From Nodularia sp. NIES-3585 (GTDB taxonomy: Bacteria > Cyanobacteriota > Cyanobacteriia > Cyanobacteriales > Nostocaceae): 64,000 nt of DNA. Location: positions 2,761,270 through 2,825,269 of the forward strand of contig NZ_BDUB01000001.1 in assembly GCF_002218065.1 (NCBI RefSeq), in the 5' to 3' direction. The notes under the pieces were generated by a model. That model had not been told where the DNA came from and ran no database searches. It saw only the letters and a list, made by a program, of their open reading frames with translations. Of the stretch, positions 1 to 64,000 are shown piece by piece (the first letter of the stretch is position 1; each line of letters begins with the position of its first letter). A program made the position numbers and the translations under genes.

Positions 1-1704
1 AACTACTCTCACGAGGACAGGTTCTTGATTTCGCTCACCGTTTTGAAAATCTAGTTCATTTCCTGAAGTTTCTTCAGGTGGTAATCTGATTGACTTGAGA
101 TTTTCCAGTACACTTGTTCGGGTAGGATTTTCCGACTTGGAAATAGCTGCAATAAAAGCCTGAGTTGCATCATAACTAGCAGCAGTACGCCAGCTCACAC
201 CTCCGCCCCATGTGTTACAAGCTTCTTGGGCAAATGAGTTGGATTCTTCCCCAAACCAAGGAATCGCCAGAACTAAGCCTTCAACAGCTTTATTACCTTG
301 TCTTAAAGTATCTGCACCGTATAAAGCATCTCCACCTAACAAGTCAAGATTTTTGCCTAACTGTGGGGTAATATTTTGTTTTTCGCGAGCTATATTAATC
401 ACAGTAGAAATCGCTTCTAGATTAGGAAAGAAAATAGCTGCGTCAGCTTGATTTTTAACTACGCTGCGAGCCACTACATTAAACGCATCCAAATTCGGAT
501 CTGCCAAATTTATAGTATTGACAACTTTTCTGTCCTCATCTTCAAACGTATTTTTAAAGGCTTCCTTTAAGCTTTCGCTATATATATCTTGATCTCTATA
601 AAAAATTACCACTTTTTTGATGCCAGTTTCAATGGCATAATTAGCTAATACTTCTCCATTTTTCGCATCAGAAGGAATTGTTCTAAAAAAAACTGGGTAA
701 TTTTTCTGATTTAATTCAGTGCTGGTACTAGTGGGAGATATCATTGCCAAACCAGAATTTTGATATTTAAGTACAGCAGCCTGACTCACTGAGCTACCAT
801 TATGTCCAATTACGCCTAAAACATTCTTATCTTTAATGAACTCTTGAGCAACTCTTTGACCTTGATTAGAATCATTGTTATCATCGGCAATTATAATATT
901 AAGTAATTGAGAGTTTATCCCATCACGCTGATTAAATTCATTCTGGGCTTGTGCAACTCCTCTTAATATTTCTCTAGCAGCATCCCTTCTAGCATTTATA
1001 GGTACAGCTACTGCTAAAGTTAAAAAATTATCTTTTTTATGCGCTAGAGCGTTGTTGTAATAAATCAGTAACTCTGGGTCATTACTCTCAATTTCTGTTG
1101 CAGTTTTAAAATGTGCAGATGCTCCTTGATAATCACTTTTCTGAAATGCATTAATACCATATTCTTGATAAAGATTACCACGACCTAAAAAGAAAGTTTT
1201 TTCGCCCTTACTAAATAATTCTGGTTCAAGTACATAAGGTAAAAAGAATGATTTTATGTTTTTAAATTGCCCTCCCAGTAGTAGCACAACTATCGTCAAT
1301 GAACATATACTAGCTAGAAAAGTTTTGTAATTATGTATTTCTCTTTCTTGACTAGCTTTAAAAAATTGATAATCTTCAACTGACAAGATTTTCTTTCTCG
1401 ACCAATCCAATGCTTTGCGTAATTCTCCACCTTTTAACAGCTTGGTTTCATCTTCACGTTTAGAAGCACGCCATGCAATTAATTTCTCTGCATAAGGTCG
1501 TCTAGCAGCGACTATTTCTTCCACCCAAATTGAATTAAAAACAGATTCATAAATCCGATTGTAAATTCTTAATTTATCCTGCTTCTGTAATACTATTCCT
1601 GAGAGAATTAATTCACTTTCCTCTAGCGTATTATTAACAGCTAACTCTTTTTCATCCAAAACTTTAGTATAAATTTCCAGTAAATCAAAAAGATTGTTTT
1701 TACT
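1..1704 (-). pseudogene. 5'-truncated membrane sensor: AAA-like C-terminus + TM + ABC substrate-binding domain
   Basis: An uninterrupted reading frame of 568 codons runs on the minus strand from the insertion-sequence edge to the window edge, where it is still open. Its first ~115 residues (around VEEIVAARRPYAEKLIAWRA and LSVEDYQFFKASQE) match the linker that follows the AAA-like ATPase domain in many cyanobacterial signalling proteins. Next come one TM helix (TFLASICSLTIVVLLLGG), a short TPR-like segment, and a periplasmic receptor-ligand-binding domain of the branched-chain amino acid type (LTLAVAVPI, GVIGHNGSSVSQAA, MISPTSTSTEL). No ATG follows the junction, an in-frame TAA lies six codons inside the IS, and the whole ATPase domain is absent, so I treat it as a gene decapitated by the IS. 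The domain reading is by family resemblance; the truncation is read directly. Confidence 0.75.
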
Positions 1705-2786
1705 AGACCTCTTGCAAAATTACTTTTATGTTATAGTTGAGGGTTGGCATTTTGGAACTGCTAAATTTAACTCATAGTTATAAATTGCTGCTAGTAAGTT
1801 ACAACGCAGACCATAACGACGACGGCGATTACGATATGTATCACCAAAAATCTTAAAAATTTTCAGGCGGCGATTGACGTGTTCAATGCCAATTCTTGCC
1901 TTTGCTAAAACCCGATTATAGTCTTTTTCTAAGGTTGAAAGTTCTCGCTTTTTAGGCTTTTTCTTAGGAGTGTAACTGTTACTATGATATTGGTTAATTC
2001 CTTGATAACCACTATCGTGGAAACCTTGTATTTCCGGATGAAAATGAACTCCACTAGCTTTGAATAAGGCAAAATCATGGCAGCGCCCTTTACCAAAAAA
2101 AGTACAAATAATTTCTCCTGTTTCTTGATTAATAATCAATTGGCTTTTGAGTGTATGATGTTTTTTCTTTCCTGAATAAAATTCCTGTTGTTTTCTTTTT
2201 GGACGTTCAATAGGCGTTTCAGTTACATCCATTACCACTACTTCAGGTTGGCTCAAACCACCTTGGAACAAGGCTTTTTTCCCGGGTAACCTAAACATTC
2301 CTGACTGCATCAGTTCTGATTCTATACGATGAACAATGCGACAAATAGTTGATTCTGATACTCCCCAACTTGTTGCAATATGAAAATAAGTTCGGTACTC
2401 TCGCCAATATTCTAACGTAACTAAAATTTTTTCCTCAATCATAAGTAGAGGTTTCGAGCCACTTTGGTTCTTTTTGTTAATACTTTGAAATTCTTTTAGA
2501 ATTTTAACCATTTTCTTAAAAGTCTTTCTTCTCACTCCAAAGCGGCGTTTAAATGCTCTTGGTTTTAGTTGTTGGATGGATTTATAGTTCATTGTTTCAT
2601 CACCTCAGATTCTGATAATGACAGAATGTGATTTTATCTTTTTTTGGTGATGTTTTTTCTGTCAGACGTTCCGCGATTACAACTATCGCTACAAACACCC
2701 CAGGCATCAATCTTTTTAGTTATCTCACCCCATTAAGCCTAAGAAAACCAACTATCATAACACAAAATCAATTCTGCAAGAGGTCT
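1705..2786 (-). mobile_element. Complete IS5-family insertion sequence, about 1082 bp
   Basis: The element is bounded by inverted repeats that both start AGACCTCTTGCA reading inward (left at 1705, right at 2786), followed by weaker similarity to about 25 nt. It encodes one intact DDE transposase. Taking the ends as GACCTC leaves a possible TA duplication on both sides; taking them as AGACCT leaves ACT and ATT, which do not match. The element separates two genes that are both missing their 5' ends, so it sits at a rearrangement junction and not at a simple insertion site. Confidence 0.85.
1726..2592 (-). CDS. IS5-family DDE transposase
   Basis: This 288-residue protein has an N-terminal helix-turn-helix region (around YFHIATSWGVSESTICRIVH) and a DDE_Tnp_4 type RNase-H-like core. 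The likely catalytic triad is D122 in VVMDVTE, D193 in GFHDSGYQG and E237 in ARIGIEHVNRRLK. The basic stretch near 203-217 and the C-terminal YRNRRRRYGLRCNLLAAIYN block are typical of the family. It is the only gene in the element and ends about 20 bp inside the left inverted repeat. No frameshift or stop is seen, so it may be active. Confidence 0.9.
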   Translation of the reverse strand: MNYKSIQQLKPRAFKRRFGVRRKTFKKMVKILKEFQSINKKNQSGSKPLLMIEEKILVTLEYWREYRTYFHIATSWGVSESTICRIVHRIESELMQSGMFRLPGKKALFQGGLSQPEVVVMDVTETPIERPKRKQQEFYSGKKKHHTLKSQLIINQETGEIICTFFGKGRCHDFALFKASGVHFHPEIQGFHDSGYQGINQYHSNSYTPKKKPKKRELSTLEKDYNRVLAKARIGIEHVNRRLKIFKIFGDTYRNRRRRYGLRCNLLAAIYNYELNLAVPKCQPSTIT

Positions 2787-3824
2787 ATTCATAAAGTTAG
2801 TAGTTGGGGTAAACAACGACTCACCGACCTTAAAGAGAGTAACAGTGGCGAGTGGCATTGGTTAGCGGAAAAGCCCATCCCCATTGCTGGACTTAACCGC
2901 AGCCTGTGGCGGGCAGCCATTTCTTCTAAAAACTTTTACATCCTGTTGTTTTTATCTGGGATTATCTCTACTGTCGGACTGCTGGCAAATAGTGCCGCGA
3001 CGATTATTGGCGCGATGATCGTTGCGCCTTTGATGGGACCAATAATTGCGATCGCCTACAGTATGGTGGTAGGAAATCAGCGTCTATTAAAGCGTTCTAC
3101 TTTTACCCTGTTGACTGGAATTGTCTTGACCATTGTCACCTCAATGATCATTGCCAGAATTGTGGGGATAAAAACTTTTGGCCCAGAAATTTGGGCGCGA
3201 GTCAGTCCTACTTTACTCGATTTGGTGGTAGCCCTGGCAGCAGGTGCAGCTGGAGCTTATGCTAAATCACGTCGTCGTGTTGCGGATGCTTTGCCTGGAG
3301 TGGCGATCGCTGTGGCTCTGGTTCCACCCTTGAGCGTTATCGGGATTGGCATTGCTATAGGTTCGCAGTCAGTCACTATTGGGGCTTCCCTACTATTTTT
3401 GACCAATTTAATCGGAATTATTTTTAGCGGCTCATTGGTCTTTCTAGCACAGAATTACGGTTCCTTGGAAAGAGCGCGTCAAGGTTTAATTTTATCCATC
3501 GGGGCGATATTTATTCTGGGGTTACCCTTGGGATTTTCTTTAGAAAACTTGCTCCTCAAAGAACGCACACGTCGCAGTGTGGAGTATTTGCTTTACCGCA
3601 GAACTCTGACATTTTCTAGTCAAGACATTCGCCGGATTAAAGTAGAGCGACAGGAAGGTTTTTTGATCGTTGAACTAGAAGTAGCGGCTCCCATCGGTGC
3701 AATTTCCGAAAACCAGGTGAAGATGGTCAGGGATTTTGTGCAGCAAAGCTTAAAACAACCGTTAACTTTAAATGTAAGGGTAATTCCCGTGCAGGAATTT
3801 ACAGCCCCGGCACCAAGTAATTAA
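2628..3824 (+). CDS. DUF389 family membrane protein, N-terminus replaced by IS sequence
   Basis: The recognisable protein starts after the IS edge at 2787 (IHKVSSWGKQRLTDLKES) and carries the DUF389 hydrophobic core of several TM helices: FYILLFLSGIISTVGLLANS, AATIIGAMIVAPLMGPIIAI, and further segments to about residue 305. A soluble tail of about 90 residues follows. The function of DUF389 proteins is not established. The open frame extends back to a GTG at 2628 inside the IS, so about 53 codons are IS-derived and the native start has been lost. No good start codon lies between the IS edge and the first TM helix, so expression would need the chimeric start. It is followed 6 bp later by rsmE. 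Confidence 0.75.
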   Translation: MILSFFGDVFSVRRSAITTIATNTPGINLFSYLTPLSLRKPTIITQNQFCKRSIHKVSSWGKQRLTDLKESNSGEWHWLAEKPIPIAGLNRSLWRAAISSKNFYILLFLSGIISTVGLLANSAATIIGAMIVAPLMGPIIAIAYSMVVGNQRLLKRSTFTLLTGIVLTIVTSMIIARIVGIKTFGPEIWARVSPTLLDLVVALAAGAAGAYAKSRRRVADALPGVAIAVALVPPLSVIGIGIAIGSQSVTIGASLLFLTNLIGIIFSGSLVFLAQNYGSLERARQGLILSIGAIFILGLPLGFSLENLLLKERTRRSVEYLLYRRTLTFSSQDIRRIKVERQEGFLIVELEVAAPIGAISENQVKMVRDFVQQSLKQPLTLNVRVIPVQEFTAPAPSN

Positions 3825-3830
3825 TTTAGT

Positions 3831-4538
3831 ATGGCGCAACTACAACGAATTGCGATCGCACCTTTTCAAATTCAAGAAAATCTGATCACCTTGACAAAAG
3901 AGCAACAACATTATCTAAGACGAGTGTTGCGGTTACGTACAGGCGATCGCTTCATTGCTATGGATGGTAAAGGCAAATGGTGGTTAGCGCAATTGGCAGC
4001 AGAGCAAGCCCAAATTTTAGAAACACTAACCGTCGAAACAGAATTATCTGTAGCAATTACGCTCATGATAGCTTTGCCCAAAGGCAATGGATGCGATGAA
4101 ATAGTCCGTTATTGTACAGAGTTGGGTGTAACTTGTATTGCTCCAGTATTAAGCGATCGCACCTTACTAAATCCCAGTCCTCAAAAACTGGAACGTTGGC
4201 GACGCATAGCCGCAGAAGCCGCTGAACAATCAGAACGCGCTTTTGTACCGACCATTTTAGACCCTGTAGCTTTTACTACTGCTATGACTGCGAGTCAAGG
4301 AAATCACTGTTATATTTGTGAAGGGCGTGGAAATTATCCCCATTTAAACAACGTGATTAAATCTGATCCGCCTGAAATCGTCATTGCTACAGGCCCGGAA
4401 GGGGGGTGGACTCAACCAGAAATTGAGCAAGCGATCGCATCTGGATTTCAACCAGTATCCCTTGGTCGCCGTATCTTACGAGCCGTTACAGCACCAGTAG
4501 TCGCCGTAACCTTAATTTCAGCAAATTGTCAAGTATAA
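3831..4538 (+). CDS. rsmE: 16S rRNA (uracil-1498-N3)-methyltransferase RsmE
   Basis: This SPOUT-class RNA methyltransferase methylates U1498 of 16S rRNA in the small subunit. The 235 residues are full length for the family. An N-terminal PUA-like part (HYLRRVLRLRTGDRF) is followed by the SPOUT knot with ALPKGNGCDEIVRYCTELGV, the EAAEQSER segment, the SAM-binding ATGPEGGWTQPEIE loop near residue 185, and the closing LGRRILRAVTAPVVAV knot. The start lies only 6 bp after the upstream DUF389 frame, so the two are probably cotranscribed. Confidence 0.95.
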   Translation: MAQLQRIAIAPFQIQENLITLTKEQQHYLRRVLRLRTGDRFIAMDGKGKWWLAQLAAEQAQILETLTVETELSVAITLMIALPKGNGCDEIVRYCTELGVTCIAPVLSDRTLLNPSPQKLERWRRIAAEAAEQSERAFVPTILDPVAFTTAMTASQGNHCYICEGRGNYPHLNNVIKSDPPEIVIATGPEGGWTQPEIEQAIASGFQPVSLGRRILRAVTAPVVAVTLISANCQV

Positions 4539-4567
4539 AGCAGTACGTTTTATTTAAGAGAAAAAGT

Positions 4568-4639
4568 AGGTTGGGTTAAGCGATCGCGCCACCCAAAGAA
4601 GCTTTGAGAATGTTGGGTTTCCTAACGTCAAGCCAACCT
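4568..4639. repeat. Long imperfect inverted repeat in the rsmE-TPR gap
   Basis: AGGTTGG at 4568 pairs with CCAACCT at 4633-4639, and the interior (GGGTTAAG, CCCAAC-like blocks) allows further pairing around a HIP1 site. It belongs to the cyanobacterial GTAGGTTGGGTT-type intergenic repeats. It could also act as a terminator for rsmE, although no T-run follows. Confidence 0.5.
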
Positions 4640-4715
4640 AAGCTAGTTGTAGTTTTTAGCCTTAACTCAACGGTATTGAAATATAAATAATGTAGGTATG
4701 CGTTGAAAATAAACG

Positions 4716-5798
4716 ATGATTGAGCAAGTGTCCACTGCCTTTGAGCGTAAAGATTATCACACAGCGGCTAAACTACTAAAACAACTGTTAAAAGAATCAC
4801 CTGAAAACCCTTGGGTGCAATTCTATGTAGCACAGCTGCACGAAGTATCAGGAAAGCGCCAGGAAGCCGAGAAAATTTATCGCCAACTGCTAAGGACTAC
4901 AAGCAACACCAAAATAGTCAACCAAGCCCGCCAAGGTTTGCAGCGACTGCAAGAAATTGACCAAGAAGAAAGACAACGCGCCATATTCAAAGCCACATCC
5001 CAAACCAGTCAACTAGGCGTATTAGTATTAGAACCTTTATCTTTGGAACAGAAAACTCTAGCCGCACCAAAATTTGCTCAGATTATGCAACTAGACCCCT
5101 ATACTGCAAGGCTAGTGCTACCGAGTCGAGGCTGGAGATTGTATCGCACTGGACAAGTCGGAGAACTCCAATTTTATGGTCAACAGTTACAGCAGGCTGG
5201 GGTTCCTTGCTTCTGGACAGAGATAGCCGCAATACAGCAAATTCAAGTTTTTCAGGTCAAACATTTTTCAGCATCTGACCTAGAAACTACTGTTGTTTGT
5301 CGCAACCAAGAAAATCAACTTGGTTCCCTCACATTTAACTGGTCAGAAGTCACAGCCAAAGTTGTAGGACTCTTACCCATTTTTGAGCAAGTTGTAGACC
5401 TTGATCTTCGCGGTAAATTGCAACGAAAAACTCAAACCCAAGACTATGCCCAATTTTGTGATTTACACCTACCTAGTAGAAATTCCATTTTACGACTTGA
5501 TCATCATGGTTATAAATTCACCGAAGGTCTAGAAATTGCTTCTCAAGCTAGCCAAAATACAATCACAAAAAATTGGCATAGCTTAATGCAATGGATTTCG
5601 CCACAGATACCACAAGTTAAAACTTGGTCAAACTTCAAACCCTTCGCAGAGACAGTATTAGATCAAACAGAAATGCTGGGCAACATTCAGTCTCACATTC
5701 ACCTGTTTCGTAGGGAAAAGACTAATTGGGACCCAGCGTTTCATTTATATAGTGGCTTAGTATTTTTGAACAAAACTAAAAATGGTAGAGGAAATTAA
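4716..5798 (+). CDS. TPR-containing protein, cyanobacterial hypothetical
   Basis: A 360-residue soluble protein with an N-terminal tetratricopeptide region over the first ~75 residues (ERKDYHTAAKLLKQLLKESPENPWVQFYVAQLHEVSGKRQEAEKIYRQLL-type helices, seen here as two repeats). A long domain without recognised motifs follows. No signal peptide or TM helix is apparent. TPR units mediate protein contacts, so a scaffolding role is possible, but no function is assigned. It stands alone with gaps on both sides. Confidence 0.75.
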   Translation: MIEQVSTAFERKDYHTAAKLLKQLLKESPENPWVQFYVAQLHEVSGKRQEAEKIYRQLLRTTSNTKIVNQARQGLQRLQEIDQEERQRAIFKATSQTSQLGVLVLEPLSLEQKTLAAPKFAQIMQLDPYTARLVLPSRGWRLYRTGQVGELQFYGQQLQQAGVPCFWTEIAAIQQIQVFQVKHFSASDLETTVVCRNQENQLGSLTFNWSEVTAKVVGLLPIFEQVVDLDLRGKLQRKTQTQDYAQFCDLHLPSRNSILRLDHHGYKFTEGLEIASQASQNTITKNWHSLMQWISPQIPQVKTWSNFKPFAETVLDQTEMLGNIQSHIHLFRREKTNWDPAFHLYSGLVFLNKTKNGRGN

Positions 5799-5838
5799 GT
5801 ACAAACTCTCATACTCTATTCCCCATGATTTAGCCAAA

Positions 5839-6315
5839 TTATTTAGCAGTTTTCATTTTACTAGCCATATCTAGGTAAGAACTCATATTCGCACCTGGAC
5901 GACGACGACCATTAGAGCTAGAACCTGAAGGAGCAAGATATTTAGGTGCAAATGTAGTTTCAACTGGTGGTGTTTTTGTCCCATTGGAAGTTGCGGCTGG
6001 TGCTGCGACGGGTTCAGCCTTAGGAGCTTTGCCATTTTTTGATGGCTTTGCTTTGGAAGCTTTTTTAGCCGTGGGTGCATTTTTCTGAGCAGAAAGCTCA
6101 TCTGCTGGGGAATTCACTGCTACTGATGCCGCAGCTTTTGTACCATTAGCTGTAGCTGCTGGGGACACCTTTTTCTCTTCAGGTTTAGCGGCTGGTGCTT
6201 TCTCAGATGCAGGTTCATCTAACTGCAAGTAGTAGCCATTACCTTTTTTGCCAGGTAACAACCCAGTGATGAAGCCCAAAATACCCGTGATTAACTTTTT
6301 GATAAAACCGAACAT
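5839..6315 (-). CDS. Small Ala/Lys/Pro-rich protein with hydrophobic N-terminal segment
   Basis: I chose the ATG at 6315 over the longer frame because an AGGAG motif lies 8 nt upstream; the product is 158 residues. Residues 1-22 (MFGFIKKLITGILGFITGLL) form an amphipathic or re-entrant hydrophobic segment followed by PGKKGNGYYLQL. The rest is low complexity (Ala, Lys, Pro, Ser) and probably disordered, ending in a short conserved-looking NMSSYLDMASKMKTAK tail. The composition suggests a membrane-associated protein with a flexible linker. I do not recognise a characterised family. Confidence 0.7.
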   Translation of the reverse strand: MFGFIKKLITGILGFITGLLPGKKGNGYYLQLDEPASEKAPAAKPEEKKVSPAATANGTKAAASVAVNSPADELSAQKNAPTAKKASKAKPSKNGKAPKAEPVAAPAATSNGTKTPPVETTFAPKYLAPSGSSSNGRRRPGANMSSYLDMASKMKTAK

Positions 6316-6973
6316 GAAAATTTCTCCTGTCTTTATATATCTTTGACCGTGGTGTAAAAAAAACCGCAATATATTACATTTTTTTGCGCCAACTATGCCA
6401 TTAGGGTGACAAAGCTTATAATTATCTACCTAATTAACATTCTAGTAAAACTACAGGGCAAATAGTCTTAACTCTTTAGTGCAAGCACTCGCAACTTGTA
6501 GACATCAAGAATTTATTATTAAATTTTACGGTAACTAAGAGCAAGATTCTGAAATAATGCTTAATAAAATTTAACATTTTCTGGGGTACTAAAAAAAATT
6601 AAGTAGGGTGTGTTGTCGCGCAGCGCAACGCACCGTCAAAACTTCAGGCGTTGCTGATTTGAAGATGAATAGGATTTTTAATGATGTCACAACCCCTGTA
6701 AAGATGTTCCATGTCACGTCTTTACACCTAAATTCATCCTTGATTTGGGCGTTGCCCAAACTGCGGCTTTTGGTGTCAACAATTCCAGGTGCTTTAGCCT
6801 ACGGCATAACACGCCACTACGAAGAATTTATATTTCTTGATGTACATTGAATTTTTCTCGCCGAGTTACTTACTTAAAATTATCCAGTGGAAGAAGTGTC
6901 ATAGCCTATGGGCAGACAATAGCAGTATTCAGTTAAATTTCCTACAGACTTTTAATACAGGCAAACTTGGGAG
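6316..6973. other. Repeat-rich intergenic region without a convincing gene
   Basis: This 658-bp gap holds a TAGGGTGTGTTGTCGCG block at about 6604-6640, reappearing inverted at about 8127-8160. A module at about 6660-6745 reappears inverted at about 13005-13100. A third module (GTCAACAATTCCAGGTGC, then GGCATAACAC, then TTCTCGCC) at about 6774-6870 reappears inverted at about 14885-15000. An 80-codon frame at 6608-6850 crosses all three and is judged spurious. Confidence 0.6.
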
Positions 6974-7642
6974 ATGAACACCAAAAACCAAGAGCGCAAC
7001 TCCGTCTTATTGGTACATGGCATTGGCGATACCGGAGCAGTTTTCAATACAATGGCGAGTTATCTCAGACAGCTAGGTTGGTCTGTGTATACCATAAATC
7101 TCGTTCCTAATAATGGTGAAGTTGGTCTTGATATTTTGGCACAGCAGATAGCTAATTATGTTGTTAATACCTTTGCCCCAGAAAAACCAATCGATTTAGT
7201 AGGCTTCAGCATGGGAGGAATTGTCAGCCGTTACTATGTGCAACGGCTAGGTGGAATTAACCGTGTACAGAGGTTTGTGACTATTTCTTCACCTCATCAT
7301 GGCACTGTGATTGCTTATGGTTCCCAACGTCACGGTTGCTTGCAAATGCGCCGCAATAGTGCATTTATCCAGAATTTAAATGCTGATGCTGTGATGTTAG
7401 GACAGCTAAATTTTACGTCGATTTGGACACCCTATGATTTGATGATAGTTCCGGCAAACAGTTCACAAATGCCTTTGGGAAAAGGAGTAGTAGTGCCAGT
7501 TGTACTGCACTCTTGGATGTTGAAAGATTCCAGGAGTTTGGCAGTTGTAGCATCTGCCTTGTCAGAACCACTTAAGCCCGATCACCAATTTCGGTGTACT
7601 GATAACTACCAAAAATCGCCTCTGGGTGGCGGTAATATTTAA
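6974..7642 (+). CDS. Lipase-like alpha/beta hydrolase
   Basis: A 222-residue alpha/beta hydrolase of the triacylglycerol-lipase type. It opens with the oxyanion-side motif LLVHGIGDTG and has the nucleophile elbow GFSMGG (Ser near residue 78). FVTISSPHHGT follows, as in bacterial lipases. An Asp near DLMIVP and a His in LHSWM are candidate acid and base. No signal peptide is seen, so it is probably cytoplasmic or membrane-peripheral. The last ~23 residues (after ALSEPL) overlap the convergent VOC gene by 71 bp and look like read-through beyond an ancestral stop. Confidence 0.85.
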   Translation: MNTKNQERNSVLLVHGIGDTGAVFNTMASYLRQLGWSVYTINLVPNNGEVGLDILAQQIANYVVNTFAPEKPIDLVGFSMGGIVSRYYVQRLGGINRVQRFVTISSPHHGTVIAYGSQRHGCLQMRRNSAFIQNLNADAVMLGQLNFTSIWTPYDLMIVPANSSQMPLGKGVVVPVVLHSWMLKDSRSLAVVASALSEPLKPDHQFRCTDNYQKSPLGGGNI

Positions 7643-8003
7643 ATTCCATCAAGTTGTAAAAGGGATCTTCTAAAAAGAAGGTGCGATGTTCCAAGGGAGA
7701 ATCAACAAAGCGATTTTTAGGTGATTCCCGAAAAACCAAATTTTGCTGACGTACCTTTTCTAGTAATTCCTCCCAGTCATATTCCTGAATAAAAATTAGT
7801 CCAAAGTGTCTGGGGTATATAGTCCGCTGGGGTGAAAGGGTTTCTTTGGTGACGTGCGCTACTAACTGATGACCGTAGAGGTTAAGTATCAGCGCTTGGG
7901 GATTTTCACGCCCAGGGATGCAGCCGAGTCTATCGACATAATATGCTTTGGTTTGGGCAATATCAGTCACGGGAAAAGCTAGATGAAATAAAGTTTGGTT
8001 CAT
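7572..8003 (-). CDS. VOC (glyoxalase/bleomycin-resistance fold) family protein
   Basis: 143 residues with the paired beta-alpha-beta-beta-beta layout of the vicinal oxygen chelate fold. HLAFPVTDIAQTKAYYVDRLGC is the first half; RHFGLIF and FLEDPFYNLMEFKYY form the second, supplying plausible metal ligands H7, a second His and Glu. The substrate cannot be told from sequence. The gene converges on the lipase and overlaps its 3' end by 71 bp. Confidence 0.85.
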   Translation of the reverse strand: MNQTLFHLAFPVTDIAQTKAYYVDRLGCIPGRENPQALILNLYGHQLVAHVTKETLSPQRTIYPRHFGLIFIQEYDWEELLEKVRQQNLVFRESPKNRFVDSPLEHRTFFLEDPFYNLMEFKYYRHPEAIFGSYQYTEIGDRA

Positions 8004-8440
8004 AGCTATGTTATGGAAATGGTTGATTTATCCGTAGTGGCTTGGCAAGCTTAAAATGAGGCATTAGCCAAAATCCCTATCATCGGCGTTTTGTTACCTC
8101 TAAACTAATGCACTGAGAATTGTTGACGGTGCGTTGCGCTACGCGACAACACACCCTACATGAGTGGGAAATATTAGCACCGATTTACCACAGTTCTTCA
8201 TAATTTCAGCTTAAGTCCTATAAAGATGTTTGCGTGGAGTGGGGTGGAGACGCGTTAAATTGCGTCTGTACAAGTAGGGAAAAATTTTTTTCTTGTTTTC
8301 CCTGTTTCTTCTCTCTTTGATGTGTAAAAGGAATATAACCTCAGGTTTTTTGAATGGGGTAGTAGCAGGAATTAAACATCCCAGTTCTAAAATTGGTTAT
8401 TCTGTGGATATTCTGGCAAACTACTCATGATTTATTGCTG
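8004..8440. other. Intergenic region with a dispersed GTAGGGTGTGTTG repeat
   Basis: This 437-bp gap contains an inverted copy (about 8110-8162) of the repeat at 6604, with TTGTTGACGGTGCGTTGCGC and CGACAACACACCCTACA. It also has a small GACGC/GCGTC hairpin near 8249-8265. A TTG-started extension of the next gene into this region is possible but less likely than the ATG at 8441. Confidence 0.5.
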
Positions 8441-9250
8441 ATGTTATCTTTTATTGATTCTGCAAATCCCTGGTTGGTAGCAATAGGATTGAACACAATT
8501 TTATTAGGTTTAGTATGGATTGCGCCCAAACAGCTACTCACCCCAGCAGGTATATTTCACGCTTGGTTACTGGGAGTACTCATTTGGGTAACTCTCGGTT
8601 GGCAAGGATATTTAGTGGTGGTGTTCTATTTTTTAGTTGGTTCTGGTGTAACACGGATTGGTATGGCACAGAAGGAAGCAGCAGGAATAGCTGAAAAGCG
8701 TTCTGGAGCTAGAGGCCCGGAAAATGTTTGGGGTTCGGCTCTGACTGCGGCTTTGTGTGCCTTGGGCGTAGGGATTCTCAATTCGGGATTAGTCATACCC
8801 AGTATCCAGTCCCTAGTCCCTAATCCCCAGTTTCTACTGTTGTTAGGCTATGTGGCGAGCTTTAGTACTAAGCTTTCTGATACCACTGCTAGCGAAGTTG
8901 GTAAAGCCTACGGTAAACGCACCTTTTTGATTACTACACTCCAACCTGTATCTCGTGGTACAGAGGGAGCCGTGAGTTTAGAGGGAACAATAGCGGGTGT
9001 GCTGGCTTCGATTGCGATCGCTTGCGTAGGTTGGGCAGTTGGTTTGATAGATTTATTCGGAATAGGTTGGTGCATATTGGCAGCATTTATTGCTACCAAT
9101 TTAGAAAGTGTCATTGGCGCAACGTTGCAATCTAAATATGACTGGCTCACCAATGAAGTAGTAAATATTTTCAATACATTAATCGGTGCGATCGCAGCCA
9201 TGGTACTCGCCTTATTCTGGACAATAATTACTGCCTCATTCCCTGCCTAA
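8441..9250 (+). CDS. DUF92/TIGR00297 membrane protein, VTE6-type phytyl-phosphate kinase
   Basis: A multi-TM protein of the DUF92 family. Plant VTE6 and its cyanobacterial homologue phosphorylate phytyl phosphate to phytyl diphosphate for tocopherol synthesis, salvaging phytol from chlorophyll. Family marks are SGVTRIGMAQKEAAGIAEKRSGARGPENVWGSA in the first cytosolic loop region, FSTKLSDTTASEVGKAYGK and VSRGTEGAVSLEGT. The frame opens earlier at a TTG (8393), but the ATG at 8441 gives the usual N-terminus (MLSFIDSANPWLVA). A five-copy heptanucleotide tract (8800-8834) lies inside the coding region and encodes PSIQSLVPNPQF between two TM helices. Confidence 0.85.
   Translation: MLSFIDSANPWLVAIGLNTILLGLVWIAPKQLLTPAGIFHAWLLGVLIWVTLGWQGYLVVVFYFLVGSGVTRIGMAQKEAAGIAEKRSGARGPENVWGSALTAALCALGVGILNSGLVIPSIQSLVPNPQFLLLLGYVASFSTKLSDTTASEVGKAYGKRTFLITTLQPVSRGTEGAVSLEGTIAGVLASIAIACVGWAVGLIDLFGIGWCILAAFIATNLESVIGATLQSKYDWLTNEVVNIFNTLIGAIAAMVLALFWTIITASFPA
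8800..8834 (+). repeat. Heptanucleotide repeat tract inside the DUF92 gene
   Basis: Five consecutive heptamers of the CAGTCCC/TAGTCCC type (cagtatc, cagtccc, tagtccc, taatccc, cagtttc). They resemble the intergenic short tandem repeats of this genome but are read in frame as a loop. Confidence 0.6.
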
Positions 9251-9411
9251 ATTCTTCCTAAAAAATTACAAGTAAATTTACATAACACTTTTGCGGTGTA
9301 ATTTCCGTGTATCTATACAACGGTTAATATTTTCGATTGTCTAAGTTTTAATGTTGCCAATATATATTTTGTAATATATCAAACTTCCGCTGTTCTTTAT
9401 CGGTTTAGTTC

Positions 9412-10170
9412 ATGGAATCTTCATCATTTTTGACAGTAAATGACCAGCCAATTTTTATAAATCAAGCAGTAAAATATCTGCAAGCCTCTGGAAAATTAGC
9501 AAATTTCATTGGCGAGATTCTCCGTCAGTATGTGATTGCACAGGAAATGCAAACGCGAGATGATATCGAAATTAGTCCCGCTGTAACTGAACAGACAATC
9601 ATCGATTTCCGCCTCAAAAATCAACTAAATGACCCCCAAACTTTTCAAGAATGGTTACAGAAAAATATTACAGATTACGCTAGCTTTTATGAATCAATTG
9701 CCTTTAGTTTCAAATTAGAAAAACTGAAAGTTCTGATTACAGAACCAAAAATCTCAGAATACTTTATTGAACGCAAAATTTTTCTGGATCGGGTCATAGT
9801 TTCCCGGATTGTTGTGGACAATCGAGAAATAGCTGAAGAACTACAAACCCAAATTGAAGAAGGAGGTAGTTTTGAGCAACTAGCCAGAGAATATTCCTTG
9901 TCAGAGGATCGAATGCTCAACGGCATGATGGGGCCAGTCAGTCGAGGCACAATGCCGGATCAATTGAGAGCAGTTATTGATATAGCTAGTCCTGGACAAG
10001 TTGTCGGCCCTACAGAAATCGAGGGACGTTATGGCTTATTTCGAGTAGAACAATTTTTGCCAGCGTCTTTAGAAGATATGCAACTTAAACAAGCACTACA
10101 AAATGAATTATTTGAGAAATGGCTAGTCGAGAAAATTCAAAAGCTGACGGTCAAACTACAAATGAGCTAA
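9412..10170 (+). CDS. PpiC-type peptidylprolyl isomerase of a secretion cluster
   Basis: 252 residues with a SurA/PrsA-like helical N-terminal half and a parvulin (rotamase) domain at about residues 115-215. The domain is marked by RIVVDNREIAEELQTQI, SFEQLAREYSLSEDRMLNGMMGPVSRG and YGLFRVEQF. No signal peptide is visible. It overlaps the start of the ABC transporter gene by 52 bp, so the two are translationally linked. This pairing with an HlyB-like transporter suggests that it helps present or fold the exported substrate, which is inference. Confidence 0.9.
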   Translation: MESSSFLTVNDQPIFINQAVKYLQASGKLANFIGEILRQYVIAQEMQTRDDIEISPAVTEQTIIDFRLKNQLNDPQTFQEWLQKNITDYASFYESIAFSFKLEKLKVLITEPKISEYFIERKIFLDRVIVSRIVVDNREIAEELQTQIEEGGSFEQLAREYSLSEDRMLNGMMGPVSRGTMPDQLRAVIDIASPGQVVGPTEIEGRYGLFRVEQFLPASLEDMQLKQALQNELFEKWLVEKIQKLTVKLQMS

Positions 10171-12776
10171 AAGTTCTGGATAATCAATCTCTACAAGTAA
10201 ACGCCCTAGCTTCCATACCTTGGAATCAACCGCCCTTCTGTTGGCTGACAAATGAACAACAATTGCAATTGCAAAATCAGGCTGAAGTCCGTCAGTATGG
10301 TTTAGGAGAAAAAATTTGGTCAACCGTAGGACGCGATGAGCAGTTTTGGATTTTTACTGGTAAAGTCCGCTTGCGGGAAGAAGGAGAGGGTAAGCCATTG
10401 CTAGCCCTACAAGCAGGCGATTGGTTTGGCGACTTATATCAGCTGTCTGTGAATTGCAAAGCCGTAGCTGCTAGCAAAGAAGTAGTAGTAGTGTGTTGGA
10501 ATACAGCACTGTGGGCGGAGTTTTTCACTCCCCAAATAGACGAGTTTTGGCTAACTACCCAGGAACACCAGGAGCGGGAGGAGAGCAAAGAAATCAAGCC
10601 CGAAATCAAGGAGATACAGAAACTCATCCCATCCTCGACTGTGATCAAATCTGGTTATCCCTTTGTTTCTAATTGGAATACAGGTGCGGCTTGTTTAACA
10701 ATGGTGGCGCAACATTTAGAACATCCTGTGAAATTGGAATGGGTGCAACGCCAACTCAGAGGACAAAGCCCGAAAAATCTCGTGGAAGCAGGGGAAAAGT
10801 TAGGCTTGGTGTTGCGAAGATTGCAAGTTAGTTGGGCTGATTTGCGGCAGTTATCGTTTCCAGTCCTACTACAATGGCAATTAGATTCATCACCGCCAGC
10901 TTCCTGGGTAGTAGCCTATGGAATGCAAGGGTCTAACCTGATTATTGCTAATCCCCTCAACGATGATTACGCTTGTGAGAGTTTACCGCAGTCAGTGGTT
11001 GAATCTGCCTGGGATGGTAGACTCTGGCAAGTGGAACTGGTATCAAGTCAAGAAAAATTTAACCTTGGTTGGTTCACCCCAGCAGTTTGGAAATATCGCA
11101 AACTGTTAGGAGAAGTGTTGCTAGCGTCTTTTACGTTGCAGCTTCTGGGTTTGGGGACACCATTGATTACCCAAGTTGTGATTGACAAGGTGATGGTGCA
11201 GCAAAGTTTGCCCACTCTTGATGTCATGGCGATCGCACTCCTAATGATCGCCTCGTTTGAGTCTATACTGGGCATTCTGCGGCTATTTATCTTCACTCAT
11301 ACCGCCCGCCGTTTAGATTTGAGCTTATCGGCACAACTATTCCGCCACCTCATGCGTTTGCCTTTAGCTTATTTTGAATCGCGGCGTGTGGGAGACACCA
11401 TCGCCAGAGTTCAAGAATTAGAACAAATCCGCCAGTTTCTCACCGGGACAGCATTAACTGTCATTTTAGACAGCATCTTTGCTGTGGTGTACTTGGTATT
11501 GATGTTTTACTACAACATCCAACTCACCTTTGTCGCTTTAGCGGTGTTACCGTTATTTGCAGCTTTGACAATTATTTCTACACCAATTCTGCGTAACTGG
11601 CTGAATGAAACCTTTAATCGCAGTGCTGACAGTCAATCATTTCTAGTAGAAACAGTTACAGGGATACATTCAGTTAAAGCTCATGCAGCTGAACCAGTAG
11701 CACGCGATCGCTGGGAAGGATTATTTGCCCGGTTTGTCCGTACAGGATTTAAAGCTTCTACTACTTCTAACATTAGCAGTAATATCGGTAACTTTCTTAC
11801 CAACTTTTCCTCCTTACTAATTCTCTGGTTTGGTGCTAAATTAGTCATTGACCAAAACTTAACCATTGGTCAGCTTGTCGCCTTTCAAATGCTGTCAGGA
11901 AGAGTTACCGGACCACTATTGCGTCTAGTGCAACTATGGCAAAATCTGCAACAAGTGCTACTTTCTGTAGACCGGATTGGAGATATTCTCAACATCGCCC
12001 CAGAAGCAGAATTAGGGACAGGTTTAGTTTTACCACCCCTCAAAGGTGAAGTCACCTTCGAGCAAATCTTTTTCCGTTACCAACCACACATTGAACCCGT
12101 TCTCAAAGGCATCTCTTTTAACGTAGAACCGGGGCAATTTGTCGGTATTGTCGGTCGCAGTGGTTCTGGGAAAAGTACCCTTTCCAAGCTCTTACAACGC
12201 CTCTATCAAATTGAATCAGGACGAATCTTGATTGATGGATTTGATATTAAAAGTGCCGATTTAGCCTCACTGCGACAACAAATTAGCGTAGTTCTCCAAG
12301 AAGATTTTTTATTTAACGGTTCAGTCTTAGAAAATATTACCCTCGGTCATCCTGATATTGGTGCAGAACAAGTAGTAGAAGCTGCCAGACTAGCTGTAGC
12401 ACATGACTTTATTAGTCAATTACCCTACGGTTACGAAACCAACGTCGGCGAAAGAGGAACAGCCTTATCGGGTGGACAAAGACAACGCATAGCCTTAGCC
12501 AGATTATTTCTCTCCCAAGCGCCAATATTAGTTTTAGATGAAGCTACCAGCGCCTTGGATAGTGAAACTGAACAGCAAGTTTTGCAAAACTTACAAAATG
12601 TTTCTGCTAACCGAACTGTATTTCTAATTGCTCACCGCTTCGCTCCCCTCAAACGTGCTGATTTGATTTTAGTCTTAGAACGAGGCGTGATTGCTGAACG
12701 TGGTACTCACTTAGATTTATTACAACAAAAAGGTTTGTACTGGTCATTATATCAACGCCAACAAGCAAATATTTAG
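10119..12776 (+). CDS. HlyB/HetC-like ABC exporter with cNMP-like and degenerate C39 domains
   Basis: 885 residues in four parts. Residues ~35-150 resemble a cyclic-nucleotide-binding fold (YGLGEKIWSTVGRDEQFWIF, LALQAGDWFGDLYQLS). Residues ~180-310 form a C39-peptidase-like domain in which the catalytic Cys position reads NTGAACL, so the protease should be inactive, as in HlyB. Residues ~325-600 are the six-helix ABC exporter membrane domain. The last ~240 residues are the nucleotide-binding domain with Walker A GRSGSGKST (from ~678), signature LSGGQRQR (~782), Walker B ILVLDEATSALD and the LIAHR H-loop. It is probably the inner-membrane ATPase of a type I secretion system with the HlyD gene at 15099 and an outer-membrane TolC-type partner not in the window. 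Confidence 0.9.
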   Translation: MASRENSKADGQTTNELKVLDNQSLQVNALASIPWNQPPFCWLTNEQQLQLQNQAEVRQYGLGEKIWSTVGRDEQFWIFTGKVRLREEGEGKPLLALQAGDWFGDLYQLSVNCKAVAASKEVVVVCWNTALWAEFFTPQIDEFWLTTQEHQEREESKEIKPEIKEIQKLIPSSTVIKSGYPFVSNWNTGAACLTMVAQHLEHPVKLEWVQRQLRGQSPKNLVEAGEKLGLVLRRLQVSWADLRQLSFPVLLQWQLDSSPPASWVVAYGMQGSNLIIANPLNDDYACESLPQSVVESAWDGRLWQVELVSSQEKFNLGWFTPAVWKYRKLLGEVLLASFTLQLLGLGTPLITQVVIDKVMVQQSLPTLDVMAIALLMIASFESILGILRLFIFTHTARRLDLSLSAQLFRHLMRLPLAYFESRRVGDTIARVQELEQIRQFLTGTALTVILDSIFAVVYLVLMFYYNIQLTFVALAVLPLFAALTIISTPILRNWLNETFNRSADSQSFLVETVTGIHSVKAHAAEPVARDRWEGLFARFVRTGFKASTTSNISSNIGNFLTNFSSLLILWFGAKLVIDQNLTIGQLVAFQMLSGRVTGPLLRLVQLWQNLQQVLLSVDRIGDILNIAPEAELGTGLVLPPLKGEVTFEQIFFRYQPHIEPVLKGISFNVEPGQFVGIVGRSGSGKSTLSKLLQRLYQIESGRILIDGFDIKSADLASLRQQISVVLQEDFLFNGSVLENITLGHPDIGAEQVVEAARLAVAHDFISQLPYGYETNVGERGTALSGGQRQRIALARLFLSQAPILVLDEATSALDSETEQQVLQNLQNVSANRTVFLIAHRFAPLKRADLILVLERGVIAERGTHLDLLQQKGLYWSLYQRQQANI

Positions 12777-13267
12777 GGACTTCCAAGGAATAAAATCCCC
12801 AATTTGTAGGGTGGGTTACGGACTATCGTCCTAACCCACCACTATCCTTTAAATTTATCGTGGGTTACGCGATCGCTTTCCCCGACTACAATTTTTGGGG
12901 AATTAATTTTGGCACTATCAAGGCACAAAGACACTAAGTAAAAAATTTTGTATTCATCTGTAAATCATCAATAGGTTACAGAAAAAACCTTGCTGAAATT
13001 AGGTATAAATTTAGGTGTAGAGAGGTTCCATGTAACGTTTTTACAGGGGTTTTCACTTCATCAAAAACCTTGTTCATACTTCAAATCAGCAAAGTCTAGA
13101 AAAATAACACTTTCAACTATGCTTTTTGGTCAAAAAAGTGTCATTTTGCTATTTCATTCCATAGTAATTTTTGTCATAGGGAATAAAATTTCCCTTGAAA
13201 ACCTTGGAGTCAGGTTTTAACAGTTAGTTTTGCCCAAATAAATACTCTATTTGAGGAGAAAATATAT
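12777..13267. other. Intergenic region with hairpin repeat and dispersed repeat module
   Basis: A GTAGGGTGGGTTACGGAC-type block with its complement forms a hairpin (about 12811-12838: TGGGTT, GGAC, GTCC, AACCCA). It may end the ABC transcript. At about 13005-13100 lies a copy of the module at 6660-6745 in inverted orientation, sharing AGGTGTA, CATG.AAC, TTTTTACAGGGG-like and CTTCAAATCAGCAA. A 76-codon frame (12990-13220) lies across the repeat and is not credited. The 13268 gene has a good GGAG site in gaggagaaaatatatatg. Confidence 0.55.
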
Positions 13268-14737
13268 ATGCCCATTGATGATCTTAGTCAAAATTTGTTT
13301 CCTCACAACGGGCTAAATTTCAACGCTCTCTCCTCAGTCGATACTTTTTCAACCCAGAATGACCATAGTTTAAGCCTCAGTGGTCATAGTAGCTTTAATT
13401 CAGCAAGTGACCTGACAGAAACTTCTGCCCAAACTGCTAACTATAATTTCACTTCTGGCTATGGCTTAATTAACGCCGCCGCCGCGGTAGCAAGAGCTGC
13501 TGATGAGAATACTTTTGCGGATGTTTCTCCTCTTGGTGGTAATAATTGGGGAGCAGATTTAGTTAACGCCCCAGCCACCTGGGCGCAAGGATACACAGGT
13601 AAGGGTGTTGTGATTGCTGTGTTAGATACTGGAGTTGACTACAATCATGCAGATTTGAGGAATAATATTTGGACTAATCCCGGAGAAATTCCTGGTAATG
13701 GTATAGATGACGATGGTAATGGCTATATTGATGATGCTCAAGGTTGGAGTTTTGCTGACAATAGCAACAATGTTATAGACGTAAATGGTCACGGTACTCA
13801 CGTAGCTGGAACCATTGCTGGGGCGAATAATGGCTTTGGAGTGACTGGTATTGCCTATGATGCCCAGATTATGCCTATCAAAGTGCTGAATGACCAGGGA
13901 GCGGGTAATACTAATTCCATTGCCGATGGTATTTACTATGCGGTGAATAATGGTGCTAATGTCATTAATCTCAGTTTGGGCGGAAATTTTCCTAACACCA
14001 CTCTGGAAGCTGCTATTGAATACGCTAGTAGTCGAGGTGCTGTGGTTGTGATGGCAGCAGGTAATAATGGTTACCCATTTTCTAGCTATCCCGCTCGCTA
14101 TGCCAATGACTGGGGATTGGCAGTAGGGGCAGTAGATAGCAATAATCAGATGGCTAACTTCTCTAATAGAGCGGGGTTGAATTCGTTTCCCTATGTGACT
14201 GCCCCAGGAGTCGGGGTCTATTCTTCGGTTCCTGGTAATCAGTATGCTACGTATAGTGGCACATCTATGGCTACTCCTCACGTGGCTGGTGTAGTTGCCT
14301 TGATGTTGAGTGCTAATCCCTATTTAACTGATGCTCAAATCCGGCAAATCCTCATAGAAACGTCTGGAAATAGTACACCAGCCGCAGCTTCTAATTCTTT
14401 CAATGTCAGCCCTGTGGTTTCGGAGGCGATCGCACAGATGGTAAGCAATCGTAGTTCAGCCACTACCATTAACTTTGAATTCCAAGCTACAGTTTTAACT
14501 GACACCAATACAGAAATTTCTCCCCCGCCTGCCATTTCTTCATTTGGCAGCATAGGCTCATCCATGAATCTAGGAAACCTGAATCAATTCCGGTATTACA
14601 ATAGCAGCCTCACAAATGACATCTTCAATGCTGATGAAGTTGACAACAATAACGAAGGTTCTACGGATATCGCCAAAATTCTCAATCAATTCCAGCAGCA
14701 GATAGAAGAATTTAGAAGATTTTTCCCTGGGTTCTGA
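13268..14737 (+). CDS. Subtilisin-like serine protease (S8 family)
   Basis: 489 residues. The catalytic triad is intact: D120 (VLDTGVDYNHADL), H175 (GHGTHVAGTIAG) and S333 (GTSMATPHVAGVVAL), with N266 (MAAGNNG) as oxyanion residue. A Gly/Asp-rich insert (GNGIDDDGNGYIDD) between Asp and His looks calcium-binding. There is no Sec signal peptide; the ~110-residue N-terminal part is Ser/Asn-rich. The C-terminal ~100 residues have no recognised domain and no RTX repeats. It lies between the ABC exporter and HlyD genes, so it is a plausible type I secretion substrate or processing protease. It has a strong GAGGAGAA ribosome-binding site. Confidence 0.92.
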   Translation: MPIDDLSQNLFPHNGLNFNALSSVDTFSTQNDHSLSLSGHSSFNSASDLTETSAQTANYNFTSGYGLINAAAAVARAADENTFADVSPLGGNNWGADLVNAPATWAQGYTGKGVVIAVLDTGVDYNHADLRNNIWTNPGEIPGNGIDDDGNGYIDDAQGWSFADNSNNVIDVNGHGTHVAGTIAGANNGFGVTGIAYDAQIMPIKVLNDQGAGNTNSIADGIYYAVNNGANVINLSLGGNFPNTTLEAAIEYASSRGAVVVMAAGNNGYPFSSYPARYANDWGLAVGAVDSNNQMANFSNRAGLNSFPYVTAPGVGVYSSVPGNQYATYSGTSMATPHVAGVVALMLSANPYLTDAQIRQILIETSGNSTPAAASNSFNVSPVVSEAIAQMVSNRSSATTINFEFQATVLTDTNTEISPPPAISSFGSIGSSMNLGNLNQFRYYNSSLTNDIFNADEVDNNNEGSTDIAKILNQFQQQIEEFRRFFPGF

Positions 14738-15098
14738 TTGCCAAAATATTCATTTATAGCTGGGGAGTGGGGAGTGGGGAGTAGGGAGTAGGGAGTAGGG
14801 TAAAAACCTTTCGGTGTCTAACTTTTATGATCAGTTTATGTCCTAACGTCCTTGGCGGTTGCTATACCACAGGAAAATCTCAGCCACATGGATTGGAATC
14901 CAGTCAGGTGTGTTATGCCATAATGCACCTGGAATTGTTGACGCAAAAAGTCGAAGTTTTGACGGTGACCGACCACAGTAAGTAATTTGGCGAGAATAAA
15001 GCTAACTATGGGAAGTAATCTAAAAATATGGGAATTTAGCTCGTAGTAAGGGCTTTAGCCCTTAATTCAGGACTCAAGTCCTGACTACAAACCTTTAA
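14738..15098. other. Convergent intergenic region with tandem heptamers and a dispersed repeat
   Basis: Six heptamers of the GGGGAGT/AGGGAGT type run from 14761 to 14802. At about 14885-15000 lies an inverted copy of the 6774-6870 module (GCACCTGGAATTGTTGACGC and GGCGAGAATAAAGC). At about 15040-15085 a short inverted pair (TAAGGGCTTTAGCCCTTA) forms a perfect hairpin that could end both converging transcripts. Confidence 0.55.
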
Positions 15099-16595
15099 TT
15101 ACCTGACTGAAAAGGCTTCACTAAATCTACGCGTTACAGGCTCAATTATGAAGGTTAAAACTGACTTTTGACGCGTGACAATTTCACCGTTGGCTGACAT
15201 TCCAGGGGTAAATGCCACTTCTTCTCCTCGGACATTGACTGAGTGTTGACTTAGCTGGATTCTGGTGGGGAAAACTAAACCCAATTCTTGATCGACAACT
15301 GCATTAGGACTAATTTGCACAACTTTACCGTCAATTGTGCCAAATTCTTGGAAGGGAAAGGTGGCCATTTTTACTTTTGCGGTCATCCCTGGACGAATAA
15401 AGCCAATGTCACGATTGAGGACTTTTACTTCTAATAAGATTTCTTCCCCCGCAGGCAAAATTGAGAGTAATTCTTCACCGGCTTGGACTGGGCCTTGGGT
15501 GGCTTTAATTTTGTAAATTGTCCCGGCGACGGGGGCTTTGATTGTTTCGCCGGCTTGCTGTTTTCTGGCTTGTTCTAGTTGACCGTTAAGATTGGTAAGT
15601 TCTTCTTGGCGCTGTTTTATCTGGGTCAAAATCTCGCTTTGGCGTTCGGATTTCAAACCCTGCGCTTGCTTGCGAACTCCTTGATAGGCTTGTTCTGCTT
15701 GGCGAATTTCTTGGTCTTGGGCAGCAATTTCTCTTTTTAAGGATGCTATTCGATCTTGAGACTCTGTTAACCTATTCTTGGCGTTAATTACCTCATTTTT
15801 TGCTCTGGTCATTTCTGTTTTGGCGCGATTTAACCTTTCTTGCGCTTCTAGGTAATCAATTCTGGGTAATGCACCAGGAGCAATCAAAGTCCGGAGATTT
15901 TCTTCTCTTTGTTGCGCGATCGCAATATTACTTTCAATTCCGACAACGACACTTTCGGCGTTGACTACATTAGCTTGGGCATTTTCAAAGCTGGTTTGAG
16001 CATTTACAAGGTTTTCTTGCAAACGTTGTTGGCGTTGTTTTACCTGATCAACAATTGCTAGTTGGCGATTTGCTTCGGCTTCGGTGACAGCTTGACGTGC
16101 TTGGTAATCTGCGAGGCGTGATTCTAAAAGTTCATCTTGTAGTTTTGTCCCAGCCGCTGTCGTACCGATGCGTTCTGCTTGCAAACGCTGTAAGTCTTCC
16201 CTGATTAATTTGGCAGATTGGGCGAGGCGGGTAACATCTGCTTGTTTTAAGTCTGAATCGCGTTGAATTAAAACTTGATCTTTGGTGACATCATCGCCTT
16301 CTTCTACCTTCACTTCTAGAATTGAACCACCGCCCAAGGATGTCACTGGTCGCACTTGTGTAGAGGCGATTAATTCCCCAGGTGCGATCGCGACTTCATC
16401 GATTTCAGAAAAATTTGCCCAAGCGATCGCTCCAAATACCACTAAGCTCAGTGTTCCTGCTAAAACTCTGGTATATAGCGGCGGTAATTCCTGTACAGCC
16501 TTACCCACTTCATAAGACAGTTGGTCTTCTGGCTTCGCAAATTGTTGTTTTGTTTGACGGGCTTGAGCAGCATTTGCAGCTAAGGAAGATTTCAT
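15099..16595 (-). CDS. HlyD-family membrane-fusion (periplasmic adaptor) protein
   Basis: 498 residues. A short cytosolic N-terminus is followed by one TM helix (VLAGTLSLVVFGAIAWANF, ~42-62) and the first half of the lipoyl/barrel-sandwich domain (EVAIAPGELIASTQVRPV). A long alpha-helical hairpin (~110-350, rich in Glu, Gln, Arg and Ala) comes next, then the second lipoyl half (IKAPVAGTIYKI) and a beta-barrel (PGMTAKVKMATFPFQEFGTIDGKV). This adaptor links the inner-membrane ABC exporter to an outer-membrane channel. It is transcribed toward the subtilase from the far side, so it is not in one transcript with the ABC gene at 10119, although the two proteins fit together as a type I secretion pair. 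Confidence 0.92.
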   Translation of the reverse strand: MKSSLAANAAQARQTKQQFAKPEDQLSYEVGKAVQELPPLYTRVLAGTLSLVVFGAIAWANFSEIDEVAIAPGELIASTQVRPVTSLGGGSILEVKVEEGDDVTKDQVLIQRDSDLKQADVTRLAQSAKLIREDLQRLQAERIGTTAAGTKLQDELLESRLADYQARQAVTEAEANRQLAIVDQVKQRQQRLQENLVNAQTSFENAQANVVNAESVVVGIESNIAIAQQREENLRTLIAPGALPRIDYLEAQERLNRAKTEMTRAKNEVINAKNRLTESQDRIASLKREIAAQDQEIRQAEQAYQGVRKQAQGLKSERQSEILTQIKQRQEELTNLNGQLEQARKQQAGETIKAPVAGTIYKIKATQGPVQAGEELLSILPAGEEILLEVKVLNRDIGFIRPGMTAKVKMATFPFQEFGTIDGKVVQISPNAVVDQELGLVFPTRIQLSQHSVNVRGEEVAFTPGMSANGEIVTRQKSVLTFIIEPVTRRFSEAFSVR

Positions 16596-16610
16596 ACAAT
16601 TTTAGATTTT

Positions 16611-16720
16611 TGGGGGAGTGGGGAATGGGGAATGGGGAGTGGGAGTGGAGAATGAGGAATAGGAATGAAATTTAGCAGTTTCTTCCCCCTAATCCCTACT
16701 CACTACTCCCTACTCCCCAT
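16611..16720. repeat. Two opposed tracts of short tandem heptamers
   Basis: GGGGAGT/GGGGAAT units occupy 16611-16667, and the complementary ACTCCCT/ACTCCCC units occupy about 16685-16720, so the pair can fold as a long imperfect hairpin. It fills the whole gap between the HlyD and SDR genes. Confidence 0.7.
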
Positions 16721-16723
16721 AAT

Positions 16724-17599
16724 TCAAACTGCAAGATAGCGCCGCAGAAAATTTTCCAAACTTTCCAAGTGAAAATTAAAAATTCTTTCTAAGTTGGCTA
16801 TTTCCTCTTTTCTACAGAAAAACTCATTGGACAGTAATGTGCGATAGGTTCCGAAAGCTGTTTGTGCTTGGGGATTAAATAAACCCAATGCACTGCGTAA
16901 CCCATCCACAACAAACAAAGGTGAATTAATTATGATTGGTTCTTTGTTGAAGATGCGACTAAAAATTTGGGGAATATCTTCACGTAATAAAATCTCCGGT
17001 CCTCCGACTGGTAATATTTGGTTGCGTGCGCCTTCAACTGTGATGGAATTGACTACTATCCTGGCTAAATCATCTGTGCTGACAACCGAAGTTCGATTTT
17101 TAGGATCACCAATCAGCAAATACAAACCTGTTTCCCGAAACCGTTCTGCCAATGACAGTAAGTTAGATGCTAATCCAGCTGGGCGTAAAATTGTGTAATT
17201 CAAGCCACTAGTTGCTAAATATTGTTCTACTGCTCGTTTGGCTTTGAATACAGGAGCATCTTCATAGCCCCGTTCTGCTCCCAGTACAGAAATAAAGACA
17301 AAATGCTTCACTTCATGAGCTTTAGCCTGATCGATGAGTTCAATATTGGCGCGATAGTCCAGAGATAAGGAGTCACCATCAGAACCGTGGGCGCTGATAA
17401 TGTACTCGACACCCCGACAAGCTTTGGCAATATCTTTGTCTCGTCGCAAATCACCGATGAAGATTTCTGCTCCTCGGTGTTCTAACTCGTTATAACGCGA
17501 AGTGAGGCGGACAAATGCCCTCACTGACTTTTCTTCTAAGCGTAGGAGTCGCACCACTCGGCGACCAATTCCTCCCGTTGCTCCAGTTACCAGAAACAT
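16724..17599 (-). CDS. Atypical short-chain dehydrogenase/NAD(P)-binding protein (Ycf39-like group)
   Basis: I place the start at the ATG at 17599, giving MFLVTGATGGIGRRVVRLLR; the frame opens further upstream but the added residues do not belong to the fold. The product is 291 residues. The TGATGGIG motif is the dinucleotide-binding loop, and FISVLGAERGYEDAPVFKAKRAVEQYL gives the NmrA/Ycf39-type extended SDR pattern without the usual YxxxK catalysis. Members include photosystem-assembly factors and reductases; the specific role here is unknown. It is transcribed in the same direction as xth, 38 bp downstream of it. Confidence 0.8.
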   Translation of the reverse strand: MFLVTGATGGIGRRVVRLLRLEEKSVRAFVRLTSRYNELEHRGAEIFIGDLRRDKDIAKACRGVEYIISAHGSDGDSLSLDYRANIELIDQAKAHEVKHFVFISVLGAERGYEDAPVFKAKRAVEQYLATSGLNYTILRPAGLASNLLSLAERFRETGLYLLIGDPKNRTSVVSTDDLARIVVNSITVEGARNQILPVGGPEILLREDIPQIFSRIFNKEPIIINSPLFVVDGLRSALGLFNPQAQTAFGTYRTLLSNEFFCRKEEIANLERIFNFHLESLENFLRRYLAV

Positions 17600-17636
17600 A
17601 AGGATTTTCGGTGATGAATTCCATCTACACACTAAT

Positions 17637-18419
17637 CTAAAATTCGACGATTACTGGGGTATGGTCGCTGGGTTGGGGTAATTTTCTAGGGGTAAGGTCA
17701 ATAATGCAGCTTTTAGCGCGTTCATAGAGGATTGGGGTGAGATAATGATGGTCAATTCGCCAACCCATATTGCGTCTAAAAGCGGCGGCGCGATAGTCCC
17801 ACCAACTGTAGTGTCCGCCTTCGCTGGTAAATTTGCGAAAGGCATCCGCAAATCCTAATTCTAGAATATCTCGTAAGCCTTGGCGCTCTGGTTCCGATGC
17901 CATAATGTGATTGTCTGGATTGGCTTTTTCGTGAATGTCTTCAGCTGCTAGGGCAATGTTGAAGTCACCACATATACAGATTGCCGGTTGTGCAAGTAAA
18001 AGGGTTTGCAAATACTCTTTTAGCATTGTTAGCCAGCCTAGCTTGAATTTGTATTTTTCGCTGCCTATGGCTGAACCGTTAGGGACATACAAATTTACAA
18101 TCCGAATGCCATCTATTTCGCCTGTAATCACCCGCTTCTGTACATCCCAGGCTGAATCGATATTGGGCAAAATGGGGGTGAAGCCAGCGCTGACATCCAG
18201 GAGTGGTTGGCGACTAATCAGGGCTACGCCGTTATAAGCTTTCTGCCCAGAAAAATAAACATGATAGCCTAATTCTTCAAAAGGCGATCGCGGAAAATCC
18301 GCATCTACAACTTTTGTTTCCTGCAAGCAGAGGACATCAATGGGATTTTCGCTTAACCAAAAGATCACCTGTTCTAGGCGAGTCCGAATTGAGTTAACAT
18401 TCCAAGTGGCAATTTTCAT
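17637..18419 (-). CDS. xth: Exodeoxyribonuclease III / AP endonuclease
   Basis: 260 residues of the exonuclease III family, which cleaves DNA at abasic sites and removes 3' blocking groups in base-excision repair. Motifs in order are KIATWNVNSIRTR (Asn metal contact), LCLQETKV (Glu), YVPNGSAIGSEKYKFKL, ICGDFNIA (Asp-Asn), WWDYR and the C-terminal PSDHTPVIVEF (catalytic Asp-His). Length and motif order are normal. Confidence 0.95.
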   Translation of the reverse strand: MKIATWNVNSIRTRLEQVIFWLSENPIDVLCLQETKVVDADFPRSPFEELGYHVYFSGQKAYNGVALISRQPLLDVSAGFTPILPNIDSAWDVQKRVITGEIDGIRIVNLYVPNGSAIGSEKYKFKLGWLTMLKEYLQTLLLAQPAICICGDFNIALAAEDIHEKANPDNHIMASEPERQGLRDILELGFADAFRKFTSEGGHYSWWDYRAAAFRRNMGWRIDHHYLTPILYERAKSCIIDLTPRKLPQPSDHTPVIVEF

Positions 18420-18862
18420 TTTTTAGTTTTCAGGATGGAAAATCAATATTAATTTTTAATACGTTATGTTTTGACAATTGTTTAAGTTTGACGCAATATC
18501 ACCATTTTGGTTAACTTGAACTTAAAAAAAATTGATACTATCTTTTAATTTTAGTATTCTCAGCTACAAAAACTATTATTTTGTCAGTTTCGCTACCAAA
18601 AATCCTCCTGATAGCATGATCCCCAAGGTAGATGAAACAGCTATAACCTAAGCTATATTTTAAAAGTGTAGCTGCTGATTAGCTATTGTTAATGTTTTAA
18701 AATGTATTGGTGGTGGAAGGTACGGTTAACCAATTATTGCCCTCCCAAGAGTAAATGAGGTTAATTTAAATCTGAACAAGGTAAGTATAAATCCCCTGGT
18801 TTTAAATAAGAGAATATTACTTGCTTTGCAGAATATTTTCTCGGCTGAACCGAAACAACTTT
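18420..18862. other. AT-rich intergenic region, nothing recognised
   Basis: This 443-bp stretch between divergent genes is AT-rich. It should hold the promoters of xth and the glycosyltransferase remnant. I see no gene, RNA motif or repeat that I can support. Confidence 0.5.
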
Positions 18863-19201
18863 ATGAAGATCGCTCAAGTCGCCCCCTTATGGGAACGAGT
18901 TCCGCCTCCTAGTTATGGAGGAATTGAACTGGTAGTGAGTCACTTAACCGATGAACTAGTTCGTCGCGGTCATGAAGTTACTTTGTTCGCTTCTGGTGAC
19001 TCTCAAACCTTGGCTGATTTAAAGGCAGTTTATCCACTTGCATTGCGCTTGGACAAATATGTTCAAGATTATGCAGGGTATGAAACTTTAGAACTTAGCC
19101 AAGTTTACCAACACGCTGCGGAGTTCGATATTATTCATTCTCATGTCGGGATCACAGCGAAGCAGTTTATCAACAAATTATCAAAAGCCACATTCATTTA
19201 A
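18863..19201 (+). pseudogene. 3'-truncated family 4 glycosyltransferase
   Basis: From the ATG at 18863 the protein begins MKIAQVAPLWERVPPPSYGG, followed by VVSHLTDELVRRGHEVTLFASGDS. This is the N-terminal Rossmann half of the GT4 sugar transferases common in cyanobacteria, normally about 400 residues. The match runs to DIIHSHVG at about residue 97. There the usual CAALPYA... continuation is replaced by about 16 unrelated residues and a stop. No remainder of the gene follows before the next gene, so about three quarters, including the nucleotide-sugar-binding half, has been deleted. Confidence 0.75.
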
Positions 19202-19293
19202 ATAGTTATTTAAATGTAGCTCAAACTCGGTTTTAATTAACAAGTTTTTTTCCAAAATTTTAAACAACAACTTTTTTTAAAGAGGAAATTTGT

Positions 19294-19485
19294 ATGAATA
19301 TGAGAACCAACACCTGTCCGTGTTGCGGTGGTTCCCTCCTGCGTCATGTCCGTCATAGTGAACTGTATTGGTTTTGCCAGTCTTGTAGGCAAGAAGTACC
19401 TCTGTTGACTGTGATTCGTGTGCCTAATCCTCGTGGGGAAACTCAGAATACGGCAGTGCTTCCTCAGCCGACATTGAGGGAGTAG
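19294..19485 (+). CDS. Small zinc-ribbon-like protein
   Basis: 63 residues with CPCCGGSLLRHVRH followed by WFCQSCRQEVP, two CxxC pairs that can bind one zinc. An AAAGAGGAAA ribosome-binding site precedes the ATG. Small CxxC proteins like this recur in cyanobacteria, but I know no function. The final Arg-Glu and TAG stop are read from the beginning of a GGGAGTA heptamer tract, so the C-terminus seems to have been set by repeat insertion. Confidence 0.7.
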   Translation: MNMRTNTCPCCGGSLLRHVRHSELYWFCQSCRQEVPLLTVIRVPNPRGETQNTAVLPQPTLRE

Positions 19486-19515
19486 GGAGTGGGAAGTGGG
19501 AAGTGGGGAGTGGGG
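19477..19515. repeat. Short tandem heptamer tract overlapping a stop codon
   Basis: AGGGAGT, AGGGAGT, GGGAAGT, GGGAAGT and GGGGAGT units. The first unit supplies the TAG stop of the zinc-ribbon gene. Confidence 0.7.
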
Positions 19516-19576
19516 TAAATTTCTATCTCCGCAATCTGATAAAATCGGGTGAAGCTAATTAATTAGGTCAAAAGCT

Positions 19577-20599
19577 GTGTTAGCAGCGTTACTTTACGGT
19601 AAAGAAGATTTACGCTTAGAGCAGGTTGCTGAACCCACTCCGGCTGTTGGTGAAGTCGTGATTCAAGTGGGTGCAGCCACAACTTGTGGCACAGATTTGA
19701 AGGTGTGGCGGCGTGGTGGTCATGCGAAAATGCTGAAACTACCGACGCTGTTTGGTCATGAAGCGGCTGGAAAAATTGTGGCTGTGGGTGCTGGGGTGAA
19801 AAATTGGCAGGTAGGCGATCGCATTGTCGCAAATAATTCTGCCCCCTGCATGAAATGCTTTTTTTGTCAACGCCAAGAATATTCTTTGTGTCCCAATATT
19901 ACCTGGAATAATGGCACTTTTGCGGAATATCTGAAGATTCCGGCGGCAATAGTGCAGCATAATATGTTAATGGTTCCGGATGATTTACCGTTGCAATTGG
20001 CATCAATGACGGAACCTTTAGCCTGTGTTTTGCATGGTGTGGCTCGTTCTGACATTAAACCTCAAGACAGAGTAGTTGTCTTGGGAGATGGGGCGATTGG
20101 CTTGATGTTTGTCGCAGTTTTAGCTGATGTGGCGGAAGTTTTGCTGTGGGGAGGTAATGACCACCGTTTAGAAATTGGTGAAAAACTTGGTGCTGCGAAG
20201 ACTTTTAATTATCATCAAATCCCAGATATTCCCGGTGTGGTGAAGGAATTAACTCAGGGATGGGGTGCTGATGTGGTGATTGAGGCGACTGGTGTACCTA
20301 GTGTTTGGGAAACTGCGATCGCTTGCGCCCGTCCTGGTGCAACTGTTAATCTATTCGGTGGTTGTCCACGGGATACAACGATTACGGTGAATACGGAGCA
20401 GTTACATTATAGTGAACTGACTTTGAAAGGTGTGTTTCATAATACACCGCAATATGTGCGGGCAGCGCTGGCGTTGATAGCTAGTGGTAAAATACCTTTT
20501 GAGTTATTGATTAGTGAAGAGCGATCGCTTCAGGACTTAGAACAGGTTTTTTGTGATATGAAGGCGCGTAAAGTGATTAAAGTGGCGATGATTCCTTAG
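19577..20599 (+). CDS. Zinc-dependent medium-chain alcohol/polyol dehydrogenase
   Basis: 340 residues from a GTG start; no in-frame ATG lies near. Catalytic zinc ligands are C37 (TTCGTD) and H61-E62 (FGHEAAG). The structural zinc site is C91, C94, C97 and C105 (CMKCFFCQRQEYSLC). The cofactor domain has VVVLGDGAIGLMF (Rossmann loop) and the MTEPLACVLHG motif of the sorbitol/threonine dehydrogenase branch. It oxidises a secondary alcohol or polyol with NAD(P)+, but the substrate cannot be told. Its end overlaps the convergent toxin-like gene by 4 bp. Confidence 0.9.
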   Translation: MLAALLYGKEDLRLEQVAEPTPAVGEVVIQVGAATTCGTDLKVWRRGGHAKMLKLPTLFGHEAAGKIVAVGAGVKNWQVGDRIVANNSAPCMKCFFCQRQEYSLCPNITWNNGTFAEYLKIPAAIVQHNMLMVPDDLPLQLASMTEPLACVLHGVARSDIKPQDRVVVLGDGAIGLMFVAVLADVAEVLLWGGNDHRLEIGEKLGAAKTFNYHQIPDIPGVVKELTQGWGADVVIEATGVPSVWETAIACARPGATVNLFGGCPRDTTITVNTEQLHYSELTLKGVFHNTPQYVRAALALIASGKIPFELLISEERSLQDLEQVFCDMKARKVIKVAMIP

Positions 20600-21030
20600 T
20601 TTCTTGCAGAGTAAAGCAGATGATCTGGGTCTAGCCAAACAATATAAAAAATCTCGTCAATAAAAAACCCATGAACTCTACCATGTTTATTTGAGGACAG
20701 GGAAAATTGATAAGGTGTATCAACCAATTGTTCTTCGTTGGGCAAACCAAATCCGCTTTCGCTGGTATCTTCCCATTTTATAGGATGACATCTGAGGCTA
20801 CTGCTACGATTTATTAACAAATCTTGAGCCGTCAGGCTAGATAAAGCTTTTAACCGATCAAGTAGGGTTAGCCAGTAAATTACCTCTTTTTCTGTACAAA
20901 AAAATTTTGTATGTCCATCTTGATAATATTTAAACGAAAAGCTGATGCCTTGAGATGACTTCAGCTTCGTTGGTTTAATACCTGATCTGCTATCTCTGGG
21001 AATATCAGTCTTCTTAATCTTCTTCGGCAC
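20596..21030 (-). CDS. Putative toxin of a Panacea-type toxin-antitoxin pair
   Basis: 144 residues, basic N-terminus (MPKKIKKTDIPRDSRSGIKP), then a compact alpha/beta region (KFFCTEKEVIYWLTLLDRLKALSSL) and a distinctive C-terminus, GRVHGFFIDEIFYIVWLDPDHLLYS. I do not recognise a catalysed reaction. The call as a toxin comes from context: it follows the Panacea-domain gene and overlaps it by 17 bp, and Panacea genes are typically paired with toxins. It could equally be a helper of unknown role. Confidence 0.55.
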   Translation of the reverse strand: MPKKIKKTDIPRDSRSGIKPTKLKSSQGISFSFKYYQDGHTKFFCTEKEVIYWLTLLDRLKALSSLTAQDLLINRSSSLRCHPIKWEDTSESGFGLPNEEQLVDTPYQFSLSSNKHGRVHGFFIDEIFYIVWLDPDHLLYSARN

Positions 21031-21478
21031 GAGATGCGTAGTACTCCTTCATCCAGTCCTTTTTAATGATTTCGTTGGAAGGTACATCAGATGCTAGATT
21101 TCCTCTAGCCCAATTCCAGGGTGCTTCAGCATGAGTCATTTGCTCAAGTTCATAAGCATCGCAGGCAAAATATTCTTCTGCAAGTTCATCAAGAAACTCT
21201 CGAATCTCATCAGGTAATTCCAGTTCTGGGTTAGCATCCTGTAAAATAGGTTGCCATCCAAAAGGCTTGTACTTCTGGTACAACACAGGTATTACAGGCC
21301 CATGTATCCATGCTTGAAAATCTTCTGGGAACAAAGGAGTTTCATAGAGTGCAAGATGCCAAGCTTGAGCATAGTAAACAAGCTTTTGCAGTTTTAAATT
21401 ACTTATAAAAGAGCCTGTTTCATTCGCCAGCCAGATAAAGTAATTTGCTACATCAAAACATGAGAACACTATAATCAC
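21014..21478 (-). CDS. Panacea-domain (DUF4065/SocA-like) antitoxin
   Basis: 154 residues. The marks are DVANYFIWLANETGSFISNLKLQKLVYYAQAW, a helical signature with the LQKLxYYAQ core, then EDFQAWIHGPVIPVLYQKY and WARGNL near the C-terminus. Panacea domains neutralise many unrelated toxins by direct binding. It is the promoter-proximal gene of a two-gene operon, the usual antitoxin-first order. Confidence 0.85.
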   Translation of the reverse strand: MIIVFSCFDVANYFIWLANETGSFISNLKLQKLVYYAQAWHLALYETPLFPEDFQAWIHGPVIPVLYQKYKPFGWQPILQDANPELELPDEIREFLDELAEEYFACDAYELEQMTHAEAPWNWARGNLASDVPSNEIIKKDWMKEYYASRAEED

Positions 21479-21622
21479 CTCTTCAGCCTGCTACACAATA
21501 GCTAGCCTTTATCCCTCTCAATATATCAGTTTACGAGTTATTGCAAGAAAAGCTATGGAGAATTTTCTGCTTTCTTTAGTTTAATTGTACTACTTTAAGG
21601 CGCTCTCAGGGCAATTGTCAAA

Positions 21623-21913
21623 CTATAGATGTTTCCAAGCTTCGTTTTCCTCTGAATCCAGCCAAACTTTGTTCAGTGATGACTCACTTAATTCCAAAAA
21701 ATCTTTGACTAATGCTTGGGAATTATCAGCATCATGAGTTTGCAAATTCTGGACTCTTGCAAGTGATAATCCCGTTAGCTTTGCTACTAGAGCTAAATCA
21801 ATACCTTCTTCCAGCATATTGAGTGCAACTTGGGTTAACCCCTGCTGCAAAGCTTGTTCCCATGCTGCGCGTAAGATTTGAGGTTGAGTTGCAGAGTTAT
21901 ACATAATTGTCAA
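21623..21913 (-). CDS. Orphan antitoxin-like small protein
   Basis: 96 residues. A helical middle (LNMLEEGIDLALVAKLTGLSLARVQNLQ) resembles a short helix-turn-helix. The tail ESSLNKVWLDSEENEAWKHL resembles the C-terminal toxin-binding tail (SLxKVWxxxExxxWxxL) of small cyanobacterial antitoxins. No toxin gene follows: the next gene downstream is the Panacea antitoxin on the same strand after a 145-bp gap. It is either an orphan or works in trans. Confidence 0.55.
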   Translation of the reverse strand: MTIMYNSATQPQILRAAWEQALQQGLTQVALNMLEEGIDLALVAKLTGLSLARVQNLQTHDADNSQALVKDFLELSESSLNKVWLDSEENEAWKHL

Positions 21914-22023
21914 TTAGTTATCCTCTGTTTTAATTATATCTAGAATATCTTGCTTTTTTGGCGATCGCACAACTGTAACCTCAAGCTAGGGTATGATAAT
22001 TGTCATTAATTTTTGCTTCAAAT

Positions 22024-22686
22024 ATGACAATTTTGACTATAGAAGCCCTCTGTAATGAAGCTGCACTATTTTCAGCCGCCGAGTCTAGACACCCAGAACC
22101 TTTACTCTACGGCGTTACTGATGGGAAAGCAATCGGCACATATTTAGAGCAAAAATTTAGGCTTTATCTCAAAAATAAGTATGATTTTGTGGAGGGTAAC
22201 TCAGCCAGTGGTATCGATTTTCCAGGGCTATTGGTTGATGTTAAGGTAACAAGCATTAAGCAGCCACAGTCATCTTGTCCTTTTAAATCTGCACGACAAA
22301 AAATTTTTGGGCTGGGATATGCGTTAATCATCTTTGTTTATGATAAGACAGACCAAAGTATAAACCGGACTGCAAATTTGAACATTCTACACACAATTTA
22401 TGTAAGTCCAGAAAGGACGGCTGATTTTCAGATGACTCGTGGAATTCGCAGCATCTTGGAAAATGAAGGGAACAAAGATGATTTAATTGCTTTTATGTAT
22501 GATCGAAATTTGCCTGTTGATGAAATTGAAGCATCTAATATCGCAGATGAAATATTGTTAAACCCTCCTTTGCAAGGATTTTTAACTATTTCTAACGCTT
22601 TACAATGGCGACTTCAATATAGAAGAGTTATTGAAAGTGCTGGAGAAGAAGCAGGTATAATTGCTGTTTACAGGGCTAAGGAATGA
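22024..22686 (+). CDS. Putative type II restriction endonuclease (PD-(D/E)XK type)
   Basis: 220 residues from the ATG at 22024 (a TTG eight codons earlier is less likely). The active-site region reads SGIDFPGLLVDVKVTS, with an Asp after Gly-Ile and the D-V-K triad of the PD-(D/E)XK fold. RSILENEG and NALQWRLQYRRVI are helical. It overlaps the following adenine methyltransferase by ATGA, the usual layout of a restriction-modification pair, and this is the main reason for the call. Recognition site unknown. Confidence 0.75.
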   Translation: MTILTIEALCNEAALFSAAESRHPEPLLYGVTDGKAIGTYLEQKFRLYLKNKYDFVEGNSASGIDFPGLLVDVKVTSIKQPQSSCPFKSARQKIFGLGYALIIFVYDKTDQSINRTANLNILHTIYVSPERTADFQMTRGIRSILENEGNKDDLIAFMYDRNLPVDEIEASNIADEILLNPPLQGFLTISNALQWRLQYRRVIESAGEEAGIIAVYRAKE

Positions 22687-24131
22687 TTCGCACTGTTGAT
22701 AAAGCAAAAGTAGAATATGGAGACTTTCAAACACCCATAGAACTCGCTAACAAGGTATGTAAAAAGTTGATCGAACTGGGTGTATGTCCTGATGTGATCA
22801 TTGAGCCAACTTGTGGAATAGGTAATTTTATTCAGGTAGCCTCAAGTTTGTTTAAATCAACGAACAAGATTATGGGAGTCGAACTGAACCCAGATTATTT
22901 ACAAGAGGTGAAAACAAAAAAGCTATTCTTACAAGATGAAAGAATTGAGCTTGAAAATGCAGACTTTTTTCAATTTGATTGGTTATCTTATCTAAATAAA
23001 TTAAATGGTAAACTCCTAGTCATTGGTAATTTTCCTTGGGTGACAAGTTCACAACAAGGAAGTATTGGTGGCGAAAACTTGCCCAATAAAAATAATTTTC
23101 AGAATTATAGCGGCTTAGATGCGATCACGGGTAAGAGTAACTTTGATATTTCAGAATGGATGCTAATTCAGGCTATCCAATGGCTACAGGGACGTGATGC
23201 TTACCTAGCAATGCTTTGTAAAACTTCTGTTTCCAGAAAGTTATTAAGTTACCTTTATTCTCATAATCTAAATCTAGCTGAGTGTGCAACTTATAGTATA
23301 GATACAAAACAGTATTTTAATGCTTCTGTTGAAGCCTGTCTATTATTCTGCAAATTCGATGCAAGTTCTAAAAACTATTACTGTGATGTATTCAGTAGTC
23401 TGGAAAGCTCAGAATCTTACAAAATAGGATATCGAAATAATATTCTCATCAAAGATATGTCTACTTTTGATCAACTGAGTAAATTGTATGATTTCAGGGC
23501 TGAAACAAAATGGCGTTCTGGCATTAAACATGATTGCTCAAACATCATGGAATTTCGTAAAATTGATCATACTTTTATGAATAAACTAGGAGAAATAGTT
23601 GATATTGAAGAAACCTATCTTTTTCCTTTGCTTAAAGGCTCTGATGTTGCTCAAAATCGCATCAACAGTACTGAGCGATATGTTCTAGTTACTCAAAAAT
23701 TTGTGAGTGAATCGACTGAGAATATAAAATGTGTAGCTCCTAAGACTTGGGATTATCTAGAGTCTCATGGAAGTTACTTGGATAATCGCAAAAGTAAAAT
23801 ATACAAAAATCAATCCAGATTTTCTATTTTTGGGGTTGGTTTATATACTTTTAAACCTTGGAAAATAGCAATTTGTGGACTTTATAAGCGGTTAGAGTTT
23901 AGATTAATCGGCGAACTGATGAATAAACCTGTTGTTTTTGATGATACTGTTTACTTTCTCAGTTTTGATCATGAGGAAACAGCACAAAAGACTTTTAACC
24001 TTTTGACTTCTCTAGCAGCTATAAATTATTATTCATCTCTAATTTTTTGGGATGAAAAGCGCCCAATTAAGTCGAGCATCTTAAATAGCTTAAATCTGAC
24101 AGCCTTAATTGAGATGGATTTTAAATTTTGA
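22683..24131 (+). CDS. Type II DNA adenine-N6 methyltransferase
   Basis: 482 residues. SAM-binding motif I is EPTCGIGNF near residue 40, with the acidic motif II VELNPDY. Catalytic motif IV is GNFPWVTSS near residue 114, a variant of (N/D)PP(Y/W) with Phe in position 2. This layout (I before IV, then a long C-terminal specificity region) fits gamma-class N6-adenine methyltransferases. It should protect host sites from the endonuclease whose stop codon it overlaps. The 3' end overlaps the convergent membrane-protein gene by 11 bp. Confidence 0.9.
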   Translation: MIRTVDKAKVEYGDFQTPIELANKVCKKLIELGVCPDVIIEPTCGIGNFIQVASSLFKSTNKIMGVELNPDYLQEVKTKKLFLQDERIELENADFFQFDWLSYLNKLNGKLLVIGNFPWVTSSQQGSIGGENLPNKNNFQNYSGLDAITGKSNFDISEWMLIQAIQWLQGRDAYLAMLCKTSVSRKLLSYLYSHNLNLAECATYSIDTKQYFNASVEACLLFCKFDASSKNYYCDVFSSLESSESYKIGYRNNILIKDMSTFDQLSKLYDFRAETKWRSGIKHDCSNIMEFRKIDHTFMNKLGEIVDIEETYLFPLLKGSDVAQNRINSTERYVLVTQKFVSESTENIKCVAPKTWDYLESHGSYLDNRKSKIYKNQSRFSIFGVGLYTFKPWKIAICGLYKRLEFRLIGELMNKPVVFDDTVYFLSFDHEETAQKTFNLLTSLAAINYYSSLIFWDEKRPIKSSILNSLNLTALIEMDFKF

Positions 24132-24462
24132 GGCGACCTGTGGATAATAATTGATACCCCCCGATAAAACAAGCCACGGAAAGGAAAAATTGCCAAAGAC
24201 TTGTAGGGTTGAGGATAGCGCGACTGCTAAGAAAAACCAAAAGTATTCCTATTCCTAGTCCCGCCCAACCTAAAGCTTTATTCTGGCGGGGTAAGACAAA
24301 CAGCATGAGAATTCCGGAAGTGATAAACAGTATAGAACCATCGGCAGCTATACCTCGCCACCAATAAGGATATACGTTAGTAGTAAAATAAATGTTTTGA
24401 CCGAGAAAGTAGATACTAGCAAGTAGTAGTGCTAAACCAATCAGCTTCAATAAAAATCTCAT
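24121..24462 (-). CDS. Small integral membrane protein, hypothetical
   Basis: 113 residues, mostly hydrophobic, with about four predicted TM helices (LIGLALLLASIYFLGQNIYF, GSILFITSGILMLFVL, GWAGLGIGILLVFLSS, FFLSVACFIGGYQLL). No motif was recognised. It converges on the methyltransferase gene. Confidence 0.7.
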   Translation of the reverse strand: MRFLLKLIGLALLLASIYFLGQNIYFTTNVYPYWWRGIAADGSILFITSGILMLFVLPRQNKALGWAGLGIGILLVFLSSRAILNPTSLWQFFLSVACFIGGYQLLSTGRLKI

Positions 24463-24823
24463 TATGGGAATGGAGAAAAAGTTCTAGGTTTATATTGCCC
24501 AAATCATCGAACTTAATCTTCATTAGCACCTGAACTGTTGGGATTTATTCAGAAAGGACAAATGACGTTGGTAGCGCAGCTTTCGCTTTAGGGATTTCCA
24601 GAAAATAAATTGCCCCATTTCATCAGATTATATTTGTTCTTTATCCCCCCTGCTCCCTGCTCCCCTGCTCCCCTGCCGACCTCAGCGATGGAATGTTTTT
24701 TTAATTGGAAGTCCCTTACGCCCACCTATTGTAAATAACTAATGAAATAATCGGACTGTAAAAGGGGAAAACTATGATTATCCCCTGACGGGGGAAATTT
24801 CCATGTAAGTCCCGAATAGGAAA
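24463..24823. other. Intergenic region with CTGCTCC heptamers
   Basis: A CTGCTCC/CTGCTCCC repeat tract lies at 24644-24677. Short GGGATTTCCA and GGAAGTCCCTTA pieces resemble the sequence after the ABC gene at 12776. No gene is seen. The region must carry divergent promoters for the flanking genes. Confidence 0.5.
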
Positions 24824-25435
24824 ATGCTGAAAAAATCTCTGCTTAAGTTCTTGATTTTGCCCTTTTCTCTGGTTCCCTGGCTGGCTATGGGAATGTTGTT
24901 TGATTCCGAAGCTGAGGCGTTACCAGGGCAAACGACAGAAGAAGTAACTACCTGGATTAAAGCACATCCGACACTTCGCCCTAGACCTGGAGAACGTTTA
25001 TTTATCCAAAAAAGTGATACAGCTGCCCAGCGATTCACTTTTCTGGCCTCGGTGTTACCTCCTGGTAGGGTGACAATGACCAAAGACCGCAGCCGGATTC
25101 GTAATGAACGCCTGACTATGTATGATGCCATTAACGGGATGAGTTTGCAGCGTCTCCAGGAATCTCTGCGGATAATTTATGGCTTAGATATCTATCAAGA
25201 TTATAATCGCGCTCAAGTTATATATGAGTATCCTAACCAGAGTGCGATCAACTCGGCTCGGATGGCTAGAACGCCTATCAGGGAGGCTTTACAGGGAGAA
25301 TTACGTGTAGGCGATCGCTATGCCTATTGGCTAGAAATTGCCGCACCTGAAGCAGGTAAAGCCTTCACTGGTCAGATGACGATTTTTCTCAAAGCTGACC
25401 TCGATAAATTGGAATCTGAATTGCGGACTCGCTAA
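24824..25435 (+). CDS. Secreted or periplasmic hypothetical protein
   Basis: 203 residues with a signal peptide: basic KKSLLK start, hydrophobic core FLILPFSLVPWLAMGML, likely cleavage after SEAEA. The mature part has TLRPRPGERLFIQKSDTAAQRF and SLQRLQESLRIIYGLDIYQDY but no known motif. It looks like a conserved cyanobacterial periplasmic protein of unknown role. Confidence 0.75.
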   Translation: MLKKSLLKFLILPFSLVPWLAMGMLFDSEAEALPGQTTEEVTTWIKAHPTLRPRPGERLFIQKSDTAAQRFTFLASVLPPGRVTMTKDRSRIRNERLTMYDAINGMSLQRLQESLRIIYGLDIYQDYNRAQVIYEYPNQSAINSARMARTPIREALQGELRVGDRYAYWLEIAAPEAGKAFTGQMTIFLKADLDKLESELRTR

Positions 25436-25451
25436 TAGTTGGCGTTTGCTG

Positions 25452-25469
25452 TGGGTTCGGTTGAACCCA
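25452..25469. terminator. Bidirectional terminator-like hairpin
   Basis: TGGGTTC, loop GGTT, GAACCCA gives a perfect 7-bp stem between two converging genes. No strong T-run follows. Confidence 0.5.
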
Positions 25470-25487
25470 ACCTGCTGCAAGTCGCCT

Positions 25488-25856
25488 CTATAATCCTCCT
25501 AATCCTACAGGAGATGGGGTTTGCCAGACACCAGAAAAGATGCTTTCAGTCGCTAGGGAAATTCTCAGCAAATCTTCTTTGAGCAGAGGTGGCCAATCAA
25601 CCCCAGCTTTGCGTCCCGCTACAAATATTTGTTGTGCCTTTACACCCAACTGATAAAGGGCAAAGGCTAATTCTCGGTCGAGGTTGGGTGCGTCTTTCAT
25701 AGCTTCAAACACCACTTTCAAGGCTAACAAAATTGAGGTTATCTGACCGGGTACTGGTGGTTTTCCTAGCTTCATTCGCATTAACAAAGCATCTGGGTTT
25801 TCATCAGTTGTTAGTGTCTGGGCTACGAGGAGTTGGCGAGCTGTTTCGTAATTCAT
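25488..25856 (-). CDS. Small helical cyanobacterial protein, hypothetical
   Basis: 122 residues, all-helical by composition (ITSILLALKVVFEAMKDAPNLDRELAFALYQLG), with a conserved-looking RKAGVDWPPLLKEDLLRI segment. I recognise no catalytic motif and give no function. Confidence 0.7.
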   Translation of the reverse strand: MNYETARQLLVAQTLTTDENPDALLMRMKLGKPPVPGQITSILLALKVVFEAMKDAPNLDRELAFALYQLGVKAQQIFVAGRKAGVDWPPLLKEDLLRISLATESIFSGVWQTPSPVGLGGL

Positions 25857-25989
25857 GTATCCAGCTTATCTTAGTTGTGAGCATCAGCAAGAGTAATTAC
25901 ATACAAATTACTATGAGGATGTAATTTTACTCGATATTTTGCTATAGTTGATACTTTTGAGATTTAACCACAGATGCACACAGATATGA

Positions 25990-26045
25990 GATATAAGAAC
26001 CCCACCCCCAACCCCCTCCGGTGCAAGCGAGGAGGGGGCTATGAT
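25990..26045. repeat. GC-rich CCCCACCCCCAACCCCCTCC repeat
   Basis: A block of C-runs ending in GCAAGCGAGGAGGGGGCT. The same module lies inverted at about 51740-51785 and a shorter relative lies at 48768-48805. It forms a strong hairpin and may end the crtD transcript. Confidence 0.6.
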
Positions 26046-26067
26046 GTAGTTCATTTAAGCTAGAAGT

Positions 26068-27594
26068 TTAGTATTTGTGCTGAGATTTCGCCTCAATTTG
26101 TCTCACAACTGTTAGGGCTGAGTAACTTACCCCAGCAGTACCTTCTCCGGGATGAGTGGAATCACCGACTAACCATAAATGGTCGATGGGTGTGCGATTG
26201 GCAAATCCAAAGGGGCCAAAGGTGGGTATTCTTTGACCAATACCGCCAACTATACCGCGATCGCGTGCTGTGTAATGAGCAAAGGTGCGGGGTGTGGCGG
26301 CTTCTTGATGAATGATGGTTTCTGGTTTGAGGTAGAAGTATTCTGCTAGACGGGCGATCGCATCTTCTGTATACTTCTGTTTAAGTCCTTGATAATTATG
26401 GGTTTCCCACCACGGTGCAGGATCGACAAAGGATGAAGCGATAATTGTCGCTTTCCCATCTGGGGCGCGTCCATCTCCGGGATGACTAACGGAAACGAAC
26501 AAAGAATTATTTTCCCCAATCGGTCCATCGACATCATAGAGAAATTGTAAGTGGGGAGGACAATCTGGGGGAATGGCGCTGATATCTACCCCTAAATACA
26601 CGACAAACGCGCCCGACGCTTGGGGCAATTTTTCCACCCGATTTTTATAGCCAGAGGGTGTTTTTTCTCCCAATAGTTGCACTAAGTTCTGCACGGTGAC
26701 GTTAGCAACTACATGGTCTACAATTTCTGTGCAGATTTCGCCTGTTTTCTGATTTCTAATCACTACAGCAGTCGCTTGGTTATTTTCCACCGTGATTTTT
26801 TCTACAGTGTGGCGCATTAATAACTTACCACCATCTCGTTCTAAGGATTCAACCAGGCGATCGCTTAACACCTGCATACTACCCTGGAGGTGAAATAAAC
26901 CTTGGGGTAATTGGGAAACACTCAACGCCGTAGCAGCATAAAGTAAAGCCGTCTCCTCAGTATCCACCTGAGAATATAGCTTTAATTGCAAATCCAAAAA
27001 CGTTCTCAGACGATGGTCTTTAGCAAGTCCGTAAAAGCGTAAAGCATCGCCCACAGTAAATAATGTATAGGGTACGGTAATTAATGTACTAGGGCGTACC
27101 GCTTGAGTTAATTGCCATAAATCCCATAAACTGCGGGGAGGTAAAACTGGGTCACGTCCTTGGAATTGCCAACTAGCTTCAAATAACACCGCCATCATTT
27201 GCCAAAAAGGTTCACTCCCAGGAAATTGTTTTTGGCGTTCCTCTCGCCATTTCTTTTGGTCACGCCAAACATTAATCGGTGTACTTTCCCCAGGTAAATA
27301 CACAGCACAAGCGGGGTCACAAGGTGTCGCTGCTGGTAAATCTATCCCTAATTCTGAGAATATGCGGTGATGAATTCCCCCTGGTTCTAATCCTGCTACC
27401 TGAGTCGCCCCCACATCAAAGGTAAATCCGCGACGTTGAAATGTGGAAGCACAACCCCCCGGAACCAGGGCTTGGTCTAAGACTAAAACGCTGTAACCCC
27501 GATGGGCTAATAATGCAGCCGCAGTCAGTCCGCCTATCCCTGCACCGATGACAGCAACGCGGGATTTGGTTTTGTGAGTAGAAATATTAGGCAT
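26068..27594 (-). CDS. crtD: C-3',4' carotenoid desaturase CrtD
   Basis: 508 residues. An N-terminal FAD-binding VIGAGIGGLTAAALLAHRG is followed by LDQALVPGGCAST, as in phytoene-desaturase-type flavoproteins. FTFDVGATQVAGLEPGG is the CrtD/CrtI-like second motif, and LWLVGDSTHPGEGTAGVSYSA closes the FAD domain. In cyanobacteria CrtD introduces the 3',4' double bond needed for myxol glycosides (myxoxanthophyll). It could be confused with the carotenoid isomerase CrtH, but motifs and length favour CrtD. Confidence 0.85.
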   Translation of the reverse strand: MPNISTHKTKSRVAVIGAGIGGLTAAALLAHRGYSVLVLDQALVPGGCASTFQRRGFTFDVGATQVAGLEPGGIHHRIFSELGIDLPAATPCDPACAVYLPGESTPINVWRDQKKWREERQKQFPGSEPFWQMMAVLFEASWQFQGRDPVLPPRSLWDLWQLTQAVRPSTLITVPYTLFTVGDALRFYGLAKDHRLRTFLDLQLKLYSQVDTEETALLYAATALSVSQLPQGLFHLQGSMQVLSDRLVESLERDGGKLLMRHTVEKITVENNQATAVVIRNQKTGEICTEIVDHVVANVTVQNLVQLLGEKTPSGYKNRVEKLPQASGAFVVYLGVDISAIPPDCPPHLQFLYDVDGPIGENNSLFVSVSHPGDGRAPDGKATIIASSFVDPAPWWETHNYQGLKQKYTEDAIARLAEYFYLKPETIIHQEAATPRTFAHYTARDRGIVGGIGQRIPTFGPFGFANRTPIDHLWLVGDSTHPGEGTAGVSYSALTVVRQIEAKSQHKY

Positions 27595-27707
27595 TGATAA
27601 CTTTCTTTATAATTCTTAATATTACTACGCATAATTTTATAGGGTAATGACTGTGAAAAGCTAGTATCGGTAACTGGTTTTGAGTTTCACTGATGATCTA
27701 ATTTCTC

Positions 27708-28133
27708 TCACACCTGACAATTCCGCATCAAAGCTGTGTAACCTGCTTGCTGGAAATGTTTATCATAAGCAAGCGCATCATAAATAATTTGCTCCTCCAT
27801 AATTTTAAAGGACACGCAATCAGTTTGACTCCAAGCTTTATCTGGTCTTTGCTCGTAAAGCTTTAATGCAGCCTGAAACTGATTACTTGTTTGAGGAATG
27901 ATGGTTGTGTTTGGATGTTCGTAAAGTTGTTCGATAAGCTTGACAGCAGCTTGACGAAAATAATCACCTCTGTCTGAAAAGTCATTTAGGACTTCGGTTA
28001 ACACCATTTCACTTGTAACAATATGAGCAGGCTGTACAGCTTTTGAAAGTTGTACAGCTTTTTTATGTAAATCATCATGAGGATTAAGCAAAGCTACCCA
28101 GTACCCTGTATCTGCAAACACAAACTGCATCAA
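27708..28133 (-). CDS. PIN-domain protein (VapC-like nuclease)
   Basis: 141 residues. The acidic PIN residues are visible: Asp in VFADTGYWVALLN, Glu in SEMVLTEVLND, Asp in WSQTDCVSF and Asp near YDALAYDKHF. PIN proteins are metal-dependent RNases, often toxins. Its start overlaps the end of the specificity-subunit gene by 4 bp, and no VapB-like antitoxin adjoins it. It therefore appears to be the third gene of the restriction-modification operon and not a free-standing VapBC pair. Confidence 0.85.
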   Translation of the reverse strand: MMQFVFADTGYWVALLNPHDDLHKKAVQLSKAVQPAHIVTSEMVLTEVLNDFSDRGDYFRQAAVKLIEQLYEHPNTTIIPQTSNQFQAALKLYEQRPDKAWSQTDCVSFKIMEEQIIYDALAYDKHFQQAGYTALMRNCQV

Positions 28134-29779
28134 TCTTGTCCTTGTCTTTGTTTTTGGTAGTAATCAAATCTCCTAGCTAAGTCAGTGGGTAGTTTCTTCC
28201 ATTCTTCATCAGGGACTTGAGCAGAAATTTCAGCTACCAATTCCCAAATAGGGGGAGCATCGGGATCAAAAGAAAATTTATCTAATTGAGATCGTGGTTG
28301 AAGAACGTCAATTTGAACTTGAGGAGTTTGTTTTTTAGCAATTAGGTTTTCAAGTTTGTTGATGGCTTCTTGTTCATTACGCCAAGCCTCATCCCGGAAT
28401 TGATTGGCTTTGAGAACTAAGTTGCCAATTTCATCTCTAACACTTGCTTCAGGTAGCGGAATTCGGACAGAGGCAAGCATATCACGATCAATGTGTGTAA
28501 TTACCGAACCGTAAGTTTGACGCTTGATAAGATACTGACCATAGTCAGAAGATAACCAAGTATACAAATACCCAGTATTTATATTTTCTGAGGCAATAAC
28601 ACGAATAGAGTCTTGGCTAGAAGTCCATCCTTCCATGTATTTAGGAATAATTTGTACCCTGCCAATAGTGCCAGAGCAAGTAACGGCAATCATTTCTTGT
28701 TTGAGAGTAATTTCTGGCAAGTCTTCTGTATGCGCTCCTTTAGCCAAAAACTTTAACCCTACAGGATCAATTTGGAAGAGTTGCTTACTATTTAATAGAG
28801 GAATTACACCTTTTTTTAAGTAAACTCGCTTGCGGAATTTAGTAATTGCTTTAACTTCTCTGGTAACTCGTGAATCTCCTACAGTCGTAATTTCACAAGA
28901 TAGTTCATGTAACTGTTTTTCAGCCGCGATCGCAACCGGATCATGGAAACTACCTTCTAAGCGTCCCTGAAGTTGAGATGCTTTAATTTTGGCAATAGAT
29001 GTCTTTTTAGCTGTTGGTGCAATGGAATTTAGATAAGGCAAGTTTAACCGTTCATGCAGTAACCGATCTGCCTCATCTAAAAGTCGATTTGCTTCATCTC
29101 GCAATTCACCTGCTTGACACATTAACCTACCAATTGCTATTCGCCGAATTGGTGGTAAATCAGGAATTAAAACTCTTTCTAAGTGTTGAGGTTCAATTTG
29201 AGCTACAACAGAACCGTAAGTTCCTTGAACAACTTGAGCGCGACCATAATGACTACGAAGAAAAGCTGCAACATAGCCAGCAGCATCAGGATTTTTTGCT
29301 TGAAGACGAATGGCGTGTTCTGAAATAGCTTTACCTAAAAAACTTTCTGTTGCTAGGGCAGTATTACCAATAGTGCCAGAGCGTGAAATTAAGACATCCC
29401 ACTTCTGAGGTAAAAATAGCTCCAAATTGGGAGTGTATTTTTTACTAATGAAACGATCAGTTCTGGGACGTAAGCTAATAATTTCAGAACTGGATAAAAA
29501 TGGGATACCCTTCTCAGGGCTGACGTAGATCCGTTTAAAGCGATTAGGATAATAACCACCTGTGCAAAGTCCGGCTTCGCCGTAAAGCGGCATGAGTTGT
29601 AAACCACTGTTTTCCAAAGCTGTAACCGCGTTATGAGCTTCAATACTAAAAGCAGATGCTTCTAAACGAACGCCTGCATCAAATATCTCACTCAGCCTAA
29701 TGGTAGTTGACAGTTTTTCAGACTCATCAGGCAAAGATATTGGCGTATATTCTTCCGGTTGAAAATTATATTTTACCAT
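28130..29779 (-). CDS. Type I-like specificity subunit (HsdS)
   Basis: 549 residues from the ATG at 29779, which overlaps the stop of the upstream methyltransferase by 7 bp. The protein has two target-recognition domains, each ending in a repeated pattern: DVLISRSGTIGNTALA then GYVAAFLRSHYGRAQV and YGSVVAQIEPQHLERVLIP in the first; MIAVTCSGTIGRVQII then GYLYTWLSSDYGQYLI and YGSVITHIDRDMLASVRIP in the second. Long helices after each act as the spacer. It selects the bipartite DNA site for the nuclease-methyltransferase. Confidence 0.88.
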   Translation of the reverse strand: MVKYNFQPEEYTPISLPDESEKLSTTIRLSEIFDAGVRLEASAFSIEAHNAVTALENSGLQLMPLYGEAGLCTGGYYPNRFKRIYVSPEKGIPFLSSSEIISLRPRTDRFISKKYTPNLELFLPQKWDVLISRSGTIGNTALATESFLGKAISEHAIRLQAKNPDAAGYVAAFLRSHYGRAQVVQGTYGSVVAQIEPQHLERVLIPDLPPIRRIAIGRLMCQAGELRDEANRLLDEADRLLHERLNLPYLNSIAPTAKKTSIAKIKASQLQGRLEGSFHDPVAIAAEKQLHELSCEITTVGDSRVTREVKAITKFRKRVYLKKGVIPLLNSKQLFQIDPVGLKFLAKGAHTEDLPEITLKQEMIAVTCSGTIGRVQIIPKYMEGWTSSQDSIRVIASENINTGYLYTWLSSDYGQYLIKRQTYGSVITHIDRDMLASVRIPLPEASVRDEIGNLVLKANQFRDEAWRNEQEAINKLENLIAKKQTPQVQIDVLQPRSQLDKFSFDPDAPPIWELVAEISAQVPDEEWKKLPTDLARRFDYYQKQRQGQD

Positions 29780-31755
29780 CCCAGAACCACCTGTTTTTTC
29801 CAAACAAGAAACTCATCTGCCACAAATGGCGTATCATCGTCCTCAACTTTCTGACGAGGTAAAGGTCTAGCCGTGCCTTCGCCGCTTGCTGTGCGCTCTA
29901 TAAGCGGAATTGATCCTGGGTCGGCTGGCATTAATATCTCTTCACCTTCTTCATTTCGTCTGTAAACAGTGTTACCTCTCTTATCATGACCGATCGCCTT
30001 CACCTGTGCCATAAAAATTTCATAATCGGGCATGGTTCCTCGGTTAATTTCCTCTTCTGTCTTTTTCTGAAGAATTAAAACTGAGGTTTGAGTTCCGTTG
30101 CGTGGTTGAAATGTATCAGGATGTAAGTCAATTGATGCCACAATGCGGCAATGTTTAATCATCCAGTACCGCACATATAACAATCCAGGCGCACCTAAAA
30201 TTGCATCTGGTAGAACAATTCCCATGCGTCCGCCAGGTTTAAGAAATTGCCAGCATCGTTCAATAAATAAAATTTCTGGAGGTGCAGAACCGTGAAGTTG
30301 ATCAGTTGGTTCCCAACCTGTTTCTGTTTCTCGCCAAACATGACCAAGCTGATATTGACTTAAAGTTTCACGGTCTTTAATCGGTAACTTTGAGCCAAAA
30401 GGCGGATTTGTGGCAATGACATCAAAATAAGCTAAATCTTTGAAACCGCGTAAACTTTTAGCATCAATATCCAGAGCTTTGGCAAACTGTTTACGGAAGT
30501 TATCTTCCCATTGATGTGGATGTAATAATGAATCTTGCCGAAAAATATTTCCAGCACCATCATTATTCATCACCATATTCATTTTTGTAGCTTTTACTAA
30601 GTCTGGATTTATATCAAATCCAAAAAAGTTTGCTTGAGCAGTTTCCCTGATTCTAGAATTTAAAGCATCTTTCATCCAAATATCTGATTGCTCAGTAACT
30701 CCTGCTTGCTGTTTCAGCTTTTCGATAACTTCATTCATGGCAATTACCAAAAAGCCACCTGTGCCGCAAGCTGGGTCAAGAATTCTATCAGTAACTTTTG
30801 GCTCAAGCATCTGCACTGCCATTTTTTGGACGTTGCGAGGTGTAAAAAATTCGCCGCGATCGCCTCTTAAATTAGCACCAACCAGTTCCTCATAAGCTTT
30901 GCCTTTTACATCAATATTGGTACTTAAAAAACTATATCTCTGGAGTTCACCCACTATATAAGCTAAAGACCGAGGTTGGAGTTTAAGCTGATCATTAGCA
31001 TCAAAGATTGCTGGATACTGCTTTTTAACAGCATCAAAAATTTTGTTAATTCTATTAAAAACAGTTAATCTACCATCATTGCTTTTCTTTTCGCTGGCAG
31101 TTGCATAAAACTCTAAAAGATTAGGAAAATTACGTTCATCATGAATCTTGCAAAAAATAACTTTTAAAAGCTCAAAAAAAGCAGGTTGTTTTTGTAGTCC
31201 ATCAGTAACATAAATATGATCATGACAAATTTTGAAAGAAAATAGTAAATTGTCTCCAACAGCATTTTTCAAGGATTCACGAGTTGGACGATCAACTTCT
31301 TCTAAATTGCCATCTTTTGCAGGAATATCATTTGGTTCCTCGTAAACAACTCCTTCTTCTGTTTTAACTCGACGAAGGACAGTCTTTTTTTTGCCATTTG
31401 TCCACATCCCCCATTCGGAGTTATCGCAAAATGCCATGTAAGACTTGAGTTGATCAATACCATCTTTACTTGCTGATGGCTGTATCGAATCTTTCTTGCA
31501 CTCAATGATGATCCAAACATTCTCCTGAATATGTGGCTCTCTTTCCCGAAAGATAGCAAGATCCACCCGGACAGTTTTGCTACCCTGTTTAATGGGATAC
31601 TCAACTTCAATCTGTTCTGGTAAGTAACCTAATTCCAGCACTAAGCGACGCTCAATATTTTGACGAACGTACTCTTCAGGGGTGTCATTACGGATTTTTT
31701 GGTCAATGAAGTCACAAATTTTCCCATCTGGGAGCGTCGCTAGTAGCTTAGTCAT
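29773..31755 (-). CDS. Fused restriction nuclease / N6-adenine methyltransferase (BcgI-like RM subunit)
   Basis: 660 residues. Residues 30-90 form an HsdR-N-type nuclease domain with D65 (VRVDLAIF) and E85-x-K87 (IIIECKKD), a PD-(D/E)XK site. A linker of ~200 residues leads to an HsdM-type methyltransferase with motif I LDPACGTGGF near 326 and motif IV NPPFG near 449. There is no helicase motor anywhere in the operon, so it is not a classical type I system. A fused RM chain plus separate S subunit is the layout of BcgI-type (type IIB) enzymes, which cut on both sides of a bipartite site. The assignment to that class is inference. Confidence 0.85.
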   Translation of the reverse strand: MTKLLATLPDGKICDFIDQKIRNDTPEEYVRQNIERRLVLELGYLPEQIEVEYPIKQGSKTVRVDLAIFREREPHIQENVWIIIECKKDSIQPSASKDGIDQLKSYMAFCDNSEWGMWTNGKKKTVLRRVKTEEGVVYEEPNDIPAKDGNLEEVDRPTRESLKNAVGDNLLFSFKICHDHIYVTDGLQKQPAFFELLKVIFCKIHDERNFPNLLEFYATASEKKSNDGRLTVFNRINKIFDAVKKQYPAIFDANDQLKLQPRSLAYIVGELQRYSFLSTNIDVKGKAYEELVGANLRGDRGEFFTPRNVQKMAVQMLEPKVTDRILDPACGTGGFLVIAMNEVIEKLKQQAGVTEQSDIWMKDALNSRIRETAQANFFGFDINPDLVKATKMNMVMNNDGAGNIFRQDSLLHPHQWEDNFRKQFAKALDIDAKSLRGFKDLAYFDVIATNPPFGSKLPIKDRETLSQYQLGHVWRETETGWEPTDQLHGSAPPEILFIERCWQFLKPGGRMGIVLPDAILGAPGLLYVRYWMIKHCRIVASIDLHPDTFQPRNGTQTSVLILQKKTEEEINRGTMPDYEIFMAQVKAIGHDKRGNTVYRRNEEGEEILMPADPGSIPLIERTASGEGTARPLPRQKVEDDDTPFVADEFLVWKKQVVLGW

Positions 31756-32007
31756 TACCTGAGTAAATCACCATTAGTAGAAATTTGATCTTTTTATGTT
31801 TTATCAGTATTTGTTCTATCTAAAATAGTTTTGTTGCTTATATTTACGTCATACTATGAAGTTAAGGCATCAGACGCGATAAATCGTCCTCTCTACGAAT
31901 GACTGGTTATTGTAAAATCCAAAATTGGTATGATTAGCGATCGCGGTGTTTATTTGAAGTCGTAGATAAGATGAAAGAGTAACAAAACTGTTCACTCCCC
32001 ACTACCC

Positions 32008-33276
32008 ATGACCTCAACCGTGCTAAAATTTCCTCGCATAAATGCCCCCACGGTGCATCAATTGCCCAATGGCTTGACCATAGTCGCAGAGCAAATGCCA
32101 GTTGAAGCTGTGAATCTCAGCTTGTGGATCAAAGTTGGCTCGGCTGTAGAATCTGATGCTATTAACGGCATGGCTCACTTTTTAGAGCATATGATTTTTA
32201 AAGGAACCGAGCGTTTAGCAAGCGGTGAGTTTGAACGTCACATTGAAGAACGGGGTGCTGTGACTAATGCCGCTACGAGCCAAGACTATACTCAATACTA
32301 TATAAATACGGCTCCCAAGGATTTTGCCGCTCTCGCCCCACTGCAAATAGATGTAGTATGTAATGCTCTCATCCCTGATGATGCCTTTGAACGCGAACGT
32401 TTGGTGGTTTTGGAAGAAATTCGCCGTTCTGAGGATAACCCCCGGCGGCGGACGTTTAGAAGGTCAATGGAGACAGCTTTTGAACAGCTACCTTATCGCC
32501 GTCCAGTGTTGGGACCAGAAGCGGTAATTTCTCAACTCCAAGCCCAGCAAATGCGCGATTTTCATCGTACTTGGTATCAACCCCAGTCAATTACGGCTGT
32601 CGCTGTGGGTAATTTACCTGTGGAAGAGTTAATTGCAACTGTGGCTGAGGGATTTCACAGTCAACAGTTAACAGTTAACAGTCAACCGTTAGGGGTTAAT
32701 CCTGAACCTGCGTTTACAGAAGTTGTGCGGCGGGAATTTGTGGATGAAAGTCTTCAACAAGCGCGTTTAGTTATGGTTTGGCGGGTTCCAGGGTTGGGAC
32801 AACTCAATGATATTTATGGTTTGGATGTTTTGGCGGGAGTTTTGGGACACGGACGGACTTCTAGACTGGTGCGGGATTTACGAGAAGAACGAGAACTGGT
32901 GAGTTCCATTGGTGTAAGTAATATGACCAATCAGTTACAGGGGACTTTTTATATTTCTGCTAAATGTGCGGTGGAAAATTTACAGGCTGTGGAGGAGGCG
33001 ATCGCGCAACATATCCGTATACTACATACAGAGTTGGTTTCCGAAAAAGAAATTGCCCGTGTGCGGCGACGGGTAGCCAACAAGTTTATATTTGGTAACG
33101 AAACACCAAGCGATCGCGCTGGTTTATACGGTTACTATCAATCTATGGTGGGAGATTTAGAACCTGCGTTTAACTACCCAGATCATATTCAATCCCAAGA
33201 AGCAACTGACTTAATGCAAGCCGCAAAACAGTATCTTTCCCCAGATGCTTATGGTGTAGTTGTCCTCAAACCCTAA
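32008..33276 (+). CDS. M16-family zinc peptidase
   Basis: 422 residues. The inverted zinc motif HxxEH is present as H57-F-L-E60-H61 (AHFLEHMIFKG), with the downstream Glu in the ERLVVLEEIRRSEDNP segment. The second inactive half ends in LSPDAYGVVVLKP. Cyanobacteria carry several such processing peptidases, and the partner is not adjacent. A tandem heptamer tract (32658-32685) has invaded the coding region in frame, adding a SQQLTVNSQPLGV loop between the two halves. Confidence 0.9.
   Translation: MTSTVLKFPRINAPTVHQLPNGLTIVAEQMPVEAVNLSLWIKVGSAVESDAINGMAHFLEHMIFKGTERLASGEFERHIEERGAVTNAATSQDYTQYYINTAPKDFAALAPLQIDVVCNALIPDDAFERERLVVLEEIRRSEDNPRRRTFRRSMETAFEQLPYRRPVLGPEAVISQLQAQQMRDFHRTWYQPQSITAVAVGNLPVEELIATVAEGFHSQQLTVNSQPLGVNPEPAFTEVVRREFVDESLQQARLVMVWRVPGLGQLNDIYGLDVLAGVLGHGRTSRLVRDLREERELVSSIGVSNMTNQLQGTFYISAKCAVENLQAVEEAIAQHIRILHTELVSEKEIARVRRRVANKFIFGNETPSDRAGLYGYYQSMVGDLEPAFNYPDHIQSQEATDLMQAAKQYLSPDAYGVVVLKP
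32658..32685 (+). repeat. CAGTTAA heptamer tract inside the M16 peptidase gene
   Basis: Four consecutive heptamers (cagtcaa, cagttaa, cagttaa, cagtcaa), read in frame as QLTVNSQ-like residues. The type is otherwise intergenic in these genomes. Confidence 0.75.
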
Positions 33277-33278
33277 AT

Positions 33279-33313
33279 TAGGGAGTAGGGAGTGGGGAGT
33301 GGGGAGTGGGGCA
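33279..33313. repeat. TAGGGAG/TGGGGAG heptamer tract
   Basis: Five heptamers fill the gap between the M16 peptidase and the fructosamine kinase genes. Confidence 0.7.
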
Positions 33314-33358
33314 TGAGAAAATACATAAAAATACTCATCCTTATTTCCCAATTTAAAT

Positions 33359-34222
33359 ATGTGGACTGAAATTGATACTCATATTAGCCAAGTAACTGGC
33401 GAAAAATTTCAAACTCAGCACAAGCGCAGTGTGAGTGGTGGCTGTATTAATCAAGGTTATGCTGTTGCTGATGGTAATTTGACTTATTTTGTCAAGCTGA
33501 ATCAAGCCTCTCAAGTTGCTATGTTTGAAGCTGAGGCGTTGGGTTTAAAAGAAATGCTAGCTACAAATACCATTCTTGTACCCAAACCAATTTGCTGGGG
33601 TACGGCTGGAAACTCTAGTTATATAGTCTTGGAATGGCTGGAAATGGGAGGTAGTAACAGCAAATCTTCCCAAGAAATGGGACGCAAGTTAGCAGCGATG
33701 CACAAAGCTACTAATAGCGAAGGTTTTGGTTGGAAAATTAATAATACTATTGGTTCCACACCTCAAATCAATACCTGGACAGCAGACTGGGCCGAATTTT
33801 ATACCCAACATCGCTTGAGTTATCAATTTCAGTTAGCTAGGCGACGGGGTGGGAGTTTTCCCAAACAAGAGCAATTACTTGCAGCTATTCCGGAACTATT
33901 GGCAAATCATTCAGTGCAACCATCTTTAGTACATGGTGATTTATGGGGTGGAAATGCTGGGTGTACTGTGTCAGGCGAACCGGTAATATTTGATCCAGCA
34001 ACTTATTTTGGTGATAGAGAAGTTGATATTGCCATGACAGAATTATTTGGTGGTTTTTCAGCCGATTTTTACCAAAGTTATCACGAGGTGTTTCCTTTAG
34101 ATGCAGGTTATGAGCAGAGAAAAACTCTGTATAACCTGTATCACATTCTCAATCACTTTAATTTATTTGGCGGTGGTTATGCTTCCCAAGCTAACCGGAT
34201 GATTGACCAGATTTTACGCTAG
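33359..34222 (+). CDS. Fructosamine kinase family protein
   Basis: 287 residues with the fructosamine-3-kinase/ketosamine-kinase layout. KRSVSGGCINQGYAV is the Gly-rich nucleotide loop, YFVKLN carries the ATP-binding Lys, LVHGDLWGGNAG (~190-201) is the catalytic loop with Asp, and FDPATYFGDREVDIAMTELFGGF holds the metal-binding Asp. These enzymes phosphorylate sugar-modified amines so that the adduct falls off (protein repair). Confidence 0.9.
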   Translation: MWTEIDTHISQVTGEKFQTQHKRSVSGGCINQGYAVADGNLTYFVKLNQASQVAMFEAEALGLKEMLATNTILVPKPICWGTAGNSSYIVLEWLEMGGSNSKSSQEMGRKLAAMHKATNSEGFGWKINNTIGSTPQINTWTADWAEFYTQHRLSYQFQLARRRGGSFPKQEQLLAAIPELLANHSVQPSLVHGDLWGGNAGCTVSGEPVIFDPATYFGDREVDIAMTELFGGFSADFYQSYHEVFPLDAGYEQRKTLYNLYHILNHFNLFGGGYASQANRMIDQILR

Positions 34223-34238
34223 AGGATTGCAGAAACGT

Positions 34239-34580
34239 ATGAACACACGATTAGTCGATTCACTGCTGCGAATCATTACCTCACTGACTCTGGAGGAACG
34301 TCTTTTACTGCAAGAACGCCTCAACAGTATGGCAATTCAACTAACTCCAGGTGTTTGCGGTGGACAACCACGCATTCGCAACACCCGTATTCCTGTGTGG
34401 ACATTGGTAGCTTTTCGCCAGCAGGGGGCAGACGATGCAGAATTGCTGCGTAATTATCCCACCCTCACCAAAGATGATTTAACCGCAGCATGGACATACT
34501 ACGCACAGCACGAGGACGAATTAAATTGTGTGCTGACTGCTATCAATGAGGATGATAATGCTGAAGCTGTACTCGAATGA
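34239..34580 (+). CDS. DUF433 antitoxin (pair 1)
   Basis: I use the ATG at 34239; the frame opens inside the preceding gene. 113 residues, with an N-terminal helical extension and the DUF433 core (TPGVCGGQPRIRNTRIPVWTLVAF and LLRNYPTLTKDDLTAAWTYY), a small DNA-binding helix-turn-helix fold. It overlaps the DUF5615 gene by 23 bp. DUF433/DUF5615 pairs behave as toxin-antitoxin modules by context. Confidence 0.8.
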   Translation: MNTRLVDSLLRIITSLTLEERLLLQERLNSMAIQLTPGVCGGQPRIRNTRIPVWTLVAFRQQGADDAELLRNYPTLTKDDLTAAWTYYAQHEDELNCVLTAINEDDNAEAVLE

Positions 34581-34938
34581 GAACTTTCCAATGGATATGG
34601 TGTTAGAACTGCGCCAGTATGGTTATGATGTCCTCACCTCCCAAGAAGCTGGACAAGCTAATCAAGGAATACCGGATGAGGATGTTCTCACCTTTGCTAT
34701 CGAAAACGAGCGAGTTGTCATTACCCTCAACCGTGAGGACTTTATCGCTTTACATCGTAATGGTATTTCTCATCAGGGCATGATCATTTGTAAAACCGAT
34801 AGAGACTACAAAGGACAAATACAAGCTCTATACGCCTATCTACAACAAATAGAAGACTTGAAAAATCGCCTGATTAGAGTTAAAAAGCAGAATCAACCTA
34901 AATCTAGTCAGCAAATTTTTATTATTCAGGAATATTAA
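34558..34938 (+). CDS. DUF5615 PIN-like protein (pair 1 toxin candidate)
   Basis: 126 residues from the ATG at 34558. LKLYSNENFPMDMVLELRQYGYDV, DEDVLTFAIENERVVITLNREDF and GMIICKTDRDY are the conserved DUF5615 blocks. The acidic residues in YSNENFP, DEDVL and NREDF match the PIN-like active site. It is the longest of the three DUF5615 copies, with a basic tail (RLIRVKKQNQPKSSQQ). Confidence 0.8.
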   Translation: MLKLYSNENFPMDMVLELRQYGYDVLTSQEAGQANQGIPDEDVLTFAIENERVVITLNREDFIALHRNGISHQGMIICKTDRDYKGQIQALYAYLQQIEDLKNRLIRVKKQNQPKSSQQIFIIQEY

Positions 34939-34981
34939 CTAAATAATTAATAGAGCAGGCAAGATGCCTACTCCACAAGAC

Positions 34982-35848
34982 TTAACTCCTGGTTTCGATA
35001 TCGTATAACTGGCATAAAGTGAGCAGTTTCTGTTTCAGGCGATCGCGCACATTTTCTGGCATAATCACTACACAGTCTGGCGCATACTGCATCACCTCAC
35101 GGCTAAACCAAAAGGTACTGGATACACGCCTAATAACTCGCCGCACTTTGGGTTTATCTGGTAGCCATTCATTGATATTGTCTTCTGGTTTCGCTTTATA
35201 GCCAAAAGCCAAGCCACCAAATATGTGCATTTCCACCTCTACCTCATCTAAGTGAGTACGCCATTCCCCAGGAATAGAAATCACCGCCGCATCTGTAATT
35301 CTGTCTAAACGCAAACTCCTGTTGTGAATGAGTTCGGGTATATCAAAGCTTCCTTCCGTCTCTTCACACCAGCAATCAAGATATTGGCGCTTTTCGTGGG
35401 GTGCAACCTTAGCATGGCGGACGGTAAAAGTAAATATATGCCCGGCTGGATCTTGATAGGAAAGTTGGAAAGGTTGCTGTCGCCGGATGTAGTTATCTAT
35501 TTGTAAGCGCCAAGGTGGGGGGAGGTTTTCTAGAAAGCTTTCGATTTCATTTCGCAGTGGGATTGATATTTCGCTGCGTTCGAGAAGCAAGTTAGCAATA
35601 ATTTGCGCTTGTTCAACTTGTCCAATGTCGGTTAATGCACCAATACACCGATGTAATGCCCTAATGCGGGCTTCTGTCCAATCATTATTATTACCGATAA
35701 GTAACTTACGTTGAGCGATCGCTTCTACCAGTTTCGAGATATTCGGGCGATCGCCCCACATCATACCAAATTGTAAGGCGATCGCTTCTAGTTCCGCTTT
35801 ATCGCGTTCTCTTAAAGAGAGAGTTATAGACTGACCTTTCCGACTCAT
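34982..35848 (-). CDS. WYL-domain regulator beside the I-D CRISPR-Cas locus
   Basis: I start at the ATG at 35848 (MSRKGQSITLSLRERDKAEL), which begins a ribbon-helix-helix-like DNA-binding segment; the upstream extension is not conserved-looking. The 288 residues end in a WYL-type ligand domain (QPFQLSYQDPAGHIFTFTVRHAKVAPHEKRQYLDCWCEE and ...SLRLDRITDAAV). In Synechocystis the divergent WYL gene next to its I-D locus represses the cas operon, and the same divergent position here implies the same job. Direct repeats directly upstream of its start may be its own operator. Confidence 0.85.
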   Translation of the reverse strand: MSRKGQSITLSLRERDKAELEAIALQFGMMWGDRPNISKLVEAIAQRKLLIGNNNDWTEARIRALHRCIGALTDIGQVEQAQIIANLLLERSEISIPLRNEIESFLENLPPPWRLQIDNYIRRQQPFQLSYQDPAGHIFTFTVRHAKVAPHEKRQYLDCWCEETEGSFDIPELIHNRSLRLDRITDAAVISIPGEWRTHLDEVEVEMHIFGGLAFGYKAKPEDNINEWLPDKPKVRRVIRRVSSTFWFSREVMQYAPDCVVIMPENVRDRLKQKLLTLCQLYDIETRS

Positions 35849-35849
35849 A

Positions 35850-35873
35850 TTTATACGGACACTTTTATACGGA
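35850..35873. promoter_or_regulatory. Direct repeats upstream of the WYL regulator
   Basis: TTTATACGGA occurs at 35850-35859 and again at 35864-35873 (14-nt period), immediately upstream of the regulator ATG on the other strand. A related TTACGGACACT lies at 35925-35935. The position overlaps where a ribosome would bind. Repressor binding is inference. Confidence 0.45.
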
Positions 35874-35998
35874 TATATCTTGCCAACCTTTATTTTGCAT
35901 GGCAATATAAGAAGTAACAACCAGTTACGGACACTATTTAAGTTTATTGGAGAACAGGAATCATTGCGAAGAATCATCACAAATTTGGAGAAGTTTCA

Positions 35999-36241
35999 AT
36001 GACTAAACACAATTTACTATCTCGAATTTCCATAGATCCAAATATTTGTTTCGGTAAACCTTGTATTAAAGGTCATCGTATATGGGTTTCTTTAATCCTG
36101 GACTTGCTTGCAAGTGGAGAAACAGTTGAAACGATTTTAGAAGAATATCCGGGTTTAGAAAGAGAGGATATTTTAGCTTGTATTGCTTATGCTGCGGAGA
36201 TGACAAGAGATAACTATGTAGAAATTCCTCTTGGGCTGTAA
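35999..36241 (+). CDS. DUF433 antitoxin (pair 2)
   Basis: 80 residues with SIDPNICFGKPCIKGHRIWVSLILDLLASGETVETILEEYPGLEREDILACIAYA, the complete DUF433 helix-turn-helix domain. A TTGGAG ribosome-binding site precedes the ATG. It is followed 14 bp later by the toxin-like partner. Confidence 0.88.
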   Translation: MTKHNLLSRISIDPNICFGKPCIKGHRIWVSLILDLLASGETVETILEEYPGLEREDILACIAYAAEMTRDNYVEIPLGL

Positions 36242-36255
36242 AAGGAAACAAAAAA

Positions 36256-36552
36256 GTGAATATTAAACTTGATGAAAATCTTGGTAGTCTGCGAGTATTG
36301 ACATTACTAGTTCTTGCCGGACACGATGTTGCAACTGTACGAGAACAAGGCTTAATTTCCACTCCTGATGAACAATTAATTGATATTTGTCATAGAGAAG
36401 AGAGATGTTTAGTAACTATAGATAGAGGAGTTGGAAATCGTCTGAAATATCAGCCTTCCAACTATACAGGAATAATAGTCATTCGTTTACCAGCCCGCCC
36501 TAACTTTGAAGATTATCGTGCAGTTACAGAAACTCTAATTGCTGGACTATAA
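36256..36552 (+). CDS. DUF5615 PIN-like toxin candidate (pair 2)
   Basis: 98 residues from a GTG with AAAGGA upstream. NIKLDENLGSLRVLTLLVLAGHDVATV, TPDEQLIDICHREERCLVTIDRGVGNR and GIIVIRLPARP carry the DUF5615 acidic pattern (Asp-Glu-Asn, Asp-Glu, Asp). It is upstream of cas3' by 86 bp on the same strand, so read-through into the cas operon is possible. Confidence 0.85.
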   Translation: MNIKLDENLGSLRVLTLLVLAGHDVATVREQGLISTPDEQLIDICHREERCLVTIDRGVGNRLKYQPSNYTGIIVIRLPARPNFEDYRAVTETLIAGL

Positions 36553-36638
36553 GCCGCAGATGTGACAGGTAAATTATGGATAATTCGACAAGGAAATATT
36601 CAGGAATATCAGGATATTGAAATGGAGAGAACAGATAA

Positions 36639-38816
36639 ATGACGCAAGAATACAAAATTACTCTCAAGCCTGTTTATTCTCAAACCATCCCCACACCTGA
36701 CGGAGTGAAATTACCTAAACATTGGTCGCTTTCTTGGCATCAATTAGCTACCTTAGAAGCACTACGCAATCCAGATATTGAAGTAGTATTCAACACAGCC
36801 ATGACAGGCGATGGTAAAAGCTTGGCTGCATATTTAGAAGTTCTCCAAGGTGAATTTTCCGCCATTGGACTTTACCCAACTAATGAACTCGCCCGTGATC
36901 AAGAAACGCAAATTAGAGGATATATTGAACAATTCCAGCCAGAAGATGAGCCGCGTGTAGTTAGATTAAGTGGGGCTGATTTAGAAAACTATGCCGAAAA
37001 TGAAGGATTGAAAAAAGCAGCAGCAATTTCTACCCTCACTAGCCAAAGAGAGGTATTACTCACTAACCCTGATATTTTTCACTACTTGCATCGAGGGGCT
37101 TATATCATTCATGGCGATAGCCCGGATAAGTTATGGGGCAGAATTGATAAAGATTTTGACTTATTTATTTTCGATGAATTTCACGTTTTTGCTGCTCCCC
37201 AAATTGCCAGTGTAATTAACACAATGTTGTTAATTCGCTGTACAAATCGCCGCAAAAAATTTCTGTTTCTCTCAGCTACACCAGACACAAATTTAATTAG
37301 CAGATTAGAACAGGCAGGATTTCGTTGTCAAGTTATCAATCCTGTTGCCCAAAATAAATATCAATTTCCCGAAACAGAAGAAGAAGGAAAGCAGCTACAA
37401 ACCAAGGGCTGGCGGCAGATAGCGCGAATAATCTCATTGAATTTTATTCCTTTAGAACCTGCTTTTAAAGCATCGGAAACTTGGCTAAAAGAAAACAGTG
37501 ATTTAATTTTGGCTCAATTCCAAAAGTATCCAGGTAGTAAAGGAGCAATTATTCTCAATTCAATTGCAGCAGTCAAACGTCTAACGGTATTTTTTCAGGA
37601 AATATTCAAACCTTATCAATTAACAATAGGAGAGAATACAGGACTTTCGGGAAAAAGCATAAAAGAGCAAAGTCTGATGGCTGATTTAGTTATTGGCACT
37701 AGCACAATTGATGTGGGTGTTGATTTTAAAATCAATTTTCTGATTTTTGAGTCATCAGATGCAGGTAACTTTATTCAGCGTTTAGGGCGCTTAGGCAGAC
37801 ATGAAGGCTATGAGAAAGATGGTCAAATAATTAAGTTTGAAAAATTTACAGCTTTTGCCCTTGTGCCTAACTTTTTAGTAGAGCGTTTATTTCAGGTAGA
37901 TTCACCACCATTAGAGGTAAATAGTATTTATGAACGACCATTTTTTCACGATGTAATTAGTGAGAAGTATCGACAAATCAATGATTTTCGCGGTTATTAT
38001 CGCCGTTGGGCTTTTGTGCAATCATTTCGGCTGTATTATAAATTGAGCGATCGCACAATTAAACAACAGTATGCCCAAAGCCGAGAACAGTTTCAAAAAG
38101 CCTGTGAGGACGTATTTGAAAGCAAGCTGAAGTCCATAGCCGGACGTGTTTCAGGATGGGCGAAAGACTGGAAAGCACTGTCAGGTAAACCAGGAAATCC
38201 CATAGCTGACGATGCGGCTAGTTTTCGCGGTTCCAGTCCTTTGCAATGTGGTTTATACGATTTAACCGAAGAAAATGCAGCAGACAGGTTTAAAACCTAC
38301 GATTTACCAGGTATTTTGGGCAATTTAGAAATTGAAATGTGGACAGAGGCGGGATTTATACGGACACTTAAAGAAACCGCACAACGCACAGGACAACCCA
38401 TAGCCAAAGGTAGATTTGCTCATTGTCTAGCATTTATGAAGTTGCGTTCCTACCGTGAGGAACGGCTGAACTGGAAATTTACCTATCCTGGAGACTTACA
38501 GCCAATAGCCGACGCTTGGAAAGTTCAGGTTTTAACTGGCGTAGAAATTTGGCAACCTGACAATCAATGGATTGGTGCAATTAACAAACGACTGAAGAAG
38601 GAAGGTTTGGTTTGTTATGTAATTCGCCGTCCTGTATCTGAGGTGCGGATGCGGTTACGGCTACCAATGCACTTTCAGATTTATCCCATTAGTGATCAGT
38701 ATAGCTTTCATGATGTTAGTGCGCCGTATGCGATCGCTTTTGGTCACTCTGCATTGCTGCTAGATACCCTTGCATATACCTTTAAAAGCACAGGAGATGA
38801 GATATGGGTTGTTTAA
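36639..38816 (+). CDS. cas3: Subtype I-D helicase Cas3'
   Basis: 725 residues of superfamily 2 helicase without an HD nuclease domain, as expected for I-D. Walker A is TGDGKS (57-62), motif II DEFH (179-182), motif III LFLSATPD (~209-216), and motif VI lies in FIQRLGRLGRH. It unwinds target DNA after Cascade recruitment; the nuclease is supplied by Cas10d. It is the first cas gene, but 2.2 kb of other genes separate it from cas10d. The start at 36639 follows a GGAGAG site. Confidence 0.93.
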   Translation: MTQEYKITLKPVYSQTIPTPDGVKLPKHWSLSWHQLATLEALRNPDIEVVFNTAMTGDGKSLAAYLEVLQGEFSAIGLYPTNELARDQETQIRGYIEQFQPEDEPRVVRLSGADLENYAENEGLKKAAAISTLTSQREVLLTNPDIFHYLHRGAYIIHGDSPDKLWGRIDKDFDLFIFDEFHVFAAPQIASVINTMLLIRCTNRRKKFLFLSATPDTNLISRLEQAGFRCQVINPVAQNKYQFPETEEEGKQLQTKGWRQIARIISLNFIPLEPAFKASETWLKENSDLILAQFQKYPGSKGAIILNSIAAVKRLTVFFQEIFKPYQLTIGENTGLSGKSIKEQSLMADLVIGTSTIDVGVDFKINFLIFESSDAGNFIQRLGRLGRHEGYEKDGQIIKFEKFTAFALVPNFLVERLFQVDSPPLEVNSIYERPFFHDVISEKYRQINDFRGYYRRWAFVQSFRLYYKLSDRTIKQQYAQSREQFQKACEDVFESKLKSIAGRVSGWAKDWKALSGKPGNPIADDAASFRGSSPLQCGLYDLTEENAADRFKTYDLPGILGNLEIEMWTEAGFIRTLKETAQRTGQPIAKGRFAHCLAFMKLRSYREERLNWKFTYPGDLQPIADAWKVQVLTGVEIWQPDNQWIGAINKRLKKEGLVCYVIRRPVSEVRMRLRLPMHFQIYPISDQYSFHDVSAPYAIAFGHSALLLDTLAYTFKSTGDEIWVV

Positions 38817-38817
38817 C

Positions 38818-38917
38818 GTTTCAATCCCTGATAGGGATTTTAGCCACTGATTTACAGTGGGAGGGCGTAAGCCTGCAAGTGCAGCAACGGAAATTTCAAT
38901 CCCTGATAGGGATTATT
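38818..38917 (-). CRISPR. Two degenerate CRISPR repeats in reverse orientation
   Basis: Two 22-24 nt pieces identical to the 3' part of the main array repeat lie on the minus strand at 38818-38839 and 38894-38917. The first keeps the ATTGAAAC end; the second has its last base changed. The pieces are 54 nt apart. Subtracting the missing 15-nt 5' half of a repeat leaves about 39 nt, a normal spacer length here, so this is one repeat-spacer unit with decayed 5' halves. It follows immediately on the cas3' stop. Confidence 0.75.
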
Positions 38918-39146
38918 CGTTACCCTCTGTATTCAATTATATAGAAATGTGTTCTCGAAATTAAACTTGTCTTCCGATGCTGAACTAATAGTTTTGTGTT
39001 AAAGTCTACTTGGTGGCGTAAGCCTTCAAGTACAAAGACGGAGAGTCGCTGTTCCGATGCTTGCATCCGTTCGGCGTAACACCTTTTTTTGAACGTTAAA
39101 GGGGATAAACCACTAGTCAGACAAATCCAATAATGGAGATAAAAAA
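38840..39146. other. Non-coding region between cas3' and the small QLVLF protein
   Basis: Besides the half-repeats, GGCGTAAGCCTGCAAGTG at about 38864 and GGCGTAAGCCTTCAAGTA at about 39014 head a 28-nt direct repeat with five differences. The second copy runs into a palindrome-rich stretch (GTTCCGATGCTTGCATCC, then GTTCGGCGTAAC). These may be dispersed cyanobacterial palindromes or a structured RNA. No gene is visible. Confidence 0.5.
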
Positions 39147-39335
39147 ATGAGTGGTGAACAATTAGTTCTCTTTGATGTAGAAATTTACACAGTTAAGGAA
39201 GTTCTTCCAGTCAATAGCAAAGAATTTCACGTTGAAGAAGTTCAAAACTGTGACGAATGGAAGCAACTCGAACTAAACTTATTCCCACAACAGCCTTATC
39301 AAATTTCTAGAAAGTTATTGATATTGGCTGCGTAA
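39147..39335 (+). CDS. Small protein with QLVLF motif
   Basis: 62 residues, acidic, beginning MSGEQLVLFDVEIYTVKEVL and ending in LELNLFPQQPYQISRKLLI. QLVLF fits the QLxLF consensus of sliding-clamp-binding peptides, and ELNLF near residue 46 is a second weak version. A GGAG motif sits 8 nt before the ATG, which supports it as a real gene. No family is recognised, and its place inside a CRISPR-Cas locus is the only functional hint. Confidence 0.55.
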   Translation: MSGEQLVLFDVEIYTVKEVLPVNSKEFHVEEVQNCDEWKQLELNLFPQQPYQISRKLLILAA

Positions 39336-39407
39336 GTTAACTAAGGGGGCGAAGAATTAATCATTTCAAAAGCCCCTATTTCAACTTAAACATCTTAGAG
39401 GTTAACT

Positions 39408-39650
39408 ATGAACGAACAACAACTTCTAGAAAGAATCACAGCCAACAGTCAAATCTTTGGCGGTAAACCTATTATTCGAGGTCGCCGCCTAGCGGTTGAA
39501 CATATTTTAGGGATGCTTGCAGCAGGAGATACTATGGAAACCTTGCTAGAAGCTTATCCCTGGCTAGAACGAGAAGATGTACAAGCCTGTTTAGTTTATG
39601 CACGGAGGCTAGTTGGTCATGAGCGAATCGAACCATTACTAATAGAGTAA
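39408..39650 (+). CDS. DUF433 antitoxin (pair 3)
   Basis: 80 residues with ITANSQIFGGKPIIRGRRLAVEHILGMLAAGDTMETLLEAYPWLEREDVQACLVYARRLVG, a full DUF433 domain close in pattern to pair 2. It is followed 5 bp later by the DUF5615 gene. Confidence 0.88.
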   Translation: MNEQQLLERITANSQIFGGKPIIRGRRLAVEHILGMLAAGDTMETLLEAYPWLEREDVQACLVYARRLVGHERIEPLLIE

Positions 39651-39655
39651 CCAAT

Positions 39656-40015
39656 GTGAAAATACTGCTAGATACTTGTGTCTGGTTTGGAGTGCGTAAT
39701 AATTTACTCGCTGCTGGCTATGACGTAGTTTGGAGTGGAGATTGGTCAAAAGATCCAGGTGATGAAGAAATTTTAGCAACTGCTTACGGTGAAGGTCGAA
39801 TTTTAGTAACCCTTGATAAAGACTTTGGAGAATTAGCGATTGTTCGGGGAAATCCCCACTGTGGTATTTTGCGCTTAGTTAATCTCATTACCAGAGAGCA
39901 ATCGCTTGTTTGTCTACGAGTTATTCAACTCTATGGTGATGAATTATCGTCAGGTGCAATTGTAACTGCGGAATTAAACCGAGTCAGAATTAGACCACCA
40001 GACAATGATGGCTAA
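39656..40015 (+). CDS. DUF5615 PIN-like toxin candidate (pair 3)
   Basis: 119 residues from a GTG. KILLDTCVWFGVRNNLLAAGYDVVW, DPGDEEILATAYGEGRILVTLDKDFGEL and GILRLVNLITREQS show the PIN-like fold with acidic residues in LLDTC, DEE and DKDFGE. It ends just before a strong hairpin, so this pair should be a separate transcript from the genes that follow. Confidence 0.87.
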   Translation: MKILLDTCVWFGVRNNLLAAGYDVVWSGDWSKDPGDEEILATAYGEGRILVTLDKDFGELAIVRGNPHCGILRLVNLITREQSLVCLRVIQLYGDELSSGAIVTAELNRVRIRPPDNDG

Positions 40016-40030
40016 AATCCAAGAAATGAC

Positions 40031-40055
40031 TTTCTCGCACCAATGGTGCGAGAAA
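40031..40055 (+). terminator. Strong hairpin between toxin pair 3 and mntA
   Basis: TTTCTCGCACCA is followed after one base by its exact complement TGGTGCGAGAAA, a 12-bp perfect stem. It is followed by AT-rich sequence but no long T-run. Confidence 0.7.
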
Positions 40056-40149
40056 TCAACAGCTTTCATAGAAACTTAGTTTTTGGAGTCTAAGAAACTA
40101 CCACCCTTAATATGTGGTTAATCTATTCACCACACTGGAGAATGAGCAA

Positions 40150-40602
40150 ATGCAAACTAATACCCCAACAATTGCAGAACTTAAAGAACTTTCCTTACAA
40201 CTTCCTGAAAGAATACCTTATTTAAAAATGTTAGTCCTGTTTGGTTCTAGAGCGACTGGTAACACACACGCAAATAGTGACTGGGATTTTGCTGTTTTGT
40301 GTGATGAAGAACAGCGTCACGCTTGCACCAAAAATAATACTGGGCGTTTGTTTGAATTACCGATGCTGATTGGCGAAGTATTGAAGATAAATGCTGATCA
40401 TATCGATATTGTACAACTTAATTATTGTTCCGAATTAATAGCACATTTTATTGCTCGTGATGGAATTATGATATTTGAACAATATCCTGAACAATTTAAG
40501 TCTTTTAAAGAAAATTCCTTAAAAAGTCAATCAGAGTTAAAGAAATTCCGTCAAGAGCAACATCGAATTATTCAAATAGAACTAAATAAGTGGGGAGCAT
40601 GA
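40150..40602 (+). CDS. mntA: MntA-type nucleotidyltransferase antitoxin
   Basis: 150 residues from the ATG at 40150 (GGAG ten nt upstream; a GTG at 40114 is possible). The minimal nucleotidyltransferase motif GSX10DXD is perfect: G32-S33 and D44-W-D46 (GSRATGNTHANSDWDFAV). Proteins of this family adenylylate the HEPN toxin HepT on a tyrosine and so neutralise it. It overlaps hepT by ATGA. It sits inside the I-D cas operon between cas3' and cas10d. Confidence 0.9.
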   Translation: MQTNTPTIAELKELSLQLPERIPYLKMLVLFGSRATGNTHANSDWDFAVLCDEEQRHACTKNNTGRLFELPMLIGEVLKINADHIDIVQLNYCSELIAHFIARDGIMIFEQYPEQFKSFKENSLKSQSELKKFRQEQHRIIQIELNKWGA

Positions 40603-41042
40603 GTAATATAGAACCAGAAATAGTGTTAGTTAGGTTGAGGTTAATTCTCAAATATTCCAATACTTTGGAAGAATTTCGCTCTACTATCCTTGAAGACTTT
40701 TTAGCTGATTTTCGTCAACAACTTGTTGTGGAAAGACTTTTACAATTAATGACTCAAGCAGCGATAGATATCAATGACCATATATTGTCAAAGCTAAATC
40801 CTGGAAAATCGCCAACTAACTTTGAGGCTTTTATTGAACTTGGTAAATATGGTGTCATTTCACCCGAATTAGCAGCACAATTAGCACCATCAGGAGGATT
40901 AAGAAATCGGCTGGTTCATGAATATGATGATATAGATCCAAAGGAAGTTTTTAAAGCAATTAGTTTCGCATTACAACAATATCCGCTTTATGTACGACAA
41001 ATAAATACGTATTTAATTTCATTGGATGTAGATAATGACTAA
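40599..41042 (+). CDS. hepT: HepT-type HEPN RNase toxin
   Basis: 147 residues, all-helical. The HEPN active-site motif RX4HXY is complete: R102, H107 and Y109 (RNRLVHEY). In characterised HepT the tyrosine is modified by MntA. Its first codon overlaps the mntA stop (ATGA), and its last eight bases contain the start of cas10d (ATGACTAA), so mntA, hepT and cas10d form one translationally coupled string. Such overlaps favour a functional link and are not expected for a chance insertion. Confidence 0.9.
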   Translation: MSNIEPEIVLVRLRLILKYSNTLEEFRSTILEDFLADFRQQLVVERLLQLMTQAAIDINDHILSKLNPGKSPTNFEAFIELGKYGVISPELAAQLAPSGGLRNRLVHEYDDIDPKEVFKAISFALQQYPLYVRQINTYLISLDVDND

Positions 41043-44000
41043 AAAAACCAAACCCAGCGAAGAAAATCTACCACCATCTTTATTGAAAAATAATACTGAA
41101 GACTTAGAAGAAGATTTCTTCAATCAAGACTTTGGCTTTGATGGTGATTCCTCAGACCGCACTATTGAAACTGAAGGCGAATTACTCACACTCAAACTAT
41201 TGCGAGAAGCTATTCATTCTCAAAATCCTGATGATCAAGTAATGGCTGATTTTGCCGAGTATGTTTTACCAAATTTGCTAAAGATAGCCATTGGTGTCAC
41301 CGCTAAAGGTGGTAAATTCTTTGATGAAATCGACCAACAGCGAGAAGCAGAAGGTAAAACTAAAGTTAGGCGAGATAATGCGGCTGACCAATCGCTAAAT
41401 ACTCACTTACTCAACGGGTTATTTCCTGCTAATTTAATAGAAAAGCGTTTAGAAAAACTCAATACCACAGTGCGGCGAGTGGTGAAAGAACGAGAACGTC
41501 GCTTAGTAATTGCTGGGTTTATTTTACATGATTTTGAAAAGTTTCCTGATGCACCAGAAGATTGTCGCAAGTTACCGTTAACAGAACATCGTCAAATTAT
41601 TGATCAAAAAGTTAGCCAGTTAGGACTTGATAAGTTTATCAACCCAGATGATTCAGAAGCTTATCGAGAGTATTTAGATGATTTATTGTGCATGGCTTAT
41701 AATGCTCAACGACGCTGGGATACTAACTGGAATTTTTCCGAATTTGGTTTAAATCCTGTTCTCAAAGACCGCACCCTTCGCAGTCTGTCTGATTTAACTT
41801 GTTTGGCTGATTCCCTCGCCTCAATTGTTAAACATCCTCAAGACGCAGAAAATACCAGACTCCAAGAAATTATCCATAATCTAAGTGATGGACAGTTGAA
41901 ATTTACCTATCACAGCATTGCTGAGAATAGAGGTGTTTTAACTAATGTGGTGAATAATGCTTTAATTAAAGCTCATACAAGTCTCAACACTGATGAAAAT
42001 ATCTATTATGAACCTTTGTTATATCTGCCAACAGGTGTAATTTATATAGCTTTGCGTAATGCGCCACCTATTGCACAAGCAGACTTATCAGACCGTGTAG
42101 TTGATAGTATTAAATCACTTTGTGCAGGTCAATTGCGCCTCAGACAAACAGGGTTTGGTAGAGATGGTAAAGGCATGAAATATGCCGAATATTACAATTT
42201 ATTCTTTGATGATTTAGGTTTAATGCGAGTTGCTTTAGATGCTACATTACGTATATTAAATTCAAATAAACCTTCTGTTGCTAAAAGTCGAAGTGAAAAT
42301 CTGATTAAATTTCAGCAAAAAAATGTTTTATCTCCTGATTATGACTTTGAATTTGCAGATGATATCCGCATCGACCAAATAGCCGAATTTGGTGATTTAA
42401 TCAGTCGGAAGATTTGGGAAGAAACAGTTAAGCGCATTGATGTTGCTCGGAAGAAAGATAAAAAACTGCCAGCAGTTACAGATTTATATTTAACTCAGAA
42501 GGTTGCAGAGTTTTGGAATTTAGCAGAATATTTACCCCCCATTCGAGAAATTGAAGATATTAATGAAAGTCTCAAAGAAAATAAGTTAAAAGGAAATACT
42601 GGCGGAGTACCTTATGAATGGTATTACCTCGCAGCAAAATATCTCGAACTTCATCCTGGTATTGAAAATGTCCGCGAAACTTGTCAGCAAGTTATAGATT
42701 ACTTAGCAACTTTGATTTCTCCAATTATTTCTCAGTATGAATTACCTGATGGGTGGGATGATTTAAGGCTGTGGGTAAATCGCGTTGTCATGTTACCAAA
42801 TACAAATCAAGAATTATCAACTGAAACTCAAGTTAAGACATTTTTAGAGGAGTTAAGTAACTACAATGCTGCCAAAAAACCAGGACGAGGACGGCAACTT
42901 ATTTGCTCAATTTCTCACTCAGCTTACACTGTGACTGAGCAAATGGAATCAGCAGTTTTATTTACGCCGCAAGTTTATACAAATAAGCAAATGTTAGGAG
43001 GTTCTAACGCCAAGCGTAATATCTCTAGTATTGCTGGTGTGGAGATGATGCTGAGGCAAATATTGATGAATCAAACTCAAGCTGTTGGTAAACGATTTGA
43101 AGATGGTAAATATCGCTATCTCTATTTTTACCCGACTTATTACTTTACACCAGAAACTAATAAGTTTTTGCAGAAAGCTTACAACGGCATTGCTCAAAGT
43201 CGCTTTGATACCAGCGTCCGCAATCATTTTATCAGTAAGGATTTACAAGCTAATTTAGCCAAAGACAATTACCAAAGTGTAGATAGTTTCTTAATTGACG
43301 AAAATCTCCAAGCTGACAAAGACCGCACATTTAAACTTTCTTATCCTGAAGACCAGCCTTTAACATTTTACTTCATGGCATTGCCGCCAGGAAGAGATAG
43401 CACAGATACAGAATCTTGGGTAATGCCAACTTGGTTAGCGTTTGCTTTTCCGATGATTTTAGATGTGAAAACTGTGGTTTCTGAGTCACCAATTCCACCT
43501 TTTAATGATGGTTCGGAATTTGAGGAAAGCGTTTTTTTAGATAGTGCGCCTCATGCTTTCCGGGCTTTGGTAAAAAGAGACAGATTTCGTCTTGACTACA
43601 TTCTGGAAGGTTGGCAAGAAAACGGTATTCAATACCCTGCACCCTTGAATGTGCTTACAGCCGCTTATGCCATTCATTTAGATGTGAATGCTAGACAAGG
43701 TAAAACTGGTTACGATGCGAACTGGGGGAAATTTACAGAACTAGCAAAGGATTTTGAAACCAGTCCTTTGTATGTGTTTGCTTATCTCAATCGTTGGGTG
43801 CGTAACCAGGGAGTAGAAACGGCACGCATTGAGAAAATTAGGCTTTATGTCTATCATTTTTACCCTTGTTTTGACCCTTATGTTAAATATGAGAAAAATA
43901 TGGAGCAATTAATTGTGGGAGAAGCGTCAAGCCTGAATCATCCGAAAAAATTAACAGATTTGTATCGCAAATTTTACCGAGCTAATAAGCGTTATAATCC

Positions 44001-44364
44001 CAAGTCTAATGCTGTGTTGAAACCCATAGATATCGCTGCTGAAACTATTCTTAAAGCTGAATCAAGTGTGTTTCAAGGAGAAACATTAGTAGCGGCTGTG
44101 GCGGCAGAAGTCTTTAAACTCATGGATCGCGTTCATTCCTCTACTGCTGAAGGACGTTGGGTAATGAGTAGACGGGAAGAAGAACGGCAAGCTGTTCTAG
44201 CGTTTGCGAGTTATTTTGTACAGGAGGTATTTGAGAAATCATTTGCAGGCGATCGCGCACGTTTAGCAGGTCGTCAACTCAACTTAATTCGAGATACCTG
44301 TGAATTTCTTTATCGCCTTGAAGATGACCAAGAAAATGCAGAAAGAGTTGCTGAAGCCGAATAG
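41035..44364 (+). CDS. cas10d: Subtype I-D large subunit Cas10d (Csc3) with HD nuclease
   Basis: 1109 residues, normal for the family. An HD-type nuclease site lies near the N-terminus (FILHDFEKFPD, H165-D166, with upstream His residues such as NTHLLNG). The rest is the divergent Cas10-like body ending in a helical C-terminal region. In I-D the Cas10d HD domain, not Cas3, does the cutting in the interference complex. It begins inside the hepT stop. The C-terminal 154 codons probably also encode Cas11d from an internal start. Confidence 0.95.
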   Translation: MTKKTKPSEENLPPSLLKNNTEDLEEDFFNQDFGFDGDSSDRTIETEGELLTLKLLREAIHSQNPDDQVMADFAEYVLPNLLKIAIGVTAKGGKFFDEIDQQREAEGKTKVRRDNAADQSLNTHLLNGLFPANLIEKRLEKLNTTVRRVVKERERRLVIAGFILHDFEKFPDAPEDCRKLPLTEHRQIIDQKVSQLGLDKFINPDDSEAYREYLDDLLCMAYNAQRRWDTNWNFSEFGLNPVLKDRTLRSLSDLTCLADSLASIVKHPQDAENTRLQEIIHNLSDGQLKFTYHSIAENRGVLTNVVNNALIKAHTSLNTDENIYYEPLLYLPTGVIYIALRNAPPIAQADLSDRVVDSIKSLCAGQLRLRQTGFGRDGKGMKYAEYYNLFFDDLGLMRVALDATLRILNSNKPSVAKSRSENLIKFQQKNVLSPDYDFEFADDIRIDQIAEFGDLISRKIWEETVKRIDVARKKDKKLPAVTDLYLTQKVAEFWNLAEYLPPIREIEDINESLKENKLKGNTGGVPYEWYYLAAKYLELHPGIENVRETCQQVIDYLATLISPIISQYELPDGWDDLRLWVNRVVMLPNTNQELSTETQVKTFLEELSNYNAAKKPGRGRQLICSISHSAYTVTEQMESAVLFTPQVYTNKQMLGGSNAKRNISSIAGVEMMLRQILMNQTQAVGKRFEDGKYRYLYFYPTYYFTPETNKFLQKAYNGIAQSRFDTSVRNHFISKDLQANLAKDNYQSVDSFLIDENLQADKDRTFKLSYPEDQPLTFYFMALPPGRDSTDTESWVMPTWLAFAFPMILDVKTVVSESPIPPFNDGSEFEESVFLDSAPHAFRALVKRDRFRLDYILEGWQENGIQYPAPLNVLTAAYAIHLDVNARQGKTGYDANWGKFTELAKDFETSPLYVFAYLNRWVRNQGVETARIEKIRLYVYHFYPCFDPYVKYEKNMEQLIVGEASSLNHPKKLTDLYRKFYRANKRYNPKSNAVLKPIDIAAETILKAESSVFQGETLVAAVAAEVFKLMDRVHSSTAEGRWVMSRREEERQAVLAFASYFVQEVFEKSFAGDRARLAGRQLNLIRDTCEFLYRLEDDQENAERVAEAE
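43900..44364 (+). CDS. cas11d: Internal small subunit Cas11d within cas10d
   Basis: An in-frame ATG at 43900 (codon 956 of cas10d) is preceded by GAG six nt upstream and opens a 154-residue helical product starting MEQLIVGEASSLNHPKKL. In Synechocystis the I-D small subunit is made from such an internal start in cas10d, with a product of about this size. Exact start not proven; a later Met (MDRVHSS) is the only other in-frame candidate of use. Confidence 0.6.
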   Translation: MEQLIVGEASSLNHPKKLTDLYRKFYRANKRYNPKSNAVLKPIDIAAETILKAESSVFQGETLVAAVAAEVFKLMDRVHSSTAEGRWVMSRREEERQAVLAFASYFVQEVFEKSFAGDRARLAGRQLNLIRDTCEFLYRLEDDQENAERVAEAE

Positions 44365-44423
44365 ATAAATTTGTTCTTTTGATAAACGCAAACAAATAGT
44401 AAATCATTCTTTGGATATTAATT

Positions 44424-45434
44424 ATGTCATTACTCAAAACCGTTGAATCCAAATTCTTTCAATCTGAAATTCCCTACAAACCAATGGGTAAATATGTTCA
44501 TTTCATCACTGTACGCATCACTGAATCTTATCCTCTATTTCAAACAGATGCAGAATTAAATAAAGCCAGAGTACGAGCTGGAGTAAAAGATAAAACTACA
44601 ATTAGCCGTTTGTCAATGTTTAAACGCAAACAGTCTACACCAGAGCGTTTAGTTGGACGGGAATTGCTGCGTAACTATGGCTTGATGACTGCGGAAGAAT
44701 GCGAATATAACGTCAGTTTTGCAATGGATAATCCTGATTGCATCATTTATGGTTTCGCTATTGGTGATTCTGGTTCCGAAAAATCTAAGGTTGTAGTAGA
44801 CACCGCATTTTCAATTACTGCTTTTGACGAATCACACGAAACATTTACTCTCAATGCTCCCTACGAAAATGGTACAATGGCTTCTAAGGGTGAAAATGGT
44901 TCTAAACCGGGTGAAGTCACCAGTCGAATTAATCAGCAAGACCATATTAGACCACAGGTTTTTTTCCCTAGTATCGTTACGCTCAAAGACCCCACTGAAG
45001 CTAGTTTCCTTTACGTTTTTAATAATATCCTCAGAACGCGCCACTATGGAGCGCAGACTACCCGTACAGGTCGCGTTAGAAATGAGTTAATTGGTGTTGT
45101 ATTTGCAGATGGAGAAATTACCAGTAATCTCCGTTGGACTCAAGCAATATATGACCAAATGAAAGCGCACAATACAATTAATCCTCCTGATCCTTTGGAT
45201 GAAGATGATGTAATTACTGCTGCTAAAAGTGCAATTGAGGCTTTAATGGCTGATGAATTTATTGTGCATACTGATTTTATTGGTGATGCGTTTTCACCTC
45301 TACTAAATGAAGTGAAGAAGCTTGTAGGTGATGAAACGGGAATTAAGTCAGTTTTAGAAAAAGCTGATGCAGAAGCAAAAAAATATGCCAGTACACATAT
45401 TAGCAAAAAGAAAACGACTGCTAAGACTAAGTAA
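44424..45434 (+). CDS. csc2: Csc2 (Cas7d) backbone subunit
   Basis: 336 residues of the I-D Cas7 group, which coats the crRNA in the Cascade complex. Family marks are KYVHFITVRITESYPLFQTDAELNKARVRAG, SRLSMFKRKQSTPERLVGRELLR and the NILRTRHYGAQTTRTGRVRNELIGVVFADGE RNA-binding region. A Lys/Ala-rich tail follows. It lies 59 bp after cas10d and 5 bp before csc1. Confidence 0.95.
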   Translation: MSLLKTVESKFFQSEIPYKPMGKYVHFITVRITESYPLFQTDAELNKARVRAGVKDKTTISRLSMFKRKQSTPERLVGRELLRNYGLMTAEECEYNVSFAMDNPDCIIYGFAIGDSGSEKSKVVVDTAFSITAFDESHETFTLNAPYENGTMASKGENGSKPGEVTSRINQQDHIRPQVFFPSIVTLKDPTEASFLYVFNNILRTRHYGAQTTRTGRVRNELIGVVFADGEITSNLRWTQAIYDQMKAHNTINPPDPLDEDDVITAAKSAIEALMADEFIVHTDFIGDAFSPLLNEVKKLVGDETGIKSVLEKADAEAKKYASTHISKKKTTAKTK

Positions 45435-45439
45435 CAGCT

Positions 45440-46147
45440 ATGGCTATAATCTATCGATGTCAATTAGAACTACACGACAGCCTCTATTTTGCTACTCGTG
45501 AAATTGGGCGACTTTACGAAACTGAGCCGATAATTCATAATTACGCTCTCTGTTATGCACTCGGTTTAGTTGATAGCGAAATCTACTCTACTACCGTGGC
45601 TGAAGAACATTCCTATCGCTATTTTTGTCCTGAACAAGTGCCAAAATATGAGGAGCATTTAACACCACTCAATGAACAGCAAATTTACATTACTCCGGCT
45701 CGTTCGATTAAGCATTCAGCCATTCTCAATACCTGGAAGTATGCTAACAACAATTACCACGTTGAAATGGAGAAAACACAGAAGAATATTCCTAGTTTTG
45801 GGAGAGCAAAGGAAATTGCACCAGAAAGTCAATTTGAGTTTTTCGTAATTTCTCAAAAGGACATTAAATTACCTAAATGGATTCGTTTAGGTAAATGGAT
45901 GAGTAAGGCTGAAGTCACATTTACAGAGTTACCTAAGTCTAAGACTATGCAGGGTTTATTTACTTGTAAATATCCTTTAAATCCTTTAGATGTGATGTTT
46001 ACTCATCAAGTTATTAGCTATGATGTGGTAAATATGCCTCCAGTTAGTCTGATTCAAAATGTGCAAATGCGCGGTGAATATTATCAATTTGACGGTATTC
46101 CAGAATTAAGGCTTCCGGCGAGAATGGAATATCGTTTTCGGAGTTAA
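45440..46147 (+). CDS. csc1: Csc1 (Cas5d-type) subunit
   Basis: 235 residues of the I-D Cas5 group, which caps the 5' handle of the crRNA and reads the PAM. RCQLELHDSLYFATREIGRLYETEPIIHNYALCYALGL is the typical N-terminus. Its 3' end overlaps the antisense gene 46106-46558 by 42 bp. After it the operon is interrupted by 1.1 kb of non-cas genes. Confidence 0.93.
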   Translation: MAIIYRCQLELHDSLYFATREIGRLYETEPIIHNYALCYALGLVDSEIYSTTVAEEHSYRYFCPEQVPKYEEHLTPLNEQQIYITPARSIKHSAILNTWKYANNNYHVEMEKTQKNIPSFGRAKEIAPESQFEFFVISQKDIKLPKWIRLGKWMSKAEVTFTELPKSKTMQGLFTCKYPLNPLDVMFTHQVISYDVVNMPPVSLIQNVQMRGEYYQFDGIPELRLPARMEYRFRS

Positions 46148-46558
46148 TTGATTACCAAAACCTTTACCATGTTTTTTCTTCTTCTCTGGTTCTATTACCA
46201 TTAACTCTGCGGCAAAACCTGATTCATTTTGCATCATTAATTTACGAATTCGCTGGCGTTGGTAAGCTTGTACTTCAGAAGCTAGGGGATGATTAGGGTC
46301 AATTTTTAGGTGAGTAATAGAAGAAAAATATTTTTCTCGACTTTCGGGATTATTTGGATCTTTCAGTCCACAAGTAATCCCGCCTTCATCTCCTGAATAA
46401 CCCACGAAATCAATTTCAAACTCTTTGTCTGGGTCAACATTTTCTCCTTTTTGCTTTAATGTCTTCAAAAACTCTTTTCCGGCTCGTGCTTTAATTGGTA
46501 AACTCACTTTTAATTTTTCAGTCAGTGCCTGTGCTGCTTTGTAATCATCAATCCTCAT
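46106..46558 (-). CDS. Antisense hypothetical gene inside the cas operon
   Basis: 150 residues, charged, with DFVGYSGDEGGITCGLKDP in the middle and a Lys-rich PEKKKKHGKGFGNQ tail. A GGAG site 8 nt before the ATG supports it. It is transcribed against the cas genes and overlaps the end of csc1. No family recognised. It could be a gene that landed in the locus or a local regulator. Confidence 0.7.
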   Translation of the reverse strand: MRIDDYKAAQALTEKLKVSLPIKARAGKEFLKTLKQKGENVDPDKEFEIDFVGYSGDEGGITCGLKDPNNPESREKYFSSITHLKIDPNHPLASEVQAYQRQRIRKLMMQNESGFAAELMVIEPEKKKKHGKGFGNQLTPKTIFHSRRKP

Positions 46559-46649
46559 CGATTTTTCTCCTTATCGCGGATTTCTCACTTTAAACTTTCT
46601 AGTTGTAATTACAAATTTTGCCATATTTCTTCCATCCCCCACATCCACT

Positions 46650-47261
46650 GTGAAACACTATCAACAACAACCCAACGCTTTCCCTAGCGAATACCTAAAT
46701 AATTTATGGGGAGAAATTCAAGCTTGTCGCTACTTTGCTATCAATAATCTCAACCGCGATTTTGTCGGGACGAAGGGATTTTCTGTAGTGTTCAGGCGAT
46801 CGCACATCCCCATAGTAGAACAAAAGTTTCCCTACTTCAAACCATACCTAGATTTGGCTCTGCAACCGGGTTGTAATGCATTTTACCTCAATCCGTTACA
46901 ACTCAAGGAAGGTTCCCGTGTAGACCCGCATATTGACCGCTCGTTGCGTTCTTACTGCAAAACCGTCGAACCACCAGCCGTTGTCAGCGTTCTTTATGTG
47001 CGCTTACCTGAAAATATGGAAGGAGGAGAACTGGTACTGAAGTCGCATAAACGCCAACTTGGGCAAATTAAACCCCAAATGAATACTTTACTTTACTTTC
47101 AAGGTGATTTAACTCACTCTGTCAACGCTGTGAAAACACCGGGAAATCGCTTAAGTTTGGTTTGTGAACAGTATAGTTTGAGTGAAGCTGAACTCGCAGA
47201 AATACCAGAATTTACCGTGGAATCAAGAATTGTTCAGTCCACAACCAAAAAACGCAAGTAA
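46650..47261 (+). CDS. 2-oxoglutarate/Fe(II)-oxygenase-like protein
   Basis: 203 residues from a GTG. The double-stranded beta-helix metal triad reads H94-x-D96 (PHIDRS) and H156 (LTHSV), with R167 (GNRLSLV) to bind 2-oxoglutarate, and a KSHKRQLGQIKPQMNTLLYF strand between. Substrate unknown. It lies between csc1 and cas6 on the cas strand, 31 bp before cas6, so it is probably cotranscribed with cas6-cas4. Confidence 0.8.
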   Translation: MKHYQQQPNAFPSEYLNNLWGEIQACRYFAINNLNRDFVGTKGFSVVFRRSHIPIVEQKFPYFKPYLDLALQPGCNAFYLNPLQLKEGSRVDPHIDRSLRSYCKTVEPPAVVSVLYVRLPENMEGGELVLKSHKRQLGQIKPQMNTLLYFQGDLTHSVNAVKTPGNRLSLVCEQYSLSEAELAEIPEFTVESRIVQSTTKKRK

Positions 47262-47292
47262 GTTATTAACTGTTGACTTTTGACTTGATTAT

Positions 47293-48120
47293 ATGCCTCA
47301 TAGCTTAGTTCTCAACCTACTTCCGCAATCGTCTATCCCTTCTGGGTTTCTCACAGGTAGACATCTGCACGCACTATTTTTGACCCTTGTTAGTTCCGTA
47401 GATCGCACATTAGGCGATCGCCTACATGATTCTACCGCAGATAAAGCCTTCACCCTCTCACCCCTGCAAACTCATTTCCCGTCTCAGGGAACTAGGGGAA
47501 TATCTAAATTACAACACTCACATCAACAACCCATCTCCGCCGGAACGCCTTGTTGGTGGCGCGTTTCTCTCTTAGATGACACACTTTTTAGCCAACTTAC
47601 CCAACTCTGGCTGAATCTTAACCCCAATCATCCTTGGCATCTTGGCCCTGCTGACTTGTATATTACCAGCATTCAAGGCACACCCCAATCTACTCAACCC
47701 TGGGCAAATGCCTGTAGCTACACTCAATTATACGAGCAAGCAAGCGATCGCATCACCAATATAGACTTGAATTTCTCCACACCAACGGCTTTCCGCCAAG
47801 GAAAATTTGACACCACCCTCCCTACTAGAGAATGTGTTTTTAATTCCCTGCTTTCCCGGTGGAACAAATATAGTGGAATTGAATTTTCTCAAATTGCCAT
47901 TGAATCAATATTTCCTTCCTTTGTCAACATTCGTACCGAAATCTTAGCAGACTCCCGCAGCAAATTTATTGGCATTGTCGGAGAAGTTAATTATCGCATT
48001 TTAGGTGAAATTGAACCCATACAAATTAAACAAATTAACGCCTTAGCAGAGTTTGCTTTATATGCATGTGTAGGACGAAAAACCACAATGGGTATGGGGA
48101 TGATGCGGCGACGAAATTAA
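47293..48120 (+). CDS. cas6: Cas6 pre-crRNA endoribonuclease
   Basis: 275 residues. The N-terminal half has HLHALFLTLVSSVD, with a His in the position often used for catalysis. The C-terminal ferredoxin-like half ends in GEVNYRILGEIEPIQIKQINALAEFALYACVGRKTTMGMGMMRR, with the glycine-rich loop of Cas6. It should cut the 37-nt repeat to leave an ATTGAAAC 5' handle. Confidence 0.92.
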   Translation: MPHSLVLNLLPQSSIPSGFLTGRHLHALFLTLVSSVDRTLGDRLHDSTADKAFTLSPLQTHFPSQGTRGISKLQHSHQQPISAGTPCWWRVSLLDDTLFSQLTQLWLNLNPNHPWHLGPADLYITSIQGTPQSTQPWANACSYTQLYEQASDRITNIDLNFSTPTAFRQGKFDTTLPTRECVFNSLLSRWNKYSGIEFSQIAIESIFPSFVNIRTEILADSRSKFIGIVGEVNYRILGEIEPIQIKQINALAEFALYACVGRKTTMGMGMMRRRN

Positions 48121-48139
48121 CCACAACTTTAACGAAATC

Positions 48140-48733
48140 ATGAAAAATACTGAATATATCCAAATTGCAGCCTTGAACCAATACGCCTATTGTTCACATC
48201 GCTGCTGGCGGATGTTTTGTGCTGGCGAATTTACCGATAATCAATACACAATTGAAGGTACAGCTTTACATGACCGAGTTCACACCACAGGCGATATTGA
48301 CAAAGAAGATACTTGGCAAATTCGAGCCATTTATCTTAAGTCAGAAAAATATAAACTCATCGGCAAATCTGACTTAATCGAAGTCGTATCTGGTGAATAT
48401 TATCCCATAGAATACAAACGGGGACGTAAAGGTGAATGGGATAACGATGAATTGCAAGTTTGCGCCCAAGCATTATGTTTAGAAGAAATGACAGGGCAAA
48501 ATATCAACATCGGATATATCTATTATGCTCATTCCCATCAACGACAATTAGTCGAGATTAATCAAGAACTTAGAGACAGTGCGATCGCTACCATTGCAGC
48601 AGTCACAAATTTACTCGAAACAGGCACAATGCCACCACCATCTTACAGCAAACGTTGCAAAGGTTGTAGTCTTTATTCCCAATGTTTACCCAAAGCATTT
48701 GACAAATTAAGAAACTATCAAGAAGCCAATTAA
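48140..48733 (+). CDS. cas4: Cas4 exonuclease for spacer acquisition
   Basis: 197 residues. The iron-sulphur Cys residues are C18 (AYCSHRCW) and a C-terminal CKGCSLYSQC group. The RecB-like nuclease core is GKSDLIEV then PIEYKRG (D...E-x-K) with DELQVCAQALCLEE. It trims prespacers and checks the PAM with Cas1-Cas2. Confidence 0.94.
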   Translation: MKNTEYIQIAALNQYAYCSHRCWRMFCAGEFTDNQYTIEGTALHDRVHTTGDIDKEDTWQIRAIYLKSEKYKLIGKSDLIEVVSGEYYPIEYKRGRKGEWDNDELQVCAQALCLEEMTGQNINIGYIYYAHSHQRQLVEINQELRDSAIATIAAVTNLLETGTMPPPSYSKRCKGCSLYSQCLPKAFDKLRNYQEAN

Positions 48734-48764
48734 CTTCAGGTTTGTAACTTGGTAGAAAATACAG

Positions 48765-48810
48765 AACCTCACCCCCAACCCCTCTCCTTAATAAGGAGAG
48801 GGGAGAATTT
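48765..48810. repeat. Short GC-rich hairpin repeat in cas4-cas1 gap
   Basis: CACCCCCAACCCCTCTCC, AATAA loop area and GGAGAGGGG form a strong hairpin. It is a shortened relative of the repeats at 25990 and 51740. Confidence 0.6.
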
Positions 48811-48855
48811 GACGCAATTTATGCCCTAGTATATCAGTCAATATTGGAGAAAATC

Positions 48856-49857
48856 ATGGGAACAGTTTACGTCACACAAGAAGATGCCTATATTGGCAAA
48901 GTTGATGAAAGTCTGAATATCAAAGCTGATAAAAAAACTGTTTTAGATGTACCTCTGATTAAAGTTGATGGCTTAGTAATCATGGGTAGAGCTAATATTT
49001 CCCCGGCGGCTATTTCCGAATTGATAAGTAGAAAAATTCCCATCACTTATCTCAACGTTAATGGTAAATATCTCGCCAGTATAGAACCGGATATGGGCAA
49101 AAATATCTTTGTTCGTAACGCCCAATGGAAAGCCGCCGGAGAATCAGCACAAGCAGTCCATTTAACTCAAGGTTTTGTCAGGGGAAAACTCAAAAATTAT
49201 CGTCAATCTTTATTACTAGCACAACGTCGTTATGACCTAGATTTAAACTCTGGCATTACTCAATTATCTAACGCGATCGCCTCCCTAGAGCAAGCCAAAT
49301 CAATTAATTCTCTCAGAGGTTATGAAGGTGCTGGTAGCGCAGCATATTTTGGCTGTTTTAATCAACTAATTCGGGTAGATAACTTTAGCTTTTCAACTCG
49401 CAACCGTCGCCCTCCCACAGATACTGTAAACTCCCTTTTGAGTTTAGGTTACTCCCTACTGCGTCACGATATCCAAGGCGCTTTAAATATGGTTGGTTTT
49501 GACCCTTATTTAGGATACCTGCACACAGAGCGATATGGCAGACCTTCCTTAGCACTAGATTTAATGGAAGAATTTCGACCATTAATAGTAGATGCTGTAG
49601 TTTTAGCTGCGATTAATCGCCGGATGTTAGCACCAAAAGACTTTATTACTGAACCGGTTAGTGGTGCGGTTTCACTCACCAAAGAAGGACTACATCTGTT
49701 TCTGCGATTATATCAAGAAAAGAAACTGAGTAAATTTAAGCATCCCGTCATGCAGAAACAATATACCTATCAAGAATCTTTTGAGATTCAAGGACGTTTC
49801 CTCGCTAAATATCTCCTGGGAGAAATTGACAAGTATCCCCCATTAGTCATGAAGTAA
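48856..49857 (+). CDS. cas1: Cas1 integrase
   Basis: 333 residues from the ATG at 48856, chosen over a TTG four codons earlier because GGAG lies just upstream. It is the subtype I-D Cas1: GTVYVTQEDAYIGKVDESLNIK start, LRGYEGAGSAAYFGCF with the first metal Glu, LGYLHTERYGRPSLALDLMEEFRPL with the His, Asp and Glu of the active site. It integrates new spacers at the leader end. Confidence 0.95.
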   Translation: MGTVYVTQEDAYIGKVDESLNIKADKKTVLDVPLIKVDGLVIMGRANISPAAISELISRKIPITYLNVNGKYLASIEPDMGKNIFVRNAQWKAAGESAQAVHLTQGFVRGKLKNYRQSLLLAQRRYDLDLNSGITQLSNAIASLEQAKSINSLRGYEGAGSAAYFGCFNQLIRVDNFSFSTRNRRPPTDTVNSLLSLGYSLLRHDIQGALNMVGFDPYLGYLHTERYGRPSLALDLMEEFRPLIVDAVVLAAINRRMLAPKDFITEPVSGAVSLTKEGLHLFLRLYQEKKLSKFKHPVMQKQYTYQESFEIQGRFLAKYLLGEIDKYPPLVMK

Positions 49858-49870
49858 CTCCCTACACGCC

Positions 49871-50143
49871 ATGTTTGTAGTAATTTCCTACGATATCTCA
49901 GAAGACAAGCGCCGCACCAAAATTCACAAGATTCTCAAATCTTACGGACAGTGGATGCAATATTCTGTATTTGAGTGCGACTTAACCCAGACTCAGTATG
50001 CTAAACTGCGATCGCGCTTGTCTAAAATCATCAAACCCAACGAAGACAACATCCGCTTTTATTTCCTCTGTGCTTGCTGTCAGGGCAAAGTTGAGCGCAT
50101 CGGCGGTGATATGCCGAGAGACACGACAGTATTTTTTGCCTGA
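49871..50143 (+). CDS. cas2: Cas2
   Basis: 90 residues, ferredoxin-like: VVISYDISEDKRRTKIHKILKSYGQWMQYSVFECDL with the central Asp, then KIIKPNEDNIRFYFLC. It forms the Cas1-Cas2 integration complex. It is the last cas gene, directly before the leader. Confidence 0.95.
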   Translation: MFVVISYDISEDKRRTKIHKILKSYGQWMQYSVFECDLTQTQYAKLRSRLSKIIKPNEDNIRFYFLCACCQGKVERIGGDMPRDTTVFFA

Positions 50144-50397
50144 GTTTTGCGTCAACCAGTAGGTGTTTTTTTGAACATTGAAAATTTTCCGCCTGAAATC
50201 CATACCTCATCTGGTTTTGAACCCTCTCACACCTAATTTGAGGTTGACGCAAATTCCCAAACCCTTGCTATCAAAGCTTTTGAGCTATTTTTAAAATGTG
50301 CCTCTTGACAACGCGATCGCTGAAAAGCTATATTCATTTTAGATTGACGAAACAGCACCTTGAAAACCAAATATATCAACGCTTTCAACTGCGGGCG
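50144..50397 (+). promoter_or_regulatory. CRISPR leader
   Basis: The 254-bp AT-rich region between cas2 and the first repeat carries a perfect 11-bp inverted repeat (TTGCGTCAACC at 50147 and GGTTGACGCAA at 50242). Two more TTGAC-type elements lie near 50307 and 50343. It should contain the array promoter and the adaptation signals. Confidence 0.7.
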
Positions 50398-51674
50398 GTT
50401 CCAATTACTAATAATCCCTATCAGGGATTGAAACACAAAATTAGTCCGTGGAATATACGAAGAAATGGGTTCCAATTACTAATAATCCCTATCAGGGATT
50501 GAAACAGCTGATGCCTCAGACTTAGCCTTAGACTATTTCGTTCCAATTACTAATAATCCCTATCAGGGATTGAAACCCGCGCCAAGGTAGCGGCGGCAGT
50601 AGTCGATGAGTTCCAATTACTAATAATCCCTATCAGGGATTGAAACATAGAAATCTTTGTGAATATCTAGATAAACAGTGGTAGTTGTTCCAATTACTAA
50701 TAATCCCTATCAGGGATTGAAACAAAAAAAGAGTATTAATCTTCAAATCGCTAACCTCAAGTTCCAATTACTAATAATCCCTATCAGGGATTGAAACCCT
50801 TCGGTGGTGTTCTTGGGTTCGTTGGCTGTGCCGTTCCAATTACTAATAATCCCTATCAGGGATTGAAACCATTTCCCATCATTTGAGACAATTAATTCGG
50901 GAAAAGTTCCAATTACTAATAATCCCTATCAGGGATTGAAACACAAACAAAAGCAATGGCAGGACTAGCCACAGCTAAAGTTCCAATTACTAATAATCCC
51001 TATCAGGGATTGAAACCTATAATTATTCCTGTTGGTGGTATTGAGTGGCCTGTTCCAATTACTAATAATCCCTATCAGGGATTGAAACCCGAAAGGGTAA
51101 ATCAGCAGTAGGAGTGGCAAAGCTAGGTTCCAATTACTAATAATCCCTATCAGGGATTGAAACACAACTCGCTGTAGTTATATTTGTTCCTGAGCTTCGT
51201 TCCAATTACTAATAATCCCTATCAGGGATTGAAACCCAATTATGGAAATGTGACCATTAGGAAGTAGGGAGGTTACGTTCCAATTACTAATAATCCCTAT
51301 CAGGGATTGAAACCCATCCGCACCACGAAATTCTATGCCCATTGCCTCGTTCCAATTACTAATAATCCCTATCAGGGATTGAAACAACCGGGAAAGCCTT
51401 TGATACTGTGCTTAAAAATTGTTCCAATTACTAATAATCCCTATCAGGGATTGAAACAGCGGGACGGATTGTAAATACCGCCCGTGGCTATGTTCCAATT
51501 ACTAATAATCCCTATCAGGGATTGAAACGATTGAGATTGCTGGAGGGGTCATTCTCCACGCGTTCCAATTACTAATAATCCCTATCAGGGATTGAAACGC
51601 AAAGACTAAACTTTGATTCAATTTATTTCTATGGCGAGTTCCAATTACTAATAATCCCTATCAGGGATTGAAAC
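50398..51674 (+). CRISPR. I-D CRISPR array, 18 repeats and 17 spacers
   Basis: The 37-nt repeat begins GTTCCAATTACTAAT and ends GGGATTGAAAC, with a CCCTATCAGGG stem. All 18 copies look identical, including the last, and spacers are 33-41 nt. The ATTGAAAC end gives the usual 5' handle, so transcription runs left to right from the leader side. Repeat starts are 50398, 50469, 50540, 50610, 50687, 50761, 50833, 50906, 50980, 51052, 51127, 51199, 51277, 51349, 51421, 51492, 51562 and 51638. No spacer matches elsewhere in the window by eye. Confidence 0.98.
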
Positions 51675-51707
51675 TGGAGCGTTTTTATATAATATTTGCT
51701 TTGCGCC

Positions 51708-51813
51708 TACAGCGGTTTCCAATTATATAAGGTACATCTTAGCCCCCTCATCGCTTGCGGGGAGGGGGTTGGGGGTGGGGTTCTTGTACCTCATAACACC
51801 AAAAAGCGCTGTA
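51708..51813. repeat. Inverted-repeat-bounded miniature element after the CRISPR array
   Basis: TACAGCG at the left end and CGCTGTA at the right end, with further matching inside (AAGGTACA against TGTACCTCAT), enclose about 106 bp. The interior contains AGCCCCCTC and the G-run module GGGGGTTGGGGGTGGGG. It may be a MITE-like element or palindrome and could end the array transcript. The interior module is shared with 25990. Confidence 0.6.
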
Positions 51814-51911
51814 AATTCGTGCTTTGCTAATGCGCGAGACTAATTCTTAAAACAAAATCAACCTCCCACAAAAATATTATTTGCAAAAGGTTGATTAAGT
51901 TCGATTAAAAA

Positions 51912-53954
51912 TTACTGCTCAATAATCGGAAGAATAGGCTCAAAAACTTCAGGCTCAGGATTGAGAACATACTGCCAATTCTGAATTTGCTGTTGCGCCG
52001 CACTGTAAACAGAACTGCTGCGTGGAATCAACTTAGCAGTCTCAATAGCACTAGGAATATTAACCTCACCCTGAGAACGGGCAATATCTAACAATTGCTG
52101 ACTCCATTGATTAATAGCAATATTCGCATCCATCCGCAACGTGCTATTTCTGGGAACCCTATCAGCCAGTCCTATAGCCTGAGACAAAGCTTCTGGTGTA
52201 CTAGCAGCAGCCATCTCCCTAGCGCTACTCCAGTTTTCTCTAGCGCGGATTTGCCCTTGCCAATCATTTATCGCCTTCCTGGCCTCACCAGCAAGCGATC
52301 GCCCTGATGATACAATTGGCTGAACAGTATTAATAGCAGCAGTCAAATCGCCACCTCGCGCCAGCATTCTTGCCTGATCTAAATATGGCTGATCTTGTAT
52401 TCTTTGAACAGTGGCCGTCCATGTACTAATTTTTCTCTGTGCTTCCGAATACAAAGCCCTACCCCGCCGGATTTGTCCAGCTTCAGATATAGCAGCTTGC
52501 AAAGAATTCAGATCATTTAGCCATGCTAACTGTTGAGCGCGTTCCAAAATAGGTCTATCTTCAATAGTCTCCACTTGGTTACGCCAACGGTTGATTTCTT
52601 TCCTCGCTTCCGAAGCACGGGGATTATTAGCAGAAATCATCTGGACTTCACCAATCGCCGCCGTTAAATATTCGATAGTACCTTGGCTAGCAAGTGTCCG
52701 GGCTTTTTCCAACCGCGCCACATCCTCAATTTCCATTTGCCAACGAGCTATCAACTGCTGTGCTTCACCATAATTTGACCTGGAAACATCAACCTGTTGC
52801 GCCTGAAAAATAGCTGTTTCTAAACCAGATACCGTACCAATCCATGCACTCCTTTGGGCATCAGTCAAAGCCATAAAATCTGAGACTTCAGCCTGTAACT
52901 GGGTATTATCTGGGATTTGCCTAGCAATATCTAAAGCTGTATTCGCATCCCGCTGATCCAGACTTGCTTGTGCTAAAACCAGCATCTTGCGGCCAACTTC
53001 AGGAATCAACTCCTGCGCTTTTTCATAAAGATAGCTTTCTGGTCTAATAGACTCAGAGATTTTAATCGCTTCTAGTAAATTATTTACTACCTTGCTATTT
53101 GCTAAACGTTCAGCATTTGCTAACTTATCACCATCTTCCCGTGCTGAATTAATCAAGTTATTTAATTGATCATACTTCACACCTGACCAGTATTGATTAT
53201 CTACACGCAGTAATCTAGCCGATAGCAGAAAAGCTGATTGCCAACGCCGTTCCTTTAGTTCCCCTTCCGCATTTTGATATATACCTTCTGCCTGAGACCA
53301 AATTGATTCCCATTTAGTAACTTGCTCATCTACTAATTGGTAAACAGGCAATTCTTCAGGTATCTTACGCGCAGTTGCGATCGCATCTTCTAAACTTCCC
53401 GCTTGAAAACTTTGGTCTGCTAGCCGCAAAATATCCTGCGACCATTCTTTCAAATAACGATCAATTTCTGTCCGTAATGGATGATCCTCTGGTATCTTAC
53501 TAACTATAGCGATCGCTTGCAGTAAATCATTAACATTCTGCTTAGAAGCTGATATCTGAGCGCAATGTAACTTCACCGCAGCACTCACAAAAGGTCGGGA
53601 AATCGCCGGACAACTGGGGGCGCTTGGTAACTTCAGCAGCATTGCCATCGCCAGGAATCCCACACCACCAGGAATAAATGTGAGCATCAGCGCCCACAAA
53701 ACCCAGCTTTTCATCCAGCGACGGGATTTCCCAGAATTTCTAGGAGGTAAACTGGTTGCTGCTGACTGATTATTTAAAAGTAATTCGGAACTGTCTTGTT
53801 TTTCTCGCTTCACTGACTTAGAGGTAGAACCAGTAGCCCGGACACCAAATGCTTGAGTTTCACCGAATTGTGGCCTTCGGGATAATCTTTTCATATCATC
53901 TGGCTCTCCTGCTCTGGATGGGGGCCAACGTTCTGGAATATCCCGCTCTGTCAT
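51912..53954 (-). CDS. Single-pass membrane protein with long helical-repeat domain
   Basis: 680 residues. A basic cytosolic part (~100 residues) is followed by a hydrophobic stretch (SWVLWALMLTFIPGGVGFLAMAMLL), then ~550 residues of repeating helices of the form ARxLA-x-AI-x-A-x-I-x-Y-x-A-x-I-x-W. About ten repeats of roughly 50-60 residues each can be followed. It resembles TPR-like solenoids of cyanobacterial envelope proteins. Function unknown; nothing ties it to the CRISPR locus beyond position. Confidence 0.75.
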   Translation of the reverse strand: MTERDIPERWPPSRAGEPDDMKRLSRRPQFGETQAFGVRATGSTSKSVKREKQDSSELLLNNQSAATSLPPRNSGKSRRWMKSWVLWALMLTFIPGGVGFLAMAMLLKLPSAPSCPAISRPFVSAAVKLHCAQISASKQNVNDLLQAIAIVSKIPEDHPLRTEIDRYLKEWSQDILRLADQSFQAGSLEDAIATARKIPEELPVYQLVDEQVTKWESIWSQAEGIYQNAEGELKERRWQSAFLLSARLLRVDNQYWSGVKYDQLNNLINSAREDGDKLANAERLANSKVVNNLLEAIKISESIRPESYLYEKAQELIPEVGRKMLVLAQASLDQRDANTALDIARQIPDNTQLQAEVSDFMALTDAQRSAWIGTVSGLETAIFQAQQVDVSRSNYGEAQQLIARWQMEIEDVARLEKARTLASQGTIEYLTAAIGEVQMISANNPRASEARKEINRWRNQVETIEDRPILERAQQLAWLNDLNSLQAAISEAGQIRRGRALYSEAQRKISTWTATVQRIQDQPYLDQARMLARGGDLTAAINTVQPIVSSGRSLAGEARKAINDWQGQIRARENWSSAREMAAASTPEALSQAIGLADRVPRNSTLRMDANIAINQWSQQLLDIARSQGEVNIPSAIETAKLIPRSSSVYSAAQQQIQNWQYVLNPEPEVFEPILPIIEQ

Positions 53955-54087
53955 CTGTCACACCAAAATAGTTGAATAGCGATCTGTTCTAGGCTGATAA
54001 TTCCGATGCTGCAATAGTAACTTTGATTAAATAACCTCTGACCACAGATAGCATGAATTTTATCACCTTTTAGTAGTATTTTATACT

Positions 54088-54993
54088 TTAACCAGAAACT
54101 GAAGATTCTGTTTGCAAATCAACAATTAGCTGCGCCAAGTGATTACTGCTAGCCTGATAAACTTCACCGCAAAATTCACAAATTGCCTCAGCACCATCAT
54201 CTTTAATAATCATGTCTTGCAATTCCTCTTCTCCCAGGATTTTTAATGCTCCCAGTACACGGTCAAAAGAACAACCACAGTGGAAGCGCAACATTTGACG
54301 TTCAGGAAATATTGACAGACCCATGTCTCCTAATAAGTCATTAAAAATTTCTGGCAACGTCTTACCAGCTTGTAACAACGGTGTAAACCCAGACAAACTA
54401 GACATCCGTGATTCTAGTGTTTCCACTAGAGCTTCATCTCTGGCCGCTTTCGGCAAAACTTGCACTAGTAGCCCTCCAGAAGCCATTACACCACTCGCCC
54501 CTACAAATACACCTAAAACCAAAGCTGAAGGTGTTTGTTCAGAAGTTACTAAGTAATGAGCTACATCATCGCCTATTTCTCCCGATACTAATTCCACCGT
54601 ACTAGAGTAAGGGTAGCCATAACCAATATCTCGCACTACATAGAGATAACCGTTTCCAACTGCACGACCAACATCTAGTTTACCTTTTTCATTCGGAGGC
54701 AATTCTACAAATGGGTTGGCGACATAGCCGCGGACTGTTCCATCCAAGCCAGCATCTACTAAGATACCACCCAAAGGTCCATCACCCTTTACCCGGACAT
54801 TGACCCTAGAACCAGGACGCTTCATACTAGAAGCCATTAATAAGCCCGCCGACATCCCCCGTCCCAGTGCCGCCGTTGCCACATAGGACAACTTGTGACG
54901 TTGCCGTGCTTCTTCTGTTAAACGAGTGGTAATCACACCCACGGCACGAATTCCACCGTCGGCAGCTGTGGCACGAATTAATTGGTCAGCCAT
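54088..54993 (-). CDS. hslO: Hsp33 redox-regulated chaperone
   Basis: 301 residues from the ATG at 54993 (MADQLIRATAADGGIRAVGV). Family marks are LSYVATAALGRGMSAGLLMAS, KGDGPLGGILVDA and the C-terminal zinc site CGCS ... CEFC (FHCGCSFDRV, ICEFCGEVY). Oxidation releases zinc and activates the chaperone during oxidative stress. Confidence 0.95.
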   Translation of the reverse strand: MADQLIRATAADGGIRAVGVITTRLTEEARQRHKLSYVATAALGRGMSAGLLMASSMKRPGSRVNVRVKGDGPLGGILVDAGLDGTVRGYVANPFVELPPNEKGKLDVGRAVGNGYLYVVRDIGYGYPYSSTVELVSGEIGDDVAHYLVTSEQTPSALVLGVFVGASGVMASGGLLVQVLPKAARDEALVETLESRMSSLSGFTPLLQAGKTLPEIFNDLLGDMGLSIFPERQMLRFHCGCSFDRVLGALKILGEEELQDMIIKDDGAEAICEFCGEVYQASSNHLAQLIVDLQTESSVSG

Positions 54994-55113
54994 GAAAAAC
55001 CTTACATTTCTTAACAAGTCTACATTTCTATTCTAAATTCTCATCTAGTAGAAAAACGACACTGTGATTAGTGATTGTATTTGCAATAGTTCCAAAAAGC
55101 ATAGACAAACATC

Positions 55114-56352
55114 TCATGCCATTTGTTTGCCGGGAATAACCCCGACAGGGCGGACTACAACGCCCCCTATCCCTAGACTAAACGCTGTCGGGACTACTTT
55201 ACGTAAAATATTCAAACTACCATTGACATCAGCGTGAATCAGTTGATCATTACCTGTTTTATAAAGCTTAGTTCTGATTCTTCGACCACTAAATTTAACT
55301 TCTATCGAGTCAGCTTTCCCATAAGTAGGAATAATATCTTGGTCTAAAAAAGAAGCCACACTGGTGTAAGACTCCTCCGCAACCAATACCTTTATCCCCA
55401 CTAATTTTGCCTTATAAATCAACTGCTTTACAAATCGAGTATGAGGAATACAAACAAAGTTTTGATTATTTCGTTTACCCAAAGCAACATTTTGCTTCCA
55501 CAGTGGATTTTGACCAATCACTAAAGTACCAAGCCCCTGCTTCACTAAATGGTCAATAACTAACCGACTGGCTTTGTGCAGATAATCATCAACTCGAAAA
55601 TTCCGTTTTTTAGTTAAATTTTGCAGTTGTTTAGATGTCTTTTGATGACTTGGTAGTAAAGATTGTAATTTGGCTTTTTTTTGATTGTAATAACGATTAA
55701 TTGATTTGATAATTCGCCCCGAAACCAGAACTGGTAAAAATCCCGGCTGGTTAGATGTTAAGGTAGCTAGGTTATCTATACCTAAATCAATCGCTGCTAT
55801 AGCCTGAGAGTCTAAGACATAATCTAATTCCTCCTTTTCATACACAGCTTCTACCACATAATGGTCAATTTTTGGGACAATCCTCACCTGATTTAGATGT
55901 ACATACTCTACTTTTGTTGGAATATCAATTTGTGTTTTTGAAAGATGAATTACACCAGCTTTCATTTTGGGTTTACTCACAGACTGCACTGTGTAAACTA
56001 ATAAATGTCTGCCCTTTTCTTTGTGTTTATATTTGGGTAATTTTGGTCTGCTTAAAAACTTGGTTTTATCTTTTGTGTATGCTTTTATTGCGGCAAAAAA
56101 ACTTAACCAGTTGCGATGTAATCCTAATAATACTTGTTGGGCGACTTTGGCGGGTAACGCTTGATATGGTTCTGTAGATTTTAATTGTTTAGCTAGACAA
56201 TTGTAGTCCAGATATTTTTGAGCCAGAATAAAACTTTGGCGGGTATGGAAGTTAGCATAATTGTAGAGGTTTTTAGCAGCAAAACATAACTTATCAATCT
56301 CCTGATAGTGGGGATGATTTGGTTGAATTATATGCCGTTCGACTAACTGCAT
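55114..56352 (-). CDS. TnpB-like RNA-guided nuclease (IS1341-type), zinc ribbon lost
   Basis: 412 residues. The RuvC triad is present: D189 (AAIDLGIDNLATLT), E326 (VLVAEESYTS) and D375 (LIHADVNGSLNILRK). Between E326 and D375, where TnpB usually carries two CxxC pairs, there are no cysteines, only SFLDQDIIPTYGKADSIEVKFSGRR. No tnpA lies nearby, so it is a stand-alone IS1341-type copy. The GC-rich 3' end of the gene (GGCGGACTACAACGCCCCC region) is where the guide omega RNA is expected. Confidence 0.85.
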   Translation of the reverse strand: MQLVERHIIQPNHPHYQEIDKLCFAAKNLYNYANFHTRQSFILAQKYLDYNCLAKQLKSTEPYQALPAKVAQQVLLGLHRNWLSFFAAIKAYTKDKTKFLSRPKLPKYKHKEKGRHLLVYTVQSVSKPKMKAGVIHLSKTQIDIPTKVEYVHLNQVRIVPKIDHYVVEAVYEKEELDYVLDSQAIAAIDLGIDNLATLTSNQPGFLPVLVSGRIIKSINRYYNQKKAKLQSLLPSHQKTSKQLQNLTKKRNFRVDDYLHKASRLVIDHLVKQGLGTLVIGQNPLWKQNVALGKRNNQNFVCIPHTRFVKQLIYKAKLVGIKVLVAEESYTSVASFLDQDIIPTYGKADSIEVKFSGRRIRTKLYKTGNDQLIHADVNGSLNILRKVVPTAFSLGIGGVVVRPVGVIPGKQMA

Positions 56353-56594
56353 AGACTAGCTGCCAAAAATTAAACACATAACCATATATAACAACATTTG
56401 TCGGTACTTGTGTCAATAAATTTATGTTAATTCGCTGGCTTGAGATTTGCTCTATCCCGATCTATTAGCTGGTTTCACTGTGATCAATGATAATAGATGC
56501 TAATATTTGTCTATATATTGGCCGAAGTTTTACAATGCTAGAACTACTATTATGCACCAAAAGTCAGCCCTGACCTTTAAACAATTATTAAAAA

Positions 56595-56975
56595 ATGTTA
56601 GGTAATTTTCAACAAAGTCAACTACGGATAGAAATCACCGCCTCTGCCAGTGCGATTCGGGATAGTTTGCAACATCCTGAAAAACTAGCAAAATGGCTTG
56701 TCGGGCAAAGTTTCGCCCCTGGAATGCCAGAAGAACTGCATACCGGATTTCAGTTTACAACCTGGACAGGGCCAATTTCAATTCATCATCAAGTACAAGT
56801 GGCAAAACCCAATTGTCTCCGTTTGCTACTGAGTGGAGGCATTGATGGCTTTCATGAATGGTACTGGGGAGAAGGTTGGGTGCAGTCTCGCTTAGAGGGA
56901 GTTTCAATTCTGCCCCTAAATTTAGGACAAACCCTGAATTTGTTGAGTTTGCGTGAGTTTTTGGTAAATAAATAG
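56595..56975 (+). CDS. SRPBCC-like small protein, hypothetical
   Basis: 126 residues with a START/SRPBCC-like pattern: QLRIEITASASAIRDSLQHPEKLAKWL at the N-terminus, alternating strands in FQFTTWTGPISIHHQVQVA, and a C-terminal helix (LGQTLNLLSLREFLVN). It may bind a hydrophobic ligand. No specific function. Confidence 0.7.
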   Translation: MLGNFQQSQLRIEITASASAIRDSLQHPEKLAKWLVGQSFAPGMPEELHTGFQFTTWTGPISIHHQVQVAKPNCLRLLLSGGIDGFHEWYWGEGWVQSRLEGVSILPLNLGQTLNLLSLREFLVNK

Positions 56976-57053
56976 TAGAGATGCGATTAATCTCGTCCAT
57001 GATTGATCGCTTCTCCATATACATCCTGATTGCAATGCCGCTCCCTCAACCCT

Positions 57054-57479
57054 TTAAGCTGGCTTTACCACTAAAACCGAACAATTAGCCTCTTCCACTA
57101 CTTGAGTGCTGACAGAACCCAAAACAATTCGCTTCATGCCAACTAATCCGCGACTGCCAACGAGAATTAAATCAGCTTTGTAAATATTGGCAATACGAAT
57201 AATTTCCACCGCAGGATCGCCGGTTACCAACTCTAATTCACTGTCGAATGATAACTTTTCTTTATAACTTAACAGCTGTTTTTCAATATGAAAATCAGAA
57301 AACTTTGAGGATTTTGGATCAGGGCGGTCTGCGGGTAGTTCTATCTCTGACTGTGGGGGCAGAAATACATGACAGAGAATCACCTTGGCATCACTGGTCA
57401 ACACCAAATCATTTAAAGTTTGAATAACTCGTTCCACAATTTCCGACCCGTCAAGAGCTACCAAAACATTTTTTAGCAC
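57054..57479 (-). CDS. Universal stress protein (UspA family)
   Basis: 141 residues. NVLVALDGSEIVERVI starts the fold, and ILVGSRGLVGMKRIVLGSVSTQVVEEANCSVLVV contains the ATP-binding GxxG-9x-GS pattern. Such proteins bind ATP and support stress survival. Confidence 0.92.
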   Translation of the reverse strand: MLKNVLVALDGSEIVERVIQTLNDLVLTSDAKVILCHVFLPPQSEIELPADRPDPKSSKFSDFHIEKQLLSYKEKLSFDSELELVTGDPAVEIIRIANIYKADLILVGSRGLVGMKRIVLGSVSTQVVEEANCSVLVVKPA

Positions 57480-57558
57480 CGCTGATCTCCTAAAAGGTAG
57501 ACAAAATAAATGTCTATTAGCTTATTTAATAGTTTATGCACAAAATAAACAATCCAAA

Positions 57559-58860
57559 TCACTCTTCCTGCTGAATTCTGCGTCTTACCGAATCTTTATG
57601 AGACGGTAAGCCCTCGGCTGTTGCTAGTGCATCAATTGCCCCAGCCACCTTTTGTAATGCAGTAGGTGAGTATTGAATAATACTAGAATGTTTGAGAAAT
57701 GTTTCCACTCCTAAAGGTGAAGCATAACGAGCAGCCCCGGAAGTCGGCAAGGTGTGGTTAGGCCCTGCCAAATAGTCTCCTACAGCTTCAGGTGTAGAAT
57801 AGCCCAAGAATATAGCCCCAGCGTGACGAATTTGAGGAAGTAATGCCCAAGGATCTTTAACTTCTAACTCTAAATGTTCGGGAGCAAATTCATTGGAAAA
57901 TGCTGCTGCTGCTGACAAAGACTCTACAACCACAATTAAGCCATAATGAGCGATCGCTTTCTCTGTATCTATCCGTCTGGGATGATCAACTAATTGTCTT
58001 TCCACCGCTACTTGCACGTTTTTGGCTAAAGCAGTGTCAGTGGTCAACAAAATAGCTGCGGCCATCGGGTCATGTTCAGCTTGCGCCAACAAATCAGCCG
58101 CCACATTCACCGGATTGGCTGTTTCATCGGCAATAATTAATACTTCACTCGGTCCTGCCAAAGAATCAATGCCAACAGTACCGTAAACCAGTTTTTTAGC
58201 TAAAGTGACATAAATATTGCCAGGCCCAGTAATGACATTGACTTTAGGAATCGTTTCTGTACCATAAGCCAAAGCCGCGATCGCTTGCGCCCCCCCAACA
58301 CGATAAATTTCTTGTATGCCTGCTTCTTGTGCAGCTACCAAAACCGCCGGGTGAATTGCTGTTCTCGCACCAGGAGGCGTTACCATCACCACACGAGGCA
58401 CACCAGCCACCTTAGCTGGAATAGCATTCATCAGGACAGTACTGGGATAGGCCGCACGACCACCAGGCACATATAAACCTGCACAGTCTACAGGAGTATA
58501 GCGTTTGCCCACCACCACATCATCATCGCCAAAGTGTACCCAACTTTTCGGAACACGCTGGCGGTGAAATGATTCAATTTGGCAACCAGCCAACTGAATC
58601 GCCTGGAGTAAATCCTTCGACACCTGTTGGTAGGCTGCATCCATTTCGGAGCCAGTAACACGCAATTCCTCTGCTTTGAGAGTTTGATGATCGAATTCAG
58701 CTGTATAATGCAAAACAGCTTTGTCGCCTTGGCGCTGCACTGCTTGCAATACTTCGCGCACAGTTGCTTCTTTGTGAAGCACGTGTTCATCGTGAGTACG
58801 ATTGCAGATACGTTGTAGTTCTGATACAACGTCTGCCTGCTGAGTAATGATTCGCAGCAT
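57559..58860 (-). CDS. hisD: Histidinol dehydrogenase
   Basis: 433 residues, full length. It oxidises histidinol to histidine in two NAD-dependent steps at the end of the pathway. Marks are YVPGGRAAYPSTVLMNAIPAKVAGVPRVV, the GPGNIYVTLAKKLVYGTVGIDSLAGPSE block, LLAQAEHDP (zinc and catalysis) and PNHTLPTSGAARY. No other his gene adjoins it. Confidence 0.96.
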   Translation of the reverse strand: MLRIITQQADVVSELQRICNRTHDEHVLHKEATVREVLQAVQRQGDKAVLHYTAEFDHQTLKAEELRVTGSEMDAAYQQVSKDLLQAIQLAGCQIESFHRQRVPKSWVHFGDDDVVVGKRYTPVDCAGLYVPGGRAAYPSTVLMNAIPAKVAGVPRVVMVTPPGARTAIHPAVLVAAQEAGIQEIYRVGGAQAIAALAYGTETIPKVNVITGPGNIYVTLAKKLVYGTVGIDSLAGPSEVLIIADETANPVNVAADLLAQAEHDPMAAAILLTTDTALAKNVQVAVERQLVDHPRRIDTEKAIAHYGLIVVVESLSAAAAFSNEFAPEHLELEVKDPWALLPQIRHAGAIFLGYSTPEAVGDYLAGPNHTLPTSGAARYASPLGVETFLKHSSIIQYSPTALQKVAGAIDALATAEGLPSHKDSVRRRIQQEE

Positions 58861-59199
58861 GGAGTAAGGAGGATGCCAAAATTTAGAATATTCCCGCCTG
58901 AGAATTGTTCTTAACTCTTAACCGATGAGGTAGTCGAGCTAATTCTAATTCTCTTCTCTAGCTTAACCTGGATTTTTTTGATGTCTTCAAGCCGCACACT
59001 CGTGACTTCCAGTCATGAGTTAGGCGCGACCGATTCTGTTAAAATTAGTGTATAGCGAAAACCAAGCTAAATCTGAACCACGACAACTAAAGATATGGGG
59101 TTCTACTAGGAAATAGATATTTTTATCGCTCCTTTAGTAGGTAAAATCTTTAAGGTACAGAGGTTAAACATACTTAAAGTTTTAGGTACTTGTTTAAAA

Positions 59200-59310
59200 G
59201 TCGCCGTCGGTGCGCCGGAGACTTGAAACGCCTGTGGAGAACTTGTAAGTCCTGGAGCAATTCAGGCGGAGATCGTGGAAGCAGGAATCACGCAACTTTT
59301 AGTCGTGTGA
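59200..59310 (+). pseudogene. C-terminal remnant of an IS200/IS605-type TnpB
   Basis: Read from 59200 with one in-frame TGA passed over, the codons give VAVGAPET (stop) NACGELVSPGAIQAEIVEAG, ITQLLVV and a stop. This is the tail typical of cyanobacterial TnpB proteins (NACGE, then VEAGI). Directly around the stop, CACGCAAC and a GTCGTGTG-like half make a hairpin as at the right end of such elements. Confidence 0.65.
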
Positions 59311-59660
59311 GGTTCAAACTCCCAAGGCTGCCAGCACATGGTTTGCTTGAGAAGGCGACGATTATTGCTCAGTCCGATTTACCTACTTGACTCACCCTAG
59401 GGGGAAGTTTTTTGGTATTCGGCAGGGAGAAGCTGTGCCAATGCCCCTACCCTTACAACCTTGCTTGCACTCCTTGCAAGTTTCCTGGTGACAGATTTGC
59501 ACATCCAGTGACCTTAATTAAGGAGCTATAAGAGGCTCTGAGTATAACTTTTGCGTATTTTTCTACTTTAGTAACTAACATTTTATCGAAGTAACTTATT
59601 TTAACGCATTTTCTCAATCGATTACACATAAATAGTAAAGTTGTCAAGGATACTCTAATT

Positions 59661-59730
59661 TAGTCATTAGTCATTGGTCATTAGTCATTAGTCATTAGTC
59701 ATTGGTCATTGGTCATTGGTCATTGGTCAT
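59661..59730. repeat. TAGTCAT/TGGTCAT heptamer tract, ten units
   Basis: Ten head-to-tail heptamers upstream of rpsT, varying only at the second base of each unit. Confidence 0.9.
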
Positions 59731-59907
59731 TGGGAAGTTACCGTCTTCCTCCCCCCTGCTCCCTGCACCCTGCACCCCTGCCTCTTTCCCCCCACTCCCC
59801 ACTCCCAAAAAGAAAATTTATTTATAAATTCTGACATTGGCAGTATGAATGCTATATTAGTAAGTCTAGTAGTGTGTGTACATATTAATAGTATTTTTGG
59901 AATTGAC

Positions 59908-60207
59908 GTGGCGAATACAAAATCTGCTCTCAAACGCGCCCAAATCGGAGAACGCAATCGTTTGCGTAACAAAGCTTACAAGTCAGCAGTAAGAACGCTG
60001 ATGAAAAAATACTTTAGTGCCGTAGATGTCTATGCAGCTAATCCTAACTCAGAATTAGAACAAGAAGTACAAGTAAGGTTGTCTGAAGCTGTCAGCAAAA
60101 TTGACAAGGCTGTAAAGCGTGGTGTTCTCCACCCCAATAATGGCGCTCGGAAAAAATCGAGATTGGCTCGCAAACTCAAGCCACTGGCTCAAGCATCTGC
60201 TCAGTAG
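59908..60207 (+). CDS. rpsT: 30S ribosomal protein S20
   Basis: 99 residues from the GTG at 59908 ([30 protein letters not shown]), which gives exactly the usual S20 N-terminus; the longer upstream frame would add unrelated residues. It binds the 5' domain of 16S rRNA early in 30S assembly. The C-terminus [20 protein letters not shown] is typical. Confidence 0.96.
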
Positions 60208-60217
60208 TTCAATGATT

Positions 60218-60256
60218 CAGTAATCAGTAAATATATCTGTATATCACTGATTACTG
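60218..60256. terminator. Hairpin between rpsT and tatD
   Basis: CAGTAATCAGT at 60218 pairs exactly with ACTGATTACTG at 60246, an 11-bp stem with a 17-nt loop, shortly after the rpsT stop. No T-run; it may also be a palindromic repeat. Confidence 0.5.
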
Positions 60257-60322
60257 CTCAGGAAATCATGACACTTCGACTGCGCTCAGTGCTAGCAACT
60301 GGACTCATGACCGATAACTACA

Positions 60323-61108
60323 ATGCAGCTGATTGATACTCACGTCCACATTAATTTTGATACATTTCAGGCGGATTTAGCATCAGTGCGATCGCGATGG
60401 CAAGAAGCCGGTGTAGTACGCCTCGTACACTCCTGCGTCGAACCTGCGGAATTTTCCAGTATTCAAACCCTAGCACACCAGTTTCCCGAACTCAGCTTTG
60501 CCGTTGGTTTACATCCCTTAGATGTTGAGAAATGGCACAGCGAAACAGCCGCACAAATCAAATCCTTGGCTAGTTCCGAAGCGAAAGTGGTCGCAATTGG
60601 GGAAATGGGTATGGATCTTTACAAAGCAGACAACTATGCACTTCAACGCATAGCCTTTGAAGCTCAACTAGCGATCGCCTGTGAACTCAATCTACCAGTG
60701 ATTATTCATTGTCGTGATGCAGCCCCACAAGTTAGGGAAATACTGCAAAAATGGCAGGAAAACACAGGAAAAAGCCCTAGAGGTGTCATGCATTGTTGGG
60801 GTGGCACACCAGAGGAAACCCAATGGTTTCTAGACTTAGGCTTCTACATTAGTTTTAGCGGGACAGTTACATTCAAAAACGCGAAAGCTATTCAAGCCTC
60901 GGCCACCATGGTCACAAGCGATCGCCTGCTAGTTGAAACAGACTGCCCTTTTTTGTCTCCAGTCCCCAAACGGGGTGAAAAACGCAACGAGCCAGCCTAT
61001 GTTCGTTATGTAGCCGAACAAGTAGCTCATTTGCGTGGGGAAACATTAGAAGCGATCGCCGCTCAAACCACCCAGAATGCTTGTGAGTTATTTGGATTAG
61101 CACTATAA
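60323..61108 (+). CDS. tatD: TatD-family metal-dependent deoxyribonuclease
   Basis: 261 residues. The metal ligands of the amidohydrolase-like barrel are all present: [10 protein letters not shown] (HxH), [11 protein letters not shown] (Glu), [11 protein letters not shown] (His), GVMHCWGG (His) and [12 protein letters not shown] (Asp). It removes nucleotides from 3' ends of DNA and acts in repair and quality control. Confidence 0.93.
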
Positions 61109-62044
61109 AATTGGCTCATCTATGTCCCAGGTAGTGCTGAAAAAATTAAACTCTAGGAGGACAAAATTATGCTAAAATTAATCCCTCCAAAACAATTTGA
61201 ATACGCCATAATAAAAAAGGAAGGAATTGAAAACTTTTAAACTTGATTGTGTGCTGTTATCAACTTGATCATCCACCTCATCTCTACAAGCGGATGTTAT
61301 GAATCTATGAGTGATGTCAGGATTCCACAGTCACCGAGACTTTGGCCAAAAAACGCCCGTGCTGTACCTAACCTATAGAAAATTGTTAAACGTAAATTAC
61401 CTTGTGAGCAAAACCCACCAAAATCAAGCTCGTTCGCGATCGCTAAACGTCTGTCTGGGAAGTAGCCTCTCACCGTGGGAGAAGTTACAAATCAGAGCAG
61501 ACAAAATACGCGACTCTTTGTCTGTGTCTTAAGAGACAAGCGTAAATATAGGCAATAAATTGATGACCAGTAGTTCCTTCATGGTACAAGCCCCCAGATT
61601 TAGCAGTGGAATCAAAAATCCCCAATCGAAAATCCTCAAACCCCTAGATTTATCTGTGGATAGAACCAAAATCTAAAAAATCCAAAATTGTTTGACACAA
61701 ATAGTCTAGCGGTGTCTAGGCAAGTATATGAAGCGTATGGGAGAGGCAGTGAGGAAAGCACAACAAATTTATCAATGTTTCAGCCATCGACTGTTGAGGA
61801 ATCAACTTGATATTCCGATTTTAGCGCACCTTGAGAAAAAACAAGGGCGATTACCCCCTTGCCAAAATCTCTCTTTGCAGCTTCAATAGCGGCGTTTGCT
61901 TACACCTAAAAATAGCAGATGGCATAAACCAAGAGAAGTTCCCAAATAGTTATGGACACAAGGCGCGCAGCGGGAACACGCCAAAAACAGAAACTTAAGC
62001 GGTGTCCTCAAAAAAAGTTTAACTCCTTTGACGAAGGTAAAGGC
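61109..62044. other. Long rpoB leader region
   Basis: A candidate promoter lies at 61692-61720. Near 61590-61665 two related blocks (CCCCCAGATTTAGCAGTGGA and CCCCTAGATTTATCTGTGGA) repeat. A 53-codon frame (61728-61889, MKRMGEAVRKAQQIYQCFSH... start) directly follows the promoter. A 73-codon frame at 61311-61532 has no support. The rest looks like untranslated leader. Confidence 0.5.
61692..61720 (+). promoter_or_regulatory. Candidate rpoB promoter
   Basis: A perfect TTGACA -35 at 61692 is followed after 17 nt by TCTAGG, a weak -10. A TATAT about 5 nt further on is an alternative. The strong -35 and its distance from rpoB (about 330 bp) suggest a long 5' leader. Confidence 0.35.
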
Positions 62045-64000
62045 ATGACTACAGATACTACATATAATATGGAATCCGCCTTTTTGTTGCCCGACTTGAT
62101 TGAAATCCAGCGGTCAAGTTTTCGCTGGTTTTTAGAAGAAGGGCTGATAGAAGAACTCAACTCCTTTAGTCCGATTACAGACTACACAGGCAAACTAGAA
62201 CTGCACTTTTTAGGCCATAACTACAAACTCAAAGAGCCAAAGTACAGCGTTGAGGAATCTAAACGGCGGGATAGTACCTATGCCGTGCAAATGTATGTTC
62301 CCACCCGCCTGTTGAACAAAGAAACCGGGGATATTAAAGAACAAGAAGTATTTATTGGGGATTTGCCCTTAATGACAGACCGCGGTACGTTTATTATTAA
62401 CGGAGCCGAGCGGGTAATTGTCAACCAGATAGTGCGATCGCCTGGAGTTTACTACAAATCAGAAATCGATAAAAACGGGCGGCGGACTTATTCAGCTAGC
62501 TTAATCCCTAACCGGGGAGCTTGGCTAAAATTTGAAACAGACCGTAACGATTTGGTGTGGGTACGCATCGACAAAACCCGTAAACTCTCAGCCCAGGTAC
62601 TATTAAAAGCCCTCGGCTTATCAGACAACGAAATATTTGATGCCCTGCGCCACCCTGAATATTTCCAAAAAACCATCGAAAAAGAAGGGCAATTTTCCGA
62701 AGAAGAAGCCCTGATGGAGTTGTACCGGAAATTACGTCCCGGTGAACCACCCACAGTATTAGGTGGACAACAGCTATTAGACTCCCGCTTCTTCGACCCT
62801 AAACGTTATGACCTTGGTCGCGTTGGTCGTTATAAACTCAACAAAAAATTACGACTGTCTGTTCCCGACACCATGCGCGTCTTAAGTCCTGGGGACATCT
62901 TAGCAGCAGTAGACTACCTGATTAACCTGGAATATGATATCGGTAATATCGACGACATTGACCACTTAGGCAATCGTCGAGTCAGAAGCGTCGGCGAACT
63001 CCTACAAAACCAAGTCAGAGTCGGATTAAACCGTCTAGAGCGGATTATTCGGGAACGGATGACCGTATCAGATGCCGAAGTTTTAACCCCAGCCTCCTTA
63101 GTCAACCCTAAACCATTGGTAGCAGCAATCAAAGAATTCTTTGGTTCTAGCCAATTAAGTCAGTTCATGGATCAAACAAATCCCCTAGCAGAACTGACCC
63201 ACAAACGCCGCCTCAGCGCCCTTGGCCCTGGTGGTTTAACTCGTGAACGGGCAGGATTTGCCGTCCGAGATATTCACCCTTCTCACTACGGCAGAATTTG
63301 CCCCATTGAAACACCAGAAGGACCAAACGCCGGTTTGATTGGTTCCTTAGCCACCCATGCGCGAGTCAACCTCTACGGATTTCTCGAAACCCCCTTTAGA
63401 CCAGTAGAAAATGGTCGGGTGCGATTTGACCTACCGCCTGTCTACATGACAGCCGACGAAGAAGACGACCTGCGGACTGCCACAGGTGACATTCCCGTAG
63501 ATGAGAATGGCTACATTAAGGGACCACAAGTGCCAGTCCGCTATCGCCAAGACTGGGCAACCACCACCCCCGAACAAGTGGATTACGTAGCTGTGTCCCC
63601 AGTGCAAATTGTGTCTGTAGCTACCAGCATGATTCCCTTTTTGGAACATGACGACGCTAACCGTGCGCTGATGGGTTCCAATATGCAACGGCAAGCAGTA
63701 CCCCTGCTCAAGCCAGAGCGTCCCCTGGTTGGTACTGGTTTAGAAGCCCAAGGCGCGAGAGACTCAGGAATGGTTGTGGTTTCCCGTACGGATGGCGATG
63801 TCACCTACGTAGATGCTACAGAAATTCGTGTTCGTCCTAAAGGCGGTAACTCAGAAATTAGGTATCGGCTGTCTAAATACCAAAGATCCAACCAAGACAC
63901 TTGTTTAAATCAAAAACCCCTCGTCCGCATTGGTGAGCGAGTTGTTGCTGGTCAAGTGCTAGCGGATGGTTCAGCCACTGAAGGTGGTGAATTAGCCTTG
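62045..64000 (+). CDS. rpoB: RNA polymerase beta subunit, 5' part (cut by window edge)
   Basis: The first 652 codons are present and still open at the window end. The start [26 protein letters not shown] leads to the protrusion and lobe domains. [23 protein letters not shown] and the rifampicin-region sequence [31 protein letters not shown] are clear, followed by [29 protein letters not shown]. The essential core subunit; rpoC1 and rpoC2 would be expected next. Confidence 0.98.

Follow-up and report, generated by a model that had tools for sequence, protein, structure and literature searches.

A putative crRNA-like self-guide and a type VII toxin–antitoxin pair in the type I-D CRISPR-Cas operon of a cyanobacterium

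Why should a type I-D CRISPR-Cas operon carry a toxin–antitoxin pair that runs into the gene of its own large effector subunit? We addressed this question with a stretch of 64,000 nucleotides from Nodularia sp. NIES-3585, hereafter the window, in which mntA and hepT lie between cas3' and cas10d. The preliminary description of this locus had proposed that the arrangement could be a guard, releasing the toxin when a phage anti-CRISPR or repression disturbs the operon, or that it could serve addiction to keep the locus. The window contains the following features:

34982..35980, minus strand: WYL/WCX regulator gene, divergent from cas3' (Pfam WCX 3.2e-6)
36639..38816, plus strand: cas3' helicase of type I-D (NCBIfam TIGR03158 1.3e-132)
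38818..38839, minus strand: psiR2, an ectopic CRISPR repeat copy, antisense and right behind the cas3' stop, matching the 3' part of the array repeat exactly
38840..38893, minus strand: psi-spacer, with the diverged 5' part of psiR2 included
38894..38914, minus strand: psiR1, an ectopic CRISPR repeat copy
38969..38971, plus strand: PAM GTC of the self-target
38972..39006, plus strand: self-target, its extent given by an assumed R-loop length of 35 nt; seed matches 10/12, with mismatches at positions 6 and 12
39147..39335, plus strand: small ORF of family S3, 62 aa, with two QLxLF-like motifs
39408..39650, plus strand: DUF433 gene (Pfam 3.2e-22)
39656..40015, plus strand: DUF5615 gene (Pfam 1.6e-16), its product presumably PIN-like
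40031..40055, no strand: palindrome ahead of mntA, a possible operator or terminator
40150..40602, plus strand: mntA, predicted antitoxin (adenylyltransferase), start ATG at 40150, stop TGA at 40600-40602
40599..41042, plus strand: hepT, predicted toxin (HEPN RNase), stop TAA at 41040-41042
40450..40750, plus strand, borders approximate: exchanged cassette of allele X, covering the C-terminal third of MntA and the N-terminal third of HepT
41035..44364, plus strand: cas10d, large subunit of 1109 aa (NCBIfam Cas10d/Csc3, 1205.7 bits)
44424..45434, plus strand: csc2 (cas7d) (Pfam Csc2 1.6e-122)
45440..46147, plus strand: csc1 (cas5d), homologous to the gene annotated cas5d in locus L121, with no match in Pfam
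47293..48120, plus strand: cas6 (Pfam)
50398..51700, plus strand: CRISPR array, 18 repeat copies listed

With cas3', cas10d, csc2, and csc1 together, the locus belongs to type I-D, which the pertinent passage of PMC11903412 gives as the commonest type I system in cyanobacteria, at 63.2% of the surveyed genomes. The WYL/WCX regulator gene occupies the same place in most of the I-D loci that we fetched, and palindromes like that at 40031..40055 are found in some relatives as well. By homology and motifs, the pair is a type VII HEPN/MNT toxin–antitoxin module, with predicted toxicity and adenylylation. HepT is recognised as a HEPN toxin by Pfam (HepT-like, 2.4e-24), and MntA is recognised by Pfam (Polbeta, 4.7e-14) and by the NCBIfam MntA antitoxin model NF047752 (3e-23, 81.7 bits with a cut-off of 60). 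Both active-site motifs are complete, as the preliminary description had stated, namely GSRATGNTHANSDWD in MntA (the GSX10DXD of MNT antitoxins) and RNRLVHEY in HepT (RX4HXY). The two overlaps it reported can likewise be read from the sequence: the hepT ATG at 40599 lies inside ATGA, overlapping mntA by 4 nt, and the cas10d ATG at 41035 lies in the junction ATGACTAA, overlapping hepT by 8 nt. The window's HepT has one match in its own genome (E up to 1e-3), and viral contigs searched with HepT contained no relative.

Overlaps of 4 and 8 nt are common in bacterial operons, and the overlap alone is therefore weak evidence for a functional link. Its recurrence is stronger evidence than the overlap itself. 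Among 30 non-redundant loci, chosen from this clade for a hepT that adjoins the large-subunit gene, the junction is an overlap of exactly 8 nt in 25; the other five have a 4-nt gap (two), a 17-nt overlap (one), or a premature hepT stop far upstream (two). Distant clades lie outside this set and show other spacings, for which reason we dropped the idea of a universal hepT-cas10d overlap.

The pair itself also recurs. In 386 genomes of the phylum, Cas10d had a match in 58 and HepT in 31, and 60 stretches around hits were fetched for comparison. Inside I-D loci lie 23 of the 31 HepT hits, which include one remnant, one fragment, and one case with a WYL gene between HepT and the large subunit; around four hits, tblastn with the proteins of the window detected no I-D gene, and the remaining four are weak, unplaced hits. 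In a named collection, which shares at least eight genomes with the phylum survey, the best 80 of 198 candidate relatives comprise 44 from cyanobacteria, and 36 of these 44 have the pair in an I-D locus, a count biased to I-D since the query alignment consisted mostly of I-D pairs. The eight cyanobacterial relatives outside this count include several close to the end of a contig. I-D effector genes accompany none of the 36 non-cyanobacterial relatives among the same best 80, one of which has a weak cas1 match.

We then asked what fills the cas3'-cas10d slot of 42 canonical I-D loci from cyanobacteria, with the window counted in and the decayed loci L102 and L103 and the B/C-type loci set apart. 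An intact active pair occupies the slot in 13 loci, and a broken, dead, or partial one in five; none was detected in 24. One of these 24, L066, has a short remnant of a hepT tail. The slot also houses a YhcG/DUF1016 PDDEXK nuclease (full-length in 10/42, partial in 3/42), DUF433 (12/42), and DUF5615 (7/42). The preliminary description had suggested such a survey and had set against its own proposal that the overlap might be absent from other genomes and the pair inserted at random; instead, the pair recurs as a tightly packed part of I-D operons (13/42 in this gap), with the exact 8-nt junction in 25 of the 30 loci.

The position of the pair varies with the large subunit. The pair is found with three lineages of this subunit: besides the canonical lineage (1109 aa in the window), these are a lineage of ~980 aa and another of 909 aa, which PADLOC assigns to Cas10_Id. 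In the canonical lineage the pair usually sits between cas3' and cas10d. The other lineages have it ahead of either cas10d or cas3', between csc2 and csc1, or in the interval from cas3' to cas6; one canonical-like locus (L171) has it between csc1 and cas6. HepTs 78–81% identical to that of the window occur with all three lineages, some of them beside a Cas10d only ~26% identical to the window's or with none found alongside.

Within the pair, positions 40450-40750 are only 55–57% identical to three close relatives, which are ~95% alike among themselves over this stretch, and the flanking coding stretches are about 87–99% identical. Distances of the MntA C-terminal and the HepT N-terminal segments correlate at 0.92 over 29 pairs, compared with 0.22–0.43 for the other MntA/HepT segment combinations, the exception being MntA N-terminal with HepT C-terminal (0.75). 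The alleles are concordant, X with X or Y with Y, in all 29 pairs (weakly so in L143). We read this segment as a putative partner-specificity cassette that is swapped in one piece across the 4-nt overlap.

These data bear on a first alternative, that mntA-hepT is a self-contained mobile module in a cargo-tolerant slot, its overlaps reflecting ordinary packing and nothing linking it to Cascade. The several operon positions of the pair, the 78–81% identity of HepTs across operons with different Cas10d lineages, the exchange of segments between close relatives, and the stacking with or replacement of YhcG, DUF433, and DUF5615 in the slot are all what such a module would display. A free module would hardly be concentrated in I-D loci, with 23/31 HepT hits in the 386 genomes and 36/44 cyanobacterial versus 0/36 other loci among the best 80 of 198, and its junction with cas10d would hardly persist even where hepT is dead. 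We consider this alternative rather unlikely.

The dead copies are informative about MntA as well. Three I-D loci (L075, L077, and L122) have a hepT without mntA, and in all of them the catalytic R and H are gone, and nearly the whole frame and the cas10d junction are kept; the frame in L077 stops four codons early. These copies probably share one inactivation. Pairwise omega among the three is 0.26–0.43, compared with a median of 0.14 (range 0.06–0.27, 120 pairs) for live copies, and constraint on the dead copies is thus relaxed, not gone; they may be retained purely for the sake of coupling. Throughout the canonical I-D loci tabulated, a full-length active hepT is always accompanied by mntA, and in L064/L128 and L138 mntA is intact and hepT carries a nonsense mutation. 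The broken copy recorded for L156 is perhaps an artefact of frame extension, and we do not rely on a Fisher value for active hepT against mntA for that reason. This order of gene loss fits MntA as antitoxin, and MntA looks like the real antitoxin of HepT. Type VII chemistry is described in the part of PMC7641770 that concerns it as covalent modification of the toxin, so toxin remaining after loss of the locus would still be modified; the addiction that the preliminary description had considered, in the sense of classical post-segregational killing, therefore looks weak.

What, then, could tie the pair to the effector? A blastn search drew our attention to two ectopic repeats with a psi-spacer, antisense, between cas3' and the toxins. 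The seed of the psi-spacer matches a GTC-flanked site ~55 nt away in the window. The repeat core occurs 93 times in the genome with at most two mismatches, and outside the arrays only as psiR1 and psiR2; beside the self-target with its PAM, the genome has no second exact GTN-TTCCGNTGCTGNAC site. In the 42-locus survey, mini-CRISPR repeats are present in 35 loci (one or two copies; both in 17 by that pattern) and a PAM-flanked self-target in 32. The repeats accompany every intact active pair (13/13), and the target accompanies 12 of them. The repeats also occur in 18 of the 24 survey loci without a detected mntA-hepT and hence do not exist for HepT. The association of the intact pair with the mini-CRISPR (13/35 with it, 0/7 without it; Fisher one-sided p 0.058) is only suggestive. 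Four named loci (L127, L137, L150, and L183) have an intact pair and no mini-CRISPR, which means that guide-based repression would be dispensable for viability there.

For seed statistics, the survey and the named loci were combined into 51 non-redundant repeat loci; six were dropped as the same genome under another name, and loci where cas3' is directly followed by no repeat or by a single one (such as L097 and L126) were set aside. At least 8/10 seed matches next to GTH were found in 46 of the 51, compared with 1.9% for shuffled seeds (n=5100); L062, L076, L122, L131, and L132 fall below this level. The psi-spacers form 11 clusters, 10 of which have a hit at the strict level. A search free of any PAM filter, with a minimum of 10/12 matches, found 40 sites, spread over 35 of the 51 loci, where ~2 would be expected per set, and 39 of the 40 are flanked by GTT or GTC. 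At these 39 sites, match rates drop at positions 6, 12, and 18 to 38%, 36%, and 23%. Both the flanks and the dips fit the I-D PAM (GTN/GTH) and the flipping-out of every sixth base described in the relevant part of PMC10212523, rules to which this PAM-free test was not fitted.

Seed and target covary. Over the 51 loci, the seed region matches its own target at a mean of 9.0/10 and those of other loci at 6.4, and 0 of 10000 permutations was as good. In the largest seed family (24 loci), where each seed was allowed its best site in every other locus, the own site won in 300 of 354 ordered pairs, tied in 51, and lost in 3; these pairs are not independent of each other. Our first covariation test favoured this result since the targets had been chosen by their own seeds; a choice-free repeat agreed. 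Among the loci compared with an array in reach, the psi-repeats resemble the locus's own array repeat. The repeats thus look like the locus's own CRISPR repeat, and the seed match is flanked by a PAM and mismatched farther out, as in CreR/CreA-type guides. We accordingly classify the mini-CRISPR from its sequence as a CreR/CreA-type guide for I-D, encoding a putative guide RNA. In B/C-type loci with mntA-hepT heading the operon, guide and target lie upstream of mntA in 5/7. A pair search in B-type I-D loci (Synechocystis 6803, PCC 7002, Gloeothece, and others) returned no ectopic pair with a target, a search weak enough to have missed the pairs in L105 and L154 that looser settings recovered. 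The B-type locus L115 has a full array where the ectopic pair was sought.

Several loci of one class have a TTGACA-17-TAGnnT promoter starting 23–37 nt into the protospacer, and no convincing rightward promoter was seen at the window's own self-target. From the target to mntA in the window are ~1.1 kb with three other ORFs, and read-through to mntA is therefore an assumption. The first gene after the target belongs in most loci to one of three small families (S1, S2, and S3), in the window to S3, as the first ORF of at least 60 aa downstream of the self-target. S1 proteins are modelled as winged helices with weak PDB matches (best E 0.046) and no meaningful match in NCBIfam, S2 proteins have a coiled-coil look by eye, and the two QLxLF-like motifs of S3 presumably resemble the sliding-clamp-binding motif. 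The window's S3 ORF has no match in Pfam or PHROG, and its structure model was of low confidence (pLDDT 49.6) and was not used. A KilA-N toxin of the CrePA type was considered and set aside: the small ORF has no Pfam match, and HepT is a HEPN protein.

A second alternative arises here, in which the self-guide controls only the promoter of the adjacent small ORF, itself a CrePA-like toxin or a regulator, or the Cascade genes, as in CreR, with mntA-hepT insulated or merely downstream. The psi-spacer cluster tracks the small-ORF family in most loci rather than mntA-hepT (three cases in the largest cluster deviate, and an ORF of this kind is missing from some loci), and the predicted winged helices of S1, the QLxLF-like motifs of S3, and the repeats in 18/24 survey loci without the pair agree with it. 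On the other side, the distance from the small ORF or YhcG to the mntA start is only ~60 nt in several relatives, which hardly accommodates a promoter of its own except one within the upstream gene, and in B/C-type loci the guide and target stand in front of an operon headed by mntA-hepT-cas10d. We regard this alternative as unlikely. That Cas10d or the assembled effector directly restrains HepT at the protein level, as adjacency and overlapping genes might suggest, is very improbable, given similar HepTs (78–81%) beside very different large subunits, the variable position of the pair, and the presence of mntA wherever the tabulated I-D loci have a full-length active hepT.

The guard idea of the preliminary description is thus retained in part. 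A guard-like link other than the proposed one was found in the crRNA-like self-guide and its target upstream of the toxin slot, and the hepT-cas10d overlap, placing the toxin inside an apparently guide-controlled unit, would give it a mechanism if hepT is repressed as we infer; control of HepT by Cas10d itself found no support, with 78–81% identical HepTs beside Cas10d proteins of ~26% identity and in variable positions.

The explanation that we prefer has about an even chance of being right as a whole: Cascade with a self-guide would repress the unit that encodes the cargo or mntA-hepT and the Cascade genes, in negative feedback. Its anatomy, recurrence, and guide–target pairing are established computationally, and transcription, repression, coupling, HepT induction, and benefit are conjectural. 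A type VII module is carried in the Cascade-coding half of the I-D operon, the half that starts, behind cas3', with the crRNA-like element. The antisense two-repeat mini-CRISPR would yield a guide with a seed-only match to the GTH-flanked site just downstream, and I-D Cascade loaded with it might bind the self-target without cutting and repress a rightward promoter. This promoter would feed the small ORF, the DUF433/DUF5615, YhcG, or mntA-hepT cargo, and then cas10d-csc2-csc1, so that Cascade would limit itself through its own guide. A shortage of Cascade, its titration by phage crRNAs, or an anti-CRISPR that blocks it would induce the whole unit, and HepT and Cas10d would then increase in parallel, since the two genes overlap and translational coupling between them is probable. 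MntA might hold HepT in the adenylylated state for as long as ATP is available; should infection deplete ATP, newly made HepT could stay active and stop translation as a back-up. This last step builds on the ATP-sensor proposal for HEPN/MNT, as cited second-hand in PMC11676413. In Microcystis, a passage of PMC5780444 reports cas10d as the only CRISPR-Cas gene up after phage infection, in a strain whose locus is outside our comparison.

A broader reading can be offered only tentatively, namely that Cascade guided by the antisense mini-CRISPR represses its own large subunit together with one or more toxins (HepT, YhcG, small ORFs) and that anti-CRISPRs or titration by phages induce both, making this a CRISPR-repressed type VII pair, widespread in cyanobacteria and swapped in modules so as to stay a step ahead of phages. 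If the guide works as its sequence suggests, the operon of I-D Cascade and the toxins within it are under the control of Cascade itself, the gathering of toxins and nucleases in the cas3'-cas10d gap would be explained, and type VII pairs would become tied to CRISPR failure; one could also ask directly if anti-CRISPRs set off abortive infection in cyanobacterial hosts. The 46 guide–target pairs are natural material on the seed, PAM, and mismatch rules of I-D Cascade.

How does this locus compare with known systems? The nearest solved relatives of the window's pair are the HEPN/MNT proteins of Aphanizomenon flos-aquae (PDB 7ae2, 7ae6, 7ae8, and 7ae9), which we take to be the entries of the study reporting HepT diAMPylation and tRNA cleavage. 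Toxin and antitoxin are orthologous (phmmer 1.5e-63 and 1.4e-49), but the Aphanizomenon cassette is allele Y by eye, whereas the window's pair is allele X. According to a second-hand passage in PMC11676413, this HEPN/MNT adjoins I-D, MNT diAMPylates HEPN, and tRNA is cleaved; the association of the pair with I-D is thus already known for one organism, Aphanizomenon. CreR shares with our locus a crRNA-like guide of partial complementarity, which in CreR is to a promoter of its own cas genes and here to a putative one, and is stated for I-B, I-E, and V-A in a passage of PMC13131331 and for type I and V-A in general in one of PMC12737573. Unlike CreR, the guide here belongs to I-D, lies antisense behind cas3', and has toxin and nuclease genes between target and cas10d. 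The term I-D is absent from the main texts of PMC12737573, PMC9458426, PMC8501985, and PMC10097628, and the sections of an I-D review that treat regulators describe a DNA-binding one (WYL or Csa3) with no guide-based control. The passages on CreTA/CrePA (PMC12737573, PMC9458426, PMC8501985) describe two ectopic repeats, a psi-spacer, and a target upstream of a toxin gene, a likeness that would explain a guard against anti-CRISPRs. Their toxins are small RNAs or a KilA-N protein, whereas the downstream toxin here has its own protein antitoxin, MntA, and its repression would be through the putative guide. In type I-D, a subtype that these passages on CreR and CreTA leave unnamed, what appears to be new is an antisense mini-CRISPR self-guide between cas3' and the toxins.

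The central part of cas10d, at 41950-43150 in the window, is dimorphic among close relatives. Over this segment, the window shares 91-98% identity with the related locus L061, whereas identity with L137 or L133, two other related loci, is 54-83%, and the flanks on both sides show higher identity than the central part. The dimorphism might possibly have arisen by an exchange related to anti-CRISPRs or the PAM.

Between cas3' and cas10d, 10 of the 42 canonical I-D loci surveyed carry a full-length YhcG/DUF1016 PDDEXK nuclease (PADLOC PDC-S02), among them the following copy.

L062 7961-8980: YhcG/DUF1016 PDDEXK nuclease

A palindrome lies 5' of mntA (40031-40055), and similar ones are present in L137, L133, L126, and L128. 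Three DUF433/DUF5615-type pairs are located around cas3' (34203-34938, 35999-36552, and 39408-40015), all identified from ORFs, with the Pfam search covering the 39408-40015 pair only. In locus L081, a single 227-aa ORF (6810-7493) is an apparent in-frame fusion of DUF433 and MntA. The small ORF at 39147-39335, found in one five-locus cluster, contains two QLxLF-like motifs, and its product could be a candidate clamp-binding toxin.

MntA weakly matched PDB entry 9z7q (E 0.003), in which the solved chain is named Cmr1-MntA. A limited literature search on this found nothing. The match hints at a further connection between CRISPR and MNT in type III systems.
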